Assembly: GCF_014138625.1 (NCBI RefSeq)
Contig: NZ_JACJHY010000009.1
Span: 1-64,000, forward strand
Direction of reading: 5' to 3'
Origin: Aminobacter ciceronei
GTDB taxonomy: Bacteria > Pseudomonadota > Alphaproteobacteria > Rhizobiales > Rhizobiaceae
Length of the DNA stretch: 64,000 bases
The notes under the pieces are model-generated. The model was not told the origin of the DNA. It saw only the letters and a program-made list of their open reading frames with translations, and did not search any database. Position 1 is the first letter of the stretch; each line of letters opens with the position of its first letter. This document shows positions 1 through 64,000 of the stretch, piece by piece. Made by a program: the position numbers and the translations under genes.

Positions 1-126
1 TGCTCTTCCGTGAACCGCTTTCTCTTCATCAGTCCGTCCTTCGATCAAGGACCGGACTCTAATCTCAGATGGAGGAAAAACTCAGCGGCAGGTCAAGGCC
101 TTTCTTGCTCCGCTACCAAGCTTCTT

Positions 127-1119
127 CTAAATCTCCATCAAGTCGCGTCCGACGATGATTTTGCCAGCGAACTTCTTTCGCACGCCCCCAGCCCACATTT
201 CGTCGGTCATTGTTGGGTCAAACCCTGGAACGAAATGGTTGAGCACGACGGTCTTGACGCGGGCTGCCGCTGCGACTTCGCCTACCTGCTCGACCGATGT
301 ATGGATGGCTATCACCGCGTCTAGTACTCGCTTGGCCTCCTGCGGAGATCGACCCTGTTCCGCAAATTTCTTGGTGAAGAGATCGGTTGTGCGTTCTACG
401 TGGATGACCTCATGGACGAGCACGTCAGCGTCCTTTGCCAGCGCGATCAATTGCTCGCTTGCGGCAGTGTCGCCGCTGAAGACGACCGAGCGGTCCTTGG
501 TGTCGAAGCGATAGCTCAGGGAAAGGTGGTGTTTGTCGCCGTCATGCCCTTGGTTCGGGTAATGGGTGTTTTCGACCGCCGTAACTTTGACGTTGATATC
601 CGAGTAGATCGTCCCCGAGGTCACGTCGTGACCGTTGAACAGACTTGCTGGGTCTGCACTTCTTCCGTCGTATTTCATTCGAACTGTGGCGTTTGGCTGG
701 AAATATTGTTTGTAGGCCGAGATCATGTCGCGGGTGCCTGTCGGGCCGTAGGCATCAATTTGCTCAGATCGTCCGTTCGACCAGGCGAGGCCCATAAGTG
801 TGCCTAGATCGGCATTGTGGTCGTCATGGTGGTGAGTGACGAAGATCTTGCCCACCCTCTGCAGGCCAACACCAGCCAGTACAAGCTGCCGGCCAACTCC
901 GTTGCCGGCATCAACCAAATAAGGTTCGCCATTGATCAGGAGAACGCTCGCGGGCTGGTTCCGCGTTGGCAAGGGGGTTGGACCTCCTCCTGTGCCGAGA
1001 AGGATGAGGCGGGTCTTTGGTGAGGAAGAGCCTGCCTGACCGATGGCGCGAGTGACTGGCAAGCTTGCAATGGTGGCGGATGCGAGCAGCTTTAGTCCCT
1101 CTCGGCGTGTAACGTTCAT
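127..1119 (-). CDS. Tat-exported metallo-beta-lactamase-fold hydrolase
   Basis: This is a metal-dependent hydrolase of the metallo-beta-lactamase fold, probably periplasmic. After the chosen start the N-terminus carries a twin-arginine motif (RR at residues 5-6, then GLKLLASA), which suggests Tat export. The metal-binding motif HHHDDH lies at about residues 96-101, preceded by a beta-strand region with LGTGGGPTP and VDAGNG. Later parts of the metal site are seen as FSGDT and LNHFVPG. This pattern is closest to the AtsA/arylsulfatase-like and RNase Z-like branch; the substrate cannot be read from the sequence. The start at 1119 is preferred over an upstream in-frame start because a GGGAGG ribosome-binding site sits just before it and the Tat signal follows at once. 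It stands alone between the window edge and a small hypothetical gene. Confidence 0.85.
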   Translation of the reverse strand: MNVTRREGLKLLASATIASLPVTRAIGQAGSSSPKTRLILLGTGGGPTPLPTRNQPASVLLINGEPYLVDAGNGVGRQLVLAGVGLQRVGKIFVTHHHDDHNADLGTLMGLAWSNGRSEQIDAYGPTGTRDMISAYKQYFQPNATVRMKYDGRSADPASLFNGHDVTSGTIYSDINVKVTAVENTHYPNQGHDGDKHHLSLSYRFDTKDRSVVFSGDTAASEQLIALAKDADVLVHEVIHVERTTDLFTKKFAEQGRSPQEAKRVLDAVIAIHTSVEQVGEVAAAARVKTVVLNHFVPGFDPTMTDEMWAGGVRKKFAGKIIVGRDLMEI

Positions 1120-1327
1120 GGTTCCTCCCAACGCAGTTTGGGCAACCCGTCTTGGGTGGCCTTTCCGAGAGGGTCCATTGGGCAGCAGGGTTGGTAAATG
1201 GAGTTCTGTTCCCGCTAATATAAGCAAAGGGAATAATGCGCGTGCTGGCTAGGAGGTTCTGGAAACCATTGCGATGGGCGAAGCTGGGCCTTCATCGGTT
1301 AGTCGTAGAATTGTCAGGCATTTCGGA

Positions 1328-1597
1328 TCAGTCCATGTCGGGCACTTCGCCAGCCCGGTAGAGGACCGTCGGCTCACCGTACTCACCAACGGCGGGATTA
1401 GCCTCTCGTGACCACGCAACAACGCCCGCGTGCTCGCTCTCGATTATCTTGGCCAAACGAACGGCCGCATCCTCGCTCTGCATCTGGCGCGGATCGAATG
1501 CCGGCTGAAGGTTACCTTCGTCATCGCGATTGAAAGCCGCCACCACAATCAGTTTCGGCATTTTCTGTTGCGTGATGATGTGACCGGTGTTCGACAT
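1328..1597 (-). CDS. conserved small hypothetical protein (89 aa)
   Basis: A small acidic protein of unknown function. Visible blocks are PKLIVVAAFNRD near the N-terminus, EDAAVRLAKII, and AGVVAWSREANP followed by GEYGEP, a pattern I associate with short uncharacterised proteins of Rhizobiales. No signal peptide or membrane segment is seen. The start at 1597 is chosen because an AGGAG ribosome-binding site precedes it by eight bases; a longer reading frame exists but has no such site. It is divergent from the small gene that follows. No function is proposed. Confidence 0.6.
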   Translation of the reverse strand: MSNTGHIITQQKMPKLIVVAAFNRDDEGNLQPAFDPRQMQSEDAAVRLAKIIESEHAGVVAWSREANPAVGEYGEPTVLYRAGEVPDMD

Positions 1598-1758
1598 CGA
1601 TCGGTCTCCTAGATCCACGAAGCCTGGGATTGAGGGTGAATGAATTGGCCCGGTCAAAGTTCCAGTATTGTCAGCTGGCAGGGCTTCCGCCATCTGATGT
1701 CCATATGTTAGCGCGTTGTGAATTGACTTCGCAAGGCATTTGTTCCTATTTTGTTCTC

Positions 1759-2016
1759 ATGCCTATGCTGTCAGAGTTTCCCTCCAAGAAGGTAATTGTC
1801 TTGTGCGAGAAGTGCGGGATGCGCAAGCAATTCGACCGGGATGCAATGGTACGTGCTGGTGGCGATCGGACCTTGGCACACCTGCTGGACGAGATCGTCG
1901 CGCGCGCTGGCTGCACGAAGATCAACACGCTCAGCGTTTATGATCGATGCGGCGCGAAATACGAGGAATTGGCCCGGCTGCTGGCGAGGTGGAGGCAGCC
2001 CTCAAAAGGCACCTGA
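1759..2016 (+). CDS. small cysteine-containing hypothetical protein
   Basis: An 85-residue protein of unknown function. It has a CxxC pair near residue 18 (CEKCGMRKQFD) and two further Cys (AGCTK and DRCGAKYEEL), so it may bind a metal ion in a zinc-ribbon-like fold. Similar short CEKCG...FDRDAM proteins occur in rhizobia. The start is uncertain: no clear ribosome-binding site precedes 1759, and a second ATG lies six bases downstream. It is divergent from the gene at 1328-1597. Confidence 0.5.
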   Translation: MPMLSEFPSKKVIVLCEKCGMRKQFDRDAMVRAGGDRTLAHLLDEIVARAGCTKINTLSVYDRCGAKYEELARLLARWRQPSKGT

Positions 2017-2308
2017 GGGGCAGGCCGGCAAAAACTCTCCGTTCACCGGGCTTTTACCTTCTGCAGGTAGACGCTCCACCATGATCACCTTGGTGCAAAA
2101 CCCCATACGCTGAAATCCTTCGCGGTCGCTGAATGCGGCCGACAGACCTTTGCTTGGTCCAGGGACAACGCCGTGATCCACTATTTGCACATCGAAACGC
2201 ACCTGAAGCACGTCACGCGGTCGCTGATACGTTCGGCAACCAAAGCCTGATTTCGCCCTGACCGTTGCTTTTTCGAACGTCTCGCTGCTTGCGAGCGCAG
2301 GTGTCCCT

Positions 2309-4351
2309 ATGATCCGTTACACACACAAATACCCGCATGGGGTTAGCAGCCCCCGAGGAATCCGCGACCAGATCGCGAAATCCTTTGCTCGTTTCATTGC
2401 CTACTGCACCCTTATGCGTGCCTGTCGCGCAGTACCGCAGGTCCGCCGCCAATCCCCGGTCGTCCTCGGGCTGGTCTTACCCGACGGCGCCGATATCGAG
2501 ATCTATGAACGCGCGGCTCAATTCGTAGCGCAAGCGCCTATGGAGCATTGGCTTCGAGACGACAGCCCGGTGTTCATCAGCAAAGGCGGACGCTGGAAGA
2601 AGGGGGAAGCCGGCGAGCACATCAAAGCTCTCGCGACCAAGCGGCGAGTTTTTATGGTTGCCGAAAATGCTCAATCTATTCCGGATAGTTTCCGTGCCGC
2701 GGCCGACGCGATCGTCGAGGTTGGCATTCCTCAGCCTGCACACATTATCGCTGCCGCAAAGCTTAGCTTGGGGCTGACAGTCACGGAGGAGGAAGCGTCG
2801 TTTCTGGCAACGGTCCCTTTTTCTCTGCTCACTACCATGATGCGGAAGGGGCGGTCGACGGCAGCGTCGATCGCCATGATCCGAAAAGCCCTTGCGCCAG
2901 TCGATGAAGTCAAGGCAGCGACCGGACCGACCCTCGCAAACCTACACGGGCTGGGAGAGGCGGGGGATTGGGGACGGGAACTTGCTGTTGACTTAGCCGA
3001 TTGGAGAGCGGGACGGATCAGTTGGAGTGATGTTGATCGCGGGATTTTGGTGAGCGGGCCACCAGGTACGGGAAAAACGACTTTCGCCCAAGCTCTGGCT
3101 CGGACTTGCGACGTTCATCTCGTCCTAGGTTCGCTTGGCCGTTGGCAAGCGAAAGGGCATCTCGGTGACCTCCTGAAAGCCATGCGAGCGGCTTTCGACG
3201 ACGCGATCAAAAACGCGCCCAGCATTCTCTTTATCGACGAGATTGACGCTGTCGGCGACCGGACCAAATTTTCTGGCCACAACGCTCAATACAGCACGGA
3301 AGTCGTTTCAGCTTTGCTTGAGTGCATTGATGGAGCCGAGGGCAGGGAAGGTGTGGTCATTGTGGGAGCGTGCAACGATCCCAGTCGACTGGATGCTGCC
3401 CTGATCCGCGCCGGGCGACTGGACAGGCACATTCGGGTCGGACTGCCGGATCGACAAGGGCGTGAGGGCATCCTCAGGTGGCATTTGAGAGGTCAGCTGG
3501 AGAATGATGACGTTTCCATGGTCCTCGACCGAACCGAGGGGTGGACGGGGGCTAGCTTAGAGCAACTCGTTCGGGGAGGGAGAAGGCGCGCCAGGCGAGC
3601 AAAAATTGCTCTGGCTCTTGAACACCTGATGGATGAACTGCCATCTCGTGCGCCCATTCCTGAGGGGCTTCGTCGCAGGACGGCAGTCCATGAGGCAGGT
3701 CATGCGGTTGTTGCATTCCTGCTAGGTGCCGGCGAAATCGCATCCGTGTCGGTGGCAACTGATGTGGCTCCGGTTGGTGGTCTACAGGACGGAGGAGGGG
3801 TCGTTTTGATGGACAGCCCACTGAGAGAGCGGACGAGAACGCAGTTGTTGGATCAGATCGCCGTGAGGCTCGGAGGAATGGCTGCCGAGGAAGCTATTCT
3901 CGGCGACCGATCGGCAGGCAGCGGCGGCACACAAGGGTCGGACCTGCATACGGCAACCTATCTGGCTCTGAGACTGGAGGGGTCATACGGCCTAGGTGCT
4001 AGCTTGGCGTACCTATCGTCCGAAGACGAAGAGGAACTTTTCACCGCTATGAAGCTCGATCGTGTGCTGCAGGCACGGGTCGACAAGGTGCTGGAGGAGC
4101 AATTTCACCGTGTGCAGCAGATCATCGAAGGGCATAGGGCTCATCTCGAGCATCTTGCAGAAGTTCTGCTCGCCAAAGGAAAGGTCACCGGAACTGAGGT
4201 GAGGGAAATTCTGGGCGCGAGGCACGCAACTGGGGGAGATCTGTTCGAGCGCTTCAGCCACGATGGTCCACGGAGCAGGTTAGGACGAGATGTGAAACCG
4301 GAAGCTCCGTATGTGGTGCCGGACTTGAAAAAAGAGCTCGGTCCGAAATGA
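2309..4351 (+). CDS. soluble FtsH-like AAA ATPase / M41 zinc metalloprotease
   Basis: A 680-residue protein joining a AAA ATPase to a peptidase M41 domain, the arrangement of FtsH, an ATP-dependent unfoldase-protease. Walker A GPPGTGKT lies near residues 250-257, Walker B LFIDEIDA near 307-314, and the arginine-rich second region of homology (AGRLDRHIRVGLPDR) near 370. The protease zinc site HEAGH is near residue 460, with a plausible third ligand in GSDLHTATYLA near 547. Unlike FtsH it has no transmembrane hairpin at the N-terminus. Instead the first 200 residues form an unrecognised soluble domain, so the enzyme is predicted to be cytosolic. It lies alone, followed by a terminator-like hairpin at 4477-4514. 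Gene context (Gabija next door) suggests an accessory or immunity role rather than housekeeping FtsH; that is inference. Confidence 0.85.
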   Translation: MIRYTHKYPHGVSSPRGIRDQIAKSFARFIAYCTLMRACRAVPQVRRQSPVVLGLVLPDGADIEIYERAAQFVAQAPMEHWLRDDSPVFISKGGRWKKGEAGEHIKALATKRRVFMVAENAQSIPDSFRAAADAIVEVGIPQPAHIIAAAKLSLGLTVTEEEASFLATVPFSLLTTMMRKGRSTAASIAMIRKALAPVDEVKAATGPTLANLHGLGEAGDWGRELAVDLADWRAGRISWSDVDRGILVSGPPGTGKTTFAQALARTCDVHLVLGSLGRWQAKGHLGDLLKAMRAAFDDAIKNAPSILFIDEIDAVGDRTKFSGHNAQYSTEVVSALLECIDGAEGREGVVIVGACNDPSRLDAALIRAGRLDRHIRVGLPDRQGREGILRWHLRGQLENDDVSMVLDRTEGWTGASLEQLVRGGRRRARRAKIALALEHLMDELPSRAPIPEGLRRRTAVHEAGHAVVAFLLGAGEIASVSVATDVAPVGGLQDGGGVVLMDSPLRERTRTQLLDQIAVRLGGMAAEEAILGDRSAGSGGTQGSDLHTATYLALRLEGSYGLGASLAYLSSEDEEELFTAMKLDRVLQARVDKVLEEQFHRVQQIIEGHRAHLEHLAEVLLAKGKVTGTEVREILGARHATGGDLFERFSHDGPRSRLGRDVKPEAPYVVPDLKKELGPK

Positions 4352-4839
4352 ACTCCTTCTCTTCCTGAGGTGCCAGTCCAAGATAGTTTGAAAATGCCCT
4401 TAGATTGTGGCACCTGTCGAACTGGTCGATCGGCCCCACTGGCTGCCTAGCTAAGCGCCGTCGACACCGTAGTGTGCACCAGGTCGGGCAAGCCCCCACC
4501 TGGTGTTTCATTTTCCGCGGTGAAACAGTGATCGTCCCTCACAGGACGTTCACTCCTGAGTCCGGCGGCAATCAGGGAGACGAGGCCGCCAAGAGTCCGT
4601 ACCTGGAGCGCGTCTTTTGGCGTTCGCACGAGCATGTCGTCCACGGACCATCTCACGGACTGCGAAGCCTCAATGGCCACAAACCGCACGTACAGGTCCA
4701 GTCCACTGGCACGAACACGATCGTCTAGGAACCGGTCGGACCTACTGCCAGCTCGAGCGCCGGGATGTAGGGCGGAGGAGGAATGCGAAGTACTCAGATA
4801 TTGGGATTGCACGAGTGCAGAAAGCAGCTCGAATTGCAT
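4352..4839. other. intergenic region between AAA-M41 protease and gajB
   Basis: About 490 bases between two convergent genes. It contains the hairpin at 4477-4514. Overlapping open frames on both strands have no ribosome-binding site and no recognisable protein pattern, so I see no supportable gene. Confidence 0.5.
4477..4514 (+). terminator. rho-independent terminator after the AAA-M41 gene
   Basis: An eight-base perfect inverted repeat (CACCAGGT / ACCTGGTG), extended inward by GGG/CCC, is followed directly by a T-rich stretch (TTTCATTTT). It is oriented to stop transcription coming from the 2309-4351 gene, although it lies 125 bases after that stop codon. Confidence 0.55.
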
Positions 4840-6258
4840 CTATTGTGGTCGGATTTGTTGGTGCTGCGAGCAGATAAGAAGTCTTTTTGCCCCCCTAGTC
4901 ATGGCAACATAGAGATGCCGCCTGTCCATGAGTTCTGGGTTCAGGATGACGCAGATCTCGGCTTCAAGCCCTTTCAAAAGGAGCGTGCTCCCGACAGTGC
5001 GCTTGGCTAACGGCCGCCCGATTAGGCGGGACTGCTCCCGAACAATCGTCGCTGCTTCGCCTGGTGCCATACCCGGTGAGGCTTCGCACGATTTCAGCAT
5101 ATTGTAGGCACCGCGTAGGATAGCGGGCCGATGGTTGCGAACACCACTTTGCGCGGCGATCGTGTTGAGCACAGCCGTAGCCGCTGAATAGCTTGGGTTT
5201 TCCGTAAAACGGATCGCCGCGCTCTCCGCTTCCGACGCTTCGCGACGAGCGCGGCCTGCCCGGAGGCTGTCGACACGGGCGAGCATGTCTGCAGAGCCCA
5301 CATTCGTCATCACCGATCCGGCAAATTCGACCAGGTGGCGCAGAGCATGGGTAGAGCTAAGATCGAAGCGATCGCTGAAGTCGATGAGGTCGGTTAGGTC
5401 TACGTTCTCCACCGTCACTGCGCCGGGGATTTGCTTCGCGAAATCGCGTTGGCTCGCGGGGCGCGTGTCTGCGATGACAAGCGCCTTTTCATCCGCGCCT
5501 GCGGAGGTGCGACCAGCCGCTAGACGGATTTCATGGTCACGCTGGTCTCCGGGTAGACGAATCCAGGAAACGTTCGGCGGTATGGAGGCAAGGTCGAGTG
5601 CACCCCCACGGGCTAGGTGTTCACGTATCTGTAGCAACCATCGACCAAATGCCTCTTCACCAACACGCGCCCATCGTTGAGGGATTTGAAGCTGGCCAAC
5701 GATAGGGAAATGCTGACACACATGTCTTTCCCAATCAGCTAGCTGGTCCGTGCCGAAACCGAAAATCGCCTGCATCGGATCGCCAAGGACACAAGTCCGC
5801 AAGGTCTGTGCTGCATAGTAGACGATTGCGTGTTGGCGCGCCGAGCAGTCCTGATACTCGTCGACAATGAGACGATCGTAAGTAGCGGCAAGGATATCTT
5901 TGATGTGGCCGTCGCGCAGTAAGCGCCAAGCCGAGTCCCGGATGGTAGGATAGTCGGCTCCACGGTTCCTAAGCTCCAAGATCGCAGGGGCAATCCCTGA
6001 CCGAGCAGGAAACGTTTTCACGAGGCGGATGGCCCAGCCGTCTATGGTCGCCAGTCTATATCGACTGGAAGGTACTGAGGCACGCTCGAGCTTTGCACGG
6101 AGCGCTGCAACACCAGCATTCGTATGCGTGAGTACAAGGATAGGCTTTGGCTCACCGTGCCTGGTCAGCGCGTCGGCGATCAGATGTGTCTTTCCGCAGC
6201 CTGCAGGCGCGGTGATCGTTCCGCGCTCAACGCTCAGAAGGTCGATCTCAACTGGCAC
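4840..6258 (-). CDS. gajB: Gabija-type UvrD/Rep-like helicase GajB
   Basis: A 472-residue superfamily 1 helicase-like protein. Walker A (APAGCGKTH) is at residues 17-25, the Walker B DEYQD box at about residue 131, a motif III-like GDPMQAIFGF follows, and the C-terminal motif VI reads YVAMTRGAKRL. It lacks the large accessory domains of true UvrD and is close in length to known GajB proteins (about 490 residues). It starts with GTG inside the last codons of the upstream nuclease gene (11-base overlap), so the two are translationally coupled. In Gabija, GajB works with the GajA nuclease in anti-phage defence. The assignment rests on the paired architecture and motifs, not on a database search. 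Confidence 0.85.
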   Translation of the reverse strand: MPVEIDLLSVERGTITAPAGCGKTHLIADALTRHGEPKPILVLTHTNAGVAALRAKLERASVPSSRYRLATIDGWAIRLVKTFPARSGIAPAILELRNRGADYPTIRDSAWRLLRDGHIKDILAATYDRLIVDEYQDCSARQHAIVYYAAQTLRTCVLGDPMQAIFGFGTDQLADWERHVCQHFPIVGQLQIPQRWARVGEEAFGRWLLQIREHLARGGALDLASIPPNVSWIRLPGDQRDHEIRLAAGRTSAGADEKALVIADTRPASQRDFAKQIPGAVTVENVDLTDLIDFSDRFDLSSTHALRHLVEFAGSVMTNVGSADMLARVDSLRAGRARREASEAESAAIRFTENPSYSAATAVLNTIAAQSGVRNHRPAILRGAYNMLKSCEASPGMAPGEAATIVREQSRLIGRPLAKRTVGSTLLLKGLEAEICVILNPELMDRRHLYVAMTRGAKRLLICSQHQQIRPQ

Positions 6259-7957
6259 TTGTCATCCATGCCCAAACGTTGTTCAGAATCTCTTGGAAGC
6301 CAGGATCGGCATGGCCGAGTTGTGGCCCGATAATTTCTCGGGCGATTTCTTCATAGCTGCTGACCGACTTGAACCAGGCATTATTCTTGGCCTTCGACGC
6401 GGTCGCCATCGCAGTACGCGTTGCTGGTGTGACCGGTCCTCGACATTCGGCGAGACCCAACACTTGCTGTGTCACGGAACGCAAATGTGCCTCGATGAGG
6501 AACTCATCGTAATAGGACACAGCCTTTTCCAATAAGGAATGGATGGCAGCGTCAGGCAAGCTGTAGAATAGCTCGTCCTCCAATGCACGACCTGGCCTCC
6601 AGCGGAAAGCTGGATATCCTGCGGATTCGAATGCGGTCTCAGTTGCTGGATCAGGCTGTCTGTCGTCATCGCGGAGCACGGCGACGCGATAGCCAAGAGC
6701 GACAAATGGCTTAGCCCGACTGTAGAGATTGGTAACACCTTTGGCATCGACCAAACTGATGCCGCTGGCGTTTAGCGACTGATAACCAGTGGATTCCAAA
6801 TAGAGGTCCAGTCCGCGGATCAACCCGACTTCGCTGGCACCTTCACAAACAAGAACCGAGTTGGCAATGAACGCCTCCGGGTAGAGCCGAATAGTCCCTT
6901 GGACATCATCGGCAGTGCCGACTTGATGGAGACGGTGCGCTCCATCTTGCTTTCGCAGAACAACTAGCTGGCTCCCGTTTAGCTCGCGAAGGGCAATTGG
7001 CGAATGAGTTGTTATGAAGGCCTGCAGTGGTGGGCGCGTTTCCTTTGCGCCGAGGGAGCCGAGCAGCCGGATGATCCGGTGCGGTTCCAAGCCGTACTCC
7101 AATTCATCGATTAGAATGACCGTGGCTTCGGATGCCGCCTTGCGCTGAAGTCCGGCCAACAGGAGCCGCGTCGACTCGACTCCCAAGGCCCGAAGTGGCA
7201 CGCCGTCCGCATCATGCAGGGCGATGGTTCCACCACTGAACGAAACGGTATGGGCATCCAACATAGCTTTAAGCTTGCCACCGGTCGGAATGCCCAGGAC
7301 GTTGGCTGTGTCAGTGACGATCTGAAGCGTTTCGCCTAGTTGTTCTTCTGCCGCGTCGCCGAAAGCGACACGAGCATCGCGTGCGGCCTTGGCCAACGCC
7401 GCTGAAGTGTCAGCACGCTCTTCGGACAAACGGTTCAAGACCGAGCCTCGGCGCCAAGCGAGGTTGTGGTCAGCAAGGGCTCCGATACGGTTTGGCGAGA
7501 GGCGTGTCCGATCGGCCCAAGTCAGGTAACGGCTCTGGCCTTGTGCCTCCGCCCTTTCGGATACCAGCGTCCAGACGGTCTCAAGGTCGCTGCCAACCTT
7601 CATATTGACCGTCAAAACCGTTTCAGCCGTGGCTTCCGGTTCGTCCTCGATCGCCCCAGTCGTGGCGCGGTAGCTCCGCAAGTAGAAGCCATAGGCATCC
7701 ATGCTTTTCAGCGTGTCATCGAGTTCGCCGATGGTGATTGTGACCGAGATAGGCTTCTCGACATCCAAGCGATAGAAGTCTGCGTCGGTGATCGTGACAG
7801 TCCGCCGTGCGCCCAAACAGTAATCAATTGCGTCGAGAACCGACGATTTCCCAGAATCTCCAGGACCGATCAGACAGTTTAGGCCGGCCGCTGGATACCA
7901 TTCCAACTTCTGAATGCAGCGAAAATTTTCGATACTGATGTGACGAATGCGGGCCAC
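6248..7957 (-). CDS. gajA: Gabija-type OLD-family nuclease GajA (ABC ATPase + TOPRIM)
   Basis: An ATP-dependent DNA endonuclease of the OLD family. The N-terminal SMC/ABC-like ATPase has Walker A GPGDSGKSS at about residues 31-39 and Walker B VILIDELEYG near 282, followed by FITTHSP, a typical His-switch region. The C-terminal TOPRIM nuclease part shows LVCEGASE near 370 and VLRDDD near 428, which supply the catalytic acidic residues. Length (569 residues with the GTG start) fits known GajA. A GGAGG ribosome-binding site lies five bases before the GTG at 7957; an upstream in-frame TTG at 7969 would overlap that site. The downstream helicase gene overlaps it. In Gabija, GajA is the DNA-cutting subunit that forms a complex with GajB. 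Confidence 0.88.
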   Translation of the reverse strand: MARIRHISIENFRCIQKLEWYPAAGLNCLIGPGDSGKSSVLDAIDYCLGARRTVTITDADFYRLDVEKPISVTITIGELDDTLKSMDAYGFYLRSYRATTGAIEDEPEATAETVLTVNMKVGSDLETVWTLVSERAEAQGQSRYLTWADRTRLSPNRIGALADHNLAWRRGSVLNRLSEERADTSAALAKAARDARVAFGDAAEEQLGETLQIVTDTANVLGIPTGGKLKAMLDAHTVSFSGGTIALHDADGVPLRALGVESTRLLLAGLQRKAASEATVILIDELEYGLEPHRIIRLLGSLGAKETRPPLQAFITTHSPIALRELNGSQLVVLRKQDGAHRLHQVGTADDVQGTIRLYPEAFIANSVLVCEGASEVGLIRGLDLYLESTGYQSLNASGISLVDAKGVTNLYSRAKPFVALGYRVAVLRDDDRQPDPATETAFESAGYPAFRWRPGRALEDELFYSLPDAAIHSLLEKAVSYYDEFLIEAHLRSVTQQVLGLAECRGPVTPATRTAMATASKAKNNAWFKSVSSYEEIAREIIGPQLGHADPGFQEILNNVWAWMTSAS

Positions 7958-8211
7958 CCGGGCCTCCAACCCATGAGTTAGCTCCTAGGTATCGCCGTTC
8001 CTGCTGTGGCACTACCGAAAGTAGAGGATGTCCACAGCACCTGCTGACCTGATGCGGGGGATGTCCCACTGGTGAAAGCAAGCATCCGAGTTGGATTTAC
8101 GACGCATACTTGGCCAGAACCACTTGCAGTTCTTCGGTTCAGCTGCAGCCGCTATTGCTGGTTCTTATTGGTGCATGGAAAATTCCGCCGGGGTTGGACT
8201 GGCCGGCAGGC

Positions 8212-8964
8212 TCAAGTGAAAGCATCTTGCCGGGTGATCCCTACATGCCCACCCTCGGCCGTCGCGAACATGAAGTGAAGGATTCGTTCGTCCTCAGACA
8301 CGGCCAGACATGTCAGTCGACCTGATCCATAGGCCCCGGTGTCGATCGCAATGCGCCATGACGAGACCTCGGGCATCAAGCTCCTGGTGACCGTGTGACC
8401 GTGCACGATCACACGCGGCAAGGGGCCGTCGTGATCGAGGAAGCCCTCCCTGATCATTGTAAGCGTCTTCGGCTCTTGATCCGTGATCGGCCGCGTCGGG
8501 TCGATGCCGGCGTGGACATACGCAAACACCCCATCGATAACGATGCCATCGGCCTCCTGGAGTGCCTGAAGATGCCGAGGGTAGGTGACTCGAAATGTTG
8601 CCGCCGCCTGAGCGTGGCTGTTGGCCGAGAGCAGGCCATAGGATTCCATCGTTTGGTAGCCACCTACTCGCATCAGCCAGCGGTCGAATCTTGCTTCGTC
8701 CACTTGGTCGGAGGTCATGAAGTCGCGGAACCACATGTCGTGGTTTCCAAGGATCAACCTGGAAAGTGGCCATCGCTCAAGCGTGCGGCACACTAGATCC
8801 ATGGCTGCCCGGCTTCCCGGACCGCGGTCAACGATGTCGCCGAGGAATAGGATTCGTGGCTCGGTGCCGCTAGCTCGCGCATCGTCTTCGATAGCGCCAA
8901 GCAAACCGTCAAGAAGATCGGCTCGGCCGTGCACGTCGCCGAGGGCATAAGTGGTGAATGGCAT
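8212..8964 (-). CDS. calcineurin-like metallophosphatase (PrpA/PrpE-like)
   Basis: A 250-residue phosphoesterase of the calcineurin-like superfamily. The signature metal-binding motifs appear in order: GDVHGR near the N-terminus, GDIVDRGPGS, then GNHD, with later histidines in YVHAGID and VHGHT. This set matches bacterial serine/threonine protein phosphatases and diadenosine tetraphosphatases; the substrate cannot be decided. The ATG at 8964 is chosen over an upstream GTG because the GDVHG block normally sits within the first 15 residues and an AAGGA-like site precedes it. It is upstream of gajA on the same strand but separated by about 250 bases, so membership in that operon is not shown. 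Confidence 0.85.
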   Translation of the reverse strand: MPFTTYALGDVHGRADLLDGLLGAIEDDARASGTEPRILFLGDIVDRGPGSRAAMDLVCRTLERWPLSRLILGNHDMWFRDFMTSDQVDEARFDRWLMRVGGYQTMESYGLLSANSHAQAAATFRVTYPRHLQALQEADGIVIDGVFAYVHAGIDPTRPITDQEPKTLTMIREGFLDHDGPLPRVIVHGHTVTRSLMPEVSSWRIAIDTGAYGSGRLTCLAVSEDERILHFMFATAEGGHVGITRQDAFT

Positions 8965-9075
8965 CTGGCGAATCCTTTCGGATTGCACCTAGCCCATTGA
9001 GAGTTGCCAGATATCTAAGGGCACCGAAGTCCGCCTCGCGGCGCGCTTGACAGGGACTTACGTTGAACGATGATC

Positions 9076-9423
9076 CTACTTCGCCTTGAACGGTCTTACT
9101 GTTCGAAAATCGATCGGTTTGAGACGCGGTTCGATCATCTTGATCTTGGGTCGATCCTTCGGCTGGCGCTTATCGAGCGACCAGCGCACCTTTTCGCCCA
9201 GTTCTGTCAAACGGTAGCCGACCTTCCCGGTGAACTCATTCGCAAGACCCTTCTCTGCTAACCCGTTTTCGATCATCCAATCGATCATGGGCATGGCCAG
9301 TCCGGGAGCGAAGCCCACGGGTTCGAAGGTGCCGAACGCTCCGGCCAATACCTTGATTGCTTTCACCTGGTGTGGCTTGAGAGATTCTGCGATGAAAGTC
9401 GCTTTGCGCTCGCTGACGGGCAT
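9076..9423 (-). CDS. small hypothetical protein, possible winged-helix fold
   Basis: A 115-residue basic protein of unknown function. The middle region (PHQVKAIKVLAGAF ... MIDWMIENGLAEK ... YRLTELGEKVRW) has the helix-helix-strand rhythm of a winged-helix domain, where a sentence such as YRLTELGEKV is typical of the wing. This is only a resemblance. The C-terminus is rich in Lys, Arg and Pro. The start at 9423 is preferred because GGAGAG lies just upstream. It may be cotranscribed with the metallophosphatase downstream, about 110 bases away. Confidence 0.55.
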   Translation of the reverse strand: MPVSERKATFIAESLKPHQVKAIKVLAGAFGTFEPVGFAPGLAMPMIDWMIENGLAEKGLANEFTGKVGYRLTELGEKVRWSLDKRQPKDRPKIKMIEPRLKPIDFRTVRPFKAK

Positions 9424-9524
9424 GCTTCTCTCCAACATCACCTATGCGGCAAGTAAATTTGCCCTTGCCGCTATGTTGTCGAACGCCTCAATTGATATCG
9501 CAAGCAAAAGTCGTAACGCGAAGG

Positions 9525-11540
9525 CTACGGACTTAGCTGCCAATAGCGTTTTCCAGTGTTTTCCTTGGGTATCAGGGCCTCAGGAGTGGTTTGATTCCGT
9601 TGGGTCGCAGATCTACCCGCGGTGAGGATTTGCGCGTAGTCGTCGATCGCGGCTTTTTTGTCAAAGAGATATGCGTGCCTTGGACTGAATGCGAAAATAG
9701 CGTCGTCGATTGGGCGGGCATCTATAAAGTCGAAACCCGCATCTCCGAACGATTTGGTTTCGTTACCCACAAAGAGCTGATCTGCCAGGTTGTTGCCAAC
9801 GCGCGTCATGGCGTGCAGTTGATTGGAGAGCCACAACGCGCGGTCCTTTTCGGAGAAATAAACCGAAACCGTTGGCGATAATATCCGCAAGAAATGAAGC
9901 TGTTGGGCAAGCACCTCATTGGGGGTATCGCCAGCAGCAATGGTTATTGACCTATAGGTCCGACCGTCTCGAGGTTGAGCCGATAACGTGTCCACATACC
10001 CCAAGAGCACTCGAGCCCCCATGCTATGCGACAACAGATGAATATCTGTGCGACCGATCTTACTCTCAACTAGGTTCATCAGTGTTCTGAAGTCGGGTTG
10101 CGTCGCTTGAATGCGGTCTTCATCGTGACTGTAGAGAAGGGTTTCTCCCTCACTCGGCCAGCTAAAAGCGACAACAGGGCCCTGAAAGTTCGTTTCGATT
10201 GCTATGTGTGCGGCTCGTCTCACAGCATCTTCAAAGCGATTGCTGTAGCCATGTACGAAAACGAGCACGCCCTGGCTCGACTTCACGGACGCATCTGCAA
10301 GCTCCTTTGAAAACTCATCAGCAGAGGCAGAGATTGTGAGCGACTCGATGTCCGAGACATCCTCGACTGGGTCGTCAAGGCTTCGTCCGCCGTCAAAAGA
10401 CACCGCTGTTGTGCCGAGAACTAGGCCATTGCTAGCCTTGGCGGTGCTGAACCTGAACTCGATGTCCTCTGTCGAATCGTAGGCTCGGTTGGTGGCGAAA
10501 AAGATCTTGCGAGTCGCAGCTGGCGACGTGGAACGCGGCACTACTGGGGGCAGCGGTGCAAATGACGCTTGATAAGCCAGTGTCAGGATATCGGCATCCG
10601 GCCTTCCTTCCCTGCTGGCCCAGGTGTCTGCAGTCAGCTTAAGAACTTCCTCTCTTTGGGCATCACCGATCTGAAGAACGTTTGCCCCCTGCCGTTCGAA
10701 TGCTCTCAGTGATTGATCGTCTCGGTTAGAGGCAATCCTATCAGACACAGCCCCAGCTTCTCTTGCTGCTTTCGCGAGGACGAAGCGTGCGCGAGGAGAA
10801 AGTTCAGTCCAAAATGCCTGCCTGACAACCAGGTAGAACTCGGTCGACGACCCCGCGCCCGGAACTACCGTCTGGGTGAGTAATGAGATGCCTGAAGTAA
10901 CGAGGAGTTCGCTAGGCAGCGCAGCTGCGTCGATCGAAGCGGTCTCAAGGGCGGTGTAGACTTCACCGAAAGCCATTGTAGTTGGCCTGGACCCGTAAGC
11001 CTGCAGTATGGCTGTTTGGCCGGAGGCGGCGGCCAGAATCCTCAGCCCTTGGAGTTGGTCAACTGTCGTAAGTCTAGTGGTCGAAGCGACGAAGTTCGAG
11101 GGCCCATTCCAGAATGCAAGTCCAACTAGATTTTCGCGCTCGAGCTTGGCCAGTTCTAGGGCGCCGATCGAACTCTGTTGGCGCTTTCTGCTTCCATCTA
11201 CGCCAGCGCCGGGGATATAGGACCCGACAGGGAACGACTTCTGAACTGCTGGTATGATGCCTACATCTGCTTGTCCGTCGGCAAGCGCTGAAGAGACCTT
11301 GGCAACAGTGTCAGATGGAGTTTTGACAATCTGGAAGATGCCTTTCCCTTCGCCGTTTATCGTATCGTTGAATGTTCGGATTGCATCGCTGAGCAACCGT
11401 TCTTGAACATCAATCGACGTGAAGCGTAGCGACACTTCATTCGATCTTGCGGGGCTGCACGCAACCCAAGCGAAGCAGATCAGAAAACACGCAATGCCTC
11501 TCACAGGGTGCAAGATCGGATCCCCCACGACGCAGCCCAT
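9525..11540 (-). CDS. secreted fusion: TRAP-type solute-binding domain plus DUF900 alpha/beta hydrolase
   Basis: A protein of about 670 residues with two domains that normally occur apart. After an N-terminal signal-like stretch (GIACFLICFAWVACSPARS, perhaps a weak lipobox ending at Cys) the first half resembles TRAP/DctP periplasmic binding proteins: TVAKVSSALADGQADVGIIPA, then GLRILAAASGQTAI, then FGEVYTALETASIDAA. The second half is a DUF900-type alpha/beta hydrolase: KIFFATNRAYD, FVHGYSNRFEDAV for the oxyanion region, and the nucleophile elbow SHSMGAR. The exact start is uncertain (ATG 11576, ATG 11540 or a GTG near 11504). It is unlinked to any transporter gene here. Whether the first domain binds a ligand or presents a substrate to the hydrolase is unknown. 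Confidence 0.75.
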   Translation of the reverse strand: MGCVVGDPILHPVRGIACFLICFAWVACSPARSNEVSLRFTSIDVQERLLSDAIRTFNDTINGEGKGIFQIVKTPSDTVAKVSSALADGQADVGIIPAVQKSFPVGSYIPGAGVDGSRKRQQSSIGALELAKLERENLVGLAFWNGPSNFVASTTRLTTVDQLQGLRILAAASGQTAILQAYGSRPTTMAFGEVYTALETASIDAAALPSELLVTSGISLLTQTVVPGAGSSTEFYLVVRQAFWTELSPRARFVLAKAAREAGAVSDRIASNRDDQSLRAFERQGANVLQIGDAQREEVLKLTADTWASREGRPDADILTLAYQASFAPLPPVVPRSTSPAATRKIFFATNRAYDSTEDIEFRFSTAKASNGLVLGTTAVSFDGGRSLDDPVEDVSDIESLTISASADEFSKELADASVKSSQGVLVFVHGYSNRFEDAVRRAAHIAIETNFQGPVVAFSWPSEGETLLYSHDEDRIQATQPDFRTLMNLVESKIGRTDIHLLSHSMGARVLLGYVDTLSAQPRDGRTYRSITIAAGDTPNEVLAQQLHFLRILSPTVSVYFSEKDRALWLSNQLHAMTRVGNNLADQLFVGNETKSFGDAGFDFIDARPIDDAIFAFSPRHAYLFDKKAAIDDYAQILTAGRSATQRNQTTPEALIPKENTGKRYWQLSP

Positions 11541-11665
11541 CTCTGAATGGGAGCATATTCGAAAACAATGATGCAATAATCCCGCCGATAGATAAATATC
11601 CTCGGGTGGGTAGAAACAGAGTGGGTAGGTATCGTGGGGCTCTCCCCAATCAGCCTAAGCGCCTT

Positions 11666-13363
11666 TTACCTAAGGACCTGCGCGACGTACGGCGCGAGGC
11701 CGACCTTCTGGATCACAGCCCGGTCGCAGTGGTCGCAACAAGTCCTGAACCGCAGGCTCCTATCCTTGCTGCCAAATGCCCAATCCAGGATGCGTAGCGA
11801 TAAGCTCCGTCGGACCATCATCGGCGGTCCTTCGAAGTAGCGGTTGACGGAGTTCCTAACGCATCTGTCGGCACGCATCATTTCTCCGACCTGATCAATG
11901 CGCCGTAGGCGCTGTTTTAGCATCTCTTCCTTCGTCGGAGGATCCACGACCGCTCCCTCAACGGTCAGATTGGCCATGTAGGCCAATCGGGACGTATCGC
12001 GGCCGTTCTGAACTCCGTCATGGAACATCACTGCCACGGATTGCTTGCCGTCTCTGCCAGCGCGGCCGAACTCCTGCAGCTGATCCTCCACCGACGCGGA
12101 GTGTTGCCAGTGGATCACCAACCGTACGTTGGGGACATCGAGTCCCATTCCGAAAGCGTTGGTGCAGATGATCTGATCTGCCACCGGGCGACTCTGGCCG
12201 AGGAAGCGCTTCAGCAGTTCCTGACGTTCCCACGACGTGCCCAAGCGGGAATGGTAGAATGGAATTTCTAGGCCTTCGGCTCGCAGGGCCTGCTGCAGGT
12301 GCTCGCCAACCTTTGCCGACGGTACAAATATCATTACTTTCTGGTCGCGAAGTTGAGGTAGTCGGATCAGCTTCGCGATCGCGAGTGCCCGTTGCGCAGC
12401 CGCACATTTCGACCTGATAAGCGCGATGTTGGGACGGTCGACACCGCGCACGAAAACGAGAGCGTCTTCCACGCCAAGCGAAGCCAGGATTCGCTTCTGC
12501 ATCTCGATGCCCGCGGTGGCAGTAAATGCCAGGACGGGAGGGGAGCCAAGCTTTTCACGAACTTCTCGTAGCCGCCCGTATTCCCTCCGGAAGTCGCCAC
12601 CCCATTGGTCGACACAATGAGCCTCATCGACAACAAGAAAGGCTGGCTTGGTTTCTTTCAGTTTCTGCCGTTCCGCCTCGCTGCGAACGAAGAAGCGCTC
12701 TGGAGCGAGGTAGAGCATCTTCACGGCCTGGCGAGCGATCAGATTGAAGCGAATTCCCTTTTCGTCCGAACTTAGGTCGCTGTTGATGAAGGTGGCCGGG
12801 ATCTTATTGGATAGAAGGTCCGAGACCTGTTCGGACATCAACGTCTTCAGCGGGCTAACAACAATGGAGATGCCGCGGCGCAATACGGCCGGGAGTTGGA
12901 AGCACAGGGTCTTGCCGGATCCTGTTGGACTGACGACAAGGACGGATTTGCCAGCAAGGGCTGCCAGCACGATAGGCAGTTGTCCATGCCTGAACCGTTC
13001 CACCCCAAATAGCCGCAGTGCAGGCCCGAAGTTCCCGCACGTTTCCGAGGTAAGGCCTTCGGTATCCAGCCATCGAGCCAGTCTGACGGCCCATCGTTCG
13101 ATGGCACGACGGGCCAAGCCGCCGGCGAGCGTTGGATGATGTGACGCATGGCACCCGTCACACAATGTCACCAAGTTGGCCAACTCGTCGGTGCCGCCCA
13201 TGGATCGAGGCAGCAGGTGATGCACGTCGGCATCCTGCTTCACTGATTCGGAACACGACACACAACGATAGTTGTCTCGATTGAGAACTTGTTGGCGAGT
13301 TGCTTGCCAGTGGGTAGGCACTGTAGGTCGACCCCGTCGAATATTCGCCGTCGCCGGCATCAT
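11666..13363 (-). CDS. HNH-RecQ fusion helicase
   Basis: A 565-residue protein. Residues of about 28-80 form an HNH zinc-finger nuclease module: YRCVSCSE, VHHLLPRSMGG, then LCDGCHASHH. The rest is a RecQ-family superfamily 2 helicase: Walker A SPTGSGKTLCFQLP near 145, VDEAHCVDQWGGDFR (DEAH box plus the RecQ aromatic-rich loop), AFTATA, and FGMGLDVPNVR...QEFGRAGRDGK (motif VI). A Cys cluster near the C-terminus (CVRNSVNRYFEG then CCDHCD) matches the RecQ zinc-binding subdomain. No HRDC domain follows. The fusion would cut and unwind DNA in one chain; a role in phage or plasmid interference is inferred from the location only. Two adjacent ATGs and a GTG cluster at the start; 13363 is taken. Confidence 0.85.
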   Translation of the reverse strand: MMPATANIRRGRPTVPTHWQATRQQVLNRDNYRCVSCSESVKQDADVHHLLPRSMGGTDELANLVTLCDGCHASHHPTLAGGLARRAIERWAVRLARWLDTEGLTSETCGNFGPALRLFGVERFRHGQLPIVLAALAGKSVLVVSPTGSGKTLCFQLPAVLRRGISIVVSPLKTLMSEQVSDLLSNKIPATFINSDLSSDEKGIRFNLIARQAVKMLYLAPERFFVRSEAERQKLKETKPAFLVVDEAHCVDQWGGDFRREYGRLREVREKLGSPPVLAFTATAGIEMQKRILASLGVEDALVFVRGVDRPNIALIRSKCAAAQRALAIAKLIRLPQLRDQKVMIFVPSAKVGEHLQQALRAEGLEIPFYHSRLGTSWERQELLKRFLGQSRPVADQIICTNAFGMGLDVPNVRLVIHWQHSASVEDQLQEFGRAGRDGKQSVAVMFHDGVQNGRDTSRLAYMANLTVEGAVVDPPTKEEMLKQRLRRIDQVGEMMRADRCVRNSVNRYFEGPPMMVRRSLSLRILDWAFGSKDRSLRFRTCCDHCDRAVIQKVGLAPYVAQVLR

Positions 13364-13881
13364 CACTGAACAATCATGTTCCAGTTGTGGATTAAGGAAG
13401 TCCTGACGGCCGATCGACGAGGTCGGACAAGGGGCTTCGCGATCAAGGGATATGGATCATCGTTCTGGTGTCCTGCTTCACAGATCCGACGGACGTTTCC
13501 AATGAAGCACGGTTACGCAGCTCGCGCTGAAGAAGGGACAGCCAAGAGCGCCGTCACGCCCCCCGAAAGTGCGATCGTTCGCCGAGCGCACAGTCTTGAT
13601 GCGGTTGATTCGATCAAATCGGAGATGCTGGACGCGGTCCTGTATCGACTATCAAGGTGCGGGAGGGAATTCGAAGCAAGCTATAAGCAAAATCGAAAGT
13701 CAGATCTTCTCGAATGCTATGGTCGATGGTATAAACCGAATCTGCTCTTAGGCAGGAGCAAGCCGCCCGTCGTTGCGAAGCTGTTGACAGCGCTGCCGAT
13801 TGAACGCTCCCCGTCCATGTCATGTTCGGGCTCGCGAAGTGGTTGACGGGCGACGCTTCAATGTGAGCCAGGAGAACTGGC
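13364..13881. other. intergenic region, no supported gene
   Basis: About 520 bases between the divergent HNH-RecQ and DUF5623-like genes. Open frames exist on both strands (for example up to 13846 on plus) but have no ribosome-binding site and no protein pattern I recognise. Promoters of both flanking genes should lie here. Confidence 0.5.
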
Positions 13882-15195
13882 ATGTCTTTCACGACCATTC
13901 GACCGTCCTCGATCGAGGGCATCAAGCGCCTTGCAAAGGTGATTTCCAAGCGAGATGACATTCGGCACAGCGAAGCTCTCGATCAGGCATCACAGGTTTC
14001 GGGTTTCGCTAACTATCAGCATGCGCGACGTTCAATAGGCGATCGTGCAGCCGAAGGTGAAGCCGACCAGACGTTTGTGTACGTTTCGTGTCACTGGCGA
14101 GATGCGAAGACCCACGTTTCGGGCCAAGAAACGATTCGGGTCTCTCTCTCAAAGTCTCTCGACGAACTGATCAAACCGATTCAATACCGCTATGCTCGAA
14201 ATCTCGGCAGGTATCGTCGCGTTGCCTCCGATCACGTCGTCGATGAATTTCGGCCCGACGGCGCAAGTGGCGCTCTTGCCCGAGTATGTGCTGCTGCCCG
14301 AACTCTTCAGTTCATGGACATCACAGGACTCCGACCTTCCAAGGCACTTGTGGCGCCCCGCGGCGGCTACAGAAACCGCCTGCCGGGCAACGACCACGGC
14401 AGTTCCTGGTACGATCCAATTGCAAAGCAGCACGTCGCGGCCGACGAGCCCTATCTGGGGCGGGCTCTTTCGATGGCCGGCGAAAGGCAAGCATGGGCAC
14501 ATGAGAACAATTGGTCTCTGGTCAAACCGAAATGGAAAGGGATGTACCTTCCAGAGGGAGGCTGTGAGCTATTTCTGATGGCTGACAACACAAGCGGCTA
14601 TTCGCTCGATCCGATCGTTGCCGCTCTGTCTAAGGCACCTGCTCCTGCCGAGCCAGAATACTGTGATCGAGTAGCGGTCGAAGCCACCGGGTTTTTCTTG
14701 TCGCCGGGTGAGAAAAGAGATGCTGCCCAAAAGGCGGCCAAACCTGCCACGCGGAAGGTAACTGGCGTATCGCGTGGGCCAACCAATTCCATTGAGTTCC
14801 AACTTTTGCTCGGTGGCCGTCGTCGCAGGCCAAAGGCGATCATGCCTGTTGAAGACCATGCGCAAGTGGGCCGCCTTCTGAAGGAAGCGCTAGCTGCTAT
14901 CGGAAGACGTGCGGTCGCGTACAAGCGTGTCAACGCGGTTAGAAGTGAGCTCGATGACTGGGTGCAGTGTGAGCATGATCGGAAGGCGATGTCTGACGAG
15001 GTCTTCTTCGGACTGTACTATCGAGACCTTGGAGGACCTGGACATCGAACCGTGGCCGATGAGAGCGGGGGCCAGGAGAGCCTTAGGCAAGCCAAAGCGA
15101 TCTTGGCCAGTCGATATCCGGATTGCGCCCCTTTGCGAGCACTGTTCAAGAAGATTGACTTTGCAATCGCGGCACTGAAGCCGAAAGCCCAGTAA
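13882..15195 (+). CDS. DUF5623-like hypothetical protein
   Basis: A 437-residue protein of unknown biochemical role. The opening (TTIRPSSIEGIKRLAK ... HSEALDQASQVSGFANYQHAR) resembles the small N-terminal helical module found in DUF5623 and glyoxalase-linked accessory proteins, where the FxNYxHA block is typical. The middle (residues about 60-280) has no motif I can name. The C-terminal third (VEDHAQVGRLLKEALAAI ... RALFKKIDFAIAAL) is helical. An AGGAG site lies upstream of the ATG. The gene stands alone and is followed by a strong hairpin. Such proteins are common on mobile or accessory regions of proteobacteria. The family name is from memory and uncertain. Confidence 0.7.
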   Translation: MSFTTIRPSSIEGIKRLAKVISKRDDIRHSEALDQASQVSGFANYQHARRSIGDRAAEGEADQTFVYVSCHWRDAKTHVSGQETIRVSLSKSLDELIKPIQYRYARNLGRYRRVASDHVVDEFRPDGASGALARVCAAARTLQFMDITGLRPSKALVAPRGGYRNRLPGNDHGSSWYDPIAKQHVAADEPYLGRALSMAGERQAWAHENNWSLVKPKWKGMYLPEGGCELFLMADNTSGYSLDPIVAALSKAPAPAEPEYCDRVAVEATGFFLSPGEKRDAAQKAAKPATRKVTGVSRGPTNSIEFQLLLGGRRRRPKAIMPVEDHAQVGRLLKEALAAIGRRAVAYKRVNAVRSELDDWVQCEHDRKAMSDEVFFGLYYRDLGGPGHRTVADESGGQESLRQAKAILASRYPDCAPLRALFKKIDFAIAALKPKAQ

Positions 15196-15207
15196 GGCAG
15201 CATCCGA

Positions 15208-15237
15208 AGCTCGGGTTCGCGTAAGCGAGCCCGAGCT
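15208..15237. terminator. strong hairpin after the DUF5623-like gene
   Basis: A 13-base-pair inverted repeat (AGCTCGGGTTCGC against GCGAGCCCGAGCT, one G-T wobble) with a GTAA loop lies 12 bases after the stop codon and between convergent genes. It lacks a T-run, so termination is probable but not certain. Confidence 0.5.
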
Positions 15238-15265
15238 CTACAGGCAAGTTTGATCGTCCGCATTG

Positions 15266-15622
15266 TTATACGAAATTGTGTGGCTGCGTAGAACTTGCAG
15301 GGCTGACCTGTGCCATCACCTCTCCGATCGTTGAGGCATCACACGTGATCCTCACGCCGTTCGGGAGACTGACTTGGACCTGCTTCTTAGTGCGCAGTCG
15401 CGCGAGATCGGCGAATAGGTCTTGAGCTATGGCCTTCCAACGGTCTGCATTGCGGTTCGCGATCTGGAGTGCCTGAAGGATTCGAAGGACCCGATCATCC
15501 TCAAGCCCTTCGAAGTCAATGAGGAGTGACCTTAGAAATTCGTGATCCTCAGCGAGTGTCTCCAAATCTATCATACGCGCGCTTTCCAGGAGTGATCGAG
15601 TGTGCCTTGCCTGCAGACCCAT
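15266..15622 (-). CDS. small hypothetical protein
   Basis: A 118-residue protein with no recognised family. It is mostly helical and acidic in the first half (MIDLETLAEDHEFLRSLLIDFEGLEDDRVLRI is read across positions, split by DFEG), and ends with a short strand region VQVSLPNGVRITCD. The start is uncertain: ATG 15622 and ATG 15574 are both possible. A TATAAT-like sequence overlaps the first ATG on this strand, which would favour the later start. It is convergent with the DUF5623-like gene. Confidence 0.5.
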   Translation of the reverse strand: MGLQARHTRSLLESARMIDLETLAEDHEFLRSLLIDFEGLEDDRVLRILQALQIANRNADRWKAIAQDLFADLARLRTKKQVQVSLPNGVRITCDASTIGEVMAQVSPASSTQPHNFV

Positions 15623-15736
15623 TATATATCCCGCTCGTGAATTGAGGATGTACTGGCGAGAGCGATGGAAGGGCTGGACTGTTGACAGAGAATAGTCCTC
15701 AGGGCATTCCCGTCGCGCATACGGGGAAAAGACCAC

Positions 15737-16218
15737 GTGAAGAAACTGATTTCCGCAGTTCTGGCTATCATTCTCGTTGCTGGCACTTCGGCAACGGCCG
15801 AGCCGCGTTTTGCGGACTATCCCACGAGGACATACCTCAAGGGCAAATCAACGTTGCCAAAGTTCACGGGCTCGGTCGCCAACTATCGGACACGCATTCG
15901 GGACGGTATGAGATCCGGACCTAATTACGGCGGCCATTTCACCTTGATTGAAATCGGATGTGGCGGGTCATGTATCTTCGCGTTCCTGATCGATGCCGGG
16001 ACGGTAGGATCGTCGACTTTCCGCTGGGGGGCGAAGACAACTATCAGCTCCAGATGAAGTATGGGATCGATAGCACGCTGCTACAGGCCGATTGGATGGA
16101 TACGAGCGTGGGCAACTATGATACTTGCATCCGCCGCTACTACGACATCGGTTCGGGAAGGTTGACCCAAGTTTCCCAGTCTACCTACAAGGTCGGAACG
16201 AATTCGTTTTGTGAATGA
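15737..16218 (+). pseudogene. frameshifted secreted hypothetical protein
   Basis: Two overlapping frames together make one plausible exported protein of about 160 residues. The first frame (GTG at 15737) begins with a clear signal peptide (KKLISAVLAIILVAGTSATA) and continues through PRFADYPTRTYLKG, NYGGHFTLIEIGCGGSC and FAFLIDAGTVG. The reading then loses sense, and the second frame, in phase from about 16000, continues as GRIVDFPLGGEDNYQL and DSTLLQADW to a stop at 16218. The order GCGSGC-like block, then GxVxxFPLGGE, matches a known family of uncharacterised periplasmic proteins. So a single-base indel near 16000 has split the gene, or the sequence has an error there. Confidence 0.7.
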
Positions 16219-16225
16219 AGCGGAA

Positions 16226-17362
16226 TCATCCCCCGTTCGAAGTGCCGACATCAATGGCTTTCATCAATTGGAAGCGGTCGTCATAAGACTGACGGAGGCA
16301 GGTGGGGTCAGCGCCGCAAGAGTTCCGCTCTTTTAGCCACGCGCGTTGGTTGGCCAGGAGCGCCTTCCGGACTTTCGCGTCGTTATAGCTCCTGATGAAC
16401 AAGTAGATGGCATTCATCGCTCTGTCCTTGGCCCATAGCCTCGGGTCGTCGCACAACGCTTGTTCTGTCTGCGTGGTCGCCTTCCGGCAGTCGAAACTTG
16501 GTCCATCGATCCCGGTCCGTAGGCCATTTTCTCGGAGGTGAGCCTCGGTCTCGAGGCAAACCATTAGCGGGCCTTTGGCGTTAAGCTCCGTCTTCGCTTC
16601 CTCGAGCATTGGCGACCAAACATCAATCCAGGCATCGTTCCCGGCTATTTGTTGACCCTTTTGGGCGGCATCTTTGGCTTCCAATTCAAATGCTCGTTCC
16701 TCGACTTGGAAGAACCCCGCGCAGCGGGAGCGAAGCACGCCGTAAGAGACGAAGCGGTCCGCATAGATATCAACGGTCGGGGATTGCGAAGGCGTGGTGA
16801 CGCTCGTGCCTGCCTGTTCGAAGACATCGATACCGAGAGCACGCGCACGCGCCGGGGTCAGCAGCAGGAAATCGTTCGGACCTGCGATCGTAAAGAACCG
16901 GATCGCCTCAATTCGTAGGCCTAGATGCGTGAGATAGGATCCAATCTCGGCGTTTGCCACACCGGATTCCTTGTATTCCCCGTTCTCCTGACGATAAGCG
17001 GCATGAAAGCCGAGACTTGAGGAAGCCGACATGTACCGCCTTGCGCCTGCCACCCAAATCAGTCCGCAAGCGGAAAAACACTCACCGTCAGGCATCACCA
17101 TCGTGGCGTAGTTCTGCAGGCGGACTTGTGCGCCTATTTGCAAGGCTTCTTTCACAAGGCCGCCAGGACTCTGGAGTAGGACCGATATTCTTTGACGGCC
17201 TTGGATCAGGTCGTAAAAGCGATCACCATCACCCTCGGTGATTTCGCCTTTGATACTGACAACATCGACTTCGCCGGGGAGGTCGATTAATTCGATCTCG
17301 GCGGCCGCGGCAGAAAGTACCGAAGCCAACACAGCCATAGTCCCTGCGAAGATTCGCCACAT
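16226..17362 (-). CDS. secreted ClpP-like protease domain with C-terminal LprI-like domain
   Basis: A 378-residue exported protein. The chosen start (17362) gives a clean signal peptide (MWRIFAGTMAVLASVLSAAAA); a longer reading frame upstream has no support. Residues of about 25-190 resemble the ClpP/crotonase-type periplasmic proteins: SPGGLVKEALQIGA, then the likely nucleophile in ECFSACGLIWVAG, then LGFHAAYR with a likely catalytic His. The C-terminal 90 residues (DCRKATTQTEQALCDDPRLW ... RAWLKERNSCG ... CLRQSYDDR) match the LprI/DUF1311 domain, with its Cys pattern for disulfides. The LprI domain is known from lysozyme-inhibitor lipoproteins. It is divergent from the hxs operon across 150 bases. 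Confidence 0.75.
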   Translation of the reverse strand: MWRIFAGTMAVLASVLSAAAAEIELIDLPGEVDVVSIKGEITEGDGDRFYDLIQGRQRISVLLQSPGGLVKEALQIGAQVRLQNYATMVMPDGECFSACGLIWVAGARRYMSASSSLGFHAAYRQENGEYKESGVANAEIGSYLTHLGLRIEAIRFFTIAGPNDFLLLTPARARALGIDVFEQAGTSVTTPSQSPTVDIYADRFVSYGVLRSRCAGFFQVEERAFELEAKDAAQKGQQIAGNDAWIDVWSPMLEEAKTELNAKGPLMVCLETEAHLRENGLRTGIDGPSFDCRKATTQTEQALCDDPRLWAKDRAMNAIYLFIRSYNDAKVRKALLANQRAWLKERNSCGADPTCLRQSYDDRFQLMKAIDVGTSNGG

Positions 17363-17513
17363 AATCCGCCCCCCATACCCGGGCTCATTCTGTACCAAAG
17401 CCGTCTTACCGAGCAACGTCTCCCGCACAATTCCGGTAGAAACCAGTGTCTTTGACCGTGGGCTAATGGACGAACCTTGATTGTTCGAGGGGCCCGTCGC
17501 ATGATCGCGCTGG

Positions 17514-17795
17514 GTGGGGATATGGCTGGAATTGTCGGAAATCGCTGAATACGAAGTTGTGGTGGAGCTTCCGCCACAGTTCACCGAGTACATCGATGCT
17601 GCATCGCTTCGGCTCCAAGGGCTTTTCCCTCGCTGCCGTTTTGCGAGGGTTGCGAACTCGGTAGCCGTCCAACTCGCGGGCGGCCTCTCGGAAGACCAGA
17701 TACGCGTGGCTGTCACTCACGCCGTCTATCGCGAGAAAATCTACGCAGAAACACTGGCCATGCGGCACTCGCTCGTCTCAGCGGTGATGGGATGA
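17514..17795 (+). CDS. hxsD: His-Xaa-Ser system protein HxsD
   Basis: A 93-residue protein at the head of the His-Xaa-Ser (Hxs) operon. Its reading frame shows the short-protein pattern expected for HxsD (EYEVVVELPPQ ... YIDAASLRLQG ... HAVYREKIYAET). HxsD is a partner of the two radical SAM maturases; its molecular role is not known. It begins with GTG at 17514, since an in-frame stop lies only four codons upstream and no in-frame ATG is available. Its stop overlaps the ATG of hxsB by four bases (ATGA), showing translational coupling. Identification depends on the neighbours as well as on length. Confidence 0.8.
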   Translation: MGIWLELSEIAEYEVVVELPPQFTEYIDAASLRLQGLFPRCRFARVANSVAVQLAGGLSEDQIRVAVTHAVYREKIYAETLAMRHSLVSAVMG

Positions 17796-19204
17796 CGAAC
17801 CTCTGGCCGTTGCGATTCCGCGAGTTTGCGGACAGATCGCTTCTGTTCGCCGACGATGCCGGCGGCTTCTTCAAGTCTGACGCGAGCTTTCTGGACCGCT
17901 ATGCGTCTGACGGCCTGACCTCCTCGGACAAGGAGTTCCTTAGGGACAGCGGTCACAGCTACGACAAACAGTTCGATCTTCCCTGGACCTCGTTTGCATA
18001 TCGCTGGGCGCGGCGACAATCGAAGCCTCAGGATTTGAACTATGTCATCCTGGTCCCGACCCTCAGGTGCAATCTAGCGTGCGGGTATTGCCAGGTATCA
18101 AGGGTTGCTGAGACAGCGCGCGGCTTCGATTGGTCGGACGAGACCTTGAAGGCGGTGCTTGCCTTCCTGAAGACGATCGAGGGGAGCGAAATCAAGATTG
18201 AGTTCCAAGGCGGGGAACCGCTCCTTCGGCTGGATTTGCTGGAGGCGGTTCGTGATTTCTGCCGGGCTCGGTTTTCCAGCGCGCAATTTGTCGTCTGCAC
18301 GAACCTGCAGCATCTCGATGAAGCGGCTTGGGCCTTCCTGGAGGCTGACGACACATTCATCAGCACGTCGCTCGACGGCGATCGGGAGACTCATGAACGT
18401 CAGCGAACCCATGATCGGGCTCGGACCACCACATTCTTCTCGAATCTTGAAGCGGCGGTTGCTCGTTATCCTGAGGGCAAGATTTCGGCTCTGCCGACGG
18501 TGGACGTGACGGCTCCGCCAGATTTCGAGGCACTGCTGGAAAGCTATGAGAAGTACGGCATCCGATCCGTGTACCTGCGGCCGATCAATCACCAGGGGTT
18601 CGCTCGGAAACTTGACCAAGGGGAGAACGCTCTGGCCCGATGGAACGAACTCCACGCCGATTTCATCGATCTGCTGATCGAGCGGAACCACCGCACAGGG
18701 CGCTTTATGGAGGAGTACTACTTCAGCCAATGCCTGAAGCGGGTGCTCCATTTCGGAGCCGACAACCACGTCGACATCCGGAACCCGAACTTCTTCGCCG
18801 CCGACTACATAGTCGTCGACCACGACGGACGCTTCTATCCGACGGATGAGGCCCGGATGCTGTCCAGGATTGGCCGCATTGACCTCAGTATCGGAGACGT
18901 GACCAGCGGTATCGACAGGTCGAAGGTCCAAACGCTCAACTCCGGCGCATTCAACCATTTCGACCCGGACTGCATCCATTGCGCTTACCAGCCATTTTGC
19001 GGCACGGACGTGGTCGACGACATCTCACGCTATGGGCGTATTGACCTTCCGCGGTACGAGACTTCGTTCTGCGGCCGGCATCTGGCGATCTTCGACAAGG
19101 TGTTCGAGGTGATCTACCGCCAGGACGAGGCAAGTAAAGCTTCGGTGGCCACTTGGCTCGGCATTGCCGATTGGGACATCAGCATGCTGGCGGTGCATTC
19201 ATGA
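17792..19204 (+). CDS. hxsB: His-Xaa-Ser system radical SAM maturase HxsB
   Basis: A 470-residue radical SAM enzyme. The 4Fe-4S cluster motif CNLACGYC has its three Cys at residues 93, 97 and 100. FQGGEPLLR follows (the GGE block that binds S-adenosylmethionine), and a SPASM-like Cys cluster occurs near the C-terminus (CIHCAYQPFCG). This layout is that of peptide-modifying radical SAM maturases. In the Hxs system HxsB and HxsC are thought to modify the His-Xaa-Ser repeats of HxsA; the chemistry has not been read from this sequence. The gene overlaps hxsD and hxsC by four bases each (ATGA), so the operon is tightly coupled. Confidence 0.92.
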   Translation: MTNLWPLRFREFADRSLLFADDAGGFFKSDASFLDRYASDGLTSSDKEFLRDSGHSYDKQFDLPWTSFAYRWARRQSKPQDLNYVILVPTLRCNLACGYCQVSRVAETARGFDWSDETLKAVLAFLKTIEGSEIKIEFQGGEPLLRLDLLEAVRDFCRARFSSAQFVVCTNLQHLDEAAWAFLEADDTFISTSLDGDRETHERQRTHDRARTTTFFSNLEAAVARYPEGKISALPTVDVTAPPDFEALLESYEKYGIRSVYLRPINHQGFARKLDQGENALARWNELHADFIDLLIERNHRTGRFMEEYYFSQCLKRVLHFGADNHVDIRNPNFFAADYIVVDHDGRFYPTDEARMLSRIGRIDLSIGDVTSGIDRSKVQTLNSGAFNHFDPDCIHCAYQPFCGTDVVDDISRYGRIDLPRYETSFCGRHLAIFDKVFEVIYRQDEASKASVATWLGIADWDISMLAVHS

Positions 19205-20307
19205 TACCGCTGCGCATCAAGGTCGAGGCGAACGCAGAACAGCCTTTTGTTGTTCGGCTACGGTCATTTGAGGCAATGCCAGGGACAGAGCGTGGTGCGT
19301 GCCATCCCCACGATGTCTGTTTGGAGGCGGTCGATGCCAACGGCGCCGAGTATGTAGGCGAGGGTGGGTCACTACGAATCCTTGGGATAGATCCCTCGGA
19401 AATCGATGGGGACGTGCTCTTGGTCAACCCGCAGCGTGGCACCGCCGACCGCATTATTCGCAGTTCCTCGCCGCATAACACGCTCCTTGTCACGGAACGC
19501 TGTGACCAGCTCTGCGTGATGTGTTCGCAGCCGCCGAAGAAGCAGCACGTCGATCTCTTCGAGCATTTTGCCATCGCGGCCATGCTGGCTCCCGAGGGAG
19601 CTACGATCGGGATTTCCGGCGGCGAACCTACGCTGTTCAAGGACCAATTATTGGGGTTTTTGGCTCGCGTTATGCGTGCCCGGGAGGACCTTCACTTCCA
19701 TGTCCTTACGAACGGTCAGCATTTTGACGATGCCGACCGTGAAGCGATGCATGCTCTGGACAGAAGCAGGGTGGTATGGGGCGTGCCGCTCTATTCAGCC
19801 GAGCCGGATGTTCACGACGAGATCGTGGGCAAGCCTGGGGCGCACGAGAAACTCCTATCGAATTTGGCATTCCTTTGCCGCGTCGGCGCTCAGGTGGAAC
19901 TTCGTACCGTCCTGATGCGGCCGAATGCGGACGGCCTGCCGAGGCTTGCGCGGTTCCTTGCAGCGTCGGTCCCGTTCATCCAAACGTGGGCGATCATGCA
20001 GCTCGAGAACATCGGCTACGCGCGGCAGAATTGGAGCCGCCTGTTCCACGACAGCTCTTCAAACTTCAGTCCGATCGCCCGGGGGATCGATTTCGCCCGG
20101 AGCCGCGGCATCGATGTGCAGCTCTACAACTTTCCACTGTGCACGGTGCCGTTGCCGTACCGAAACCTAGCGCCGTCGACGATATCCGACTGGAAGCGCA
20201 CCTACCTGGAGGCATGCCGGGATTGCAGGCTTAGGAACCACTGCGGCGGGTTCTTTGAATGGCATCCTAAGGAACATGGATATGCGGGCTTGGGGAGGGC
20301 TGCATGA
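19201..20307 (+). CDS. hxsC: His-Xaa-Ser system radical SAM maturase HxsC
   Basis: A 368-residue second radical SAM enzyme. The cluster motif CDQLCVMC has Cys at residues 101, 105 and 108; GISGGEPTL supplies the SAM-binding GGE block. The C-terminus has a Cys/His set (CRDCRLRNHCGG) that may hold an auxiliary cluster. The ATG at 19201 overlaps the hxsB stop (ATGA), which decides the start over an upstream in-frame ATG at 19153. The stop overlaps the hxsA ATG in the same way. Pairing of two distinct radical SAM proteins with HxsD and an HxS-repeat substrate is diagnostic of the Hxs system. Confidence 0.92.
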   Translation: MIPLRIKVEANAEQPFVVRLRSFEAMPGTERGACHPHDVCLEAVDANGAEYVGEGGSLRILGIDPSEIDGDVLLVNPQRGTADRIIRSSSPHNTLLVTERCDQLCVMCSQPPKKQHVDLFEHFAIAAMLAPEGATIGISGGEPTLFKDQLLGFLARVMRAREDLHFHVLTNGQHFDDADREAMHALDRSRVVWGVPLYSAEPDVHDEIVGKPGAHEKLLSNLAFLCRVGAQVELRTVLMRPNADGLPRLARFLAASVPFIQTWAIMQLENIGYARQNWSRLFHDSSSNFSPIARGIDFARSRGIDVQLYNFPLCTVPLPYRNLAPSTISDWKRTYLEACRDCRLRNHCGGFFEWHPKEHGYAGLGRAA

Positions 20308-20867
20308 AGAAACGACTATTTGCGATCCCATCGTTGCTGGCGGCGGGTTTCCTTCCCGCTGAGGTGGAGGCGTTTCCTTCGAAGCCGACATTGACGGACA
20401 ACGGTAAGTCGCCGTCCCTATTCGATGTTTTTAGGATGGATCACGTCTACACTCTCGCTGGACATCGTAGCCACAGCTCCCATCGAAGCCATAGCTCCCA
20501 CAGAAGCCATCGTTCATCGAATGGCGGATATGTCTACAGAGCTCCCGTTTACAGAGCCCCGTCGCCCTCGTACGCGGCCCCGCTCTACAATCCGCCCACA
20601 CCTGCGCCGACTTACCAGGCGCCCGCGACTCCACCAGCGCCGGCACCTCTGAAGACGCTGCCAGGGAACGCAAACCGGTTCAAAGAAATCGTCCGAGAGG
20701 TGCAGTTCGCGATGCTGGCGTTTGGCTACTACAACGGCGAGCTCGATGGCGTGATGGGGCCGGACATGAGGGCAGGGCTCCAGCGTATGCAGGCGGACTA
20801 CAAGCTTAAGGTGACCGGGACGATCACCCCGGAAACGCTGGATGCGCTGAAGATCGAGGCGCGGTAG
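20304..20867 (+). CDS. hxsA: His-Xaa-Ser repeat protein HxsA (putative substrate)
   Basis: A 187-residue exported protein, the likely substrate of HxsB/HxsC. A signal peptide occupies about residues 1-23 (FAIPSLLAAGFLPAEVEA). Residues 54-71 are six His-Xaa-Ser triplets in a row (HRS, HSS, HRS, HSS, HRS, HRS). A proline/tyrosine-rich linker follows (APSPSYAAPLYNPP), and the C-terminal 70 residues form a peptidoglycan-binding domain 1 (REVQFAMLAFGYYNGELDG ... GLQRMQADYKLKVTG). The product would be a cell-wall-bound protein carrying modified His/Ser residues. It closes the operon; 44 bases separate its stop from the convergent qatD stop. Confidence 0.92.
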   Translation: MKKRLFAIPSLLAAGFLPAEVEAFPSKPTLTDNGKSPSLFDVFRMDHVYTLAGHRSHSSHRSHSSHRSHRSSNGGYVYRAPVYRAPSPSYAAPLYNPPTPAPTYQAPATPPAPAPLKTLPGNANRFKEIVREVQFAMLAFGYYNGELDGVMGPDMRAGLQRMQADYKLKVTGTITPETLDALKIEAR

Positions 20868-20911
20868 CCTGTCGGTGCTCACTTTTGACGAGCAACTGCA
20901 GTCGCGTCATT

Positions 20912-21673
20912 TCAATGCACAAGGGCTCGTGACATGAAGCCGTCGGACTTCATTGCGAGCGCACGCAAGTTCAGATCCAGCTGTTTTTGAGTGGTAGCGA
21001 TATCGCATCCCCAAATGCGGGATAGGGCTGAGACAGTATCTTTGAGCGCAGTGGTTGGATATCGCTCGCCAGTTGTTGACGCAAAAGGTGCATCGGTCTC
21101 AGTCAGAATTCGATCTCGTGGAATGCAGGAGATGAGTGTCGAAGCGCGACGGCTGCGAAGCATCGGTAGCCCCACCGAGAACCAGGCCCCCATCCCGGCA
21201 GCCAGTTCGGCATGCGAGACGGGCCCCGAAAACCAATGTAGGATCGCGACCCCAGCCGTTGGGTGGCGGCGGAGTGCCTCAATGACTTCGCCGCTTGCGT
21301 GGCGGCTGTGTATCGACATGACACGCCCGCCAACATCGGAACATCCCCTCAAGATCCTGTCGAACACTTCCATTTGAACACTGCGGTGCTGGGCAAAGTC
21401 ATTCCCGCCGTCGATTCCGATTTCTCCAACGTAGGCAGTTTCACCTAGCAGTCTCATAAACATGCCAACTTCTGTGTGCCGCTCATGTACAAGTTGCGGA
21501 TGCAGTCCCAGCGCCGTCCTAATACGCCTATGGCCCTTGGCAAGCTGGGCCGTTTTCGGGAAAGCCTTCGGTGTATTTGTGACCGAGAGTACGTACGCTC
21601 CCGTCCGTTCGATGTCGTCTGCGGCGATTGAAGGGACCGGAAAGAGGTCAAGATGGCAGTGAAAATCGATCAA
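20912..21673 (-). CDS. qatD: Qat defence system TatD-like nuclease QatD
   Basis: A 253-residue metal-dependent hydrolase of the TatD DNase family. Motifs in order: FHCHLD (metal-binding HxH at residues 5 and 7), GEIGIDG (acidic ligand), SIHSRHA, LHWFSG and TETDAPF (Asp ligand). It is the last gene of a four-gene operon with QatC, QatB and QatA, in the QatABCD order known from anti-phage defence islands. Its ATG overlaps the qatC stop by four bases. A lone housekeeping TatD would not normally be coupled to a QueC-like gene. Confidence 0.9.
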   Translation of the reverse strand: MIDFHCHLDLFPVPSIAADDIERTGAYVLSVTNTPKAFPKTAQLAKGHRRIRTALGLHPQLVHERHTEVGMFMRLLGETAYVGEIGIDGGNDFAQHRSVQMEVFDRILRGCSDVGGRVMSIHSRHASGEVIEALRRHPTAGVAILHWFSGPVSHAELAAGMGAWFSVGLPMLRSRRASTLISCIPRDRILTETDAPFASTTGERYPTTALKDTVSALSRIWGCDIATTQKQLDLNLRALAMKSDGFMSRALVH

Positions 21674-22992
21674 ATCCCAAGTCCTTGGCCTTTTAGGTAG
21701 GTGTGGACCTCGGCGAGACCTCGCTCGTGCACGCCGAACCAGCCCGCACGCTCTACAGCATCAATGGGAAGGGGGCCACTGGCAATAGCTCGTTGGCGTT
21801 GTCCCCGTGGGTCCCTAGCGATGGCCACAAGCATGGCCATGATGTCGTCACGAATATCTTGGCGGTCCCACGCCTTTCCCAGATCCGCGTATTGATAAGA
21901 GGTGGTATCAGGAATTCCCGCTTTCGCGAATGCAGCGCGCCGGATCAGGCATGGAACGCAGTGTCCGCATTGCTGGCTCTTTCGTTTCCATTTTCCGCAA
22001 GACACTGTTGCGACTGCCGTCTTTTTCAGAACGGGGTCGGAGTTCAGGGCGAGTAGCATTTCGCCTTTCGTCGAATGCCGATACTCGTTGGTCATTCGAA
22101 TCGGAATGCCGACCTTGCCGAAGATTGACTGCAGTTGCACAAGGAAGTTGGGATGTGTCGTGCGGGTGCTGTGTGAGCCGATCCTGCGTCGCGTAAGGGG
22201 TGCGTTGAGTGCGATGAAACCATTCTCCGGCACAAACAGCTCAATTTCTTCCATAGAAGGCTTCTTGGCCAAAACGGCGCTGCCGGCGATCCCGCCGTAT
22301 GCAAGGAACCCCAGGCTCCGGGTCCTCATGCTGGTGTCATTTTTGTTGGCGCCGGAGAACACCGGATTCGCATTTGCTGCGAACCTTGGCAGCTGTTTGC
22401 CAAGGCTCGGGCCTAAATTTCTCTGATAGCTTTGATCGCCTCGGTACGAGTGGCTTACGAGCAAAGGAGTTTTGCCCCGCATCACGAGTTGGCGAGCGCC
22501 AATCATGCTGTCGAGGCCTCCTGAGAACAGACAAACGCAGTCCGTCGACCCAATTCCGATATGGGACCGGTAGTGTCGCAGGATTGCTTCCTTGGACGGG
22601 GGCTCCTTTCCGCCGGACGTGAACGTAAACTGCCACCGATCCCCGCTCAGGAAGGCCAAAGCACGTTCAAGGTCGTCGACAACGCCTTCCCAGACCTTCG
22701 GCCGTGCAAGGGGAACCTCCAGCTTGAATTCGCGCGCCCATCCGTTGCCTGAGTAAGTTCCGCGATCGACAAAGGTGTCGGCGGCAATTACTGAAAGCGC
22801 TATCGACAAGAAGTCGAACGCCACCGGGTCGACCGACACGCCGAGCCGCTTGACGGCTAGATCAAGCGTACGGCCGATTGATGCGGTACCAAGACGTTGG
22901 GGGCGTGAGCCGTAGAGATGCACATGAATAGTATCTGCAGTGTCAGTGCTAGGAACACCCTCTTCGTCGATGTGGAACACGAGTCTATTCAT
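21670..22992 (-). CDS. qatC: Qat defence system QueC-like protein QatC
   Basis: A 440-residue PP-loop protein. The ATP-pyrophosphatase motif SGGLDS is at about residue 157, and a Cys-rich zinc site lies near the C-terminus (SCGKWKRKSQQCGHCVPCLIRR is split here as CGKWKR, QQCGHC and PCLIRR). Both are features of QueC, the 7-cyano-7-deazaguanine synthase, but the long N-terminal extension of about 150 residues is absent in QueC and typical of QatC. It probably modifies a base or a protein at the expense of ATP; the target is unknown. It overlaps qatB by eight bases and qatD by four. Confidence 0.9.
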   Translation of the reverse strand: MNRLVFHIDEEGVPSTDTADTIHVHLYGSRPQRLGTASIGRTLDLAVKRLGVSVDPVAFDFLSIALSVIAADTFVDRGTYSGNGWAREFKLEVPLARPKVWEGVVDDLERALAFLSGDRWQFTFTSGGKEPPSKEAILRHYRSHIGIGSTDCVCLFSGGLDSMIGARQLVMRGKTPLLVSHSYRGDQSYQRNLGPSLGKQLPRFAANANPVFSGANKNDTSMRTRSLGFLAYGGIAGSAVLAKKPSMEEIELFVPENGFIALNAPLTRRRIGSHSTRTTHPNFLVQLQSIFGKVGIPIRMTNEYRHSTKGEMLLALNSDPVLKKTAVATVSCGKWKRKSQQCGHCVPCLIRRAAFAKAGIPDTTSYQYADLGKAWDRQDIRDDIMAMLVAIARDPRGQRQRAIASGPLPIDAVERAGWFGVHERGLAEVHTYLKGQGLGI

Positions 22993-23743
22993 CGAAGCTT
23001 TCCCACTCCTTCCAGACTTCGGTCACTGCATCTCGCATGAAGCGCTGCACGGCATCGTTGTTGAGGTTGTCGCTTCCCGCCATGCTTGATCCGAGCCTTT
23101 TTTCGACAACGACACGGATCAACTCAAGCAGTTGGTTTTCCGCCTCTGGAGAACGCTTTTCGTCCGGACTGTTGGCCCAGGATCCGCCAACTTCCTCTAC
23201 GATGTCCTGAAAGACCGACTGGGAAAGGTATTCCGCAATAATGCGATGCACCGTCTCGTCGTCCAATCGTGTGGGGTCGAATTCCTCCTCACCAAGCACC
23301 TCGAGCATGGCTTCATCGATCGCAACGCGAATCCTGTCAGCGTCCGCGTTGTCCGGCGCGAGCGCTTCGGCCAGCCTCTGGCACACAACGTCGAGCGGCT
23401 GCCCTGTAAGTGAAGCCTTCGAAAGGCCGCGGGACTCTGCCTCCCGACCATCTCCGCCCAGTGACGACAGAACTTCGAAAAGTTCACCGCCTGTCGAGTA
23501 CACCGCGCCGTACCGGCGCGGCCCAACTGCACTTCCCCCCGTTGATGTCCTTGCATAGTGACCGAGGGATCGGCGGAGGTCTGCACTGTCGCCGCCCTTC
23601 AAGAATTTTCCGAATGATTTCCGGAAGGCTTTGAAACGCTCAGGCTGCGCGGCTGGCACTGGCTTACCTGGCTGGTCGTCCGTCCCAGGCGGTACGAGAG
23701 GCTGATTCTTGCCCGATCCCCTCGAGGAAGCTGAAGTTCCCAT
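22985..23743 (-). CDS. qatB: Qat defence system protein QatB
   Basis: A 252-residue protein without a known catalytic fold. It opens with MGTSASSRGSGKNQPLVPP, a Gly/Ser/Pro-rich start typical of QatB, then a basic helix (FKAFRKSFGKFLKGG), a Gly-rich stretch (TSTGGSAVGPRR) and a long helical C-terminal half ending VWKEWESFDE. The start at 23743 is preferred over an ORF start at 23911 because the ATG shares one base with the qatA stop (TGATG), giving coupling. In QatABCD this gene lies between the ATPase and the QueC-like protein; its role is unknown. Confidence 0.85.
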   Translation of the reverse strand: MGTSASSRGSGKNQPLVPPGTDDQPGKPVPAAQPERFKAFRKSFGKFLKGGDSADLRRSLGHYARTSTGGSAVGPRRYGAVYSTGGELFEVLSSLGGDGREAESRGLSKASLTGQPLDVVCQRLAEALAPDNADADRIRVAIDEAMLEVLGEEEFDPTRLDDETVHRIIAEYLSQSVFQDIVEEVGGSWANSPDEKRSPEAENQLLELIRVVVEKRLGSSMAGSDNLNNDAVQRFMRDAVTEVWKEWESFDE

Positions 23744-25512
23744 CAGGCTTTCCTCTTCGCGCCAGGCTCGTCTTCGTCCTTCATCATCGCCGTCATCCAG
23801 GCGGGTTTCTTCGGTATGCCTGCTAAGAAGCGGACGAGTTTTTCGTAACCAGCTGGGTTGGCCTTTGCCAGCAGGGCAGCGCCGCGGAAGTCGCTCCGAA
23901 TCCGGCTCCAATCAGGATTACGGTTCATCGCTACGATGATCTCGTCCATCACGTCAGCCATCTCTTCGGACGGAATCTGGTCGATCGCATCCTTGGATGC
24001 TTTTGAATTCATCGACACCGTTTTCAGCAATGTACCCACTGCCTTCCGAGCGAGCGGACTGAGATGTGCCGACAAGGTCCGCAACGGAAGTGTTTCGCGT
24101 GACAGGTAAACGGCAGGCCTTAGGTCAACGCCACCCAGCAGAGGTTCGAGCTTCAGCCAGTCTGATACGAAGTCGATATGCTTCTGCCAGGTCTTGGGAA
24201 GTCGAGCCTCTAGGCTTTCATTCTCTATTGTTTCCAGCTCGGTGAGGAGGGCTGGCTTTCCATCGGGGGCGGAATTGACCAAAGAACTGAAATCCCGGAT
24301 CGCCTCTTCGCCCATGCAACGTTCGAACAGGGCAAGTTTCGCAATGAAGGCTTCGCTCAATGCCATTCCACGTCGCTTTGCGACAGCCGAACGCATTCGG
24401 ATGACGTTCAACATACGCTTTACGATGCGAGGATTGCCGTTGATCCGAACGGAATGGGCAAGCAGGGCAGCAAGACGGTCCATTGCCTCAAGGGTCAGCA
24501 GAAGCTCGTCGTCGGGTGGCAGGTCCAGCATAACCTGGATATCCTTCACCTCGAACGGCGGTTCGTCGGACCAGCTCTTCCGCAGCTTCGAGATAAGGAA
24601 ATCGCGTACGTCGTTTGCCTTCTCTGAGCCTGCCCTGGCGATCGCCAGCATAGCAAGGTATGCCCTGACCTCTTGAAGGCCGAGTTTTGGTACCCGGATG
24701 GGAATCTGGATCAGCTTGTCGAGATAGTCGGTAACGTGTCGATCGCCCGGTTCAGAGAAGTGTTTTGATACCGCAAGGCGGATCATCTCCTCGTCAGCCG
24801 CGACTACGAACGCAGTATTGGGCAGAAACAGAAAGAGCCGCATCGCCTCAAGAGTTGCGATGGCGTTTGTTGGCAGACAGCGGTCCAGGTTGTCGACGAA
24901 CACTACGAGCCTGCGTCCCATAGAAGATAGAAGTGCGCCGAACTCTTCGCGAAAAGCGGCGATTTCTTCCGGAGCGTTGCGTTTTTCCTGCGGCCTGAGG
25001 AGACCGCTTCCGCGCTCCTGAGCTGCCTTGGTAGCGTCTCTAACGGCTTCGACATCCTCCTCGTCGGAAGTGCCTTTCCACATATCTTCCGCGGAGCCAG
25101 CCGCTTTCGTGAATAGTCCGAGAGTTGGGACCCCTGCGAGCAATGCACCCACGTCCGCGGCCAGACCAAGCACCTTGAGTTTGTTTATTCGCCGATAGAA
25201 CCCGGCCGCTCGTTCTTTCAATGTTTCAGGACTGGCCTCATAAAGGCTCTTGGCTATGACGGTCATTAAGGCAGACTTTGCCTCATCGAAATCCTGAAAT
25301 AACCACGCGTCGAACGAGATAATTAGGTTTCGCTTGTCGGTCGCCAGCTGCTGCTCGACGAGCCGAAGGATGCTGGATTTTCCTACTCCCCAGGTACCAT
25401 ACACGCCGAGAGATATGGGTAGCATGCTGTCGTCGGACAGCATGTCACCAATCATCTCCGAAACCTCTGAGTAGTTTAGATAGTCAACGTCGCTTTCACT
25501 GTCCGTCCACAT
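23743..25512 (-). CDS. qatA: Qat defence system KAP-family P-loop ATPase QatA
   Basis: A 589-residue KAP-type NTPase, first gene of the operon. Walker A GTWGVGKS is at residues 39-46, and the Walker B VVFVDNLDRC lies near residue 205, followed by FVVAADEEMIRLAV, the block typical of KAP ATPases. A hydrophobic stretch near residue 110-125 (LAADVGALLAGVPTLGLF) resembles the insert that may touch the membrane in this family. It is the likely sensor or energising subunit of the Qat system. No promoter was identified in the 255 bases upstream. Confidence 0.9.
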   Translation of the reverse strand: MWTDSESDVDYLNYSEVSEMIGDMLSDDSMLPISLGVYGTWGVGKSSILRLVEQQLATDKRNLIISFDAWLFQDFDEAKSALMTVIAKSLYEASPETLKERAAGFYRRINKLKVLGLAADVGALLAGVPTLGLFTKAAGSAEDMWKGTSDEEDVEAVRDATKAAQERGSGLLRPQEKRNAPEEIAAFREEFGALLSSMGRRLVVFVDNLDRCLPTNAIATLEAMRLFLFLPNTAFVVAADEEMIRLAVSKHFSEPGDRHVTDYLDKLIQIPIRVPKLGLQEVRAYLAMLAIARAGSEKANDVRDFLISKLRKSWSDEPPFEVKDIQVMLDLPPDDELLLTLEAMDRLAALLAHSVRINGNPRIVKRMLNVIRMRSAVAKRRGMALSEAFIAKLALFERCMGEEAIRDFSSLVNSAPDGKPALLTELETIENESLEARLPKTWQKHIDFVSDWLKLEPLLGGVDLRPAVYLSRETLPLRTLSAHLSPLARKAVGTLLKTVSMNSKASKDAIDQIPSEEMADVMDEIIVAMNRNPDWSRIRSDFRGAALLAKANPAGYEKLVRFLAGIPKKPAWMTAMMKDEDEPGAKRKA

Positions 25513-25767
25513 AGTCCTTCCCCAAGCACGCCAAAGAACTTGACCGCAACATATCGCTGGGTCAACCGGTGGTTGGTGCCTGCGGGCTTAAGCCAGGGTG
25601 GTATCAACAGGTCAGTTGAAATGCCGGAACGACCCATTTGATCTCATTAGACCGTCGGAAACTATGTTCCAGCGCTAAGACTAGGGACCGTGGGTTTGAA
25701 GTGAGCGAGCTAAAAGCGTCCGATCGGACGCGCGCCAGCGCCAATCGCAATGAGATCCAAGAAAACA

Positions 25768-26490
25768 CTAAAAGAAAGGACGATTTGTCGGTTCTCTGCG
25801 GCTTATCATCCTGCTCTCCACCAGCGCAGGCATGTAGAAGTTCTTGTCGTCCTGATTGTTGAACCCCATCCTATTATAGACACTACCGCCGATGCCTGGG
25901 ATGACGTTGCCGTTCTCATCCGCTTGCCCGTCTATGGCCAAAACCCAGTACTCAAACTTATCACCTACTGCAGTGGGAAATTCAGCCTCGAGCCTCTTGC
26001 GAGCGCCTTTTAGCATGACTGGCGAAGCGACGTGGATACGCTCCGGGTCTGTCTCGTCGAGCATCCTTAGAAGGCTGGTCCGGATAGTGCACGAACTGGA
26101 AACGATGCTCTTCAGCACTACGAAGTGGTCGACGTGTGGTGGGATCGGATCCATGTACTCCTGAATTATGTTCGCAACTTCCTCGCGATCAGGAACTCTG
26201 AGAGTCTTACGGTCCATCCACAAACAGGTTAGCCGCACATCTGCGCCAGCCCGGGTAAGAACCTCAATAAAACCGCTTCCTAGCGAGTCTACGTCCTCGA
26301 CTCCTGCGACCACCAAAACGATCTTGTCCTTAAGATCTACGGTCTCAGACATCCGGTGTGCGAGGTTATCACCCAAGCGCTCTAGTGCGTGCCGATACGC
26401 CTCAGGAGGAGTGCTTGTCTCAGTTAAGGCAGCAAGCGAGTTAAGTACGTCGTCCGTAGCTATGCCGAGATATCGCCTGCGAACAGTCAT
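25768..26490 (-). CDS. UPRT-fold protein with degenerate PRPP loop (candidate immunity gene)
   Basis: A 240-residue protein whose second half follows the layout of uracil phosphoribosyltransferase (UPRT). The usual PRPP loop (DPMLATGGS in E. coli Upp) is replaced by LKSIVSSSC, followed by TIRTSLLRML in place of the helix. The later blocks still fit: VASPVMLKGARKRLEAEFP (Upp VAAPEGIAALEKAHP) and IDGQADENGNVIPGIG (Upp IDQGLNEHGYIIPGLG), then NRMGF. So the fold is probably kept while the PRPP-binding acid and glycines are lost. The ATG overlaps the stop of the upstream gene (ATGA), so the two form an operon. The function is unknown; a modified-nucleotide or ligand-sensing role is a guess. Confidence 0.7.
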   Translation of the reverse strand: MTVRRRYLGIATDDVLNSLAALTETSTPPEAYRHALERLGDNLAHRMSETVDLKDKIVLVVAGVEDVDSLGSGFIEVLTRAGADVRLTCLWMDRKTLRVPDREEVANIIQEYMDPIPPHVDHFVVLKSIVSSSCTIRTSLLRMLDETDPERIHVASPVMLKGARKRLEAEFPTAVGDKFEYWVLAIDGQADENGNVIPGIGGSVYNRMGFNNQDDKNFYMPALVESRMISRREPTNRPFF

Positions 26491-27341
26491 TGCGTATCCT
26501 TCAAGAGCGCGTAGAACTCAAGGAAATCCGACGGCGGTGCAAGCTTCAATCTGTTCTCGAAATTGGTCCACCGTTCAGTGCCGCATTCGTAGGGAACATG
26601 GCCTCGTCCATTCGAGAAGTGGTAGAGGAGTGTTCTCGCCCGGAGCCCGTAGCCAAAATCAGCTATCTGGTCGAGAATGTTCCGAACGTCCTCCGAAAGC
26701 TGAAATTGCGGCTCAAGTGTCCGAAGGGTCCAAGATGACAAACGGCTTGCGCTCCACAGTATCTCTGAAAGGCTCGCATTGCGACCAAGATCTTCCCATG
26801 CCGCCAGGATGTGGGCGCGACTATCTCTCTTTGCGTTTTGGGTGTTGTACGGTTCCAGCATGACGCTTACCGCCTCGTCATAGCCTGCAAATGGCGTCTC
26901 GAAATGCAGCAAAGCCACGTCACTTAGGTCCTCCGGGCAGCTTTCCCTTAGTTTCGTAACCACATCCGCCCTGGAAACAACGATCTCGATGCATCCTACG
27001 ATGTCGGCTTCATCGTTGCACGAGCGCTGATGGCGGCAATCTTCATCGAGCCCGTCCCAGCCTTGCTTCTGCTTATCTTTCAGTTGCGAAAAAATTGTGC
27101 GGTCAGGAAAGTGGACCAGAAAATCATCAATAAAACAAAGCGCTTGCGCTTGTAGGTAGATGTTTGTCCCATCGTTTTCCGACATGAGACATTCTACAGC
27201 TAGTTGAATAATACGTGACAGTGCGTACTCACGCTCGTAGGCAGCCCCTTTGTCGGCACTGTCTCCGCCGCGGCGTTTCCTCTCGACTCTCTTCCGAGGC
27301 TCGACACCAAGAAGAGTCTCAATCTGATCGAGGGTCAACAT
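26487..27341 (-). CDS. possible PD-(D/E)xK-type nuclease (Cap4/DUF4297-like pattern)
   Basis: A 284-residue protein, first gene of the pair with the UPRT-like gene. Around residues 75-100 it reads CFIDDFLVHFPDRTIFSQLKDKQ, that is an acidic DD, a spacer and QxK. This is the layout of the D...(E/Q)xK active site in DUF4297/Cap4-type dsDNA nucleases, with the preceding DKGAAYEREYALSRII helix carrying a likely first Glu. The C-terminal part is helical with no named domain. The ATG at 27341 is used; a TTG at 27353 is also possible. The family link is from pattern only and needs a profile search. Confidence 0.6.
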   Translation of the reverse strand: MLTLDQIETLLGVEPRKRVERKRRGGDSADKGAAYEREYALSRIIQLAVECLMSENDGTNIYLQAQALCFIDDFLVHFPDRTIFSQLKDKQKQGWDGLDEDCRHQRSCNDEADIVGCIEIVVSRADVVTKLRESCPEDLSDVALLHFETPFAGYDEAVSVMLEPYNTQNAKRDSRAHILAAWEDLGRNASLSEILWSASRLSSWTLRTLEPQFQLSEDVRNILDQIADFGYGLRARTLLYHFSNGRGHVPYECGTERWTNFENRLKLAPPSDFLEFYALLKDTQ

Positions 27342-27544
27342 CTCAATGAACAATCTCTGACAAAGTAGGGCTCTGCCCGCTAGCGAATCCGCATGTCATA
27401 TCATGGCCATCAAGCAAGAGCGCTCAATTGAGGTACCTGGACTAAGTAGTCTTTGCGCCGTCGCGACTGGTGGAGAATTCCTGCAGCGGGATACCTCTCG
27501 CGTAGGGCAATTGGGACGCGGAATGTTTGGTCGCTGTTGCCCCG

Positions 27545-27584
27545 CGACCTCTGTGAGGTGCCTCACTCCACGACACAGAGGTCG
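27545..27584. repeat. 11-bp perfect inverted repeat with nested hairpin
   Basis: CGACCTCTGTG is repeated in inverse as CACAGAGGTCG with an 18-base spacer. The spacer itself holds GAGGTGCCTC, a smaller inverted repeat. There is no T-run. It could be a structured RNA, a protein-binding site or the remains of a mobile-element end. Confidence 0.6.
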
Positions 27585-27649
27585 AGGGACCTGCGTGTTC
27601 CTTGTGTGCTTCCGAGGTTTCCGTACACTTTTCTGGCCGTAGCGGACGC

Positions 27650-27681
27650 GAATGCCCGGACACACTGGTGTCGGGGCATTC
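27650..27681. repeat. 14-bp near-perfect inverted repeat, four-base loop
   Basis: GAATGCCCGGACAC pairs with GTGTCGGGGCATTC across an ACTG loop, with a single mismatch. The shape is that of a terminator stem but no T-run follows on either strand. Confidence 0.6.
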
Positions 27682-27765
27682 GTCGACTATGTGAGCCGAC
27701 TTCGAGTGTCGGATGAGCCATATATCTTGACGCTGAGCAAGTTACGGTGACGCGTCAGGCGTCTT

Positions 27766-28080
27766 CTAACGGCCGAACTTCACGTCTGTAGTTCCGGGTA
27801 AATATCCCGCATATCCCGCGTATCCCGGATATCCCGGATAACCGGGGTATCCAGGATATCCGGGATATCCTGGATACCCCCTGTAGGAAGGGGAAACTTT
27901 GCGCAGCAGGCGATTTCCGAAGATCGAACCTAGGTAGGTTCCGCTGGTGTCGACCGCGTCGTCGTCGCTCCACGGAAACCATCCCACCCATTTGCCTTTG
28001 ACATCGAATAGATACTTATCATGGGGTGACCGCCTAAACGCGATCCACTTGCCACTTCTGTCGAAGAGATGCTGAACCAT
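27766..28080 (-). CDS. Tyr-Pro-Gly repeat protein, probable beta-flower family
   Basis: A 104-residue protein. The first 60 residues show repeated short strand pairs with FDRSGKWIAF, YLFDVKGKWVGW, VDTSGTYLGSIF; such G(K/T)W/YhGxh repeats fit the small 4-fold beta-flower proteins. Residues 66-92 are nine tandem triplets (YRG, six YPG, two YAG), giving a flexible Tyr/Gly-rich tail. No signal peptide is seen. The DNA of the tail is an imperfect 9-base tandem repeat (27805-27885). Function unknown. The family name is a resemblance, not a search result. Confidence 0.6.
   Translation of the reverse strand: MVQHLFDRSGKWIAFRRSPHDKYLFDVKGKWVGWFPWSDDDAVDTSGTYLGSIFGNRLLRKVSPSYRGYPGYPGYPGYPGYPGYPGYAGYAGYLPGTTDVKFGR
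27805..27885. repeat. imperfect 9-bp tandem repeat (TATCCCGGA-like)
   Basis: Nine degenerate copies encoding Tyr-(Pro/Ala/Arg)-Gly, or its complement, inside the beta-flower-like gene. The copies differ mostly at third positions. It may change in copy number through slippage. Confidence 0.7.
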
Positions 28081-28138
28081 TCAACGAACCTCGAGATCTT
28101 TCGTGTGTTTTTTGAGGCTCACCCTCCAGGCCGGGTAA

Positions 28139-28158
28139 AGGCGGCCGATCGGCCGCCT
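28139..28158. repeat. 20-bp perfect palindrome
   Basis: AGGCGGCCGATCGGCCGCCT reads the same on both strands. Such a palindrome could bind a dimeric regulator or form a cruciform. It directly abuts the first copy of a 13-bp direct repeat. Confidence 0.7.
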
Positions 28159-28282
28159 CAGGAACACAACATTGGCTTTCAGGAACACAACTTTGGGTGT
28201 CCGCCCATCAGGGAAGCGCTTCTTTCAACCAAGAGTTCGGCAACAGGTATCGCCGAACTCGCACTTTCCCTTTCGCCCATAA

Positions 28283-28312
28283 GCTGAGCCCCAATTTCCT
28301 ATGGGGCTCAGC
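28283..28312. terminator. 11-bp stem hairpin downstream of nrdJ
   Basis: GCTGAGCCCCA pairs perfectly with TGGGGCTCAGC across an eight-base loop, about 100 bases past the nrdJ stop codon on its strand. No T-run follows, so termination is likely but not proven. Confidence 0.45.
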
Positions 28313-28408
28313 GAATTCTCACCAGAGACAGACCTTAAGTCGCGCTAGAGCCAAAATGCTTCCCGCAGAGACAAAAGCAGGTCGCATTTATACCACTGCT
28401 GGCCAGCC

Positions 28409-31400
28409 TCAGCTGCACCCTGATGTCGCGCCGCAGGTGTCGCACTTTTCGCAGGTGCCGTTTCGGACCATGGTGAAGTTCTGGCACTCGGAGCAGGAGT
28501 TGCCGGTGTAGCCCTGCAGCATCGACTTGGCGCGGCGGTCGGCGGCGACTTTCTTGGCGTCGGAGGCTTCCTGGGCGGCGGCGTCGGTGAACAGCGACGT
28601 CGTCACCGTTTCCTCCGTCTCCTCAACGGTGATTTCCTCGGCCAGTTCCTTGGCGCGCTCCTCATAGTCGCGCTTGTAGGCGGTCGATTCCTCAGCCGAG
28701 ATCGCAGCCTTTGGCGACAGCGACAGCACGTTGGAGCCGGAGAAGGCGGTCACCGGTGTCGCGCGCGCCGGGGCGGTGGTGGCCGAACCCTTGGGGTCGT
28801 TGCCGGCGCCGGCCGAGACGACCTTGAGCGGCGAGGCACCGCGGGTCAGGCCCTTGGAGAAGGGCAGGGCCTTGCCTTCGGTGATGCCCTTGCCAAGTGC
28901 GGTCTTGTCGAAGTCCGACTGGTCGACATGGGCGAGGTCGTGGCGGCCGAGGTAGCTGACGGCGAGCTCGCGGAAGACGTAGTCGAGGATAGAGGTGGCG
29001 TTCTTGATGGCATCGTTGCCGATGACCATGCCGGCCGGCTCGAACTTGGTAAAGGTGAAGGCTTCGACATATTCATCGAGCGGCACGCCGTACTGCAGGC
29101 CGAGCGAGATCGCGATGGCGAAGTTGTTCATCATCGCACGGAAGGCAGCGCCTTCCTTGTGCATGTCGATGAAGATTTCGCCCAAGCGGCCGTCGTCGAA
29201 CTCGCCGGTGCGCAGATAGACCTTGTGGCCGCCGACGACAGCCTTCTGGGTGTAGCCCTTGCGGCGGTTCGGCAGCTTCTCGCGGTCGCGGTAGAGACGC
29301 TCGATGACGCGCTCGACGATCTTTTCGGTGACCTGTACCGCCTTGGCGGCGGCAGGTGCTGCGATCAGCGCCTCGACGACCTCGTCTTCATCCTCGTCCT
29401 CGTCAGCGATCAGCGAGGCATTTAGCGGCTGCGACAGCTTCGAGCCGTCGCGGTAGAGCGCGTTGGCCTTCAGCGCCAGCTTCCATGACAGCATGTAGGC
29501 GCTCTTGCAGTCCTCGACCGTCGCCTCGTTGGGCATGTTGATGGTCTTGGAGATGGCGCCCGAGATGAAGGGCTGGGCTGCCGCCATCATGCGGATGTGG
29601 CTGTCGACCGAGAGATAACGCTTGCCGATCTTGCCGCAGGGATTGGCGCAGTCGAACACGGCAAGGTGCTCTTCTTTCAGGAAGGGCGCTCCCTCGAGGG
29701 TCATCGCACCGCAGACATGGATGTTGGCGGCTTCGATGTCCTTCCTGGAGAAGCCGATGGCCGGCAGGATTTCGAACGAGAAATCGTTGAGCTGCGCGTC
29801 GGTGAAGCCAAAAGTCTCCTTCACCCAGTCGGCACCCAGCGTCCACTGGTTGAACACGAACTTGATGTCGAAGGCGCTCTTCAGCGCCGCATTCAGCGCT
29901 TCGATCTTCTCGTCGGTGAAGCCCTTGGCCTTCAACGAGCCGGGGTTGATGCCAGGTGCCTGGTTGAGATTGCCGTGGCCGACTGCATAAGCCTCGATCT
30001 CGGCGATCTGGGCCTCGGTGTAGCCGAGCGTGCGCAGCGCCTCGGGTACTGCACGGTTGATGATCTTGAAGTAGCCGCCGCCGGCGAGCTTCTTGAACTT
30101 GACCAGTGCGAAGTCAGGTTCGATGCCTGTGGTGTCGCAATCCATGACCAGGCCGATCGTGCCGGTCGGCGCGATCACGGTTGCCTGAGCGTTGCGGTAG
30201 CCGTGCTTTTCGCCCAGCTCGATGGCGAGGTCCCAGGCAGCGCGGGCGTGGCTGACCAGCTCCTGCTGCTTGACGTCGCTTGCCACCAGCGGCACCGGAT
30301 TGACCGACAGCTTCTCGTAGCCGTCCTTGTCGCCATAGGCGGCGCGGCGGTGGTTGCGCATGACACGCAGCATGTTGTCGGCGTTGCGGTCGTAATCGGC
30401 AAAGGCGCCGAGCTCGGAGGCCATCTCGGCCGAGGTGGCATAGGCAATGCCGGTCATGATCGCGGTCAGAGCTGCGCCGATGGCGCGGCCTTCGTCGCTG
30501 TCATACGGAATGCCCGAGGTCATCAGCAGGCCGCCGATATTGGCATAACCCAGACCAAGCGTACGGTACTCGTAGGACAGCTTGGCGATTTCCTTGGACG
30601 GGAACTGCGCCATCATGACCGAGATTTCGAGCACCATGGTCCACAGCCGCACGGTGTGCTCGTAGGCGGCGATGTCGATGCTGCCGTCGGCGTTGCGGTA
30701 GGGCAAAAGGTTGATCGACGCCAGGTTGCAGGCGGTATCGTCGAGGAACATGTATTCCGAGCACGGATTGGAGCCGCGGATCGGGCCGGCAGCCGGGCTG
30801 GTGTGCCAGTCGTTCATCGTGGTGTTGAAGTGCAGGCCCGGATCGGCCGAAGCCCAGGCGGCGTAGCCGATCTTTTCCCACAGGTCGCGCGCCTTGAGCG
30901 TCTTCATCACCTTGCCGTCCTTGCGGGCGGTCAGGTGCCAGTCGCCATCGGTTTCCACGGCGCGCAGGAAGTCGTCCTTGAGCGAGACCGAGTTGTTGGA
31001 GTTCTGGCCCGAAACGGTGAGGTAGGCTTCCGAATCCCAGTCGGTGTCGTAGGTCTTGAACTCGATCGAGGTGTAGCCCTGCTTGGCGAACTGGATGACG
31101 CGGTAGATGTAGTTTTCCGGCACCGCGTTCTTCTTGGCGGCCTTGATCTCGCGCTTGAGCGCGGTGTTGATCGCCGGATCGAAGCAATCGTCATCCTGGC
31201 CTTCGCAGTTGACGCAGGCAGCCATGATCTTGGCGAGGTGCTGCTTGACGATCTTGGAGCCGGTGACGAGTGCTGCGACCTTCTGCTCTTCCTTCACCTT
31301 CCAGTCGATATAGGCCTCGATGTCGGGGTGGTCGGCGTCGACGACGACCATCTTGGCGGCGCGGCGGGTGGTGCCGCCTGACTTGATGGCGCCGGCGGCA

Positions 31401-32188
31401 CGATCGCCGATCTTGAGGAAGCTCATCAGGCCCGACGAACGGCCGCCACCGGACAGCTTTTCGCCTTCGCCGCGCAGCATCGAGAAGTTGGAGCCGGTGC
31501 CCGAGCCATATTTGAACAGCCGTGCCTCACGCACCCACAGGTCCATGATGCCGCCCTCGTTGACGAGGTCGTCCTGGACGCCCTGGATGAAGCAGGCATG
31601 CGGCTGCGGATGTTCGTAGGACGACTTCGACTTGGTCAGCTTGCCGGTGAAGGGGTCGACATAGAAGTGGCCCTGGCCGGGACCGTCAATGCCATAGGCC
31701 CAGTGCAGGCCGGTGTTGAACCACTGCGGCGAGTTCGGCGCGACCCGCTGGGTGGCGAGCATGTAGGCCAGTTCGTCCTTGAAGGCGCGGGCGTCGCCTT
31801 CGGACTTGAAATAGCCACCCTTCCAGCCCCAGTAGGTCCAGGTGCCGGCGAGGCGGTCAAAGACCTGACGGGCGTCGGTCTCGGAGCCATAGCGTTCGTT
31901 CTCGGGCAGCTTTTCCAGTTCGGCTTCGTCGGGGATCGAGCGCCACAGGAAGGAGGGGACGTCGTTCTCCTCGACCTTCTTCAGGCGGGCGGGCACCCCG
32001 GCCTTGCGGAAATATTTCTGCGCCAGGATGTCGGCAGCGACCTGGCTGAACTGCGCCGGCACGTCGATGTTGTCGAGGCGGAACACCACCGAACCGTCGG
32101 GGTTCTTGATCTCGGATAGGGCCTTGCGGAATTCGATCTCCGCATAGGCCGATTGTCCATCCTTGGTGAAACGCCGCTCGATGCGCAT
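28409..32188 (-). CDS. nrdJ: adenosylcobalamin-dependent ribonucleoside-diphosphate reductase
   Basis: Class II ribonucleotide reductase, 1259 residues, which makes deoxyribonucleotides using adenosylcobalamin and needs no oxygen. Visible features include [25 protein letters not shown] (substrate and catalytic Cys region), [19 protein letters not shown], and a Cys-rich zinc tail ([13 protein letters not shown] then [14 protein letters not shown]) typical of the long rhizobial NrdJ with its C-terminal TSCPD-like extension. The long length matches this group. Start 32188 is preceded by an AAGGA ribosome-binding site. It stands alone, with a long leader and a NrdR-like box upstream. A large antisense frame (29597-31381) is a shadow. 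Confidence 0.97.
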
Positions 32189-32215
32189 CGGTCGATTTCC
32201 TTTTGTCTATATATA

Positions 32216-32258
32216 GCGTCTTTCGCGGGAGATTTCCCGTTGCTGATGCGAAAGACGC
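32216..32258 (-). promoter_or_regulatory. nested stem-loop in the nrdJ 5' leader
   Basis: GCGTCTTTCGC (32216-32226) is perfectly inverted at 32248-32258, enclosing a smaller CGGGA/TCCCG stem. It lies directly upstream of the ribosome-binding site of nrdJ and would be in the mRNA leader, so it may affect translation. I do not see the conserved cobalamin riboswitch elements, so it is not called one. Confidence 0.5.
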
Positions 32259-32423
32259 AAGCCCGTTGATCCGGCTGCCTGGACAGCCGGTTGCCTTTTC
32301 CCGGACTAGCCGCCGCCTGGCTGGAGAATCTCCTTGCGGAGACTGCTTTCCTCAAGCCTGCGGCCCGCACCGGGCCCGTCGAACTGAAACTTTGATTGCG
32401 ATTCCCTCATGGAGGGACAACTC

Positions 32424-32439
32424 ACACTATCTAGCGTTC
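32424..32439. promoter_or_regulatory. weak second NrdR-like box
   Basis: ACACTATCTAGCGTTC matches the NrdR consensus (acaCwAtATaTwGtgt) at about 11 of 16 positions. It lies 29 bases from the stronger box, near the three-helical-turn spacing of known NrdR box pairs. Confidence 0.4.
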
Positions 32440-32452
32440 AGGCTGCCTGCAA

Positions 32453-32468
32453 ACACTAAATATAGTGT
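32453..32468. promoter_or_regulatory. NrdR box upstream of nrdJ
   Basis: ACACTAAATATAGTGT is an almost perfect match to the NrdR-binding consensus and is itself palindromic. NrdR represses ribonucleotide reductase genes when dATP is high, so its position some 280 bases before nrdJ fits. The relevant nrdR gene is not in this window. Confidence 0.7.
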
Positions 32469-32821
32469 TAACAGAAGATTTCCGCCAGTCCCCAATTTTT
32501 ACCCGCAAACCTCTTGGACACCCCGGAACCGCGCGCGAAACCACCCCGTCTGTGGGGGTGCAAATGCGAGCGGGAACTCACTAAATCTGGAGAAAAGGAC
32601 CGGCCTCAGAACTTTCCGGTCACGTGCTCAACAAGCGCGCTTGAGTCATAAAAAGCGACTCGGCCGTTAACGTCAAGAAGTCGTTTATGCAGTTTTTGTG
32701 ACCCCAACATCTTGTGTGTCACTTGTGTGGATAACGGGGAGAACCGGCCGCGTGAACGAAGCCGGCGAAAGGGCGGTCAGGGCGGGCCGCGAACCCTAGA
32801 CTGCGCGGGCGCAAGCCCGTT

Positions 32822-33313
32822 TCAGGCGGCGAATTTTCCGTGCGCGGCACCGAAGGACGAGATCAGCCGGCAAAGATCGGGTTCGTTGACCATGCGCGCG
32901 GCTTCACTGGGCGAAACCCACTTGCGCGTGCGCTGGCGCCGCTCCTTCCACTTCTCGGCGACCTTGCGCACCTCGAGCGGATAGACGAGCACCTCGCAGG
33001 CGACCTGCTCGCCGTTGGAAAGCTCCTTGAGATAGAAATAGCGGCCGGCTTCGTGGGTGTCGACCGATCCGCTGAGGCCGGCTTCTTCGCTCGCCTCGCG
33101 CGCTGCGGTCTCGCACAGCCGTTCGGACGGTTCCGGCCAGCCCTTGGGCAGCACCCAGCGTCCGGTGTCGCGGCTGGTGATGAGCATGACCTCGATGCCG
33201 GTTGCAGTGCGGTGCCAGGGCAGGGCGGCGACCTGCATTCGGCACGGCGTCGCGCCGAACAGGCGGCGAATCCGCTCAAGAAGGTGATTGTGGTAGCTTG
33301 GCTTCATAAGCAT
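32822..33313 (-). CDS. NUDIX hydrolase
   Basis: A 163-residue NUDIX-family pyrophosphohydrolase that cleaves nucleoside diphosphates linked to another group. The NUDIX box runs GWPEPSERLCETAAREASEE and then AG, with the REASEEAG core conserved. N-terminal block: QVAALPWHRTATGIEVMLITSR. The C-terminus is charged (WKERRQRTRKWVSPSEA). Starts at 33313 and 33307 are both possible. Substrate cannot be predicted. It is followed by no partner gene on its strand; a palindromic repeat lies upstream. Confidence 0.9.
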   Translation of the reverse strand: MLMKPSYHNHLLERIRRLFGATPCRMQVAALPWHRTATGIEVMLITSRDTGRWVLPKGWPEPSERLCETAAREASEEAGLSGSVDTHEAGRYFYLKELSNGEQVACEVLVYPLEVRKVAEKWKERRQRTRKWVSPSEAARMVNEPDLCRLISSFGAAHGKFAA

Positions 33314-33416
33314 CGGCAGTCCCACCCAGCCAGAAGACTCATATGCCGCGTAACGAATTGTACGGTTAATCCTCCGTAACAAAAGTAAATAGATTGATAA
33401 TGAAGGCGCCCGGCAC

Positions 33417-33460
33417 GCATCGGCCCGAAAATCGAAATCGATTTTCGGAAAACACGATGC
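33417..33460. repeat. GCAT-flanked palindromic repeat (rhizobial type)
   Basis: A 44-base element with outer arms GCATCG/CGATGC and an inner perfect 10-bp stem (CCGAAAATCG/CGATTTTCGG). Its shape matches the dispersed palindromes common in Rhizobiales and it resembles the copy at 62247-62288 in the core CCGAAAA...TTTTCGG. Confidence 0.65.
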
Positions 33461-33558
33461 GAACCCTGGATAGTCAGAGCGTCCTTTGCGCGTCCGAACA
33501 GGACGCGCGGCGCTCTAACGGCCGGGCCGCTCGAGACTTCGGAGACAGGCGTCGCGGC

Positions 33559-34056
33559 TCAGCCCATGTGGTCTTCGGCGATGGGCTTCTGGTAGGTGAA
33601 GCCGAGATCCCAGGGGAAATAGATCCAGGTGTCCTGCGACACCTCGGTCACGAAGGTGTCGACCAGCGGCCGGCCTTTGGGCTTGGCGTAGACGGTGGCG
33701 AAATGCGCCTTGGGCATCATCGCGCGCACGATCGCGGCGGTCTTGCCGGTGTCGGTCAGGTCGTCGACGATCAGCACGTTCTCGCCTTCGCCTTCGAGCA
33801 GCGAGGGCGTGATCTCCTTCAGCACCTGCAGCTGACCCTGCGAGGTGTAGTCGTGATAGGAGGCGATGCAGATCGTCTCGATCAGGCGGATGCCGAGTTC
33901 GCGTGAGATGATGGCCGCGGGCACCAGGCCGCCGCGGGTGATGCAGACGATCGCCTTCCACTGCGGGTTGACGCCGGCGAGACGCCACGCGAGCGCACGC
34001 GCGTCGCGATGGAACTGGTCCCAGGATACGGGAAAGGCTTTTTCGGGAAGGGACAT
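33559..34056 (-). CDS. gpt: xanthine phosphoribosyltransferase
   Basis: A 165-residue phosphoribosyltransferase of the purine-salvage pathway, converting xanthine or guanine to the nucleotide with PRPP. The PRPP-binding motif [14 protein letters not shown] is clear near residues 94-107, and [17 protein letters not shown] is the typical upstream block. The C-terminus ([12 protein letters not shown]) matches Gpt (WIYFPWE). Start 34056 gives the expected length. Cytosolic enzyme. It has its own upstream region before the stress-protein gene. Confidence 0.93.
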
Positions 34057-34173
34057 TTGACGCGCACTCCGGCTCGGCGCGCCATATGGCGCGGAAATAT
34101 GGGAATGCAGGCGGAATTAGCCGGAAAGCCCCGTCCTTGGCAAGGGCGGGGCGGCAGGAGTTGTGCGGTAATC

Positions 34174-35013
34174 TTACCGCGACAGCAGGATAGCCGTGTC
34201 GCCGGCCTGCAGGACGTTGCGGGTGACGCCGCCGAACAGGAATTCGCGGATCCAGGAATGGCTGTAGGCGCCCATCACCAGGAGGTCCGCGCCGGTTTCG
34301 ACAACCTTGTTGTGGATGACGGCATCGACCGTGTGGCCGCGCGATTCCTGAACACTGACCGACACTTTGGCGCCATGGCGGGCAAAGGCGGAGGCGATCT
34401 CCGCACCTGCCGCGTCCATGCTCTGGGCTGCTGTTTCGACCGGATCGATGACCAGGATTTCGGTGGCGTCGGCCTCGATGATGAAGGGCAGGGCGTCAAA
34501 GGCAGCGCGGGTGGCTTCGCGGCTGCCGTTCCAAGCGATCAGAATGCGGCGGAATGTCGAGATCAGCGGCGCGGCATGCGGCACGACAAGCACCGGCCGG
34601 CCTGCCTCGTAGATCAAAGAGTCTATATCGGCGGCAACAGAGTCCTTCGCATCCGGAGATGCCTGGGCGACGATGACGATGTCGGCGCAACGTGCGCTTT
34701 CGACCCCCGACAGCGCGCTGTCGCCGGAAAAGCTCTCGAAACTGCGCCATTCGAACGACACGCCCGACGTCTCGATGCGCGACAGGAATGCCTTCTGCAC
34801 CTTTTCGGCGCGCTCCTTGCACAGGTCGGCATTGGCCTGGATGAATTCGGTGTCGGGAAATCCGACAGCCGTCGTGTAGGGCATGGCCAGCGCCTCGGCG
34901 TGGACGCCGATCAGGTGGCTTTCGTGCCGGTCGGCAAACGGGATCGCCACGTCGAGAACGCGGCTGACGTCGCGTTCGCTCTGGATGATGGCAACGATTG
35001 TCTTGAACGGCAT
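34174..35013 (-). CDS. universal stress protein (tandem Usp domains)
   Basis: A 279-residue protein with two universal stress protein domains. The first runs KTIVAIIQSERDV to PVLVVPHA, the second from RRILIAWNGSREATRAAFDALP to the ATP-binding-type signature MGAYSHSWIREFLFGGVTRNVL. A strong AGGAGGG site lies before the ATG at 35013, which is chosen over an upstream start at 35049. Such proteins often respond to oxygen limitation or stress; an FNR/FixK-like site lies upstream. Confidence 0.93.
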   Translation of the reverse strand: MPFKTIVAIIQSERDVSRVLDVAIPFADRHESHLIGVHAEALAMPYTTAVGFPDTEFIQANADLCKERAEKVQKAFLSRIETSGVSFEWRSFESFSGDSALSGVESARCADIVIVAQASPDAKDSVAADIDSLIYEAGRPVLVVPHAAPLISTFRRILIAWNGSREATRAAFDALPFIIEADATEILVIDPVETAAQSMDAAGAEIASAFARHGAKVSVSVQESRGHTVDAVIHNKVVETGADLLVMGAYSHSWIREFLFGGVTRNVLQAGDTAILLSR

Positions 35014-35081
35014 GGAACCCTCCTTTGTGCGCAGAAATCTGCTCAGCAAAGAAACACTATCATGCGGCTACTTGTTCCCAT

Positions 35082-35095
35082 GTGACCTGGATCAA
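35082..35095. promoter_or_regulatory. possible FNR/FixK-type site upstream of the stress gene
   Basis: On the minus strand it reads TTGATCCAGGTCAC, close to the FNR/FixK consensus TTGAT-N4-ATCAA but with the second half imperfect. It is centred about 75 bases before the start codon of the universal stress protein gene, a usual distance for class II activation. Confidence 0.35.
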
Positions 35096-35105
35096 GTGTT
35101 TGGGA

Positions 35106-35864
35106 TCAAGTCGTTGTGGCGGCTTTGGCAGCAGCTGCGATGTCGGCGAGCATGGCCTCGATGGCGATACGGGCGGCGTCCATGGCCTGCTCGGAGCGGG
35201 AGCGCACGACGAGTTCGGTCCAGAAGCTGCCGTCAAGATATTTCGGGTAGGAGCCGATAATGGTGTCGGGATGCGCCTTCTGGATCTCGCCGAGCGGGCC
35301 GCCTATGGTGCCTTCGCCATAGGGACACTGCACCGTCGTCGACAGCAGCTTGGCGCCGGTCCTGAGGGTGGGCATGACATTGTCAAGCATCGCCTGGAAA
35401 ATCGACGGTACGCCGGCCATGACGTGGACGTTGCCGATGCGGAAGCCGGGCGCCACCGAGACCGGGTTCTCGATCAGCTCGGCGCCGCGCGGGGTGCGCG
35501 CCATGCGCTTGCGCGCTTCGGAGAATTCGAGGCCGCGCGAGGCGTAGTTGGCCTCCAGCATGGCATAGGCGCGCGGCTCGTATTCGCAGGGCACGCCGAA
35601 TGCCTTGGAGATCGAGTCGGCGGTGATGTCGTCATGCGTCGGTCCGATGCCGCCCGTGGTGAAGACGTAGTCGTAGCGGGCGCGCACCGCATTGACCGCG
35701 GCGACGATCTCGTCCTCGTCGTCGGCTACAACGCGCACTTCCCGGAGGTCGATGCCGGCGGCGGTCATCATGTCGGCGAGGTGGCCGATATTCTTGTCCT
35801 TGGTGCGGCCGGACAGGATCTCGTCGCCGATGACGACCATTGCTGCGGTGACGATGTCGGCCAT
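35106..35864 (-). CDS. CinA-like molybdopterin-binding (MoaB/MogA-fold) protein
   Basis: A 252-residue protein of the competence/damage-inducible protein A family, N-terminal part only. TTGGIGPTHDDIT (near residues 70-82) is the MoaB/MogA-type molybdopterin-binding loop, with ILSGRTKDKNI near the N-terminus and HVMAGVPSIFQAML later. The C-terminal nicotinamide-nucleotide amidase domain of full CinA is absent. Biochemical role in this short form is unsettled. Its stop is close to the stress gene upstream region; no operon partner is seen. Confidence 0.88.
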   Translation of the reverse strand: MADIVTAAMVVIGDEILSGRTKDKNIGHLADMMTAAGIDLREVRVVADDEDEIVAAVNAVRARYDYVFTTGGIGPTHDDITADSISKAFGVPCEYEPRAYAMLEANYASRGLEFSEARKRMARTPRGAELIENPVSVAPGFRIGNVHVMAGVPSIFQAMLDNVMPTLRTGAKLLSTTVQCPYGEGTIGGPLGEIQKAHPDTIIGSYPKYLDGSFWTELVVRSRSEQAMDAARIAIEAMLADIAAAAKAATTT

Positions 35865-35983
35865 TTGGGAACTCCGCTGTCAGTGAGGTGCGCTGGGGTG
35901 CCAGAGCCAGTGAGGTATATGCCGCAGGCATTGGGCCCTGCAACGGTCGTTCGCAAACCGCTTGGGCGGGCTTGCCGACGAGC

Positions 35984-36862
35984 CTAGTCCCAGACCGGGT
36001 TGGTTCCCGATTTATGTGGAATTTCCTCTGCGTATGCACAGGCGAGAAATGTCTGGATCAGACTTTTAATTTCCTTCCATCGGCCGAACAATTGCAATGA
36101 GTATGACGCGGTGATGTCGACCGCCTTGTAGTCAAATTGATGCTCGCACTGGGGGGACATTCCGTGGGCTGGGGTGTTGCATTCTAGCAAGTCTTTGAAT
36201 GGCGCTTCCATTGTCGTGACAAAAATTCTCTTGTTTTGGTATGTCGGCGTTTTGACATCGGTGACCTCGAACAGCCCTTCGGTTTCTGCCGGGATGAGCG
36301 TGAAAGGGATCATGTCGAAGGACCACGGCAGCCCAGTTACCGTGCGAATCCTGATCGGAACCAGTTTTTCCACACTGTAGCGGTCGTGGATGAGGAACCT
36401 GAATGACGGCGGTTGGTCGTCCGGCTTGATTGGCTTTCCAGCAAGGGTGTGCCTCATCAACCAAGGCAGCGGACCGCCGTCCATACGCATCACGAAGTTC
36501 TCGCCGTCTTGGTGGCGCAACATGGTTTGCCCAGCAGTTGTCAGTGGGAGGCTTCGGTAGTCGTTGGGGTATGCCAGCCGGACACTGACCGCCGGGTCGA
36601 ATGAGGCAGGAGGGGAGGTTCGCGGTCCCTCATCCTCGACAACGATTTGCACGAGCTGGCCGGCGTCTTGAAACATGGCGCATTGGGAAGCTGCTGCCCA
36701 GGCAGGACCGGCCACGACCAAAGCGGCTGCAGTCAACACATCGGCTGCACGTTGTCGCCTCAATATGCTCCCCGCAAGCTTGTTGGTGCGGTTACCAGCC
36801 GGCCCAATTGGCGACCGTGAAGCTTTAGGAATGCTGAAGGCTGCTGACTGTTCTTCATTCAT
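35984..36862 (-). CDS. secreted hypothetical protein
   Basis: A 292-residue protein of unknown function. A basic N-terminus is followed by a hydrophobic stretch ([17 protein letters not shown], about residues 42-58) that looks like a signal peptide with a long lead. The mature part has several strand-like blocks ([47 protein letters not shown]) and two Cys near the C-terminus (LECNTPAHG and SPQCEHQ) that could form a disulfide. The ATG at 36862 is used; an in-frame TTG lies just upstream. Composition is less GC-rich than neighbours, hinting at transfer. Confidence 0.65.
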
Positions 36863-37008
36863 GTCCCCACGCAACCCGGCAATGGTCGTTGTTTGGTGAA
36901 CGATGCGTCACGTATTGTCACGCTTTCATTGAACGCCCATTGCATTACATCTCTCCCCAGCCGCCGACCCAAGACGGCGCAACGAGATTTCCCGTTTGGA
37001 GAGATGAA

Positions 37009-37638
37009 ATGGCTAAGATTCTTGTTCTCTACTATTCGAGCTGGGGCCACATGGAGCAGATGGCCAAGGCCGCTGCCGAAGGCGCCCGTGCCGCCGGCGC
37101 CGACGTGACCATCAAGCGCGTTCCCGAGCTTGTGCCCGAGGCAGTCGCCAAGGCCGCCTACTACAAGCTCGATCAGGAAGCGCCGATCGCCGACCCGCTC
37201 GAACTGGCCGACTATGACGGCATCATCATCGGCACCGCCACCCGCTACGGCACAATGGCCTCGCAGATGAAGAACTTCCTCGACCAGACCGGCCCGCTCT
37301 GGGCCAAGGGCGCGCTGCTCGACAAGGTCGGCTCGGTGATGGTGTCGACCGCGACCCAGCATGGCGGCGCCGAACTGGCGCTCATCAACGCCCAGATCCA
37401 CCTGCAGCACCACGGCATGGTCATCGTTCCGCTGTCCTATGCCTACCAGGGCCAGATGGGCAACGACGTCGTCCGCGGTGGCGCACCTTACGGCATGACC
37501 ACCACCTCGGACGGCGACGGTTCCCGCCAGCCTTCGGCACAGGAACTCGAAGGCGCCCACTTCCAGGGCAAGCGCGTGGCCGAGATCGCCATCCGCCTGC
37601 ATGGCAAGGGCTCGAACGCCGTCAAGGAAGTTGCATAA
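37009..37638 (+). CDS. wrbA: NAD(P)H:quinone oxidoreductase WrbA
   Basis: A 209-residue flavodoxin-fold enzyme that reduces quinones with two electrons and protects against oxidative stress. The FMN phosphate-binding loop [14 protein letters not shown] is at residues 8-21. [21 protein letters not shown] and [10 protein letters not shown] are the WrbA-specific blocks around the flavin and active site. The start at 37009 is preceded by GGAGAG; an upstream in-frame ATG at 36889 would add unlike residues. A strong terminator follows at 37699-37726. Confidence 0.96.
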
Positions 37639-37698
37639 CAGGGACGTTGCGTAGCAAAGAACTTGCTTAACAGCTTCGGATCGTTATGATTTTTGTGA

Positions 37699-37726
37699 AC
37701 GGGCGGCCGCTGGGCCGCCCGTTTTT
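37699..37726 (+). terminator. rho-independent terminator after wrbA
   Basis: A perfect 10-bp stem (ACGGGCGGCC/GGCCGCCCGT) with a GCTG loop followed by TTTTT, 60 bases after the wrbA stop codon. Confidence 0.85.
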
Positions 37727-37792
37727 GCATTGGTGGGTTTGAGCCCGCGCTCCTGGGCGGCTAGACTGCCGGCATTGCTTCCAGGAGGCTCG

Positions 37793-38782
37793 ATGGCGAC
37801 CGCGACGACGATTATCGGCTGGGCGGCCAGCATCGCCTTCCTAGCCATTGCCCTTGTCGGCGGCTATTTCATGCTGGCGACACGCAGGATCTCGGTGCAG
37901 GCCGAACGTGCCGTGCCTGCAAGCGGCAAGTTCCTGCAACTGGGCCGCCACAACATTCATTATGCCGACGAAGGGCAGGGTCGCCCGATCCTGTTCATCC
38001 ACGGCCTCGGCGCGCAATTGCACCATTTCCGCCATCCGCTGTTTCCCGAATTGGCCGATTTCAGATGCATCGCACTCGATCGGCCGGGCTCGGGCTATTC
38101 CATCCGGCCGGCCGGCTTTTCCGGCGGCCTCGTCGAGCAGGCCGAGCTGATCGCGCGCTTCATCGCAAAGCTCGGGCTGGAGCGGCCGCTTGTCGTCGGC
38201 CATTCGCTTGGCGGTGCCGTGGCGCTGACCCTGGCGGAAAACCATCCGGAGGCGGTTTCAGGGCTGGTGCTGCTGTCGCCGTTGACGCATTTGGAGGACG
38301 AGCTGCGGCCCGAGTTCCGCGCGCTCTACATCAAGTCGCCGCTGAAGCGCCGGCTGGTGGCGGAGACGGTTGCCATACCGACGAGCCTGAAATACGCGCC
38401 GCAGACCTTGGCCTTCCTGTTTTCGCCGCAGGCGGCACCGAAGGATTATGGCACGTCAGGCGGCGGTTTTGCCGGGCTGCGGCCGAGCCATTTCTACGCG
38501 TCCTCAGCCGACATGGTGGCGATCGAGCTTAATCTCGGCGCCATCGAGGCGCGTTATGGCGAGCTCGACCTGCCGGTCGCGGTGATGTTCGGCACCGCCG
38601 ACCGTGTGCTCGACTACCGGCTGCACGGTGAACCCCTGATCGGCAGGATCAAGGGCCTGGAACTCGACCTGGTCGAAGGCCTCGGCCACATGCCGCAATT
38701 CGTCGTGCCGCAACGGGTGGCGGCGATGATCCGGCGCATTGCTGCCAAGGCATTCGCCTCGGAACGGGCCGAAGGTCAGTAG
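37793..38782 (+). CDS. membrane-anchored alpha/beta hydrolase
   Basis: A 329-residue serine hydrolase. The N-terminus has a hydrophobic anchor (IIGWAASIAFLAIALVGGYF). Then come the oxyanion block FIHGLGAQLHHFRHP, the nucleophile elbow VVGHSLGGAVAL, an Asp region (FGTADRVLDY) and a His in EGLGHMPQF, all parts of the catalytic triad. The AGGAGG site before the ATG at 37793 decides the start. It is convergent with the SH3-domain gene and overlaps its end by seven bases. The substrate is unknown. Confidence 0.88.
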   Translation: MATATTIIGWAASIAFLAIALVGGYFMLATRRISVQAERAVPASGKFLQLGRHNIHYADEGQGRPILFIHGLGAQLHHFRHPLFPELADFRCIALDRPGSGYSIRPAGFSGGLVEQAELIARFIAKLGLERPLVVGHSLGGAVALTLAENHPEAVSGLVLLSPLTHLEDELRPEFRALYIKSPLKRRLVAETVAIPTSLKYAPQTLAFLFSPQAAPKDYGTSGGGFAGLRPSHFYASSADMVAIELNLGAIEARYGELDLPVAVMFGTADRVLDYRLHGEPLIGRIKGLELDLVEGLGHMPQFVVPQRVAAMIRRIAAKAFASERAEGQ

Positions 38783-39132
38783 CCACAGGAATTGCTCATC
38801 CATTTGTGGTGGGCCCAGCCTTCAAAACCGTCGCCGCCGGCGAAGTACCAGCTGCCGCGCCTGTCAGTGATCTCGACGGTGTTGCCGTTGAACAACTGAT
38901 GGATCATCGGCGCCGTGGCGCTCGGGCCCGGCGCGCACGGCAAGGAAGCCGGTGCCGCGGGCCAGGCTGTAGGTACGCGACAGGCCGTGAACGGTGCCTT
39001 CGCATATTGCGCCTGCGCCGGTGTCGCGACGCCGATGGATAGCGTTGCCGCAACGGTGGCAAGCACTGCGGCCGAGAGCGCCGCCTTGGTTGAAAATGCT
39101 GGTTTGCCTGCAAATACTGACATGAGCGGCAT
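38776..39132 (-). CDS. secreted bacterial SH3-domain protein
   Basis: A 118-residue exported protein. A signal peptide (AALSAAVLATVAATLSIGVATPAQA) precedes a compact domain with four Cys. The block LFNGNTVEITDRRGSWYFAGG...GWAHHKWM is the SH3b pattern (GxxVxIxxxxGxWxxV...GWVxxxyL) used to bind peptidoglycan or partner proteins. GGAGG precedes the ATG at 39132. Its 3' end overlaps the convergent hydrolase gene. Confidence 0.85.
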   Translation of the reverse strand: MPLMSVFAGKPAFSTKAALSAAVLATVAATLSIGVATPAQAQYAKAPFTACRVPTAWPAAPASLPCAPGPSATAPMIHQLFNGNTVEITDRRGSWYFAGGDGFEGWAHHKWMSNSCGY

Positions 39133-39223
39133 GGTTCGGCCTCCGCCGAGCAACCGGCGTCTCGCCGGATGCCGGTGAGTATCGCTGACATGGCAAAAGG
39201 TTCAGGCAGTTCGTTGCAAACGG

Positions 39224-39463
39224 CTAGTCGGAGACTTCGGTGTCCGGCCTGTCGTCGCCTTTGGCGAGTTCGTCGTGCCAGCGGCCCTCCGCATCCTCGT
39301 ACTGGATGCCGTCGGTCGAGCCGGCGACGCGCTGTTCGGCTGCCGCAGTCTCGGCGGCCTGCAGGGCGTGATTGTGGGTGGGGAAGGTCTCGGAAAAGGT
39401 GTCGCCGACCTTGTAGGCCCAGCCACCATCGTGCTGGACGATCTCATAGACGAGCTTGGCCAT
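39224..39463 (-). CDS. DUF2188 domain-containing protein
   Basis: A 79-residue cytosolic protein of the DUF2188 family. The blocks YEIVQHDGGWAYKVGD and FPTHNHALQAAETAAAEQ match the family pattern (w.v.....gw.v...g...... ....A...A...a). It ends in a variable acidic tail. Function unknown. No partner is tightly linked. Confidence 0.85.
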   Translation of the reverse strand: MAKLVYEIVQHDGGWAYKVGDTFSETFPTHNHALQAAETAAAEQRVAGSTDGIQYEDAEGRWHDELAKGDDRPDTEVSD

Positions 39464-40101
39464 GGGTTTCCTCGTTGGGTGGTTTGTCGTTGTGCATCAG
39501 CGCCTCAAGGGGCCGTGCTGCCGCGAGTGTCCGCGCGCGACAGTGAGAAGAGCCTCACGACCGTCCCGGCCTATCCGGTGGGCATGGCAAATACGGTGAG
39601 CGGTAGGCGACCCAGTGCCGGGCGCAACGGTGCTTGCTGTCAGGCGACAACGGCCGGTCGTCTGGCGCGGAGGCGCAACAGATACACAGCGCGCAATGGA
39701 TTCATATGCGACCATGCCCGCTCAAACGTTGCCGGGCGCAAATGGTTGCATGCCGTCAAACGGCGTTTTGGACGGTGCTATCTGGTCCGGTTCAGAGAGG
39801 GACGATGGAAAACACGACCCAGGCGCCGCAAACGGCGGCGGCAAGTCCAAGGCAGGCGCTACGGTGTTTTTCCCAGAAGTATGGCGCACGTTCCCAATTG
39901 TAGTGCATGTACTCGGCTCCCCACTCACAACGCCCCCACGCGGTGAAGTTGTATTTCACTCTGAAACAATCCGCAATTTTCCGGTGTGGTTGTGCGGTGA
40001 CGAAAGAGTGTGAGCGTGGCAATTATGTCACGCTAATATGTGGGCGGATATGCCTCGCGATCGAGGCTCGATTCGCGTGCGCTGGGCAATGGAGCGATGT
40101 T
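39464..40101. other. intergenic region upstream of tRNA-Leu, one doubtful small gene
   Basis: About 640 bases between the DUF2188 gene and tRNA-Leu. Apart from the possible 38-residue membrane protein at 39792-39908, the open frames on both strands show no supportable product. No strong repeat was seen. Confidence 0.45.
39792..39908 (-). CDS. possible small membrane protein (38 aa)
   Basis: A candidate 38-residue protein with one transmembrane-like segment (ACLGLAAAVCGAWVVFSIVP). A GGGGAG sequence lies about nine bases before the ATG at 39908. There is no homology claim; it could be chance. It is too short to be certain. Confidence 0.3.
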   Translation of the reverse strand: MHYNWERAPYFWEKHRSACLGLAAAVCGAWVVFSIVPL

Positions 40102-40186
40102 TGGTGCGGACGGCGGGGATCGAACCCGCATAGCCGAGGCTGAGAGATTTTAAGTCTCTTGCGTCTACCAGTTTCGCCACGTCCGC
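40102..40186 (-). tRNA. tRNA-Leu (UAA)
   Basis: An 85-base cloverleaf on the minus strand with a perfect seven-base acceptor stem (GCGGACG/CGTCCGC), the long variable arm of class II tRNAs, a GGTTCGATCC T-loop region and an anticodon loop CTTAAAA giving UAA. The 3' CCA is encoded (TGG at 40102-40104 on plus). Confidence 0.97.
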
Positions 40187-40329
40187 TTGGCTCGCATTTC
40201 AACTGCGCAGGCGATTCCGTCAACTGGCCTTGTGCCGCCACCGGACCGTGACGGGCAATTGGTGTCCTGAATGGGGGCTGCCGCGCCATCCAGCTTGGGT
40301 CTGGATCGCGTCCCGCCGCGTGGGAACGA

Positions 40330-40595
40330 TCAACTCCAGCAGGTGCTTGCCTTATGCGTCCGGTGTTCCGGGAAGCGCTCGTTCCGTTGAAATCGAGCAG
40401 CGGGGACACCGCTGCAGCATCCTTTTTCACCGACTTGCGGGGCGTCTTTCTGGCCGGCTTCTTGCCCGCCTCCTTCGTCGCGACATTTGCCGCTTCCTGC
40501 GGTACTGCGGCCGGCAAGGCCGCCTTTGCAGGCGTGGGTTTTGCTGCGGCCGGGGCCGCCTTTTCTGTGAACTTGATTGCCATGCTGTCCGCCAT
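40330..40595 (-). CDS. Ala/Lys/Pro-rich hypothetical protein, possible frameshift
   Basis: The start (MADSMAIKFTEKAAP) opens an Ala-, Lys- and Pro-rich, low-complexity chain with basic blocks (KKPARKTPRKSVKKDA), like small basic proteins often lying beside tRNA genes in rhizobia. In this frame translation would continue through the tRNA-Leu gene to 40023, which is unlikely. A shift to another frame near residue 70 would give NERFPEHRTHKAS and a stop at about 40330. So either a frameshift is present or the gene is spurious. The ATG at 40595 was chosen over longer readings. Confidence 0.35.
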
Positions 40596-40765
40596 TTCAT
40601 CGCGCCGCGAGTCAGCGGCCTTGGACTTCCATACATGATTTGTTCCGCGTGGGGGCAATGAAGGGCATGGTCGATGCGACGAACGCGGCGAGCCGGCGCA
40701 GCGGCCGATGGCGATCGCTTGTTGCGGTCGCCTGCAAAGGCAGAACGGGCGCTGCGGTTGAAAGT

Positions 40766-41617
40766 CTACTTCCCGTCGATGAACTCCAGCACCGATCTGT
40801 TGTACTCGTCCGGTGCCTGCAGCATGGCGAAGTGGCTGGCGTTGGGCAGGATGATCAGCTCGGCGCCGGGAATGATCGAGGCCATGTATTCGGTGTGCTT
40901 GCGCGTCACCGCCTCGTCATGGTCGCCGAGAACGATGGCCGTCGGCGCCGTTATCGTCGCCAGCTGTTCCTTGGTCCAATTCGGCTGCGTCTTCCACATC
41001 TCGCTGATCTGGCCGACGAAGGCGTCGTATTCGGTCGGCGTCTTGGACATCCTGGCATAGTCCCTGCCGGAGCGCTCGATATAGGCGCCGAAGGTCTTGT
41101 TGCTCTCGACACCGGGATCGACACCATCGGTGGTGACGTTGGCAGCATGTGCGTAGAGCCGCGTCAGGCGCTCCGGGTGCTTCATGGCGATGTCGATACC
41201 AATGATGCCGCCGTCGCTCCACCCGACGATCGCGGTCTTGTCGATCTTGAGATGGTCGAGCAGCGCAAGATAATCTGAGGCCATCAACTCATAGCCGAAG
41301 GGCTCGGTGGTGCGTGTCGAGCGGCCATGGCCGCGGCTGTCGGCGACGATCACCTTGTGGGTTTTGGAGAACTCGGCCACCTGGCCTGCCCAGATGTCGG
41401 CATGGCCGAGGCCGCCATGGATCAGCAGCACCGGGTCGCCCGAGCCGTACACGGCATAATACATGTCGATGCCGTTGACCTTGGCATAGCCGGTTTCGGT
41501 GGAGGCCGGCATGGCGGCCGGTTCCGGCAAGGTCAGCCAGCGCTCTTCAGCGCCCACTGCAGCAATGGAAAACAGTGAAACAAAAGCAACAACAACGGCA
41601 GTCCAGAAAGAACGCAT
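40766..41617 (-). CDS. secreted alpha/beta hydrolase
   Basis: A 283-residue serine hydrolase with a signal peptide (TAVVVAFVSLFSIAAVGA). The oxyanion block LLIHGGLGHADIW, the nucleophile elbow VGWSDGGIIGID (Ser), the Asp region LGDHDEAVTRKH and the His in LPNASHFAML make the catalytic triad. CGGAGG precedes the ATG at 41617, preferred over 41707. Periplasmic esterase or lactonase-like; the substrate is unknown. Confidence 0.9.
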   Translation of the reverse strand: MRSFWTAVVVAFVSLFSIAAVGAEERWLTLPEPAAMPASTETGYAKVNGIDMYYAVYGSGDPVLLIHGGLGHADIWAGQVAEFSKTHKVIVADSRGHGRSTRTTEPFGYELMASDYLALLDHLKIDKTAIVGWSDGGIIGIDIAMKHPERLTRLYAHAANVTTDGVDPGVESNKTFGAYIERSGRDYARMSKTPTEYDAFVGQISEMWKTQPNWTKEQLATITAPTAIVLGDHDEAVTRKHTEYMASIIPGAELIILPNASHFAMLQAPDEYNRSVLEFIDGK

Positions 41618-41722
41618 GCCCGCCTCCGCCCATCTTGTGCGGCAAGTGACTGCCAATGCGCTGGAAAAGTCAACGGGCGGAAGATCCGCCCGTTGGTTTT
41701 GCTGCAAGTTGCTGGTTTTTGA

Positions 41723-43234
41723 TCAGCCTTCTTCCTCGACGAAGACCTCGTCGCGCTTCTTGCGAACTGCCGGCAGCAGCACGACGATCAACACGCCCGC
41801 GGCTATCGCCAGCAGCAGGGCGCTGATCGGGCGGGTGAAGAAGGTCGTCGGGTCGCCGCGCGACAGGATCATGGCGCGGCGCAGGTTTTCCTCGAGCAGA
41901 GGTCCGAGCACGAAGCCGAGCAGCAGCGGCGCCGGCTCGCAGCGCAGCTTGACCAGCACGTAGCCGATGAAGCCGAAGAAGGCGACGGCATAGAGGTCGA
42001 AGACGTTGGAGTTGACGCTGTAGACGCCGATTGCACAGAACGCCATGATGATCGGGAACAGCACGTAGTAAGGCACTGTCAGTAGCTTCACCCACAGGCC
42101 GATCAGCGGCAGGTTGAGGATGATCAGCATCAAATTGCCGATCCACATCGAGGCGATGATGCCCCAGAACAGCGCCGGCTGCTCGGTAGCCACATTGGGG
42201 CCGGGCACGATGCCCTGGATGATCATCGCACCGATCATCAGCGCCATGACGGGGTTGGCCGGGATACCGAGCGTCAGCATCGGGATGAACGAGGTCTGGG
42301 CACCGGCATTGTTGGCCGATTCCGGACCGGCGACGCCGGCGACCGCACCCTTTCCGAACTCTTCCGGGTTCTTGGAGACGCGCTTCTCCACCGTGTAGGA
42401 GGCAAACGCCGCAAGGATCGCGCCGCCGCCGGGCAGGATGCCGAGTGCGGAGCCGATTGCCGTGCCGCGCAGGATAGGTGCTGCCATCGCCTTGAAGTCC
42501 TCGCGTGTCGGCATCAGGCCTGACACCTTGGCCATCAGCACTTCGCGGGTCTTTTCGCTTTCGAGGTTGCGCAGGATCTCGGCGATGCCGAAAACGCCGA
42601 CGGCGACCGCGACGAAGTTGAGCCCGTCGGCATATTCGCGGATGCCCAGCGTGAAGCGTGGCGTTCCGGTGTAGATGTCGGTGCCGACGAGGCCGAGCAG
42701 CAGGCCGAGAACGACCATCGCCAGTGCCTTGACGATCGAGCCATGGGCAAGGGCGATGGATGAGACCAGGCCGACGACCATCAGCGAGAAGTATTCTGAG
42801 GCACCGAACTGCAGCGCGATCGCCGTCAGTGGCGGCGCGAAGATGGCAACCAGGAAGGTCGACACCGTGCCGGCGAAGAACGAGCCGATGGCGGCGATCG
42901 CCAGCGCCGCACCCGCACGTCCACGCCGGGCCATCTGGTAGCCGTCGATCGCGGTGACGGCGGACGAGGATTCGCCCGGCATGTTGATCAGGATAGCCGT
43001 GGTCGAGCCGCCATATTGCGCGCCGTAATAGATGCCGGCGAGCATGATCAGCGAGGAGACGGGGTCGCCGATCTGGAAGGTGATCGGCAACAGCATGGCG
43101 ATCGTTGCGGTGGCGCCGATGCCGGGCAGCACGCCGATGAGCGTGCCGAGCAGCACGCCGATCAGGCAGAAGCCGAGATTGTAGAGCGTCGAGGCGGTGG
43201 AGAAGCCAAGCGCGAGATTGTCGAAGAGTTCCAT
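41723..43234 (-). CDS. tctA: tripartite tricarboxylate transporter permease TctA
   Basis: A 503-residue integral membrane protein, the large permease of a TTT-family (tripartite tricarboxylate) carrier. It has about twelve hydrophobic segments, with the family blocks GVLPGIGATATIAMLLP, YGGSTTAILINMPGESSSAVT and PGGGAILAAFASYTVEK. It is the last gene of the operon tctC-tctB-tctA and uses the periplasmic protein TctC as substrate donor. The carried organic acid is unknown. A small gap separates it from tctB. Confidence 0.95.
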   Translation of the reverse strand: MELFDNLALGFSTASTLYNLGFCLIGVLLGTLIGVLPGIGATATIAMLLPITFQIGDPVSSLIMLAGIYYGAQYGGSTTAILINMPGESSSAVTAIDGYQMARRGRAGAALAIAAIGSFFAGTVSTFLVAIFAPPLTAIALQFGASEYFSLMVVGLVSSIALAHGSIVKALAMVVLGLLLGLVGTDIYTGTPRFTLGIREYADGLNFVAVAVGVFGIAEILRNLESEKTREVLMAKVSGLMPTREDFKAMAAPILRGTAIGSALGILPGGGAILAAFASYTVEKRVSKNPEEFGKGAVAGVAGPESANNAGAQTSFIPMLTLGIPANPVMALMIGAMIIQGIVPGPNVATEQPALFWGIIASMWIGNLMLIILNLPLIGLWVKLLTVPYYVLFPIIMAFCAIGVYSVNSNVFDLYAVAFFGFIGYVLVKLRCEPAPLLLGFVLGPLLEENLRRAMILSRGDPTTFFTRPISALLLAIAAGVLIVVLLPAVRKKRDEVFVEEEG

Positions 43235-43244
43235 CTCATACCCC

Positions 43245-43706
43245 TCAGAACGGCAGCCAGGGGCCGAAGCGCTGGAATGGCAGGCCGAGTGCGTAGCTGA
43301 ACACGACGACCGAAAACAGAGTCACGCCGGCGGCGAGCAAGACAGCAGCCAGCGGCTTCATCCGGGTCGAGGCGAAGGCAGCGATCAGGCAGGTGATGAA
43401 AATCGACGGCACGAAGCCGAGGCCGCGCACGGTGAGGCCGAAGAATATCGGCGCAGGCAGAATGAAGGCCAAGCCGCGCCAGGCGATCGGGCCGATCGGC
43501 TCGCCGGCTATGCGGGTGGCCTGGACGATGACGATGCCCCCGAGCAGGATCAGTACCAGAGCAAGCACGAGCGGGAAGTAACCCGGTCCCATGCGGAAAG
43601 TGGTGCCGAGGTCGAGGCCGAGCGACTGGATGGCGAAGAAGGCGCCGGTTGCGACGAAGATCGCGCCGCAGGCTCCATTGGTTGGGTCGATGGCGAGGTT
43701 TTTCAT
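43245..43706 (-). CDS. tctB: tripartite tricarboxylate transporter small permease TctB
   Basis: A 153-residue membrane protein with four hydrophobic segments, the small subunit of the TTT carrier. The blocks FRMGPGYFPLVLALVLILLGG (split here by the line) and LGFVPSIFITCLIAAFAST are typical of TctB. The start at 43706 is chosen by its AGAGGG site and the normal TctB length; the longer frame begins in unlike residues. It is transcribed with tctA. Confidence 0.9.
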   Translation of the reverse strand: MKNLAIDPTNGACGAIFVATGAFFAIQSLGLDLGTTFRMGPGYFPLVLALVLILLGGIVIVQATRIAGEPIGPIAWRGLAFILPAPIFFGLTVRGLGFVPSIFITCLIAAFASTRMKPLAAVLLAAGVTLFSVVVFSYALGLPFQRFGPWLPF

Positions 43707-43895
43707 GCGAGGCCCTCTGCTGGCGCCTGACGTTCTTTGGCTGCCTTGTTCTGTTCCCCGTCCGCCTGCCTTGGCCTGGTCACGCCTGAGGGCGACAAGG
43801 GAGCATCGAACGCGCGCATGATCGCGCGGCGTCGGCAATTGGCAAGGGGGTGCAGCGAATGGGCTTCTCCGTCGGGAGAAGGGGCAGCCGGAGAA

Positions 43896-43917
43896 GGGCC
43901 GCGCCGGAGCGCGGCCC
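43896..43917. terminator. GC-rich hairpin between tctC and tctB
   Basis: A perfect nine-bp stem (GGGCCGCGC/GCGCGGCCC) with a CGGA loop, lying about ten bases after the tctC stop on its strand. Without a T-run it may stabilise the tctC end of the mRNA, giving more binding protein than permease, as in many binding-protein operons. Confidence 0.4.
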
Positions 43918-43927
43918 GGGTCGTGGC

Positions 43928-44905
43928 TTAGTCGGCGAACTGGCCGGCAGCCTCGATGATCGGCTTCCAGCGCGCGATTTCGCCTTCGAGCTTGGCCTTC
44001 AGTGCTGCCGGGGTCGCGTCCGCCTCCGACGACGGGATGGTGCCGAGCTCGGCGAAGCGGGCAACGACGTTGGGGTCCTTGAGGGCCACCTGCAGCGACT
44101 TCGACAGGCGTTCGGTCACCTCGGCAGGTGTGCCCTTGGGCGCGTAGACGCCGTGCCAGATGCCGACTTCCATGCCCTCAAGACCGCCTTCCTTGGTGGT
44201 CGGCACGTCCTTCAGCACGTCGAGGCGGGCAGGCGAGGTGACGGCATAGGCCTTGATCGTGCCGGCCTGGATCTGCTTGGTGGTGTTGGTGGTCTGGTCG
44301 CACATGATGTCGACCTGGCCGCCGAGCAGATCGGTCATGGCAGGGCCGGTACCCTTGTAGGGCACGGTGACCAGTGGCGTGCCGATGGCGCTCATGAACA
44401 GCATGCCGCACAGATGGGATGCTGCACCGATGCCGGCGTTGGCGACGGTGACGGTGTCCTTGTTGGCCTTGGCGTATTCGACGAGACCCTTGAGGTCGGT
44501 CGGCGCGAGGTCCTTCTTGGCGACGATGGTCATCGGCACTTCGGTGACCAGGCCGACATATTCGAAGGCGTTCAGCGTATCATAGGCGAGCTTGCGGTAC
44601 AGCGTTGCACTGGTGGCCATGCCGATGTGGTGCAGCAACAGCGTGTAACCGTCCGGATCGGCGGAGGCGACGCGGCCGGCGCCGAGCGTGCCGCCGGCAC
44701 CGCCGACGTTTTCGACGATGACCTGCTGGCCGAGATCCTTGGACATCGATTCAGCGACGAGACGGGTGACGGTGTCGGTCGGGCCGCCGGCGGCGAAGGG
44801 CACGACGACGGTGATGGTGCGTTCGGGATAGCCCGCGGCATTGGCAGCAAGCGGGAAAATGGTAACGGCGGCTGCCGTCGCCAGCGAGGCGATAAGTTTC
44901 TTCAC
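43928..44905 (-). CDS. tctC: tripartite tricarboxylate transporter substrate-binding protein TctC
   Basis: A 325-residue periplasmic binding protein of the Bug/TctC family. A signal peptide (LIASLATAAAVTIFPLAANA) is followed by YPERTITVVVPFAAGGPTDT, the Bug-family start, and GAGGTLGAGRVASADPDGYTLL. The start is GTG at 44905, preceded by GGGAGGA; the longer reading to 45103 runs through the control region. It is the first gene of the tct operon. The DctB/DctD pair just upstream probably controls it. Confidence 0.93.
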   Translation of the reverse strand: MKKLIASLATAAAVTIFPLAANAAGYPERTITVVVPFAAGGPTDTVTRLVAESMSKDLGQQVIVENVGGAGGTLGAGRVASADPDGYTLLLHHIGMATSATLYRKLAYDTLNAFEYVGLVTEVPMTIVAKKDLAPTDLKGLVEYAKANKDTVTVANAGIGAASHLCGMLFMSAIGTPLVTVPYKGTGPAMTDLLGGQVDIMCDQTTNTTKQIQAGTIKAYAVTSPARLDVLKDVPTTKEGGLEGMEVGIWHGVYAPKGTPAEVTERLSKSLQVALKDPNVVARFAELGTIPSSEADATPAALKAKLEGEIARWKPIIEAAGQFAD

Positions 44906-45086
44906 GGAATCCTCCCAGATATCGGAACTCGACCTCCGCCTTGACCACAGCTCCTCCGGGGCCGGCGTTGGATGGCCGATTGGGCGGCAGCCGGAGCCGT
45001 TCCGCAATGTCACGCAGCCACGGTTGACGCATAAAATGCCATGTCGACCTCGATGGTGGGTGGAAAAGGTAACATCTGCCTTTCCC

Positions 45087-45108
45087 GGTGTGTGGAATTC
45101 CACACACC
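45087..45108. promoter_or_regulatory. 22-bp perfect palindrome upstream of tctC (possible DctD-type enhancer)
   Basis: GGTGTGTGGAA is perfectly inverted as TTCCACACACC. It lies about 180 bases before the tctC start codon and ten bases after the dctD-like stop codon. That is the usual distance for an upstream activator site of a sigma-54 enhancer-binding protein. Binding by the neighbouring regulator is inferred. I could not find a well-spaced GG-N10-GC sigma-54 promoter. Confidence 0.6.
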
Positions 45109-45117
45109 AAGCGGCAG

Positions 45118-46473
45118 CTACTGCTCGGAGGCATCCGCCATGCCGACCTGATTCTTGTCGAGACCATAGCGCTGCATCTTCTCGTGGAGCGTCTTGCGCG
45201 AGATGCCGAGCTGCTCGTAGACCGGCTTGAGGCTGCCGCCATGAGCGACGAGGGCTGCCTGGATGACGTTCTTCTCGAAGCCGGCGACGCGCTCGGCCAG
45301 GCGCTCGTCGCCGTCGCTGGAGCCCTCTTCGGTGGACTGCAGCCCGAGGCCGAGCACGAAGCGGTCAGCGGCGTTGCGCAATTCGCGCACATTGCCGGGC
45401 CAGTCGCGCCGGGCGATGTCGGCGACGATGCGGGGCGGCACCTCCATCGCCTCGCGGCGGTAGCGCCCGGTTGCTTCGCGCACCAGCTGCAGGAAAAGCA
45501 GCGGCACGTCCTCGCGGCGCGCCGTGAGCGCGGGCATGCGCAAGGTCACGACGTTGAGCCGGTAGAGCAGGTCGGCGCGGAAGCGTCCGGCAGCAACCTC
45601 TGCGTCGAGGTCGGCCTTGCTGGTGGCGATGAAGCGCACGTCGAGCGGTATCGGCTCGTTGGAGCCGAGGCGAAAGATGATGCGGTCCTGGATGACGCGC
45701 AACAGCTTGGCCTGCAGGTCTGCCGGCATCGAGCCGATCTCGTCGAGAAGCACCGTGCCGCCACGGGCATGCTCGAACTTGCCGTAGCGTGGGCGCAGCG
45801 CGCTGGGGAAGGCGCCGGCCTCGTGACCGAACAGCTCGCTCTCGATCAGGGTTTCGGGCAGGGCGGCACAATTGATGGCGACGAAGGGTTTGGTGGCGCG
45901 GCTGCTGATGTCGTGCAGCGCACGAGCCGCCACTTCCTTGCCAGTGCCGGTGTCGCCGATGATCAGCGCGTCGGCATCGGTTCCGGCAATGGCGCGCAGC
46001 TTGTAGCGCAACTCGACCATGATGTTGCTGCGCCCGGGCAGGCGGGCCTCGAGGTCGTCGTTCTTGCCAGCTGCGGCGCGCAGCTCCCGGTTCTCGAGTA
46101 CGAGCTTGCGCCGGTCGATGGCGCGCGCAGCCATTTCGGCAATGTGCTGGGAGGTGAAGGGTTTCTCGATGAAGTCGTAGGCGCCCTCGCGCATGGCGCG
46201 CACGGCAAGCTGGACATCGCCATGGCCGGTGACCAGGATGACGGGAATGTCGGGGTCGACCTCGTGGATGCGTCCCATCAGCGTCATGCCGTCCATTCCG
46301 GGCATGCGGATGTCCGAGACGACGACGCCGTTGAAGCCCTGGGTGATGAAGTCGAGGGCGCGCTCGCCGCTGGGGCTGTCCTGGACGGCGAGGCCGGCGA
46401 GGTCGAGCGACTGCGCGGTCGATCGGCGCAGCTCGTCCTCGTCGTCGACCAGAAGCACGACCGGCGGCTTCAT
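45118..46473 (-). CDS. sigma-54-dependent response regulator, DctD-like
   Basis: A 451-residue two-component response regulator. Receiver domain with LLVDDEDELR, SDIRMPGMDGM (phosphorylated Asp) and IEKPF; AAA+ domain with GDTGTGKEV and LLDEIGSMP; Fis-type helix-turn-helix at the C-terminus (YEQLGISRKTLHEKMQRYG). The loop that contacts sigma-54, usually GAFTGA, reads GAFPSA here. DctD proteins often have GAFPGA, so only the fifth residue departs from that. It is paired with the DctB-like kinase (ATGA overlap) and adjoins the tct transporter, suggesting control of organic acid uptake. Confidence 0.92.
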   Translation of the reverse strand: MKPPVVLLVDDEDELRRSTAQSLDLAGLAVQDSPSGERALDFITQGFNGVVVSDIRMPGMDGMTLMGRIHEVDPDIPVILVTGHGDVQLAVRAMREGAYDFIEKPFTSQHIAEMAARAIDRRKLVLENRELRAAAGKNDDLEARLPGRSNIMVELRYKLRAIAGTDADALIIGDTGTGKEVAARALHDISSRATKPFVAINCAALPETLIESELFGHEAGAFPSALRPRYGKFEHARGGTVLLDEIGSMPADLQAKLLRVIQDRIIFRLGSNEPIPLDVRFIATSKADLDAEVAAGRFRADLLYRLNVVTLRMPALTARREDVPLLFLQLVREATGRYRREAMEVPPRIVADIARRDWPGNVRELRNAADRFVLGLGLQSTEEGSSDGDERLAERVAGFEKNVIQAALVAHGGSLKPVYEQLGISRKTLHEKMQRYGLDKNQVGMADASEQ

Positions 46474-48311
46474 TCCGCGGCCTCGCGCATGGCGGAGCGC
46501 ATCGCATCGAGCTCGATCGTGAACAAGGCCCCGCCCTCAGCATGATTCATGACACCAAGACTCCCACCGAAGTCTTTGATGATATTGTATGAAATCGAGA
46601 GCCCGAGACCAAGGCCCTTGCCTACGCCCTTGGTCGAGAAGAACGGGTCGAAGATGCGTTCGGCGATGGCCTTGGGCACGCCGGGTCCATGGTCGCGTAC
46701 AGTGATGGTGACCTTGCCGGCCTTGCGCCTGGCCATCAGTTCGATGCGGCGGTCGGGCAGGCCTTCGATGGCGTCGGCGGCATTGGTGACGATGTTGACC
46801 AGTACCTGCTGCAGGCGCACCGAGCCTGCCTTGACCGTCAACGGGCTCGGCCCGAGGTCGACGGACAGTGTCGCATCCGCTGCCTTGAGACGCCAGCCGA
46901 CGATTTCCTGGGTGTCGTGGACGACCTCCTGCAGCGACACCGGGCCGAGCTTCTGGTTCGGCTTGCGGGCGAAATTGCGCAGATGCCTGCTGATCGAGGC
47001 CATGCGGTCGGTGAGGCTCGAAATACGCGAGACGTTGTCGCGGGCCTCGGCGACGCGCTCGCGGTCGATCAGGATCGCGGCATTGTCGGCATAGGTCTTC
47101 ACCGCAGCCAACGGCTGGTTGAACTCGTGCGACAGTGCCGCCGACATCTGGCCGAGGGCCGCGAGCTTGCCTGCCTGGATGAGGTCGGCCTGGGTCTGGC
47201 GCAACTGTTGCTCGGTGGCGCGGCGCTCGGCGACCTCGGTTTCCAGCCGTGTGTTGACCAGTGCCAGGTCGGCTGTGCGCTCCTCGACGCGGCGTTCGAG
47301 CTCCTGTTGCGCCGACTGCTGCATCTGCATGCGTTCTGCGAGCCGAGCACGGCGCTGCAGGACGATGGCACCGGCGAGTGCCGCTAGGCCGAGCGCCAGC
47401 AGGGCAAGCACGACAGCCGTCAGCGACTGGGCGCGGGCGGAACCCGTGTCGGCCAGCACATGCACCGTCCAGCCAGCCTCGGGCATCTCCTCTGCAACCT
47501 CGAGGAACTCGCGGGTGTTGCCGCGTTCGCTTATCGCCAGCAATTCGCGGCCGTCGGCCATGAAGCGCGACACGGGCAGGTTGCGCAGGATCGCATCGGA
47601 ATAGCGACGCGAGGCGGTGGTGCGCGCCAGCATCTCTGAAGTCAGCGGCTTCATGCTCGAATAGAGCCAGAGCGGGCGGCTGCTCATGAAGATGATGCCT
47701 TCGGGGTCTGTAACCGTCAGCTCGAAGTCGCCGCCGCGCCAGGAGGCCTCGATCTCCTCGATATGGACCTTGAGCACGACGACGCCGGCGACGCGCTCGC
47801 CGAGTATTACCGGCGCCGAGAAGTAGTAGCCGCGCATATTGGACATGACACCGAGCGCAAAGAAGCGGCCGATGCCGCCGCGGATGGCATCCTGGTAGTA
47901 GGGGCGGTAGGAATAGTTCTCGCCGACGAAGGTGGTGGGCAGGTCGTAATTGCTGGCCGAGATCGTGTCGCCGCCCGGCTTGATCAGATAGATATCGGAC
48001 GATTCGAGCAGACCGTTGATCGACTTGAGGTAGCGGTTGGCCACGTCGCGCAGCGCCTGGTCGTCGGGCGAGGCGAGCAGCAGCTGGATGTCGTCATTGT
48101 CGGCGATCAGCTGCGGCAGCGACTTGTAGCGGCTGATCTGGCCGGTGAGAGCCGAGACGGCAAGCCGGAGCGTCGTCTGTCCACGCGCCTCGGCTTCATC
48201 CATATAGGCGCGCGTGGCGAGCCGGCCGCCCAGCACCACGATCGCAAGCGCCAGCGCTGCCAGGGCAAGCCCCGGCCACAACAAGCGGCGACCGTTAAGA
48301 AAATGCTGCAT
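46470..48311 (-). CDS. DctB-like sensor histidine kinase
   Basis: A 613-residue membrane-bound histidine kinase. It has a first membrane segment (LLWPGLALAALALAIVVLGG), a periplasmic sensor region of about 240 residues of the double-Cache type (DIYLIKPGGDTISASNYDLP, YFSAPVILGERVAGVVVLK), a second membrane segment (LTAVVLALLALGLAALAG), a coiled coil (ERRVEERTADLALVNTRLE), the HisKA block ALSHEFNQPLAAVKTYAD (phosphorylated His) and the HATPase boxes VNIVTNAADAIEG and GPGVPK...KGLGLGLSI. The start at 48311 is preferred over 48491. Senses an organic acid, presumably that carried by TctABC (inference). Confidence 0.92.
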   Translation of the reverse strand: MQHFLNGRRLLWPGLALAALALAIVVLGGRLATRAYMDEAEARGQTTLRLAVSALTGQISRYKSLPQLIADNDDIQLLLASPDDQALRDVANRYLKSINGLLESSDIYLIKPGGDTISASNYDLPTTFVGENYSYRPYYQDAIRGGIGRFFALGVMSNMRGYYFSAPVILGERVAGVVVLKVHIEEIEASWRGGDFELTVTDPEGIIFMSSRPLWLYSSMKPLTSEMLARTTASRRYSDAILRNLPVSRFMADGRELLAISERGNTREFLEVAEEMPEAGWTVHVLADTGSARAQSLTAVVLALLALGLAALAGAIVLQRRARLAERMQMQQSAQQELERRVEERTADLALVNTRLETEVAERRATEQQLRQTQADLIQAGKLAALGQMSAALSHEFNQPLAAVKTYADNAAILIDRERVAEARDNVSRISSLTDRMASISRHLRNFARKPNQKLGPVSLQEVVHDTQEIVGWRLKAADATLSVDLGPSPLTVKAGSVRLQQVLVNIVTNAADAIEGLPDRRIELMARRKAGKVTITVRDHGPGVPKAIAERIFDPFFSTKGVGKGLGLGLSISYNIIKDFGGSLGVMNHAEGGALFTIELDAMRSAMREAAE

Positions 48312-48433
48312 GACGCGGCCCGAACCGTTTCTGCCGCCAAGTATAGCGGGGCGGTGATGCCGCACAACCAAGGCTCTGTTTTCCGTCGCGGCTTTCGCTA
48401 CAGTCGTTGCGAAAGAACACAGGATTCCTTGCA

Positions 48434-50245
48434 ATGCCCAACACGACCGCCTTCGCCAAGCCGCGCCCCTGGACCGAGACCGCACCTGCACTGGTCGACG
48501 TCGCGATGGGCCGCAAGCCGGCCGACCTCGTCATCCGCAACGGTCGCTGGGTGAACGTGCATTCGGGCGAGATCATCCCCGGCACCGACCTAGCCATATC
48601 AGCCGGCCGCTTCGCATATTGCGGGCCCGACGCCAGCCACGCCATCGGCCAGGGCACCAAGGTCGTCGACGCCGGCGGGCGCTATCTCGTGCCGGGCCTG
48701 TGCGACGCGCATATGCATGTCGAGAGCGGCATGGTCACCGTCACCGAGTTTTCCCGCGCCGTCATTCCGCACGGCACCACCTCGATGTTCATTGACCCGC
48801 ACGAGATCGCCAATGTGCTCGGCCTCAAGGGCGTCAGGCTGATGCATGACGAGGCGCTGGCCATGCCGATCAACGTCCATGTGCAGATGCCGTCCTGCGT
48901 GCCGTCGGCGCCGGGGCTGGAAAATGCCGGTGCGGTGCTGACCGTCGAGGACGTTGCCGAGGCGATGAGCTGGGAGAACATCGTCGGCCTGGGCGAAGTG
49001 ATGAACTTCCCCGGTGTCGCCGCCAACAACCCGGTTATGACAGGCGAGATCGCCGAGACGGTGAAGGCCGGCAAAACCGTCGGCGGCCACTATGCTTCGC
49101 CCGACCTCGGCCTGCCGTTTCACGGCTATGTCGCCGGCGGGCCAGAGGACGACCATGAGGGCACCCGCGCCGAGGACGCTATCGCCCGCGTCCGTCAGGG
49201 CATGAAGGCGATGCTCCGTCTCGGCTCTGCCTGGTACGACGTTGCCAGCCAGATCAAGGCTGTGACCGAGATGGGCATCGACCCGCGCAACTTCATCCTC
49301 TGCACTGACGACAGCCATTCCGGCACGCTCGTTCATGACGGGCACATGGACCGCGTCGTTCGCCACGCCATCCAGCAGGGGTTGAAGCCGGTGACCGCGA
49401 TCCAGATGGCGACGATCAACACCGCCCAGCATTTCCGCCTAGAGCGCGAGATCGGTTCGATCGCGCCGGGCAGGCTGGCCGACGTGCTGATCGTCTCGGA
49501 TCTGGCCGAAATGAAGATCGACGAGGTTTATGCCCGCGGTGTGCGCGTCGCCAAGGCTGGCAGGCTCGACATCGACATTCCGGCCTATGCCTATCCCACT
49601 GAGGCCAAGAACACGGTCAAGCTTGGCAAGCAGCTCGGCGCGCTCGATTTCGACATCAAGGCACCCGAGGGCGCCAACGAGGTGCGCGTTCGTGTCATCG
49701 GCGTCATAGAGAACCAGGCACCGACGCGCGCGCTGGAGGCCGACCTGCCGGTCGAGGATGGGCTGGTCGGCATGGACCGCCGCAACGACGTCTGCCAGAT
49801 CGCGCTTGTCGAGCGCCACCGGTCCACGGGGCAGGTGACCAACGCCTTCGTCTCGGGCTTCGGCTACGTGAAGGACTGCGCGCTGGCGTCGACTGTCGCC
49901 CATGACAGCCACCACATGATCGTCGTCGGCACCAACAAGGCGGACATGGCGCTGGCCGCAAACCGGCTCGGGCAGGTCGGCGGCGGCGTCGTGCTGTTCT
50001 CCCAGGGCAAGGAGCTGGCGCTGGTCGAGATGCCGATCGCCGGCCTGATGTCGGACGAGCGCGCCGAGATCGTCGCCGCCAAAGCCGACAAGCTTGTGCA
50101 GGCAATGCGCGACATGGGCTGCAGCCTCAACAACGCTTACATGCAGCACTCGCTGCTGGCGCTGGTGGTGATCCCCGAACTGCGCATCTCGGATGTCGGT
50201 CTGGTCGATGTCAGGACCTTCGAGAAGGTCGATTTGTTCGTCTGA
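48434..50245 (+). CDS. ade: adenine deaminase
   Basis: A 603-residue amidohydrolase that turns adenine into hypoxanthine and ammonia. DAHMHVESGMVT holds the metal-binding HxH; PHEIANVLG, and GHYASPDLGLP follow; the C-terminal domain has HDSHHMIVVGTN and LVVIPELRISDVGL, both typical of Ade. The start at 48434 is chosen from the AGGA site upstream and the family length (about 600). It is divergent from dctB across 120 bases and is followed by a terminator. Confidence 0.95.
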   Translation: MPNTTAFAKPRPWTETAPALVDVAMGRKPADLVIRNGRWVNVHSGEIIPGTDLAISAGRFAYCGPDASHAIGQGTKVVDAGGRYLVPGLCDAHMHVESGMVTVTEFSRAVIPHGTTSMFIDPHEIANVLGLKGVRLMHDEALAMPINVHVQMPSCVPSAPGLENAGAVLTVEDVAEAMSWENIVGLGEVMNFPGVAANNPVMTGEIAETVKAGKTVGGHYASPDLGLPFHGYVAGGPEDDHEGTRAEDAIARVRQGMKAMLRLGSAWYDVASQIKAVTEMGIDPRNFILCTDDSHSGTLVHDGHMDRVVRHAIQQGLKPVTAIQMATINTAQHFRLEREIGSIAPGRLADVLIVSDLAEMKIDEVYARGVRVAKAGRLDIDIPAYAYPTEAKNTVKLGKQLGALDFDIKAPEGANEVRVRVIGVIENQAPTRALEADLPVEDGLVGMDRRNDVCQIALVERHRSTGQVTNAFVSGFGYVKDCALASTVAHDSHHMIVVGTNKADMALAANRLGQVGGGVVLFSQGKELALVEMPIAGLMSDERAEIVAAKADKLVQAMRDMGCSLNNAYMQHSLLALVVIPELRISDVGLVDVRTFEKVDLFV

Positions 50246-50267
50246 GGCGGAAGCCAAGGGCAGGGAC

Positions 50268-50311
50268 AAAAAAGGGCGCCCAAGGCGCTCGCGCGATGCG
50301 CGGCCTTTTTT
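50268..50311. terminator. bidirectional terminator between ade and the DUF900 gene
   Basis: AAAAAAGG and its inverse CCTTTTTT flank an imperfect GC-rich stem, 22 bases past the ade stop codon and just before the convergent DUF900 lipoprotein stop. It would work in both directions. Confidence 0.6.
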
Positions 50312-50329
50312 CATTCCTGTAGCGGCGCC

Positions 50330-51442
50330 CTACTGCAGCCCGCCGAGCATGTTGATGCGGTCAGTGACCTCGCGGTCGCTGGCAAAGCCGTCGTCGGCGC
50401 GCAGGCGCTGGCCGAGCAGCTTCACCATCTGCGGGTTGTCGGCGAATTTGGTGTGGTTGAAGCTGTCCGCACCCCTTGCATCCGACAGGTCGACGACGAT
50501 GACGCCGTATTCGGCGAGGTCGGCGGCGTTCTTGTAATCGCCGAGGCGCGGCTTGGAGCCGGCCAGGATGCCCGACAGCTTGAGTGCGCGGTCGTCGCCC
50601 GAGGTCATCAGGAAGAACGGCTTGGTCGGCTTGCCGTACCGGCGCATCTGGCTCTTGAATACGTCGACGTCGATGTCGGGTGAGGCGAGAACCACGTCGC
50701 CGAGCTTGCCGCCAAGGTCACGGTCGCCGGTCAGCGCCAGCTGGCGCAGCGCTTCCATGGTTACCCAAGTGCCCATCGAATGCGCGACGATGTCGATGCG
50801 GCGCGCACCCGACTGGGCGAGCATGCGCAGCGTCACCTCGAGCTGGTCACGTGCGGCCGCAGCACTTTCCCTGTCATAGACATAGTCGGTCGTGCTGCCG
50901 CCGGACGCCCATGAAAACAATACCGGCGTGCCGGTATAGCCCGAGTCATGCGCGATCTGGGTAGCGCGGTAGACGCCGGCGTCGAAGGAGGTGTTGTAGC
51001 CGTGCACGAACAGCATTGCGCGGCCGCCACGTGCGGCGATGTCGGCGCTGAGCGCCTTGGAGAACTCGGGCTGCGTCTGGTAGCCGACCGCGTTGGTGGC
51101 GGTGAAGAATTTGGTCGGATCCGGGTCCTTGCGGCCGCGCAGTTCGATCTGGCCGGTTTTGTGGACCTTGGGAACGGTCACGTCGACGCGGGCGAAGTTC
51201 AGCGTCGCCGAACGGTCGCGGTCGAAGACCTCCTTGTTGTCGGCGGCGTACTGGCGCGTCGAGGCGACGAAGATCGCATGGTTGCCGGCGATCTCCTGGA
51301 CCGGGACATTGACCACGGCACCCGTCAAAAGCGCGCCGGACGGCTGCCCGATGCAACCGGACAACAGGAGGGCGACGATGACAAGGCAGTATTTCGACGG
51401 CGACACTTTGGCGATCTCTCTGACGGGCAGTGCATTCAGCAT
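50330..51442 (-). CDS. DUF900-type alpha/beta hydrolase lipoprotein
   Basis: A 370-residue hydrolase. The N-terminus has a lipoprotein signal (CLVIVALLLSGCIGQ; lipobox LSGC), so it is likely outer-membrane anchored. The core shows IFVASTRQYAADN, LFVHGYNTSFDAGVYRATQIAHD, the elbow VAHSMGTWVTMEAL and LASPDIDVDVFKSQM. These match DUF900, the same family as the second half of the protein at 9525-11540. The substrate is unknown. Confidence 0.9.
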   Translation of the reverse strand: MLNALPVREIAKVSPSKYCLVIVALLLSGCIGQPSGALLTGAVVNVPVQEIAGNHAIFVASTRQYAADNKEVFDRDRSATLNFARVDVTVPKVHKTGQIELRGRKDPDPTKFFTATNAVGYQTQPEFSKALSADIAARGGRAMLFVHGYNTSFDAGVYRATQIAHDSGYTGTPVLFSWASGGSTTDYVYDRESAAAARDQLEVTLRMLAQSGARRIDIVAHSMGTWVTMEALRQLALTGDRDLGGKLGDVVLASPDIDVDVFKSQMRRYGKPTKPFFLMTSGDDRALKLSGILAGSKPRLGDYKNAADLAEYGVIVVDLSDARGADSFNHTKFADNPQMVKLLGQRLRADDGFASDREVTDRINMLGGLQ

Positions 51443-51586
51443 GCCTTCCTCCCGACCGGCTCATAGTGGCGGAAGTAAGTCGGGTCCAGCCGAAAGTAAC
51501 AGCTTCGGCGGAAGTCGGTGGAGGAGTGTTGCCGGATTGCCGAAATTGTGGCGGAAACAAGGGCTTCCGCACCGGAGTTCACAGAG

Positions 51587-53044
51587 TTAGCGACCCCAGA
51601 AAGTTGGCGTGAAGATCACGAGGACGGCGAGGATTTCAAGGCGGCCGAGCAGCATTGCGGCCGAGCAGATCCACTTGGCGGCATCGGGCAGCGAGGCGAA
51701 GTTGCCGACGGGGCCGATGATCGGGCCGAGACCGGGGCCGACATTGGTGAGGGCGGTAAGCACGCCCGTCATCGACGTCACGAGATCGAGGCCGGTGGCT
51801 GCCATCAGGATCGTCCCGATGCCCCAGATGACGAAGAAGGACGCGATGAACAGGACCACCGCGCTTTGCATTTCAGGTGGCACGGAGCGGTCGCCATAGC
51901 GCACCGGCGTCACCGTGTTGGGATAGATCAGGCGGCGCAAGCCGTTGGCCAGAAGTTCGAAGAGGATCAGGAAACGGTAGGCCTTGATACCGCCGGTGGT
52001 GGAGCCGGAGCAGCCGCCGAGAAAGGTGGCGACGAAAATGCAGGCGACGGCAAACGGCCCCCAGAGCGTGTAGTCGTCGGAAGCGAAACCGGTCGTCGAG
52101 ATGATCGACATGAAGTTGAAGGCGGTGTGGCTGAGGGTCATGAAGAACGGCATGCCGGTGCGGACGCTGAGATAGACTGCGACCGCCACCGCAAAGACGA
52201 CGTAGTAGCCGGCAAAGATCCGGATCTGCGGGTCGCGCAGCGCGTCGAGCCGGCCGCGAACGGCAAACAGGATCATGATCGAAAACGGCAGCGAGCCGAT
52301 GAACATGAAGGTGGTTCCGATCCACAGGATCGCAGGCTCGCCTGCATAACGCATGAAGGACGTGTCGCTGGTCGACATGCCGCCCGTGGCGAGCGTTGCC
52401 ATGGCGTGATTGACTGCATCGAAGCCAGTCATGCCTGCGGCAGCGTAGGCGAAAGCGCAGGTGACGACGAGCGTGGTGTAGATGCCGATCAGGCTGACCG
52501 TGAAGGTCTGGAAACGCTCGAAGGGGCGGTCTTCAATGTCGGAGGATTCGATCTTGAAGTAGGAAACGCCGCCGATATTGAGGAACGGCAGCAGGAACAG
52601 GCCGAGCGCAATGACGCCGAGGCCGCCCATGTAGTTGAGCAGCGAGCGCCAGATCAGAACGCCTGGAGGCGCGGTGTCGAGCCCGCTGATGACGGTCGAG
52701 CCTGTCGTGGTGATGCCCGAGACCGATTCAAAAAAGGCATCTGTGACGCTGAGCTGCAGTGACGACGTCATGAACGGCACGGCCCCCGCGATCGCCAGCG
52801 TGAGCCAGAGGAAATTGACCAGCAGGAAGCCGAAGCGGGTGTTGGCGGGAGGCGTGCGCCCCTGTGTCGCCAGCGCTATGGCCAGCGACAGGCCGCCCAT
52901 GAACAAGGCGGTGAAGGCGAAGGAGCGCCAGTCGTCATTGCCGTAATAGAGGTCGACGGCCGCCGGAAGGAGCATTGCAACGGACAGGTAGATGGCAAAG
53001 ACGGCTGCGATGTGGATCGCGGCGCGGACGGCAATTCTGTTCAC
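51587..53044 (-). CDS. trkH: Trk-type potassium uptake protein TrkH
   Basis: A 485-residue integral membrane protein, the ion-conducting subunit of the Trk potassium uptake system. Filter-like repeats SVSGITTTGSTVI, NHAMATLATGGMST, FNFMSIISTTGFAS and LTALTNVGPGLG occur in order, as in TrkH/KtrB. The GTG at 53044 gives the family length; the frame continues to 53980 but its upper part is antisense to ilvA and unlike TrkH. The regulatory partner TrkA is not in the window. Confidence 0.95.
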   Translation of the reverse strand: MNRIAVRAAIHIAAVFAIYLSVAMLLPAAVDLYYGNDDWRSFAFTALFMGGLSLAIALATQGRTPPANTRFGFLLVNFLWLTLAIAGAVPFMTSSLQLSVTDAFFESVSGITTTGSTVISGLDTAPPGVLIWRSLLNYMGGLGVIALGLFLLPFLNIGGVSYFKIESSDIEDRPFERFQTFTVSLIGIYTTLVVTCAFAYAAAGMTGFDAVNHAMATLATGGMSTSDTSFMRYAGEPAILWIGTTFMFIGSLPFSIMILFAVRGRLDALRDPQIRIFAGYYVVFAVAVAVYLSVRTGMPFFMTLSHTAFNFMSIISTTGFASDDYTLWGPFAVACIFVATFLGGCSGSTTGGIKAYRFLILFELLANGLRRLIYPNTVTPVRYGDRSVPPEMQSAVVLFIASFFVIWGIGTILMAATGLDLVTSMTGVLTALTNVGPGLGPIIGPVGNFASLPDAAKWICSAAMLLGRLEILAVLVIFTPTFWGR

Positions 53045-53197
53045 CGAGACGTATCCCCAAATGTATCGCGGCGAGCCAATCTGTCGGCCTGGACCTGGTG
53101 GCGGGAGCCGGACAGTGGCTTCACGGCGCCGAATATGCAATAGCGCAGGGACGCGGGCCACAGCATTTGCCCGGTCGATTTCAGGAGTGCCTTCGCC

Positions 53198-54454
53198 ATG
53201 ACCAGTTTTGCCGAAAGGGTTTCGCTGGCAGCCGGGGCAGTCAGGCAGCTGTTTCCCGAGACGCCGCTGCAGGAGAACGACTATCTCTCGCGCAAGACTG
53301 GCGCACGCGTGCTGTTGAAGCGCGAAGACCTTACGCCGGTGCGCTCCTACAAGATCCGCGGCGCGTTGAACTTCTTCCGCAAGACGCTTGCCGCCGGCAA
53401 TGAGGCCGAGCTGTTCGTCTGTGCGTCGGCCGGCAATCACGCCCAGGGTTTTGCCTTCGTGTGCCGGCATTTCGCCAAGCGGGGCGTGGTGTTCATGCCG
53501 GTGACGACGCCACAGCAGAAGATCGACAAGACGCGGCTGTTCGGTGGCGAGTTCGTCGAGATCAAGCTCGTCGGCGACTTCTTCGACGACTGCTATCGCG
53601 CCGCCCTGGAGTTTTGCGAAAGCTCGGGCGGCCACATGGTGCCGCCTTTCGACCACAAGGACATCATCGAAGGCCAGGCGACAGTGGCGCTCGAGATTGC
53701 CGCCCAGATGCCGAATGGGCGTGCACCCGACATGGTGCTGCTGCCGGTCGGCGGCGGCGGATTGTCGGCCGGCGTGACGCGCTATTTCGCCGAGACGGGT
53801 GCTGCACCACGCTTCGTCTTCTGCGAGCCGGCGGGTGCGCCCAGCCTGCGCGACAGCCTCGCCACCGGCAAACGGGTCAAGCTCGCCAAGGTCGACAATT
53901 TCGTCGACGGTGCGGCCGTCGGCGAGCTCGGTCGCGAGCCGCTGCGCCTGCTCAAGGACTTTCCGGCCGACAGCGTCCATCTGGTTCCGGAGAACCGCCT
54001 CTGCGCCACGATGATCGAGATGCTCAATATCGAGGGCGTGGTGCTGGAACCTGCCGGTGCCTTGGCGATCGACACACTCAAGGACTTCTCGAAGAAAGAG
54101 CTCAAGGGCAAGACCGTGGTGGCGGTGGTGTCGGGCGGTAATTTCGACTTCGAGCGCCTGCCCGACGTCAAGGAGCGGGCGCTGCGCTTCGAGGGGTTGA
54201 AGAAATACTTCATCATCCGCTTCCCCCAGCGGCCCGGCGCGCTGCGTGATTTCCTCGAGCTCATGGGCCCGGACGACGACATCACGCGTTTCGAATATCT
54301 CAAGAAGTCGGCACGCAATTTCGGCTCGGTGCTGATCGGCATCGAAACCAAGGACCGGCGCAACTTCGACCTGCTCAAGGCGCGTTTCGATGTCGAGGGC
54401 GTGCAGTACCAGGACATCACCGACAACGAGACGCTGGGCGGCTTCATCATATGA
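53198..54454 (+). CDS. ilvA: threonine ammonia-lyase (threonine dehydratase)
   Basis: A 418-residue PLP enzyme, first step of isoleucine synthesis, which turns threonine into 2-oxobutanoate. The PLP lysine is K52 in SYKIRGALNFFRK; ASAGNHAQGFAFVC and LPVGGGGLSAGVTRYF bind the cofactor phosphate. The C-terminal part (FEGLKKYFIIRFPQRPGALRDFLELMGPDDDITRFEYLKK is read across its segments) is a single ACT-like regulatory domain. It overlaps the DUF1697 gene by four bases (ATGA). Confidence 0.95.
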   Translation: MTSFAERVSLAAGAVRQLFPETPLQENDYLSRKTGARVLLKREDLTPVRSYKIRGALNFFRKTLAAGNEAELFVCASAGNHAQGFAFVCRHFAKRGVVFMPVTTPQQKIDKTRLFGGEFVEIKLVGDFFDDCYRAALEFCESSGGHMVPPFDHKDIIEGQATVALEIAAQMPNGRAPDMVLLPVGGGGLSAGVTRYFAETGAAPRFVFCEPAGAPSLRDSLATGKRVKLAKVDNFVDGAAVGELGREPLRLLKDFPADSVHLVPENRLCATMIEMLNIEGVVLEPAGALAIDTLKDFSKKELKGKTVVAVVSGGNFDFERLPDVKERALRFEGLKKYFIIRFPQRPGALRDFLELMGPDDDITRFEYLKKSARNFGSVLIGIETKDRRNFDLLKARFDVEGVQYQDITDNETLGGFII

Positions 54455-54990
54455 GCGTGTTCGTCGCGCTGTTTTCCGGCATCAATGTCGGCGGCAACCG
54501 CCTCGTCAGGATGGCTGAACTCAGGACATTCTTCGAAGAGCTCGGCTTTGCCGAAGTTGCGACCTACATCCAGAGCGGCAACGTGGTGTTCGGAGCCGAG
54601 GCTTCCGAAGCCGGTCCACTGACCGAGCGTATCGAGGCGGCGTTCGAAAAGCGCTGGGGCTTTCGCTCGCGGATCATGGTGCGCGACCTCGGCTGGCTCG
54701 AGGCGCTGGTGGCAAGCAATCCTTATCCCGAAGTGGCAGATGATCCGACCAGGCTGCATGCGAGCGCGCTGGAGCGTGAGCCGACCGCCGAAGAGATCGC
54801 GCGGCTGGCGGAGCGCTGCACCGGTCCTGAAAGCTTCGCGGTCAAGGGCGACGTTCTCTACCTCCACGCCCCCGATGGTCTCGGCAAGTCAACGTTCGCC
54901 GAGGTGCTGCCGCGCACCCTGAAGGTGCCGGGCACGATGCGCAACTGGCGCACCGTGCTGACCTTGCTCGACATGGCCCGGAAGGCCTGA
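54451..54990 (+). CDS. DUF1697 domain-containing protein
   Basis: A 179-residue protein of the DUF1697 family. The opening FVALFSGINVGGNRLVRMAELRTFFEELGF and then TYIQSGNVVF are the family hallmark (LLRGINVGG...M..L...l...G......YiqSGNvvf). The C-terminus (LKVPGTMRNWRTVLTLLDMA) is also typical (TxRNWxTvxKL). Function unknown. Its ATG overlaps the ilvA stop, so they are cotranscribed. Confidence 0.93.
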   Translation: MSVFVALFSGINVGGNRLVRMAELRTFFEELGFAEVATYIQSGNVVFGAEASEAGPLTERIEAAFEKRWGFRSRIMVRDLGWLEALVASNPYPEVADDPTRLHASALEREPTAEEIARLAERCTGPESFAVKGDVLYLHAPDGLGKSTFAEVLPRTLKVPGTMRNWRTVLTLLDMARKA

Positions 54991-55041
54991 GCCTCCCCGG
55001 CGTGTGCCGTCGAAACCGGTCCCGGTTTCGGGCTGGCGCTG

Positions 55042-55482
55042 TTACCAGCTGCCGATATTGGGCATCGACAGCCAGGGTTCCGCCGGGGCCTGGCGCTCAC
55101 CCTTCTGCAGCAGTTCGATCGAGATGCCGTCGGGCGACTTGATGAAGGCCATGTTGCCGTCGCGGGGCGGGCGATTGATGGTGACACCCTTGTTCATCAG
55201 GTCTTGGCAGGTGGCGTAGATGTCGTCGACCTCATAAGCGAGGTGGCCGAAATTGCGGCCGCCCTGATAGTCTTCCGTGTCCCAGTTGAAAGTCAGTTCG
55301 AGCAGCGGCGTCTGGCGCTCGCTGCCGGCGCCGACGTCTTCGTCGGCGGCGAGGAAGATCAGCGTGTAGCGACCCTTTTCGTTGGTGGAGCGACGGATCT
55401 CCTTCATGCCGAACTTGTTGCAGTAGAAGTCCAGTGAGGCGTCGACGTCTTTGACGCGGACCATGGTGTGCAGATAGCGCAT
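55042..55482 (-). CDS. gloA: lactoylglutathione lyase (glyoxalase I)
   Basis: A 146-residue metalloenzyme that turns the hemithioacetal of methylglyoxal and glutathione into lactoylglutathione. It has two glyoxalase (VOC) halves: [23 protein letters not shown] with its metal-binding His, [10 protein letters not shown] (Glu), [10 protein letters not shown] (His) and [11 protein letters not shown] (Glu). AAGGAA lies before the ATG at 55482, preferred over 55542. Cytosolic. Confidence 0.95.
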
Positions 55483-55701
55483 CGCTGTTCCTTGGGTTGG
55501 GGTTCGGGGCGATACATAGGGCGGGGCCCGCACGCTCGGCAACCATGGCCGTGCGTTTTCTGCGGAACTGGCGCGAAGCTTGTGGCTATCCGGGGGGCAA
55601 GTCGAAAAATGGCCGGTCGGCCCTTGCGTAAGACCAAAACGGAAGTGTTAATCTTATCTCAAGAATCAGTAATGGCGTTTGCAAGGAAAGGGGGCGTTCT
55701 G

Positions 55702-56298
55702 ATGGGGGAAAAGGCCTCTCTCGTGGTGCAGAACGGCACTGGCCGTGACGCTTTCGAGCTCGACGACAGCCACGACGGTGTCGGTCTGGTCGAGCTTTCG
55801 GGCGCCATCAAATGGTTTGACGTGGCCAAGGGCTACGGCTTCATTCTTCCCGACAACGGAATTGGCAGCGACGTGCTGCTGCATGTCACCTGCCTGCGCC
55901 GCGACGGCTTCCAGACGGCGCTCGAAGGCGCCCGCGTCGTTTGCCTGGTCAAGCAGGGCGACCGCGGCCTGCAGGCCTTCCGCGTGCTCTCCATCGACAA
56001 TTCGACCGCAGTGCACCCCGCCGAAATGCAGGAACAGCGCACTCATGTCTCGGTCACGCCGGAAAGCGGGCTCGAGCGCGCGCTGGTCAAGTGGTTCAAC
56101 CGTACCAAGGGTTTTGGCTTCCTGACGCGCGGTGAAGGCACCGAGGACATCTTCGTCCACATGGAAACGCTGCGTCGCTTTGGCGTCACCGAGCTTCGGC
56201 CGGGGCAGGTGGTGCTGGTTCGTTTCGGCAAGGGCGACAAAGGCCTTATGGCTGCCGAAATTCACCCCGATCTAGGGACCTTGCCGGTTTCGCACTAG
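55702..56298 (+). CDS. cold-shock protein with two cold-shock domains
   Basis: A 198-residue nucleic-acid-binding protein. The first domain has [20 protein letters not shown] and [13 protein letters not shown], the second [20 protein letters not shown] and [13 protein letters not shown], joined by about 40 residues. KWFN...GFGF (RNP1) and FVH (RNP2) are the RNA-binding motifs. The ATG at 55702 has GGAAAGGGGG nine bases upstream; 55672 is an alternative. Two-domain proteins of this kind are usual in rhizobia. Confidence 0.95.
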
Positions 56299-56436
56299 GT
56301 TTCAGGTGAAGCCGGCCTGCAAATGGCGGCTTTCTGCGCTTCCGGCGCTTACGGACCTGAATGTCAGCTCTGCTCCGGTTCTCGAAATCCACCATTTTCG
56401 GATCGGCCTGACCAGAAACGCGAACGCGCCCCGAAG

Positions 56437-56964
56437 ATGGATTTAATGATCACACGCAAATCGCTGCTGGCCGGAGCCCTCGGCGCTGCATTGTTTGCGG
56501 CGCCGGCCTTTGTCGTTTCATTGGTTGCCACCGGGGCCAGCATTGCCCAGGAGGCGATGAAGCTGCCGGTCGATGCCGAGCCACTGATCGCTGCCACCGC
56601 CAAGGGCGACGTGCCGTTCCGTATCGAGATTGCCGACGAGCCGGGCGAACGCTCGATGGGACTGATGTTCCGCAAGGACCTTGCCGACGACCAGGGCATG
56701 CTGTTCGTGTTCGAGCAGACCCAGCCGGTCGGCTTCTGGATGAAGAACACGCCATTGCCGCTTGACCTGGTCTTTGTCGGTCCCGACGGCAAGGTGCTCG
56801 ACGTCCTGCCGGGCACGCCATTTTCGGAAGCGGTCATTGCACCCGACGAGCCGGCGCGCTTCGTGCTCGAACTCAAGGCCGGCACGGCAGCCAGGTCAGG
56901 CATTGCCGACGGCGTCAGGCTCAGGCATCGCGCAATCACGGCTGCCGCCGGCAATCCGGGCTGA
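56437..56964 (+). CDS. exported DUF192 protein
   Basis: A 175-residue exported protein of the DUF192 family. A signal peptide (SLLAGALGAALFAAPAFVVS) precedes the family core: RIEIADEPGERSMGLMFRKDL, GMLFVFEQTQPVGFWMKNTPLPLDLVF and AIAPDEP-like AVIAPDEPARFVLEL. Function unknown. ATG 56437 and 56446 are both possible. Confidence 0.92.
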   Translation: MDLMITRKSLLAGALGAALFAAPAFVVSLVATGASIAQEAMKLPVDAEPLIAATAKGDVPFRIEIADEPGERSMGLMFRKDLADDQGMLFVFEQTQPVGFWMKNTPLPLDLVFVGPDGKVLDVLPGTPFSEAVIAPDEPARFVLELKAGTAARSGIADGVRLRHRAITAAAGNPG

Positions 56965-56999
56965 CGCCAGACCTGGGCCAAAGACCATTCGGAGCAACG

Positions 57000-57776
57000 A
57001 TGGCTATCGATCATTTTTCCCATGAAGGTTTCGACCTGGCGTTTCTCGACCTGCCGCCGGCGGGCGCCGGCAGCGGCGAGCCGGTGCTGATGATCCATGG
57101 CTTTGCCTCCAGCCACTTCGTGAACTGGGTGTCGCCGGGCTGGTTCAAGACGCTGACCGAAGCCGGATACCGCGCCATCGCCTTCGATCATCGCGGCCAT
57201 GGCGGCTCGACCAAGAGTTACAACGAGGCCGACTACACGCCGAGCAGGATGGCCAGCGATGCGGTGGCCCTGCTCGACCATCTCGGCATCGAGCGTGCCC
57301 ATGTCATGGGCTATTCGATGGGCGCGCGCGTCTCGGCGTTCATGGCGCTGGAGGCGCCCGACCGGGTGGCGACGCTGGTGTTCGGCGGGCTCGGCATCGG
57401 CATGGTCGACGGTGTCGGCGACTGGGACCCGATCGCCGCCGCACTGCTGGCCGAGGACCCTGCTGCGATCACACAGCCGCGGGCCAGGATGTTCCGCGCC
57501 TTCGCCGACCAGACGCGCAGCGACAAAAAGGCACTTGCCGCCTGCATTTCGACCTCACGCGAACTGGTGACCGACAACGACATCAGGCGGATCATGCAGC
57601 CGACCTTGGTCGCCGTCGGCACCAAGGACGATATCGCCGGCTCTCCCGAGGAACTGGCACGCCTGATGCCGCATGGCGAAAGCTTCGATATCGAAGGCCG
57701 CGACCACATGTTGGCCGTCGGCGACAAGACGTTCAAGAAGCGCGTTCTGGAGTTTTATGCCGAGCACCCGCTCTGA
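57000..57776 (+). CDS. alpha/beta hydrolase
   Basis: A 258-residue cytosolic serine hydrolase. LMIHGFASSHFVNWVSPGW (oxyanion), FDHRGHGGSTK, MGYSMGARVSAFMAL (nucleophile Ser), VGTKDDIAGSPEEL (Asp) and GRDHMLAVGDK (His) form the triad in order. Its stop lies four bases from the convergent HD hydrolase stop. The substrate is unknown. Confidence 0.92.
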   Translation: MAIDHFSHEGFDLAFLDLPPAGAGSGEPVLMIHGFASSHFVNWVSPGWFKTLTEAGYRAIAFDHRGHGGSTKSYNEADYTPSRMASDAVALLDHLGIERAHVMGYSMGARVSAFMALEAPDRVATLVFGGLGIGMVDGVGDWDPIAAALLAEDPAAITQPRARMFRAFADQTRSDKKALAACISTSRELVTDNDIRRIMQPTLVAVGTKDDIAGSPEELARLMPHGESFDIEGRDHMLAVGDKTFKKRVLEFYAEHPL

Positions 57777-57779
57777 GCG

Positions 57780-58370
57780 TCAGCCGCCCAGTCTTGTCAG
57801 CGAGCGCTCCATGTTGGCTCGTGCTTCGGCTTCGAACCGCGTCACGAAGATGTCGGTATGGAAAATACGAGGCCGCGCCAGGAAATTGCGCAGCACCGCA
57901 CCGCGACCGGCGCACCAGTCGGTGTCGCTGACCCAGTCATATTCGCGCCTGACGGCGTCTTCATAGGCGTCGAAGATGTCAGCCGGGGCACCGAGGATCG
58001 ACAGATCCATGTCGAGCAAAAGGGCTGCGTCGACCTTGGCTGCCGCATCTTCGAAGGCAGGCACCTCGTGGCTGGCGGTGGCCTCGATCATCCTGACGAT
58101 GCCGGCGAGGCGAGCGGCGTCGACCCGCCCATTGAGCCTGTCGGCGGCCAGCGCTGCACTTTGCGCCTCATTGTCCTTGGCGCGGCTGTCATAGATCGCG
58201 TCATGGAACCAGATCGCCGCCTCGACCGCCTCGGCATCGGCGAACTGGGCGCGGTACTCCGTCAGCAGCCCCAGCAAAGCCTCGATGTGGCGGATGCCGT
58301 GGTAATGGCGGTCGTCGGCCTGATAGAGGGCGGTCAGTTCCGCCTTGGTGGCGTCGTCGATCAAAGACAT
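57780..58370 (-). CDS. HD-domain metal-dependent phosphohydrolase
   Basis: A 196-residue protein with an HD-type metal site: YHGIRHIEALL (His), IWFHDAIYD (HD) and LLLDMDLSILG with the later Asp. It is the predicted metal-dependent HD hydrolase group found next to enoyl-CoA hydratases. AAGGGGCGG precedes the ATG at 58370, one base after the upstream gene's stop, so the two form an operon. Substrate unknown. Confidence 0.9.
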   Translation of the reverse strand: MSLIDDATKAELTALYQADDRHYHGIRHIEALLGLLTEYRAQFADAEAVEAAIWFHDAIYDSRAKDNEAQSAALAADRLNGRVDAARLAGIVRMIEATASHEVPAFEDAAAKVDAALLLDMDLSILGAPADIFDAYEDAVRREYDWVSDTDWCAGRGAVLRNFLARPRIFHTDIFVTRFEAEARANMERSLTRLGG

Positions 58371-58371
58371 G

Positions 58372-59154
58372 TCACCGCCCCTTGAACACGGGTGTGCGCC
58401 GGCCGGCAAAGGCGGCGCGGCCCTCGGCATAGTCGTCACTGAGAAAGGTGGCGTCGCCGGCGGCCCGGGCAAGGGCTGTGTCGCCTGCGTCACGGCTCAA
58501 CACCGCGCGGATTGCCGCCTTGGAGGCGCGCACCGACAGGGGCGCATTCTCGGCAATTGTCCTGCTGATCTCGCCGACGCGGGCATCGAAACGCTCGGGG
58601 TCGACGGTTTCGAGCAGGAACCCTGCAGAGAGGGCTGCCTGCGCATCGATGCGGCCGGCGGTGTAGGTGAGATATCTCGCCATCTGCGGTCCGGCGGCCC
58701 AGACGATGTCGCCCATCGCGTCCTGCGGGTAGGCGAGGCCAAGGCGTGCCGCGGGCACGGCAAACAGGGCGTCCGGCGTGGCGATGCGCAGGTCGCAGGC
58801 CGCCGCCAGGCCGAAGCCGCCGCCGAAGCAGATGCCGCGGATCGCCGCGATGACGGGAATGGCGCTGTTGCGCAGGGCGGCGAAGGCCGCCGAATTTGTC
58901 GCCTCATAGGCGCGTGCACTGTCGGCATCGCCGCGCAATGTATCGAATTCGGAGATGTCGGCGCCGGCGGAAAAGTCCTGGCCCGCGCCGCTGAGGACGA
59001 TGACACGGATGTCGGGATTGGACGACAACAGGAGGACATGACGGGCCAGGTCGACCCACATCGCCTGGGTGACGGCGTTCTTGCGCGACGGGCGGTTGAT
59101 GACGATCGTGGCAACGCCACCGGCCGTCATGACCAGCAAGGGTTCAGTTTCCAT
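58372..59154 (-). CDS. enoyl-CoA hydratase/isomerase family protein
   Basis: A 260-residue crotonase-fold enzyme acting on acyl-CoA. VIVLSGAGQDFSAGADISEF holds the first oxyanion-hole block, and GICFGGGFGLAAACDLRIATPDALFAVPAARLGLAYP the second, with the characteristic catalytic region. The exact substrate is not clear. It is followed directly by the HD-domain gene (one-base gap). No other fatty-acid gene is adjacent. Confidence 0.93.
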   Translation of the reverse strand: METEPLLVMTAGGVATIVINRPSRKNAVTQAMWVDLARHVLLLSSNPDIRVIVLSGAGQDFSAGADISEFDTLRGDADSARAYEATNSAAFAALRNSAIPVIAAIRGICFGGGFGLAAACDLRIATPDALFAVPAARLGLAYPQDAMGDIVWAAGPQMARYLTYTAGRIDAQAALSAGFLLETVDPERFDARVGEISRTIAENAPLSVRASKAAIRAVLSRDAGDTALARAAGDATFLSDDYAEGRAAFAGRRTPVFKGR

Positions 59155-59284
59155 GGCGCCTTGAATATCCGCGAACCAAATCCACTTGATCGAGCACTAA
59201 GGAAAATTGAGTTCAATCGTGCTAGCATCTGGCTTATATGTCCCGCGCGGGAATGCACAAGCCGGCAGTGAACGGAGACCGTCG

Positions 59285-60133
59285 ATGAACACCATATCCG
59301 CAGCGCGCCCAAGCTCGGTGAAGCCGGTCGATCCGATCTGGCGATCGGTGCGTGACGAAGCGACCGATGCGGTTGCGGGCGACCCGCTGCTGGCGGCATT
59401 TCTTTATGCCACGATCCTGAACCAGGACACGCTCGAGGAAGCGGTGATCCACCGTCTGGCCGAGCGCCTGGCGCATCAGGATCTCGGCGCCGACCTGATC
59501 CGCCAGACCTTCTATGCCATGCTGGAAGATCGGCCGGAGTGGAGCGACACGGTGCGCACCGACATCCAGGCCTATTACGATCGCGATCCCGCCTGCGACC
59601 GCTATCTGATGCCCGTGCTCTACTTCAAGGGCTTCCACGCCATCCAGACGCATCGCCTGGCGCACTGGCTGTGGAACCGCGGCCGCAAGGATTTCGCGCT
59701 CTATCTGCAGAGCCGCTCGTCCTCGGTGTTCCAGACCGACATCAACCCGGCCGCGCGCATGGGCAAGGGCATCTTCATCGATCATGCCACCGGTCTCGTC
59801 GTCGGTGAAACCGCCGTCGTCGAGGACGACGTCTCGATCCTGCATGGCGTGACGCTGGGCGGCACCGGCAAGGCCGGGGGCGACCGCCACCCCAAGATTC
59901 GCTACGGCGTGCTGATCGGCGCCGGCGCCAAGATCCTCGGCAACATCGAGGTCGGCCACTGCTCCAAGATCGCCGCGGGTTCGGTGGTGCTGTCGCCGGT
60001 GCCGCACAACAAGACGGTGGCAGGTGTTCCGGCGCGCGTCGTCGGCGAAACCGGCTGCGACCGACCGTCGAGCCAGATGGACCAGCTGCTGCCGTCGCAG
60101 ACCATGGATCACGTCGTCAGCTTCGATATCTGA
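59285..60133 (+). CDS. cysE: serine O-acetyltransferase
   Basis: A 282-residue enzyme of cysteine synthesis, transferring acetyl from acetyl-CoA to serine. The N-terminal helical domain (PIWRSVRDEATDAVAGDPLLAAFL) is followed by left-handed beta-helix hexapeptides: GKGIFIDHATGLVVGETAVVEDDV, GGDRHPKIRYGVLIGAGAKILGNIEVG. FHAIQTHRLAHWLW and DHATG contain the catalytic Asp/His. The ATG at 59285 has GGAG upstream and gives the family length. Confidence 0.96.
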   Translation: MNTISAARPSSVKPVDPIWRSVRDEATDAVAGDPLLAAFLYATILNQDTLEEAVIHRLAERLAHQDLGADLIRQTFYAMLEDRPEWSDTVRTDIQAYYDRDPACDRYLMPVLYFKGFHAIQTHRLAHWLWNRGRKDFALYLQSRSSSVFQTDINPAARMGKGIFIDHATGLVVGETAVVEDDVSILHGVTLGGTGKAGGDRHPKIRYGVLIGAGAKILGNIEVGHCSKIAAGSVVLSPVPHNKTVAGVPARVVGETGCDRPSSQMDQLLPSQTMDHVVSFDI

Positions 60134-60260
60134 GATTGCGTGCCGGCGCCCGTGACGGGCGCTGGCGCGATTTGCGCGGGGGTAAGCCAAGCCTTGCCTT
60201 TACAGCGCCATGGTTGGCGTGTCAGAAGCGCGTCTCTTAACGACAAGCCGGAGAAGCCAG

Positions 60261-60464
60261 TTGAAGCCGGAAGAAATCCGAAAACTCGACGCCTATTTCA
60301 AGCGTCAGTTCCAGAACCCCAACCTTCAGGTCAAGGCACGTCCGCGCAAGGACGACTCGGCTGAGGTCTATATCGGCGACGAATTCCTCGGCATCGTTTT
60401 CAAGGACGAGGACGACGGCGACTACAATTTCTCGATGGCGATCCTCGACGTCGATCTGGGCTGA
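60261..60464 (+). CDS. DUF3126 family protein
   Basis: A 67-residue conserved alphaproteobacterial protein. EEIRKLDAYFKRQFQNP and AEVYIGDEFLGIVFKDEDDGD are the family pattern (L..yLk..F.n..i.v..rp.k.dSaEVyigdEFiGv...DedeGd.sy.f.maILd.Dl). The start is TTG at 60261, with GGAG just upstream; an ATG at 60210 would add unlike residues. Function unknown. Confidence 0.9.
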   Translation: MKPEEIRKLDAYFKRQFQNPNLQVKARPRKDDSAEVYIGDEFLGIVFKDEDDGDYNFSMAILDVDLG

Positions 60465-60509
60465 CCAATCGCTCGGCCCCTGCGCCGCGCGGCGACGTTC
60501 GCGCGGCAG

Positions 60510-61235
60510 CTACTTCACGTGCAGCATGGCATTCGCCTTGGCGATCACCGCCCGGTCCAGCGCACGCCACTCTCCCAGAAGCTCCCTCGGAAATCTGTAG
60601 GTCAGGCTCAGATCCTTGCCGACGAAGACGTCGCGCTCGCAAGGCGCGAGCGATTCCTCAGCCTCCGTGCCGCTGAGGCAGCGAGCGACGAAGGGTGGTT
60701 CGCCGTTGCGCGCGGCAACCGCAAGCACCTCGTTGAGATAGCCTGAGTTCTCGGTGAAGCCGAACAGCGTCATGCCTTCGGGGCCCGGTACGCCCGGCTT
60801 GACGGTCAGTTCGCTGTAGATTGGCGCAAGACGGCCGCTCATGTCGCGGGTCATCATGCGCGGTTCTAGGCTGAGAAAGACGATGCGCTTGTGGCCGTCG
60901 AGATTGTTGAATGCCGGCCGTGCCGCCTCGCTGTAGCCGTCCATTTCGGGCCAGCGCAGATAGAGATCGAGGCGCCCGGCAATGCCGTCGCGGCGGGCCT
61001 TCTCGAAGCGGATCATGTTGGCGGGGGCTGAAATGACGTCGTTGCCGATGACGATTTCGCGCGGTGCGACCTCATCTGTGTAGCCGGCCATGGCGATGGT
61101 CTGGCCGAACCAGCGGCCGCCCAGACTGATCGCCACCGAAAGTATGGCGAGCACGGCAAAGCCGTAGAAGACCTTCATCATCAGCGCCGAATCGACGACG
61201 TCGAAACCGGAATTGTCGGCCGTCTCTTGCTTCAT
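60510..61235 (-). CDS. membrane-anchored hypothetical protein
   Basis: A 241-residue protein of a conserved rhizobial family of unknown function. One N-terminal transmembrane segment (VFYGFAVLAILSVAISLGG) would anchor a periplasmic domain: REIVIGNDVISAPANMIRFEKARRDGI, LDLYLRWPEMDGY, IVFLSLEPRMMTRDMS and two Cys late in the chain (ARCLSG, APCERDVF). The gene is convergent with DUF3126. No function proposed. Confidence 0.8.
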   Translation of the reverse strand: MKQETADNSGFDVVDSALMMKVFYGFAVLAILSVAISLGGRWFGQTIAMAGYTDEVAPREIVIGNDVISAPANMIRFEKARRDGIAGRLDLYLRWPEMDGYSEAARPAFNNLDGHKRIVFLSLEPRMMTRDMSGRLAPIYSELTVKPGVPGPEGMTLFGFTENSGYLNEVLAVAARNGEPPFVARCLSGTEAEESLAPCERDVFVGKDLSLTYRFPRELLGEWRALDRAVIAKANAMLHVK

Positions 61236-61443
61236 CTGATGTCTCCAGAGCGGCCACGGCTGGCATTTGCCTTCGCGTCATGCGCCTTGCCGGGCCGGTA
61301 ACCCCAGCTCCCGTTCGTTCGGGAGCCCGATATCTGTTCGACATTGCGTGCGCATGGTTAATGGCGCGTTAAGGCTGTGTTGCACGCTTGCCTTGTGGCG
61401 ATGCGCTCCATAGGTTGCGCGCGCCAAAGAAAAGGAATTGACG

Positions 61444-61977
61444 ATGCCGCTTTACGCAATCGACGGGGTCGAGCCGCAGTTCGAGGACCGCGCCACCAGC
61501 TGGATCGCGCCCGATGCGGCGGTGGTTGGCGATGTCAGGATCGGGCGCGACGTCGGCATCTGGTTCGGGACAGCCATCCGCGGCGACCGCGAGCCGATCA
61601 CCATCGGCGCCCGCAGCAATGTCCAGGAACATACGGTAATGCACACCGATCCGGGCTTTCCGCTCACAATCGGCGAGGGCTGCACCATCGGCCACAGGGC
61701 TATCCTGCATGGCTGCACGGTCGGCGACAATTCGCTGATCGGCATGGGCGCGATCGTGCTCAATGGCGCCAGGATCGGCAGGAACTGCCTTGTCGGTGCC
61801 GGTGCACTGGTGACAGAAGGCAAGGAATTTCCCGACAATTCGCTGATTGTCGGCTCCCCCGCCAAGGTGATCCGCACACTCGATGACGCAGCCGCCGACC
61901 GGCTGCGCAAGTCCGCGGACGATTACGTCGCCAACCAGCGCCGGTTTTCCGGCGGGCTGAAGAAGCGCGAGGACTAG
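61444..61977 (+). CDS. gamma-class carbonic anhydrase-like protein
   Basis: A 177-residue left-handed beta-helix protein of the gamma-carbonic anhydrase/CaiE family. Hexapeptide repeats are seen throughout (IAPDAAVVGDVRIGRDVGIWFGTAIRGD, then IGARSNVQEHTVMHTD, then IGHRAILHGCTVGDNSLIG). HTD, IGH and LHG carry the likely metal-binding His. Catalytic activity cannot be confirmed. The ATG at 61444 has AAGGAA upstream. Confidence 0.92.
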   Translation: MPLYAIDGVEPQFEDRATSWIAPDAAVVGDVRIGRDVGIWFGTAIRGDREPITIGARSNVQEHTVMHTDPGFPLTIGEGCTIGHRAILHGCTVGDNSLIGMGAIVLNGARIGRNCLVGAGALVTEGKEFPDNSLIVGSPAKVIRTLDDAAADRLRKSADDYVANQRRFSGGLKKRED

Positions 61978-62353
61978 GCGAGACGGCCGACTCGCGAAGG
62001 CTGCGCCGCGCGGCGCAGCGACGCCAGGCTTCTGAACACAGCCGCTGCGTTTCGGCATTTTCGCAGCCAGGGAAACTCATCCCCGCGACCGCGGGCTTAT
62101 CTTGAGCCTGACCACCTTGCCCGGCGGCATTTCGTTTGCACCCTGGCTTGCCTGAAAAGGCGGAGCCGGCCCGGGGATGGGCCGGCTCCTAGACCCGGTC
62201 GTTGGGGACGGGGAGGGTGGGGACGCGACCGGGTTTTCTCACCAGCGCATGCCCCCGAAAACCGGGGCCGATTTTCGGAATGCCATGCACCGATTCATAG
62301 GGCTGCAGCTGCCTTGGCGCGCCTCTCATAGGGCGCGCCCGGGGCTGCTGCGC
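61978..62353. other. intergenic region containing one palindromic repeat
   Basis: About 375 bases with no gene on either strand. It contains the repeat at 62247-62288 and GC-rich short inverted segments near 62000 that could be part of transcription termination for the carbonic anhydrase gene. Confidence 0.5.
62247..62288. repeat. GCAT-flanked palindromic repeat (rhizobial type)
   Basis: Outer arms GCATG/CATGC and inner CCGAAAA/TTTTCGG with a central ACCGGGGCCGAT-like loop. It resembles the copy at 33417-33460. Such dispersed palindromes occur in many rhizobial genomes. Confidence 0.65.
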
Positions 62354-62959
62354 TTAGCGAACCGACGCCACCGCGTCGGCGCGGCCGTCGTTGATCGCAA
62401 TCCAGACGCCCGAATTCCGCTCCGACTGGCGCTTGAGATAGGTGTATTCGGTCTCGTCCCAGGCCAGGACCCGCGTGTCGAGGTTGTCGAGGATGTATTC
62501 GCCGAGGCTGGTTCGCACCGTCAGGACTGCATGGCCGTCGCCATTGGGCTGGCGCACGACGGTGATCAGCAGATTGCCGGCGGGGACGCCCAGCTCCATC
62601 AGGTTGCGGCGCTTTTCCAGAACATAGTCCTCGCAGTCGCCGGCGCCGTTGTCGGGATAGGACCAGACTTCTTCCTGGCCCCACATTTCCATGTCGGTGC
62701 GCGGCGCGACGTCGGTGTTGACCTTGTCGTTGATGGCAATCATCGCCTTCCACAGGCTGCGGGTCAGCTCGACCGGCTTGCTGCTTGCGGTCTTTTCATT
62801 GCACTCGATCGGCGAGCGCTTGCACAGCTCATAGTGGCCGACCGGCTGGGTGGTGCGGCCGTTGGTCTGCATGACTGCCGGTGTCGCCATGGCGGCGCTG
62901 ACGGCACCTGCCTGAATTGTCGTGGCCAGAAGCAGAAGCCATCCCCGACGCATGTTCAT
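62354..62959 (-). CDS. bacterial transglutaminase-like cysteine peptidase (BTLCP)
   Basis: A 201-residue exported protein with a signal peptide (LLLLATTIQAGAVSAAMA). The catalytic triad blocks of the BTLCP family are GAGDCEDYVLEKRRNL (Cys), GDGHAVLTVRT (His) and LDNLDTRV (Asp). Such proteins often sit with LapD/LapB-like surface adhesion control (LapG-type proteolysis), but no such partner is here. The function is therefore open. Confidence 0.9.
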   Translation of the reverse strand: MNMRRGWLLLLATTIQAGAVSAAMATPAVMQTNGRTTQPVGHYELCKRSPIECNEKTASSKPVELTRSLWKAMIAINDKVNTDVAPRTDMEMWGQEEVWSYPDNGAGDCEDYVLEKRRNLMELGVPAGNLLITVVRQPNGDGHAVLTVRTSLGEYILDNLDTRVLAWDETEYTYLKRQSERNSGVWIAINDGRADAVASVR

Positions 62960-63473
62960 TTTGTTGTCTCCCCGTTTGAGGTGACAATGACAGGTCCGGA
63001 TTTATTTGACGCAAAACTGCGAAGTAGATGTTGAGTAAAAACAAAAGAGAAATTGCGGAAACAAAGAATAGAACAATAATAAAACTTGCGGAAAATTTGA
63101 TTACATTTTTATCGAATTTGGCATGACGACGCTGCGTGCCGCAGGGATCGGGCAAATCAGGTCCGAGTGGCATGACCTGTTTCGCGGGCTTGGGTGGTAA
63201 GCCCGGTTTGTCCGGACCTGCCTCTCCGCTTCGTCATCCCAGAGGCCTGCCCCGAGGATCCATGCTGTGATGGTGGGGGGCGTGATGCCGGGAAGGTGAC
63301 GCCGGAGAGGCAGTCGCGGGCTTGTCTGTGCTGGAATGAAACAGCAGTCGAGCCGCTGCCGTTGTTCTGGAACGCTACGCTTGTGCGCTTTCGGATGTGC
63401 CTGCGTCAAAATACAAACAGCCTGACCTTCGGCGGAAGGTCAGGCTGTGCCTTTTTATGAAAACTGGGCGCAG
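62960..63473. other. intergenic region, AT-rich segment and terminator
   Basis: About 515 bases between two genes transcribed in the same direction. Positions 63010-63120 are notably AT-rich, unlike the rest, which suggests a promoter region or recent insertion. The terminator at 63418-63456 closes the PilZ gene. No gene is supported. Confidence 0.5.
63418..63456. terminator. terminator after the PilZ gene
   Basis: A perfect 13-bp stem (CAGCCTGACCTTC/GAAGGTCAGGCTG) with a GGCG loop, followed by TTTTT on the plus strand and by a T-rich stretch on the minus strand, 20 bases after the PilZ stop. It works in both directions. Confidence 0.85.
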
Positions 63474-64000
63474 TCAGGTGCGCGGGCGGTTGAACTCGGT
63501 GTCGAGCGATTCGGGGCGCTGGATGACGGCGAATTCGATGGCGACGCCGTCTTCGAAGTGGCGGACGATCTGGCCCCGCATGGTGCCGAGCGTGACCTGG
63601 ACGCCGATCGCCGGCTTAACCTCGATCTCGATGGCAGCACCTGAGAGCGACAGGTCGATGATGCGGCAGGGATATTGCCGGCCATCCATGAGCTGCAGCG
63701 CGCTGATCGGATTGCGCGGGGCGACGCGCTCGTGGCGGCGGTCTTCCGGCAGGTCGAGTTCGTGCTTGTTGGCAAGCCAGGTCAACTGGGCCGCCAGCTT
63801 GTCCTTCTTGCGCTCGGAGGCGATGACGGTCATGGCGAAGCCGTCCGATAGCGTGCGGGTGATGACGCCCTCGACGCGGCCGATATGGTCGATATAGGCA
63901 ATGACTTTTTCGCCTGCGGCGCCTGAGCGGTCGGTGCGGAAGGCGACGTTGCCGGGCGACATGTCGACGACCTGGCCGGCATGCTCGGTTCGATCCTCGA
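63474..64000 (-). CDS. PilZ-domain protein (5' end beyond the window)
   Basis: A cyclic-di-GMP-binding type protein. The frame is open from the right edge of the window, so the N-terminus is missing; the reading VVDMSPGNVAF before the internal ATG at 63962 belongs to the first PilZ-like half. The second domain has EDRRHERVAPRNPISA (RxxxR), then IDLSLSGAAIEIE (DxSxxG), which together bind c-di-GMP. The full protein probably has two PilZ domains, the first degenerate. Its terminator lies directly after the stop. Confidence 0.9.
   Translation of the reverse strand, partial: EDRTEHAGQVVDMSPGNVAFRTDRSGAAGEKVIAYIDHIGRVEGVITRTLSDGFAMTVIASERKKDKLAAQLTWLANKHELDLPEDRRHERVAPRNPISALQLMDGRQYPCRIIDLSLSGAAIEIEVKPAIGVQVTLGTMRGQIVRHFEDGVAIEFAVIQRPESLDTEFNRPRT

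Follow-up and report, generated by a model that had tools for sequence, protein, structure and literature searches.

A conserved bacterial gene pair places a predicted PD-(D/E)xK nuclease beside a UPRT-fold protein with a remodeled active site

Why is a protein with the fold of the housekeeping enzyme UPRT encoded together with a predicted nuclease, next to a complete set of Qat genes, in a bacterium that has an ordinary upp gene elsewhere? The question arose from 64,000 nucleotides of Aminobacter ciceronei (contig NZ_JACJHY010000009.1, positions 1 to 64,000; this whole stretch is called the window here), which belong to a genome of 6.77 Mb in 96 contigs. A preliminary description, made from the sequence alone, had pointed to an ATGA-overlapping gene pair that adjoins Qat within a defense-rich stretch, and our analysis upheld this layout. 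The features concerned are the following.

26487-27341, minus strand: gene 1, 284 amino acids from ATG, predicted PD-(D/E)xK nuclease (TTG at 27353 is an alternative start candidate)
25768-26490, minus strand: gene 2, 240 amino acids, UPRT-fold protein
26487-26490, minus strand: ATGA, 4-nt overlap of the gene 1 stop and the gene 2 start, read from the sequence
20912-25512, minus strand: QatD, QatC, QatB, and QatA, by PADLOC and NCBIfam, downstream of gene 2
28409-32188, minus strand: nrdJ-type ribonucleotide reductase, upstream of the pair, a shared flank and not a part of the system
17792-20867, plus strand: His-Xaa-Ser cluster, with HxsB and HxsC above the NCBIfam cut-offs
11666-13366, minus strand: DpdF-like helicase, 806.6 bits to DpdF
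4840-7969, minus strand: Gabija, by PADLOC (GajA, 763.2 bits; GajB, 604.6 bits), lying about 18 kb away from the pair
2309-4351, plus strand: FtsH-like AAA protein, IetA/TRIP13-like by PADLOC

The whole pair is compact (about 1.6 kb, 25768-27341 on the minus strand), and its ATGA junction suggests that the two genes are translationally coupled. All four Qat genes were recognized by PADLOC models (QatA, 679.7 bits; QatB, 200.9; QatC, 374.4; QatD, 268.2), and NCBIfam scored QatC and QatD above its cut-offs and QatA and QatB below theirs. We considered whether the pair could itself be a component of Qat and rejected this reading: the four-gene Qat alongside is complete, and no Qat match was found in the examined stretches of five other loci (L055, L056, L060, L087, and L088). 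Gabija and the DpdF-like helicase bear out the defense-rich character of the window. The His-Xaa-Ser cluster also encodes a His-Ser-repeat protein with a peptidoglycan-binding domain, presumably HxsA-like, and a single tRNA lies at 40102-40186. Small open reading frames separate gene 1 from the upstream reductase gene, which we take to be nrdJ. Upstream of the pair, the minus-strand frame at 27766-28080 encodes a small GYPGYPG-repeat protein that scored 24.7 bits against beta-flower, for which the Pfam cut-off is 25.

The UPRT fold that had been proposed for gene 2 was confirmed. The Pfam UPRTase model (PF14681) matched the window protein with 29 bits against a cut-off of 27 and, at an E value of 0.01, 7 of the 55 members of the gene 2 family; conversely, a profile of these 55 members retrieved the UPRT of S. 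solfataricus from the PDB (E value of 7.8e-5). An AlphaFold2 model built with 51 rows had a mean pLDDT of 92.1, and in the Foldseek search with it the first 24 matches were UPRT entries except for 2e55 and 1v9s, whose titles name no function. The match to 1xtt_B had an E value of 3.7e-12 and a TM-score of 0.76 by target and 0.67 by query. Other PRTases followed after the top 24, with PyrR among the lower matches. Gene 2 resembles UPRT over the whole fold (about 220 columns), in the conserved D187 and PG block, and in its Pfam match, but it lacks a 17-residue UPRT loop after position 52 and is extended at the C terminus by a conserved stretch of about 30 residues that UPRT does not have.

The active site differs far more. 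When the window protein was aligned with the UPRT of the host, which is encoded by an ordinary upp gene on another contig (242 bits; a third match in the genome, with 22.6 bits, is below the cut-off), LRAG faced VEDV, YRDHETL faced WMDRKTL, DPMLATANS faced KSIVSSSCT, and PGLGDAGDR faced PGIGGSVYN. The last of these blocks retains PG-x-GG. The replacement of DPMLATGGS by LKSIVSSSC held, except that its register was off by one, as the PRPP-loop D aligns with K127. Passages of PMC3570474 propose Arg77, Arg102, and Asp198 of UPRT for PRPP binding or catalysis. We mapped these residues onto the host upp by position, a mapping of our own, and found Glu65 of gene 2 opposite the Arg77 equivalent, Gly202 opposite the Asp198 equivalent, and Lys127 opposite the PRPP-loop D, all three being invariant; the Arg102 equivalent faces residue 92, which is Asn in at least 90% of the rows and Met in the window. 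Because the PRPP-binding and catalytic residues are replaced, it is very unlikely, judging from the alignment, that gene 2 performs the UPRT reaction. For the same reason, and since the host has a separate upp gene, we rejected the reading of gene 2 as a housekeeping UPRT.

The site was not simply lost, however. The preliminary description spoke of a lost PRPP loop, and the PRPP site is indeed destroyed, but new invariant residues (E65, D66, W91, K127, C134, G202, and Y205) occupy the ancestral active-site positions, whereas D187, P198, and G199 are invariant and kept from UPRT in the motif blocks. Ten of the 21 invariant columns of gene 2 fall within the 34 positions of five motif blocks, which we picked ourselves, against an expectation of 3.0 (hypergeometric p of 1e-4, or 5e-4 when just the UPRT-aligned columns are counted). 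This alignment omits loci L011, L014, L040, L060, L061, and L074, and then L017, L024, and L029. Since the new invariant residues sit at ancestral active-site positions, the pocket of gene 2 probably still performs a specific job, with the site under selection.

For gene 1, a DD-spacer-QxK layout like that of Cap4/DUF4297 nucleases had been noted, and the motif proved real. In an alignment of 44 intact rows of our choosing (18 loci whose copies are broken, partial, or duplicate were left out, and then L017 and L029), G25, G26, G32, E36, D72, D73, Q86, K88, and W95 are invariant; E36 adds a third acidic motif residue that the first reading had not named. When the motif was re-checked on all gene 1 frames, including the rows left out, E-D-D-Q-K was present in 62 of the 63 frames covering the five positions, a count that includes copies of the window and other near-copies, with 11 further frames being too partial for full coverage. 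The remaining frame, L068, reads E-D-D-E-K. It is one of three divergent homologues with E-x-K in place of Q-x-K, the others being L083 (EAK) and L084 (ELK), and these count in favor of a nuclease because a Q/E swap is expected in PD-(D/E)xK enzymes.

Structural comparison gave weak matches, led by nucleases. The AlphaFold2 model of gene 1 (pLDDT of 93.5) gave no PDB match at an E value of 0.001 or below, the best being 0.011; yet the 17 top-ranked matches were nucleases or nuclease-bearing proteins, among them the nickase BspD6I, R.BspD6I2, Cap4, NucS/EndoMS, and HerA-DUF, with TM-scores by query of 0.21 to 0.38. LmuAB and Hjc ranked lower, and unrelated enzymes appeared from rank 21. Cap4 itself (6wam_F) matched with an E value of 0.019, a probability of 0.97, and a TM-score of 0.37 by query. 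Sequence profiles did not place the protein in a family. Pfam returned no convincing family among the 44 members, Cap4_nuclease (PF14130) matching one of them with an E value of 0.065, and the window protein had no significant NCBIfam or PADLOC match (LmuA, E value of 0.032 over residues 6-96). A scan with PF14130 gave zero matches both in 142 genomes of the class and in 14 controls and is uninformative. Thus, of the likeness to DUF4297/Cap4, the motif layout and the weak structural matches stand, but family membership by sequence profile does not. We take gene 1 as a predicted PD-(D/E)xK nuclease resembling Cap4/DUF4297, not a proven family member, and it would presumably have nuclease activity.

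Is the pair a unit? Searching a collection of species genomes with a gene 2 alignment of five rows yielded 375 pattern matches, which gave 64 loci. A gene 1 homologue, in some cases truncated, split, or frame-broken, adjoins gene 2 in 59 of them; the loci without it are L024, L064 (contig edge), L069, L071, and L073 (gene 2 remnants). A 548-amino-acid open frame in L005 and L060 could suggest a gene fusion, a reading that was rejected as gene 1 matches another frame. Spacing was taken from gene 2 to the nearest long upstream frame in 63 loci, near-copies included (L010-L063, L065, L066, L070, L074, L076, L002, L003, L005, and L009): 48 show the exact 4-nt overlap and 11 another spacing, and for 4 none was obtained. 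The viral collection held gene 1 beside gene 2 in one of six loci (L076). Starting from gene 1 instead, we found 8 loci in 7 of 637 genomes (5 of 247 and 2 of 390), and all eight have a gene-2-like neighbor. This set is partly independent, as five of its loci were already known through gene 2 and the window, G174, and G728 contribute rows to the gene 1 model; L083, L084, and L094 are new. By comparison with the gene 2 profile, the partners reached a probability of 97% in pair A and 99% in pair B of L087 and a marginal 52% in L084.

Contigs bearing the overlapping pair are titled Pseudomonadota, Cyanobacteria, Bacteroidota, and others. The prevalence of gene 2, counting the genome of the window each time, was low: 4 among 199 genomes in the family, 1 among 385 in the class, and 2 among 398 in the phylum. 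Over 44 loci, the distances of gene 1 and gene 2 are strongly correlated (Mantel r of 0.91; 0 of 9,999 permutations as high), a co-variation also expected from simple co-inheritance. Relative to the two nearest relatives, dN/dS was 0.14 to 0.23 for gene 1 and 0.07 to 0.10 for gene 2, indicative of purifying selection, although these values are rough, with dS above 1 in three of four window comparisons. The nearest gene 2 relatives are those of L055 and of L056, the latter from Mesorhizobium. In the tree, branches are long and clustering largely follows phylum, so we do not claim transfer between phyla. These data indicated that the pair is a conserved unit, more than a product of chance, and rare and patchy in its distribution.

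Some copies reside on plasmids. L002 is a 10.4-kb plasmid with the pair. In L023, a contig of 9,535 bases, gene 1 is split across both contig ends, which suggests a small circular plasmid carrying the pair. A plasmid search with gene 2 returned three records, of which two carry the pair and one a true upp, and a second gene 2 query gave the same two pair-bearing records. With window gene 1 as the query no plasmid matched, a search that is insensitive, as diverged homologues exist on plasmids L002 and L003; the partner of L087 pair A likewise matched no plasmid record. No phage record matched L016 gene 2, and scans of viral contigs with single proteins gave no match.

In raw tallies, copies in unrelated genomes also lie near known defense genes; overall, the neighbors include Qat (at the window), Pycsar, CBASS, and restriction-modification (R-M) genes. 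PADLOC tallies of 204 neighbors, taken after four neighbors of more than 1,300 amino acids were left out, gave 241 and 100 families, of which the first 25 each were listed; they count families, not matching neighbors. Across the PADLOC comparisons, strong matches were obtained at the window, L087, L010, L003, L022, L029, L032, and L035. A dense island is L087 (1-19001), where two diverged copies of the pair lie within 8 kb, together with a DNA methylase, an FRG protein (PDC-S15), a Pycsar TIR effector and cyclase, a CBASS E2, and one further protein:

L087, 8371-10347, plus strand: FtsH-like AAA protein, IetA/TRIP13-like by PADLOC, with a peptidase M41 domain

The presence of such FtsH-like proteins both here and in the window makes a recurrent island component possible. 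Elsewhere, a type III R-M system adjoins L010, DrmMI-like methylases occur at L003, L022, and L029, a DpdE/DrmD-like helicase at L022, a DruE-like helicase at L003, an RmrA-like protein at L032, and a type I specificity subunit at L035. Among ten hand-picked neighbors compared with PADLOC, seven had no match and one a weak one (L070). A different flank is shared by four loci: L055 and L056 have, next to the pair, an nrdJ protein 87% identical to that of the window (this large upstream frame was also considered as a methylase, a candidate that was rejected), and the final 35 nrdJ residues are encoded at the edge of L087 (18845-18949). The nrdJ flank may be an integration hotspot in Rhizobiales.

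We then asked whether such a system had been described. Partners of Cap4/DUF4297 nucleases are SAVED, HerA, or SMC-like proteins, and the motif layout of the family is acidic-D-QxK, as in gene 1. Gene 1 shares weak structural and sequence similarity with these nucleases (PF14130; CBASS Cap4, HerA-DUF4297, and Lamassu LmuA) but differs from them in having a UPRT-fold partner and no significant profile match. Passages of Rousset et al. 2022 (PMC9122126) describe DprA-PRTase, a two-gene defense system in which the PRTase is the proposed effector; as far as these passages go, it resembles the present pair in having a PRTase-superfamily protein in a two-gene system but differs in that the PRTase stands beside DprA, whereas here a UPRT-type protein stands with a nuclease. 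In the passages of the DefensePredictor study (PMC13092281), the legend of Fig. 4 names PRTase among the domains of validated E. coli systems and PD-(D/E)xK domains are given for 13 systems; these passages do not give the gene pairing. A Pseudomonas copy of our pair had no DNA match in an E. coli collection, a comparison that protein-level relatives could escape. The words PRTase and UPRT are absent from the main text of PMC12839542 and PMC10853773. No UPRT-nuclease pair was present among the matches listed in a search of open full-text literature, with preprints and most subscription journals outside its scope, in agreement with the preliminary description, which did not recognize such a form of immunity as described.

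Our preferred reading, to which we assign a probability of about 0.58, is that the pair constitutes a two-component anti-invader system whose DNA nuclease is gated by a regulator derived from UPRT and responsive to a ligand. In this model, the gene 1 nuclease would be harmless until assembled or released, and gene 2 would no longer make UMP but would keep its remodeled pocket. The pocket would bind a ligand that changes in level or form upon infection by the invader, most likely a phage; the ligand itself would most likely be a nucleobase or nucleotide, or else a phage product. A resulting change in the shape or oligomeric state of gene 2 would switch on gene 1, probably by bringing nuclease domains together, and activated gene 1 would cut either invader DNA or the cell's own, thereby protecting against the invader. 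The two proteins would presumably form a complex, with gene 2 acting either as an activator or as a releasable inhibitor.

Several precedents are compatible with such a mechanism. PRTase-fold regulators are known, namely PyrR and PurR. Passages of PMC3570474 give a monomer-tetramer model for the UPRT of M. tuberculosis, a behavior that by analogy would suit control by assembly. According to passages of PMC11291478, HerA promotes dimerization of DUF4297 nuclease domains, resembling active Avs3 nuclease dimers, and may serve as a precedent for nuclease activation by assembly. Phage infection can lower the expression of UMP-synthesis genes, as passages of PMC10986495 state. Points against the gating model are the low TM-scores of gene 1, its lack of a family match, and the copies on small plasmids, which also fit selfish maintenance. 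A more specific version is offered tentatively: in this immune system, a sensor derived from UPRT would survey the pyrimidine pool, or detect a modified pyrimidine, and the response would be to unleash a DNA nuclease, the further diverged variants (L087 pair A and L084) being tuned to other ligands.

The plasmid copies are among the facts that a toxin-antitoxin module would account for, an explanation that we regard as unlikely. Here, gene 2 would be a stable inhibitor of a constitutively toxic gene 1, the module would serve the maintenance of plasmids or islands such as the L002 plasmid, and defense would arise as a by-product once gene 2 is put out of action. That gene 2 can occur without its partner is shown by four IMG/VR contigs (L074, L075, L077, and L078), in which it is intact while gene 1 is reduced to its last codons, as in an orphan antitoxin, and such solo copies would fit an antitoxin or a decoy. 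Broken gene 1 also occurs beside intact gene 2, e.g., in L018, L030, L047, and L048. The four solo contigs share a common junction, however, and may represent a single event; they show zero synonymous change, being too alike for an estimate of selection. Moreover, several of the broken copies come from metagenome assemblies, a sample drawn through gene 2 favors intact gene 2, and the invariant remodeled pocket suggests more than a plug.

That same pocket could instead be catalytic. Gene 2 might be an enzyme with a new chemistry, on a nucleotide, a nucleic acid, or a protein, with gene 1 either activated by its product or reading it, and the invariant charged or nucleophilic residues E65, D66, D68, K127, C134, and D187, at or near UPRT active-site positions, speak for it. 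We know of no matching enzyme. The partner in L087 pair A lacks VED, KSIxxxC, and PGxGG, a loss more in keeping with turnover of a binding site than with catalysis that is conserved, and we consider a new enzyme quite improbable despite the proposed effector role of the PRTase in another two-gene defense system (passages of PMC9122126). A Type-IV-like restriction system, in which gene 2 as the specificity subunit would use the ancestral uracil site to recognize a modified pyrimidine in invading DNA and gene 1 would cut that DNA directly, is the remaining alternative and a very improbable one. It would agree with the PG-x-GG kept at the UPRT C-terminal motif and with the R-M or DISARM-like genes among the neighbors, but nothing in our results hints at DNA binding by gene 2, and other neighbors, such as Qat and Pycsar, are not restriction genes.

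Taken together, the computed folds, motifs, pairing, co-variation, patchy spread, defense neighbors, and loss of UPRT residues describe a two-gene unit whose putative role in defense is best accounted for, in our view, by gating of the nuclease. Defenses built from a nuclease and a regulator are a known kind, and a regulator descended from UPRT is undescribed in the literature found. Should the gating model prove correct, bacteria would have recruited a housekeeping salvage enzyme as an immune sensor, a compact two-gene system would be added in at least three phyla, and nucleotide-pool surveillance in bacteria would become directly testable.
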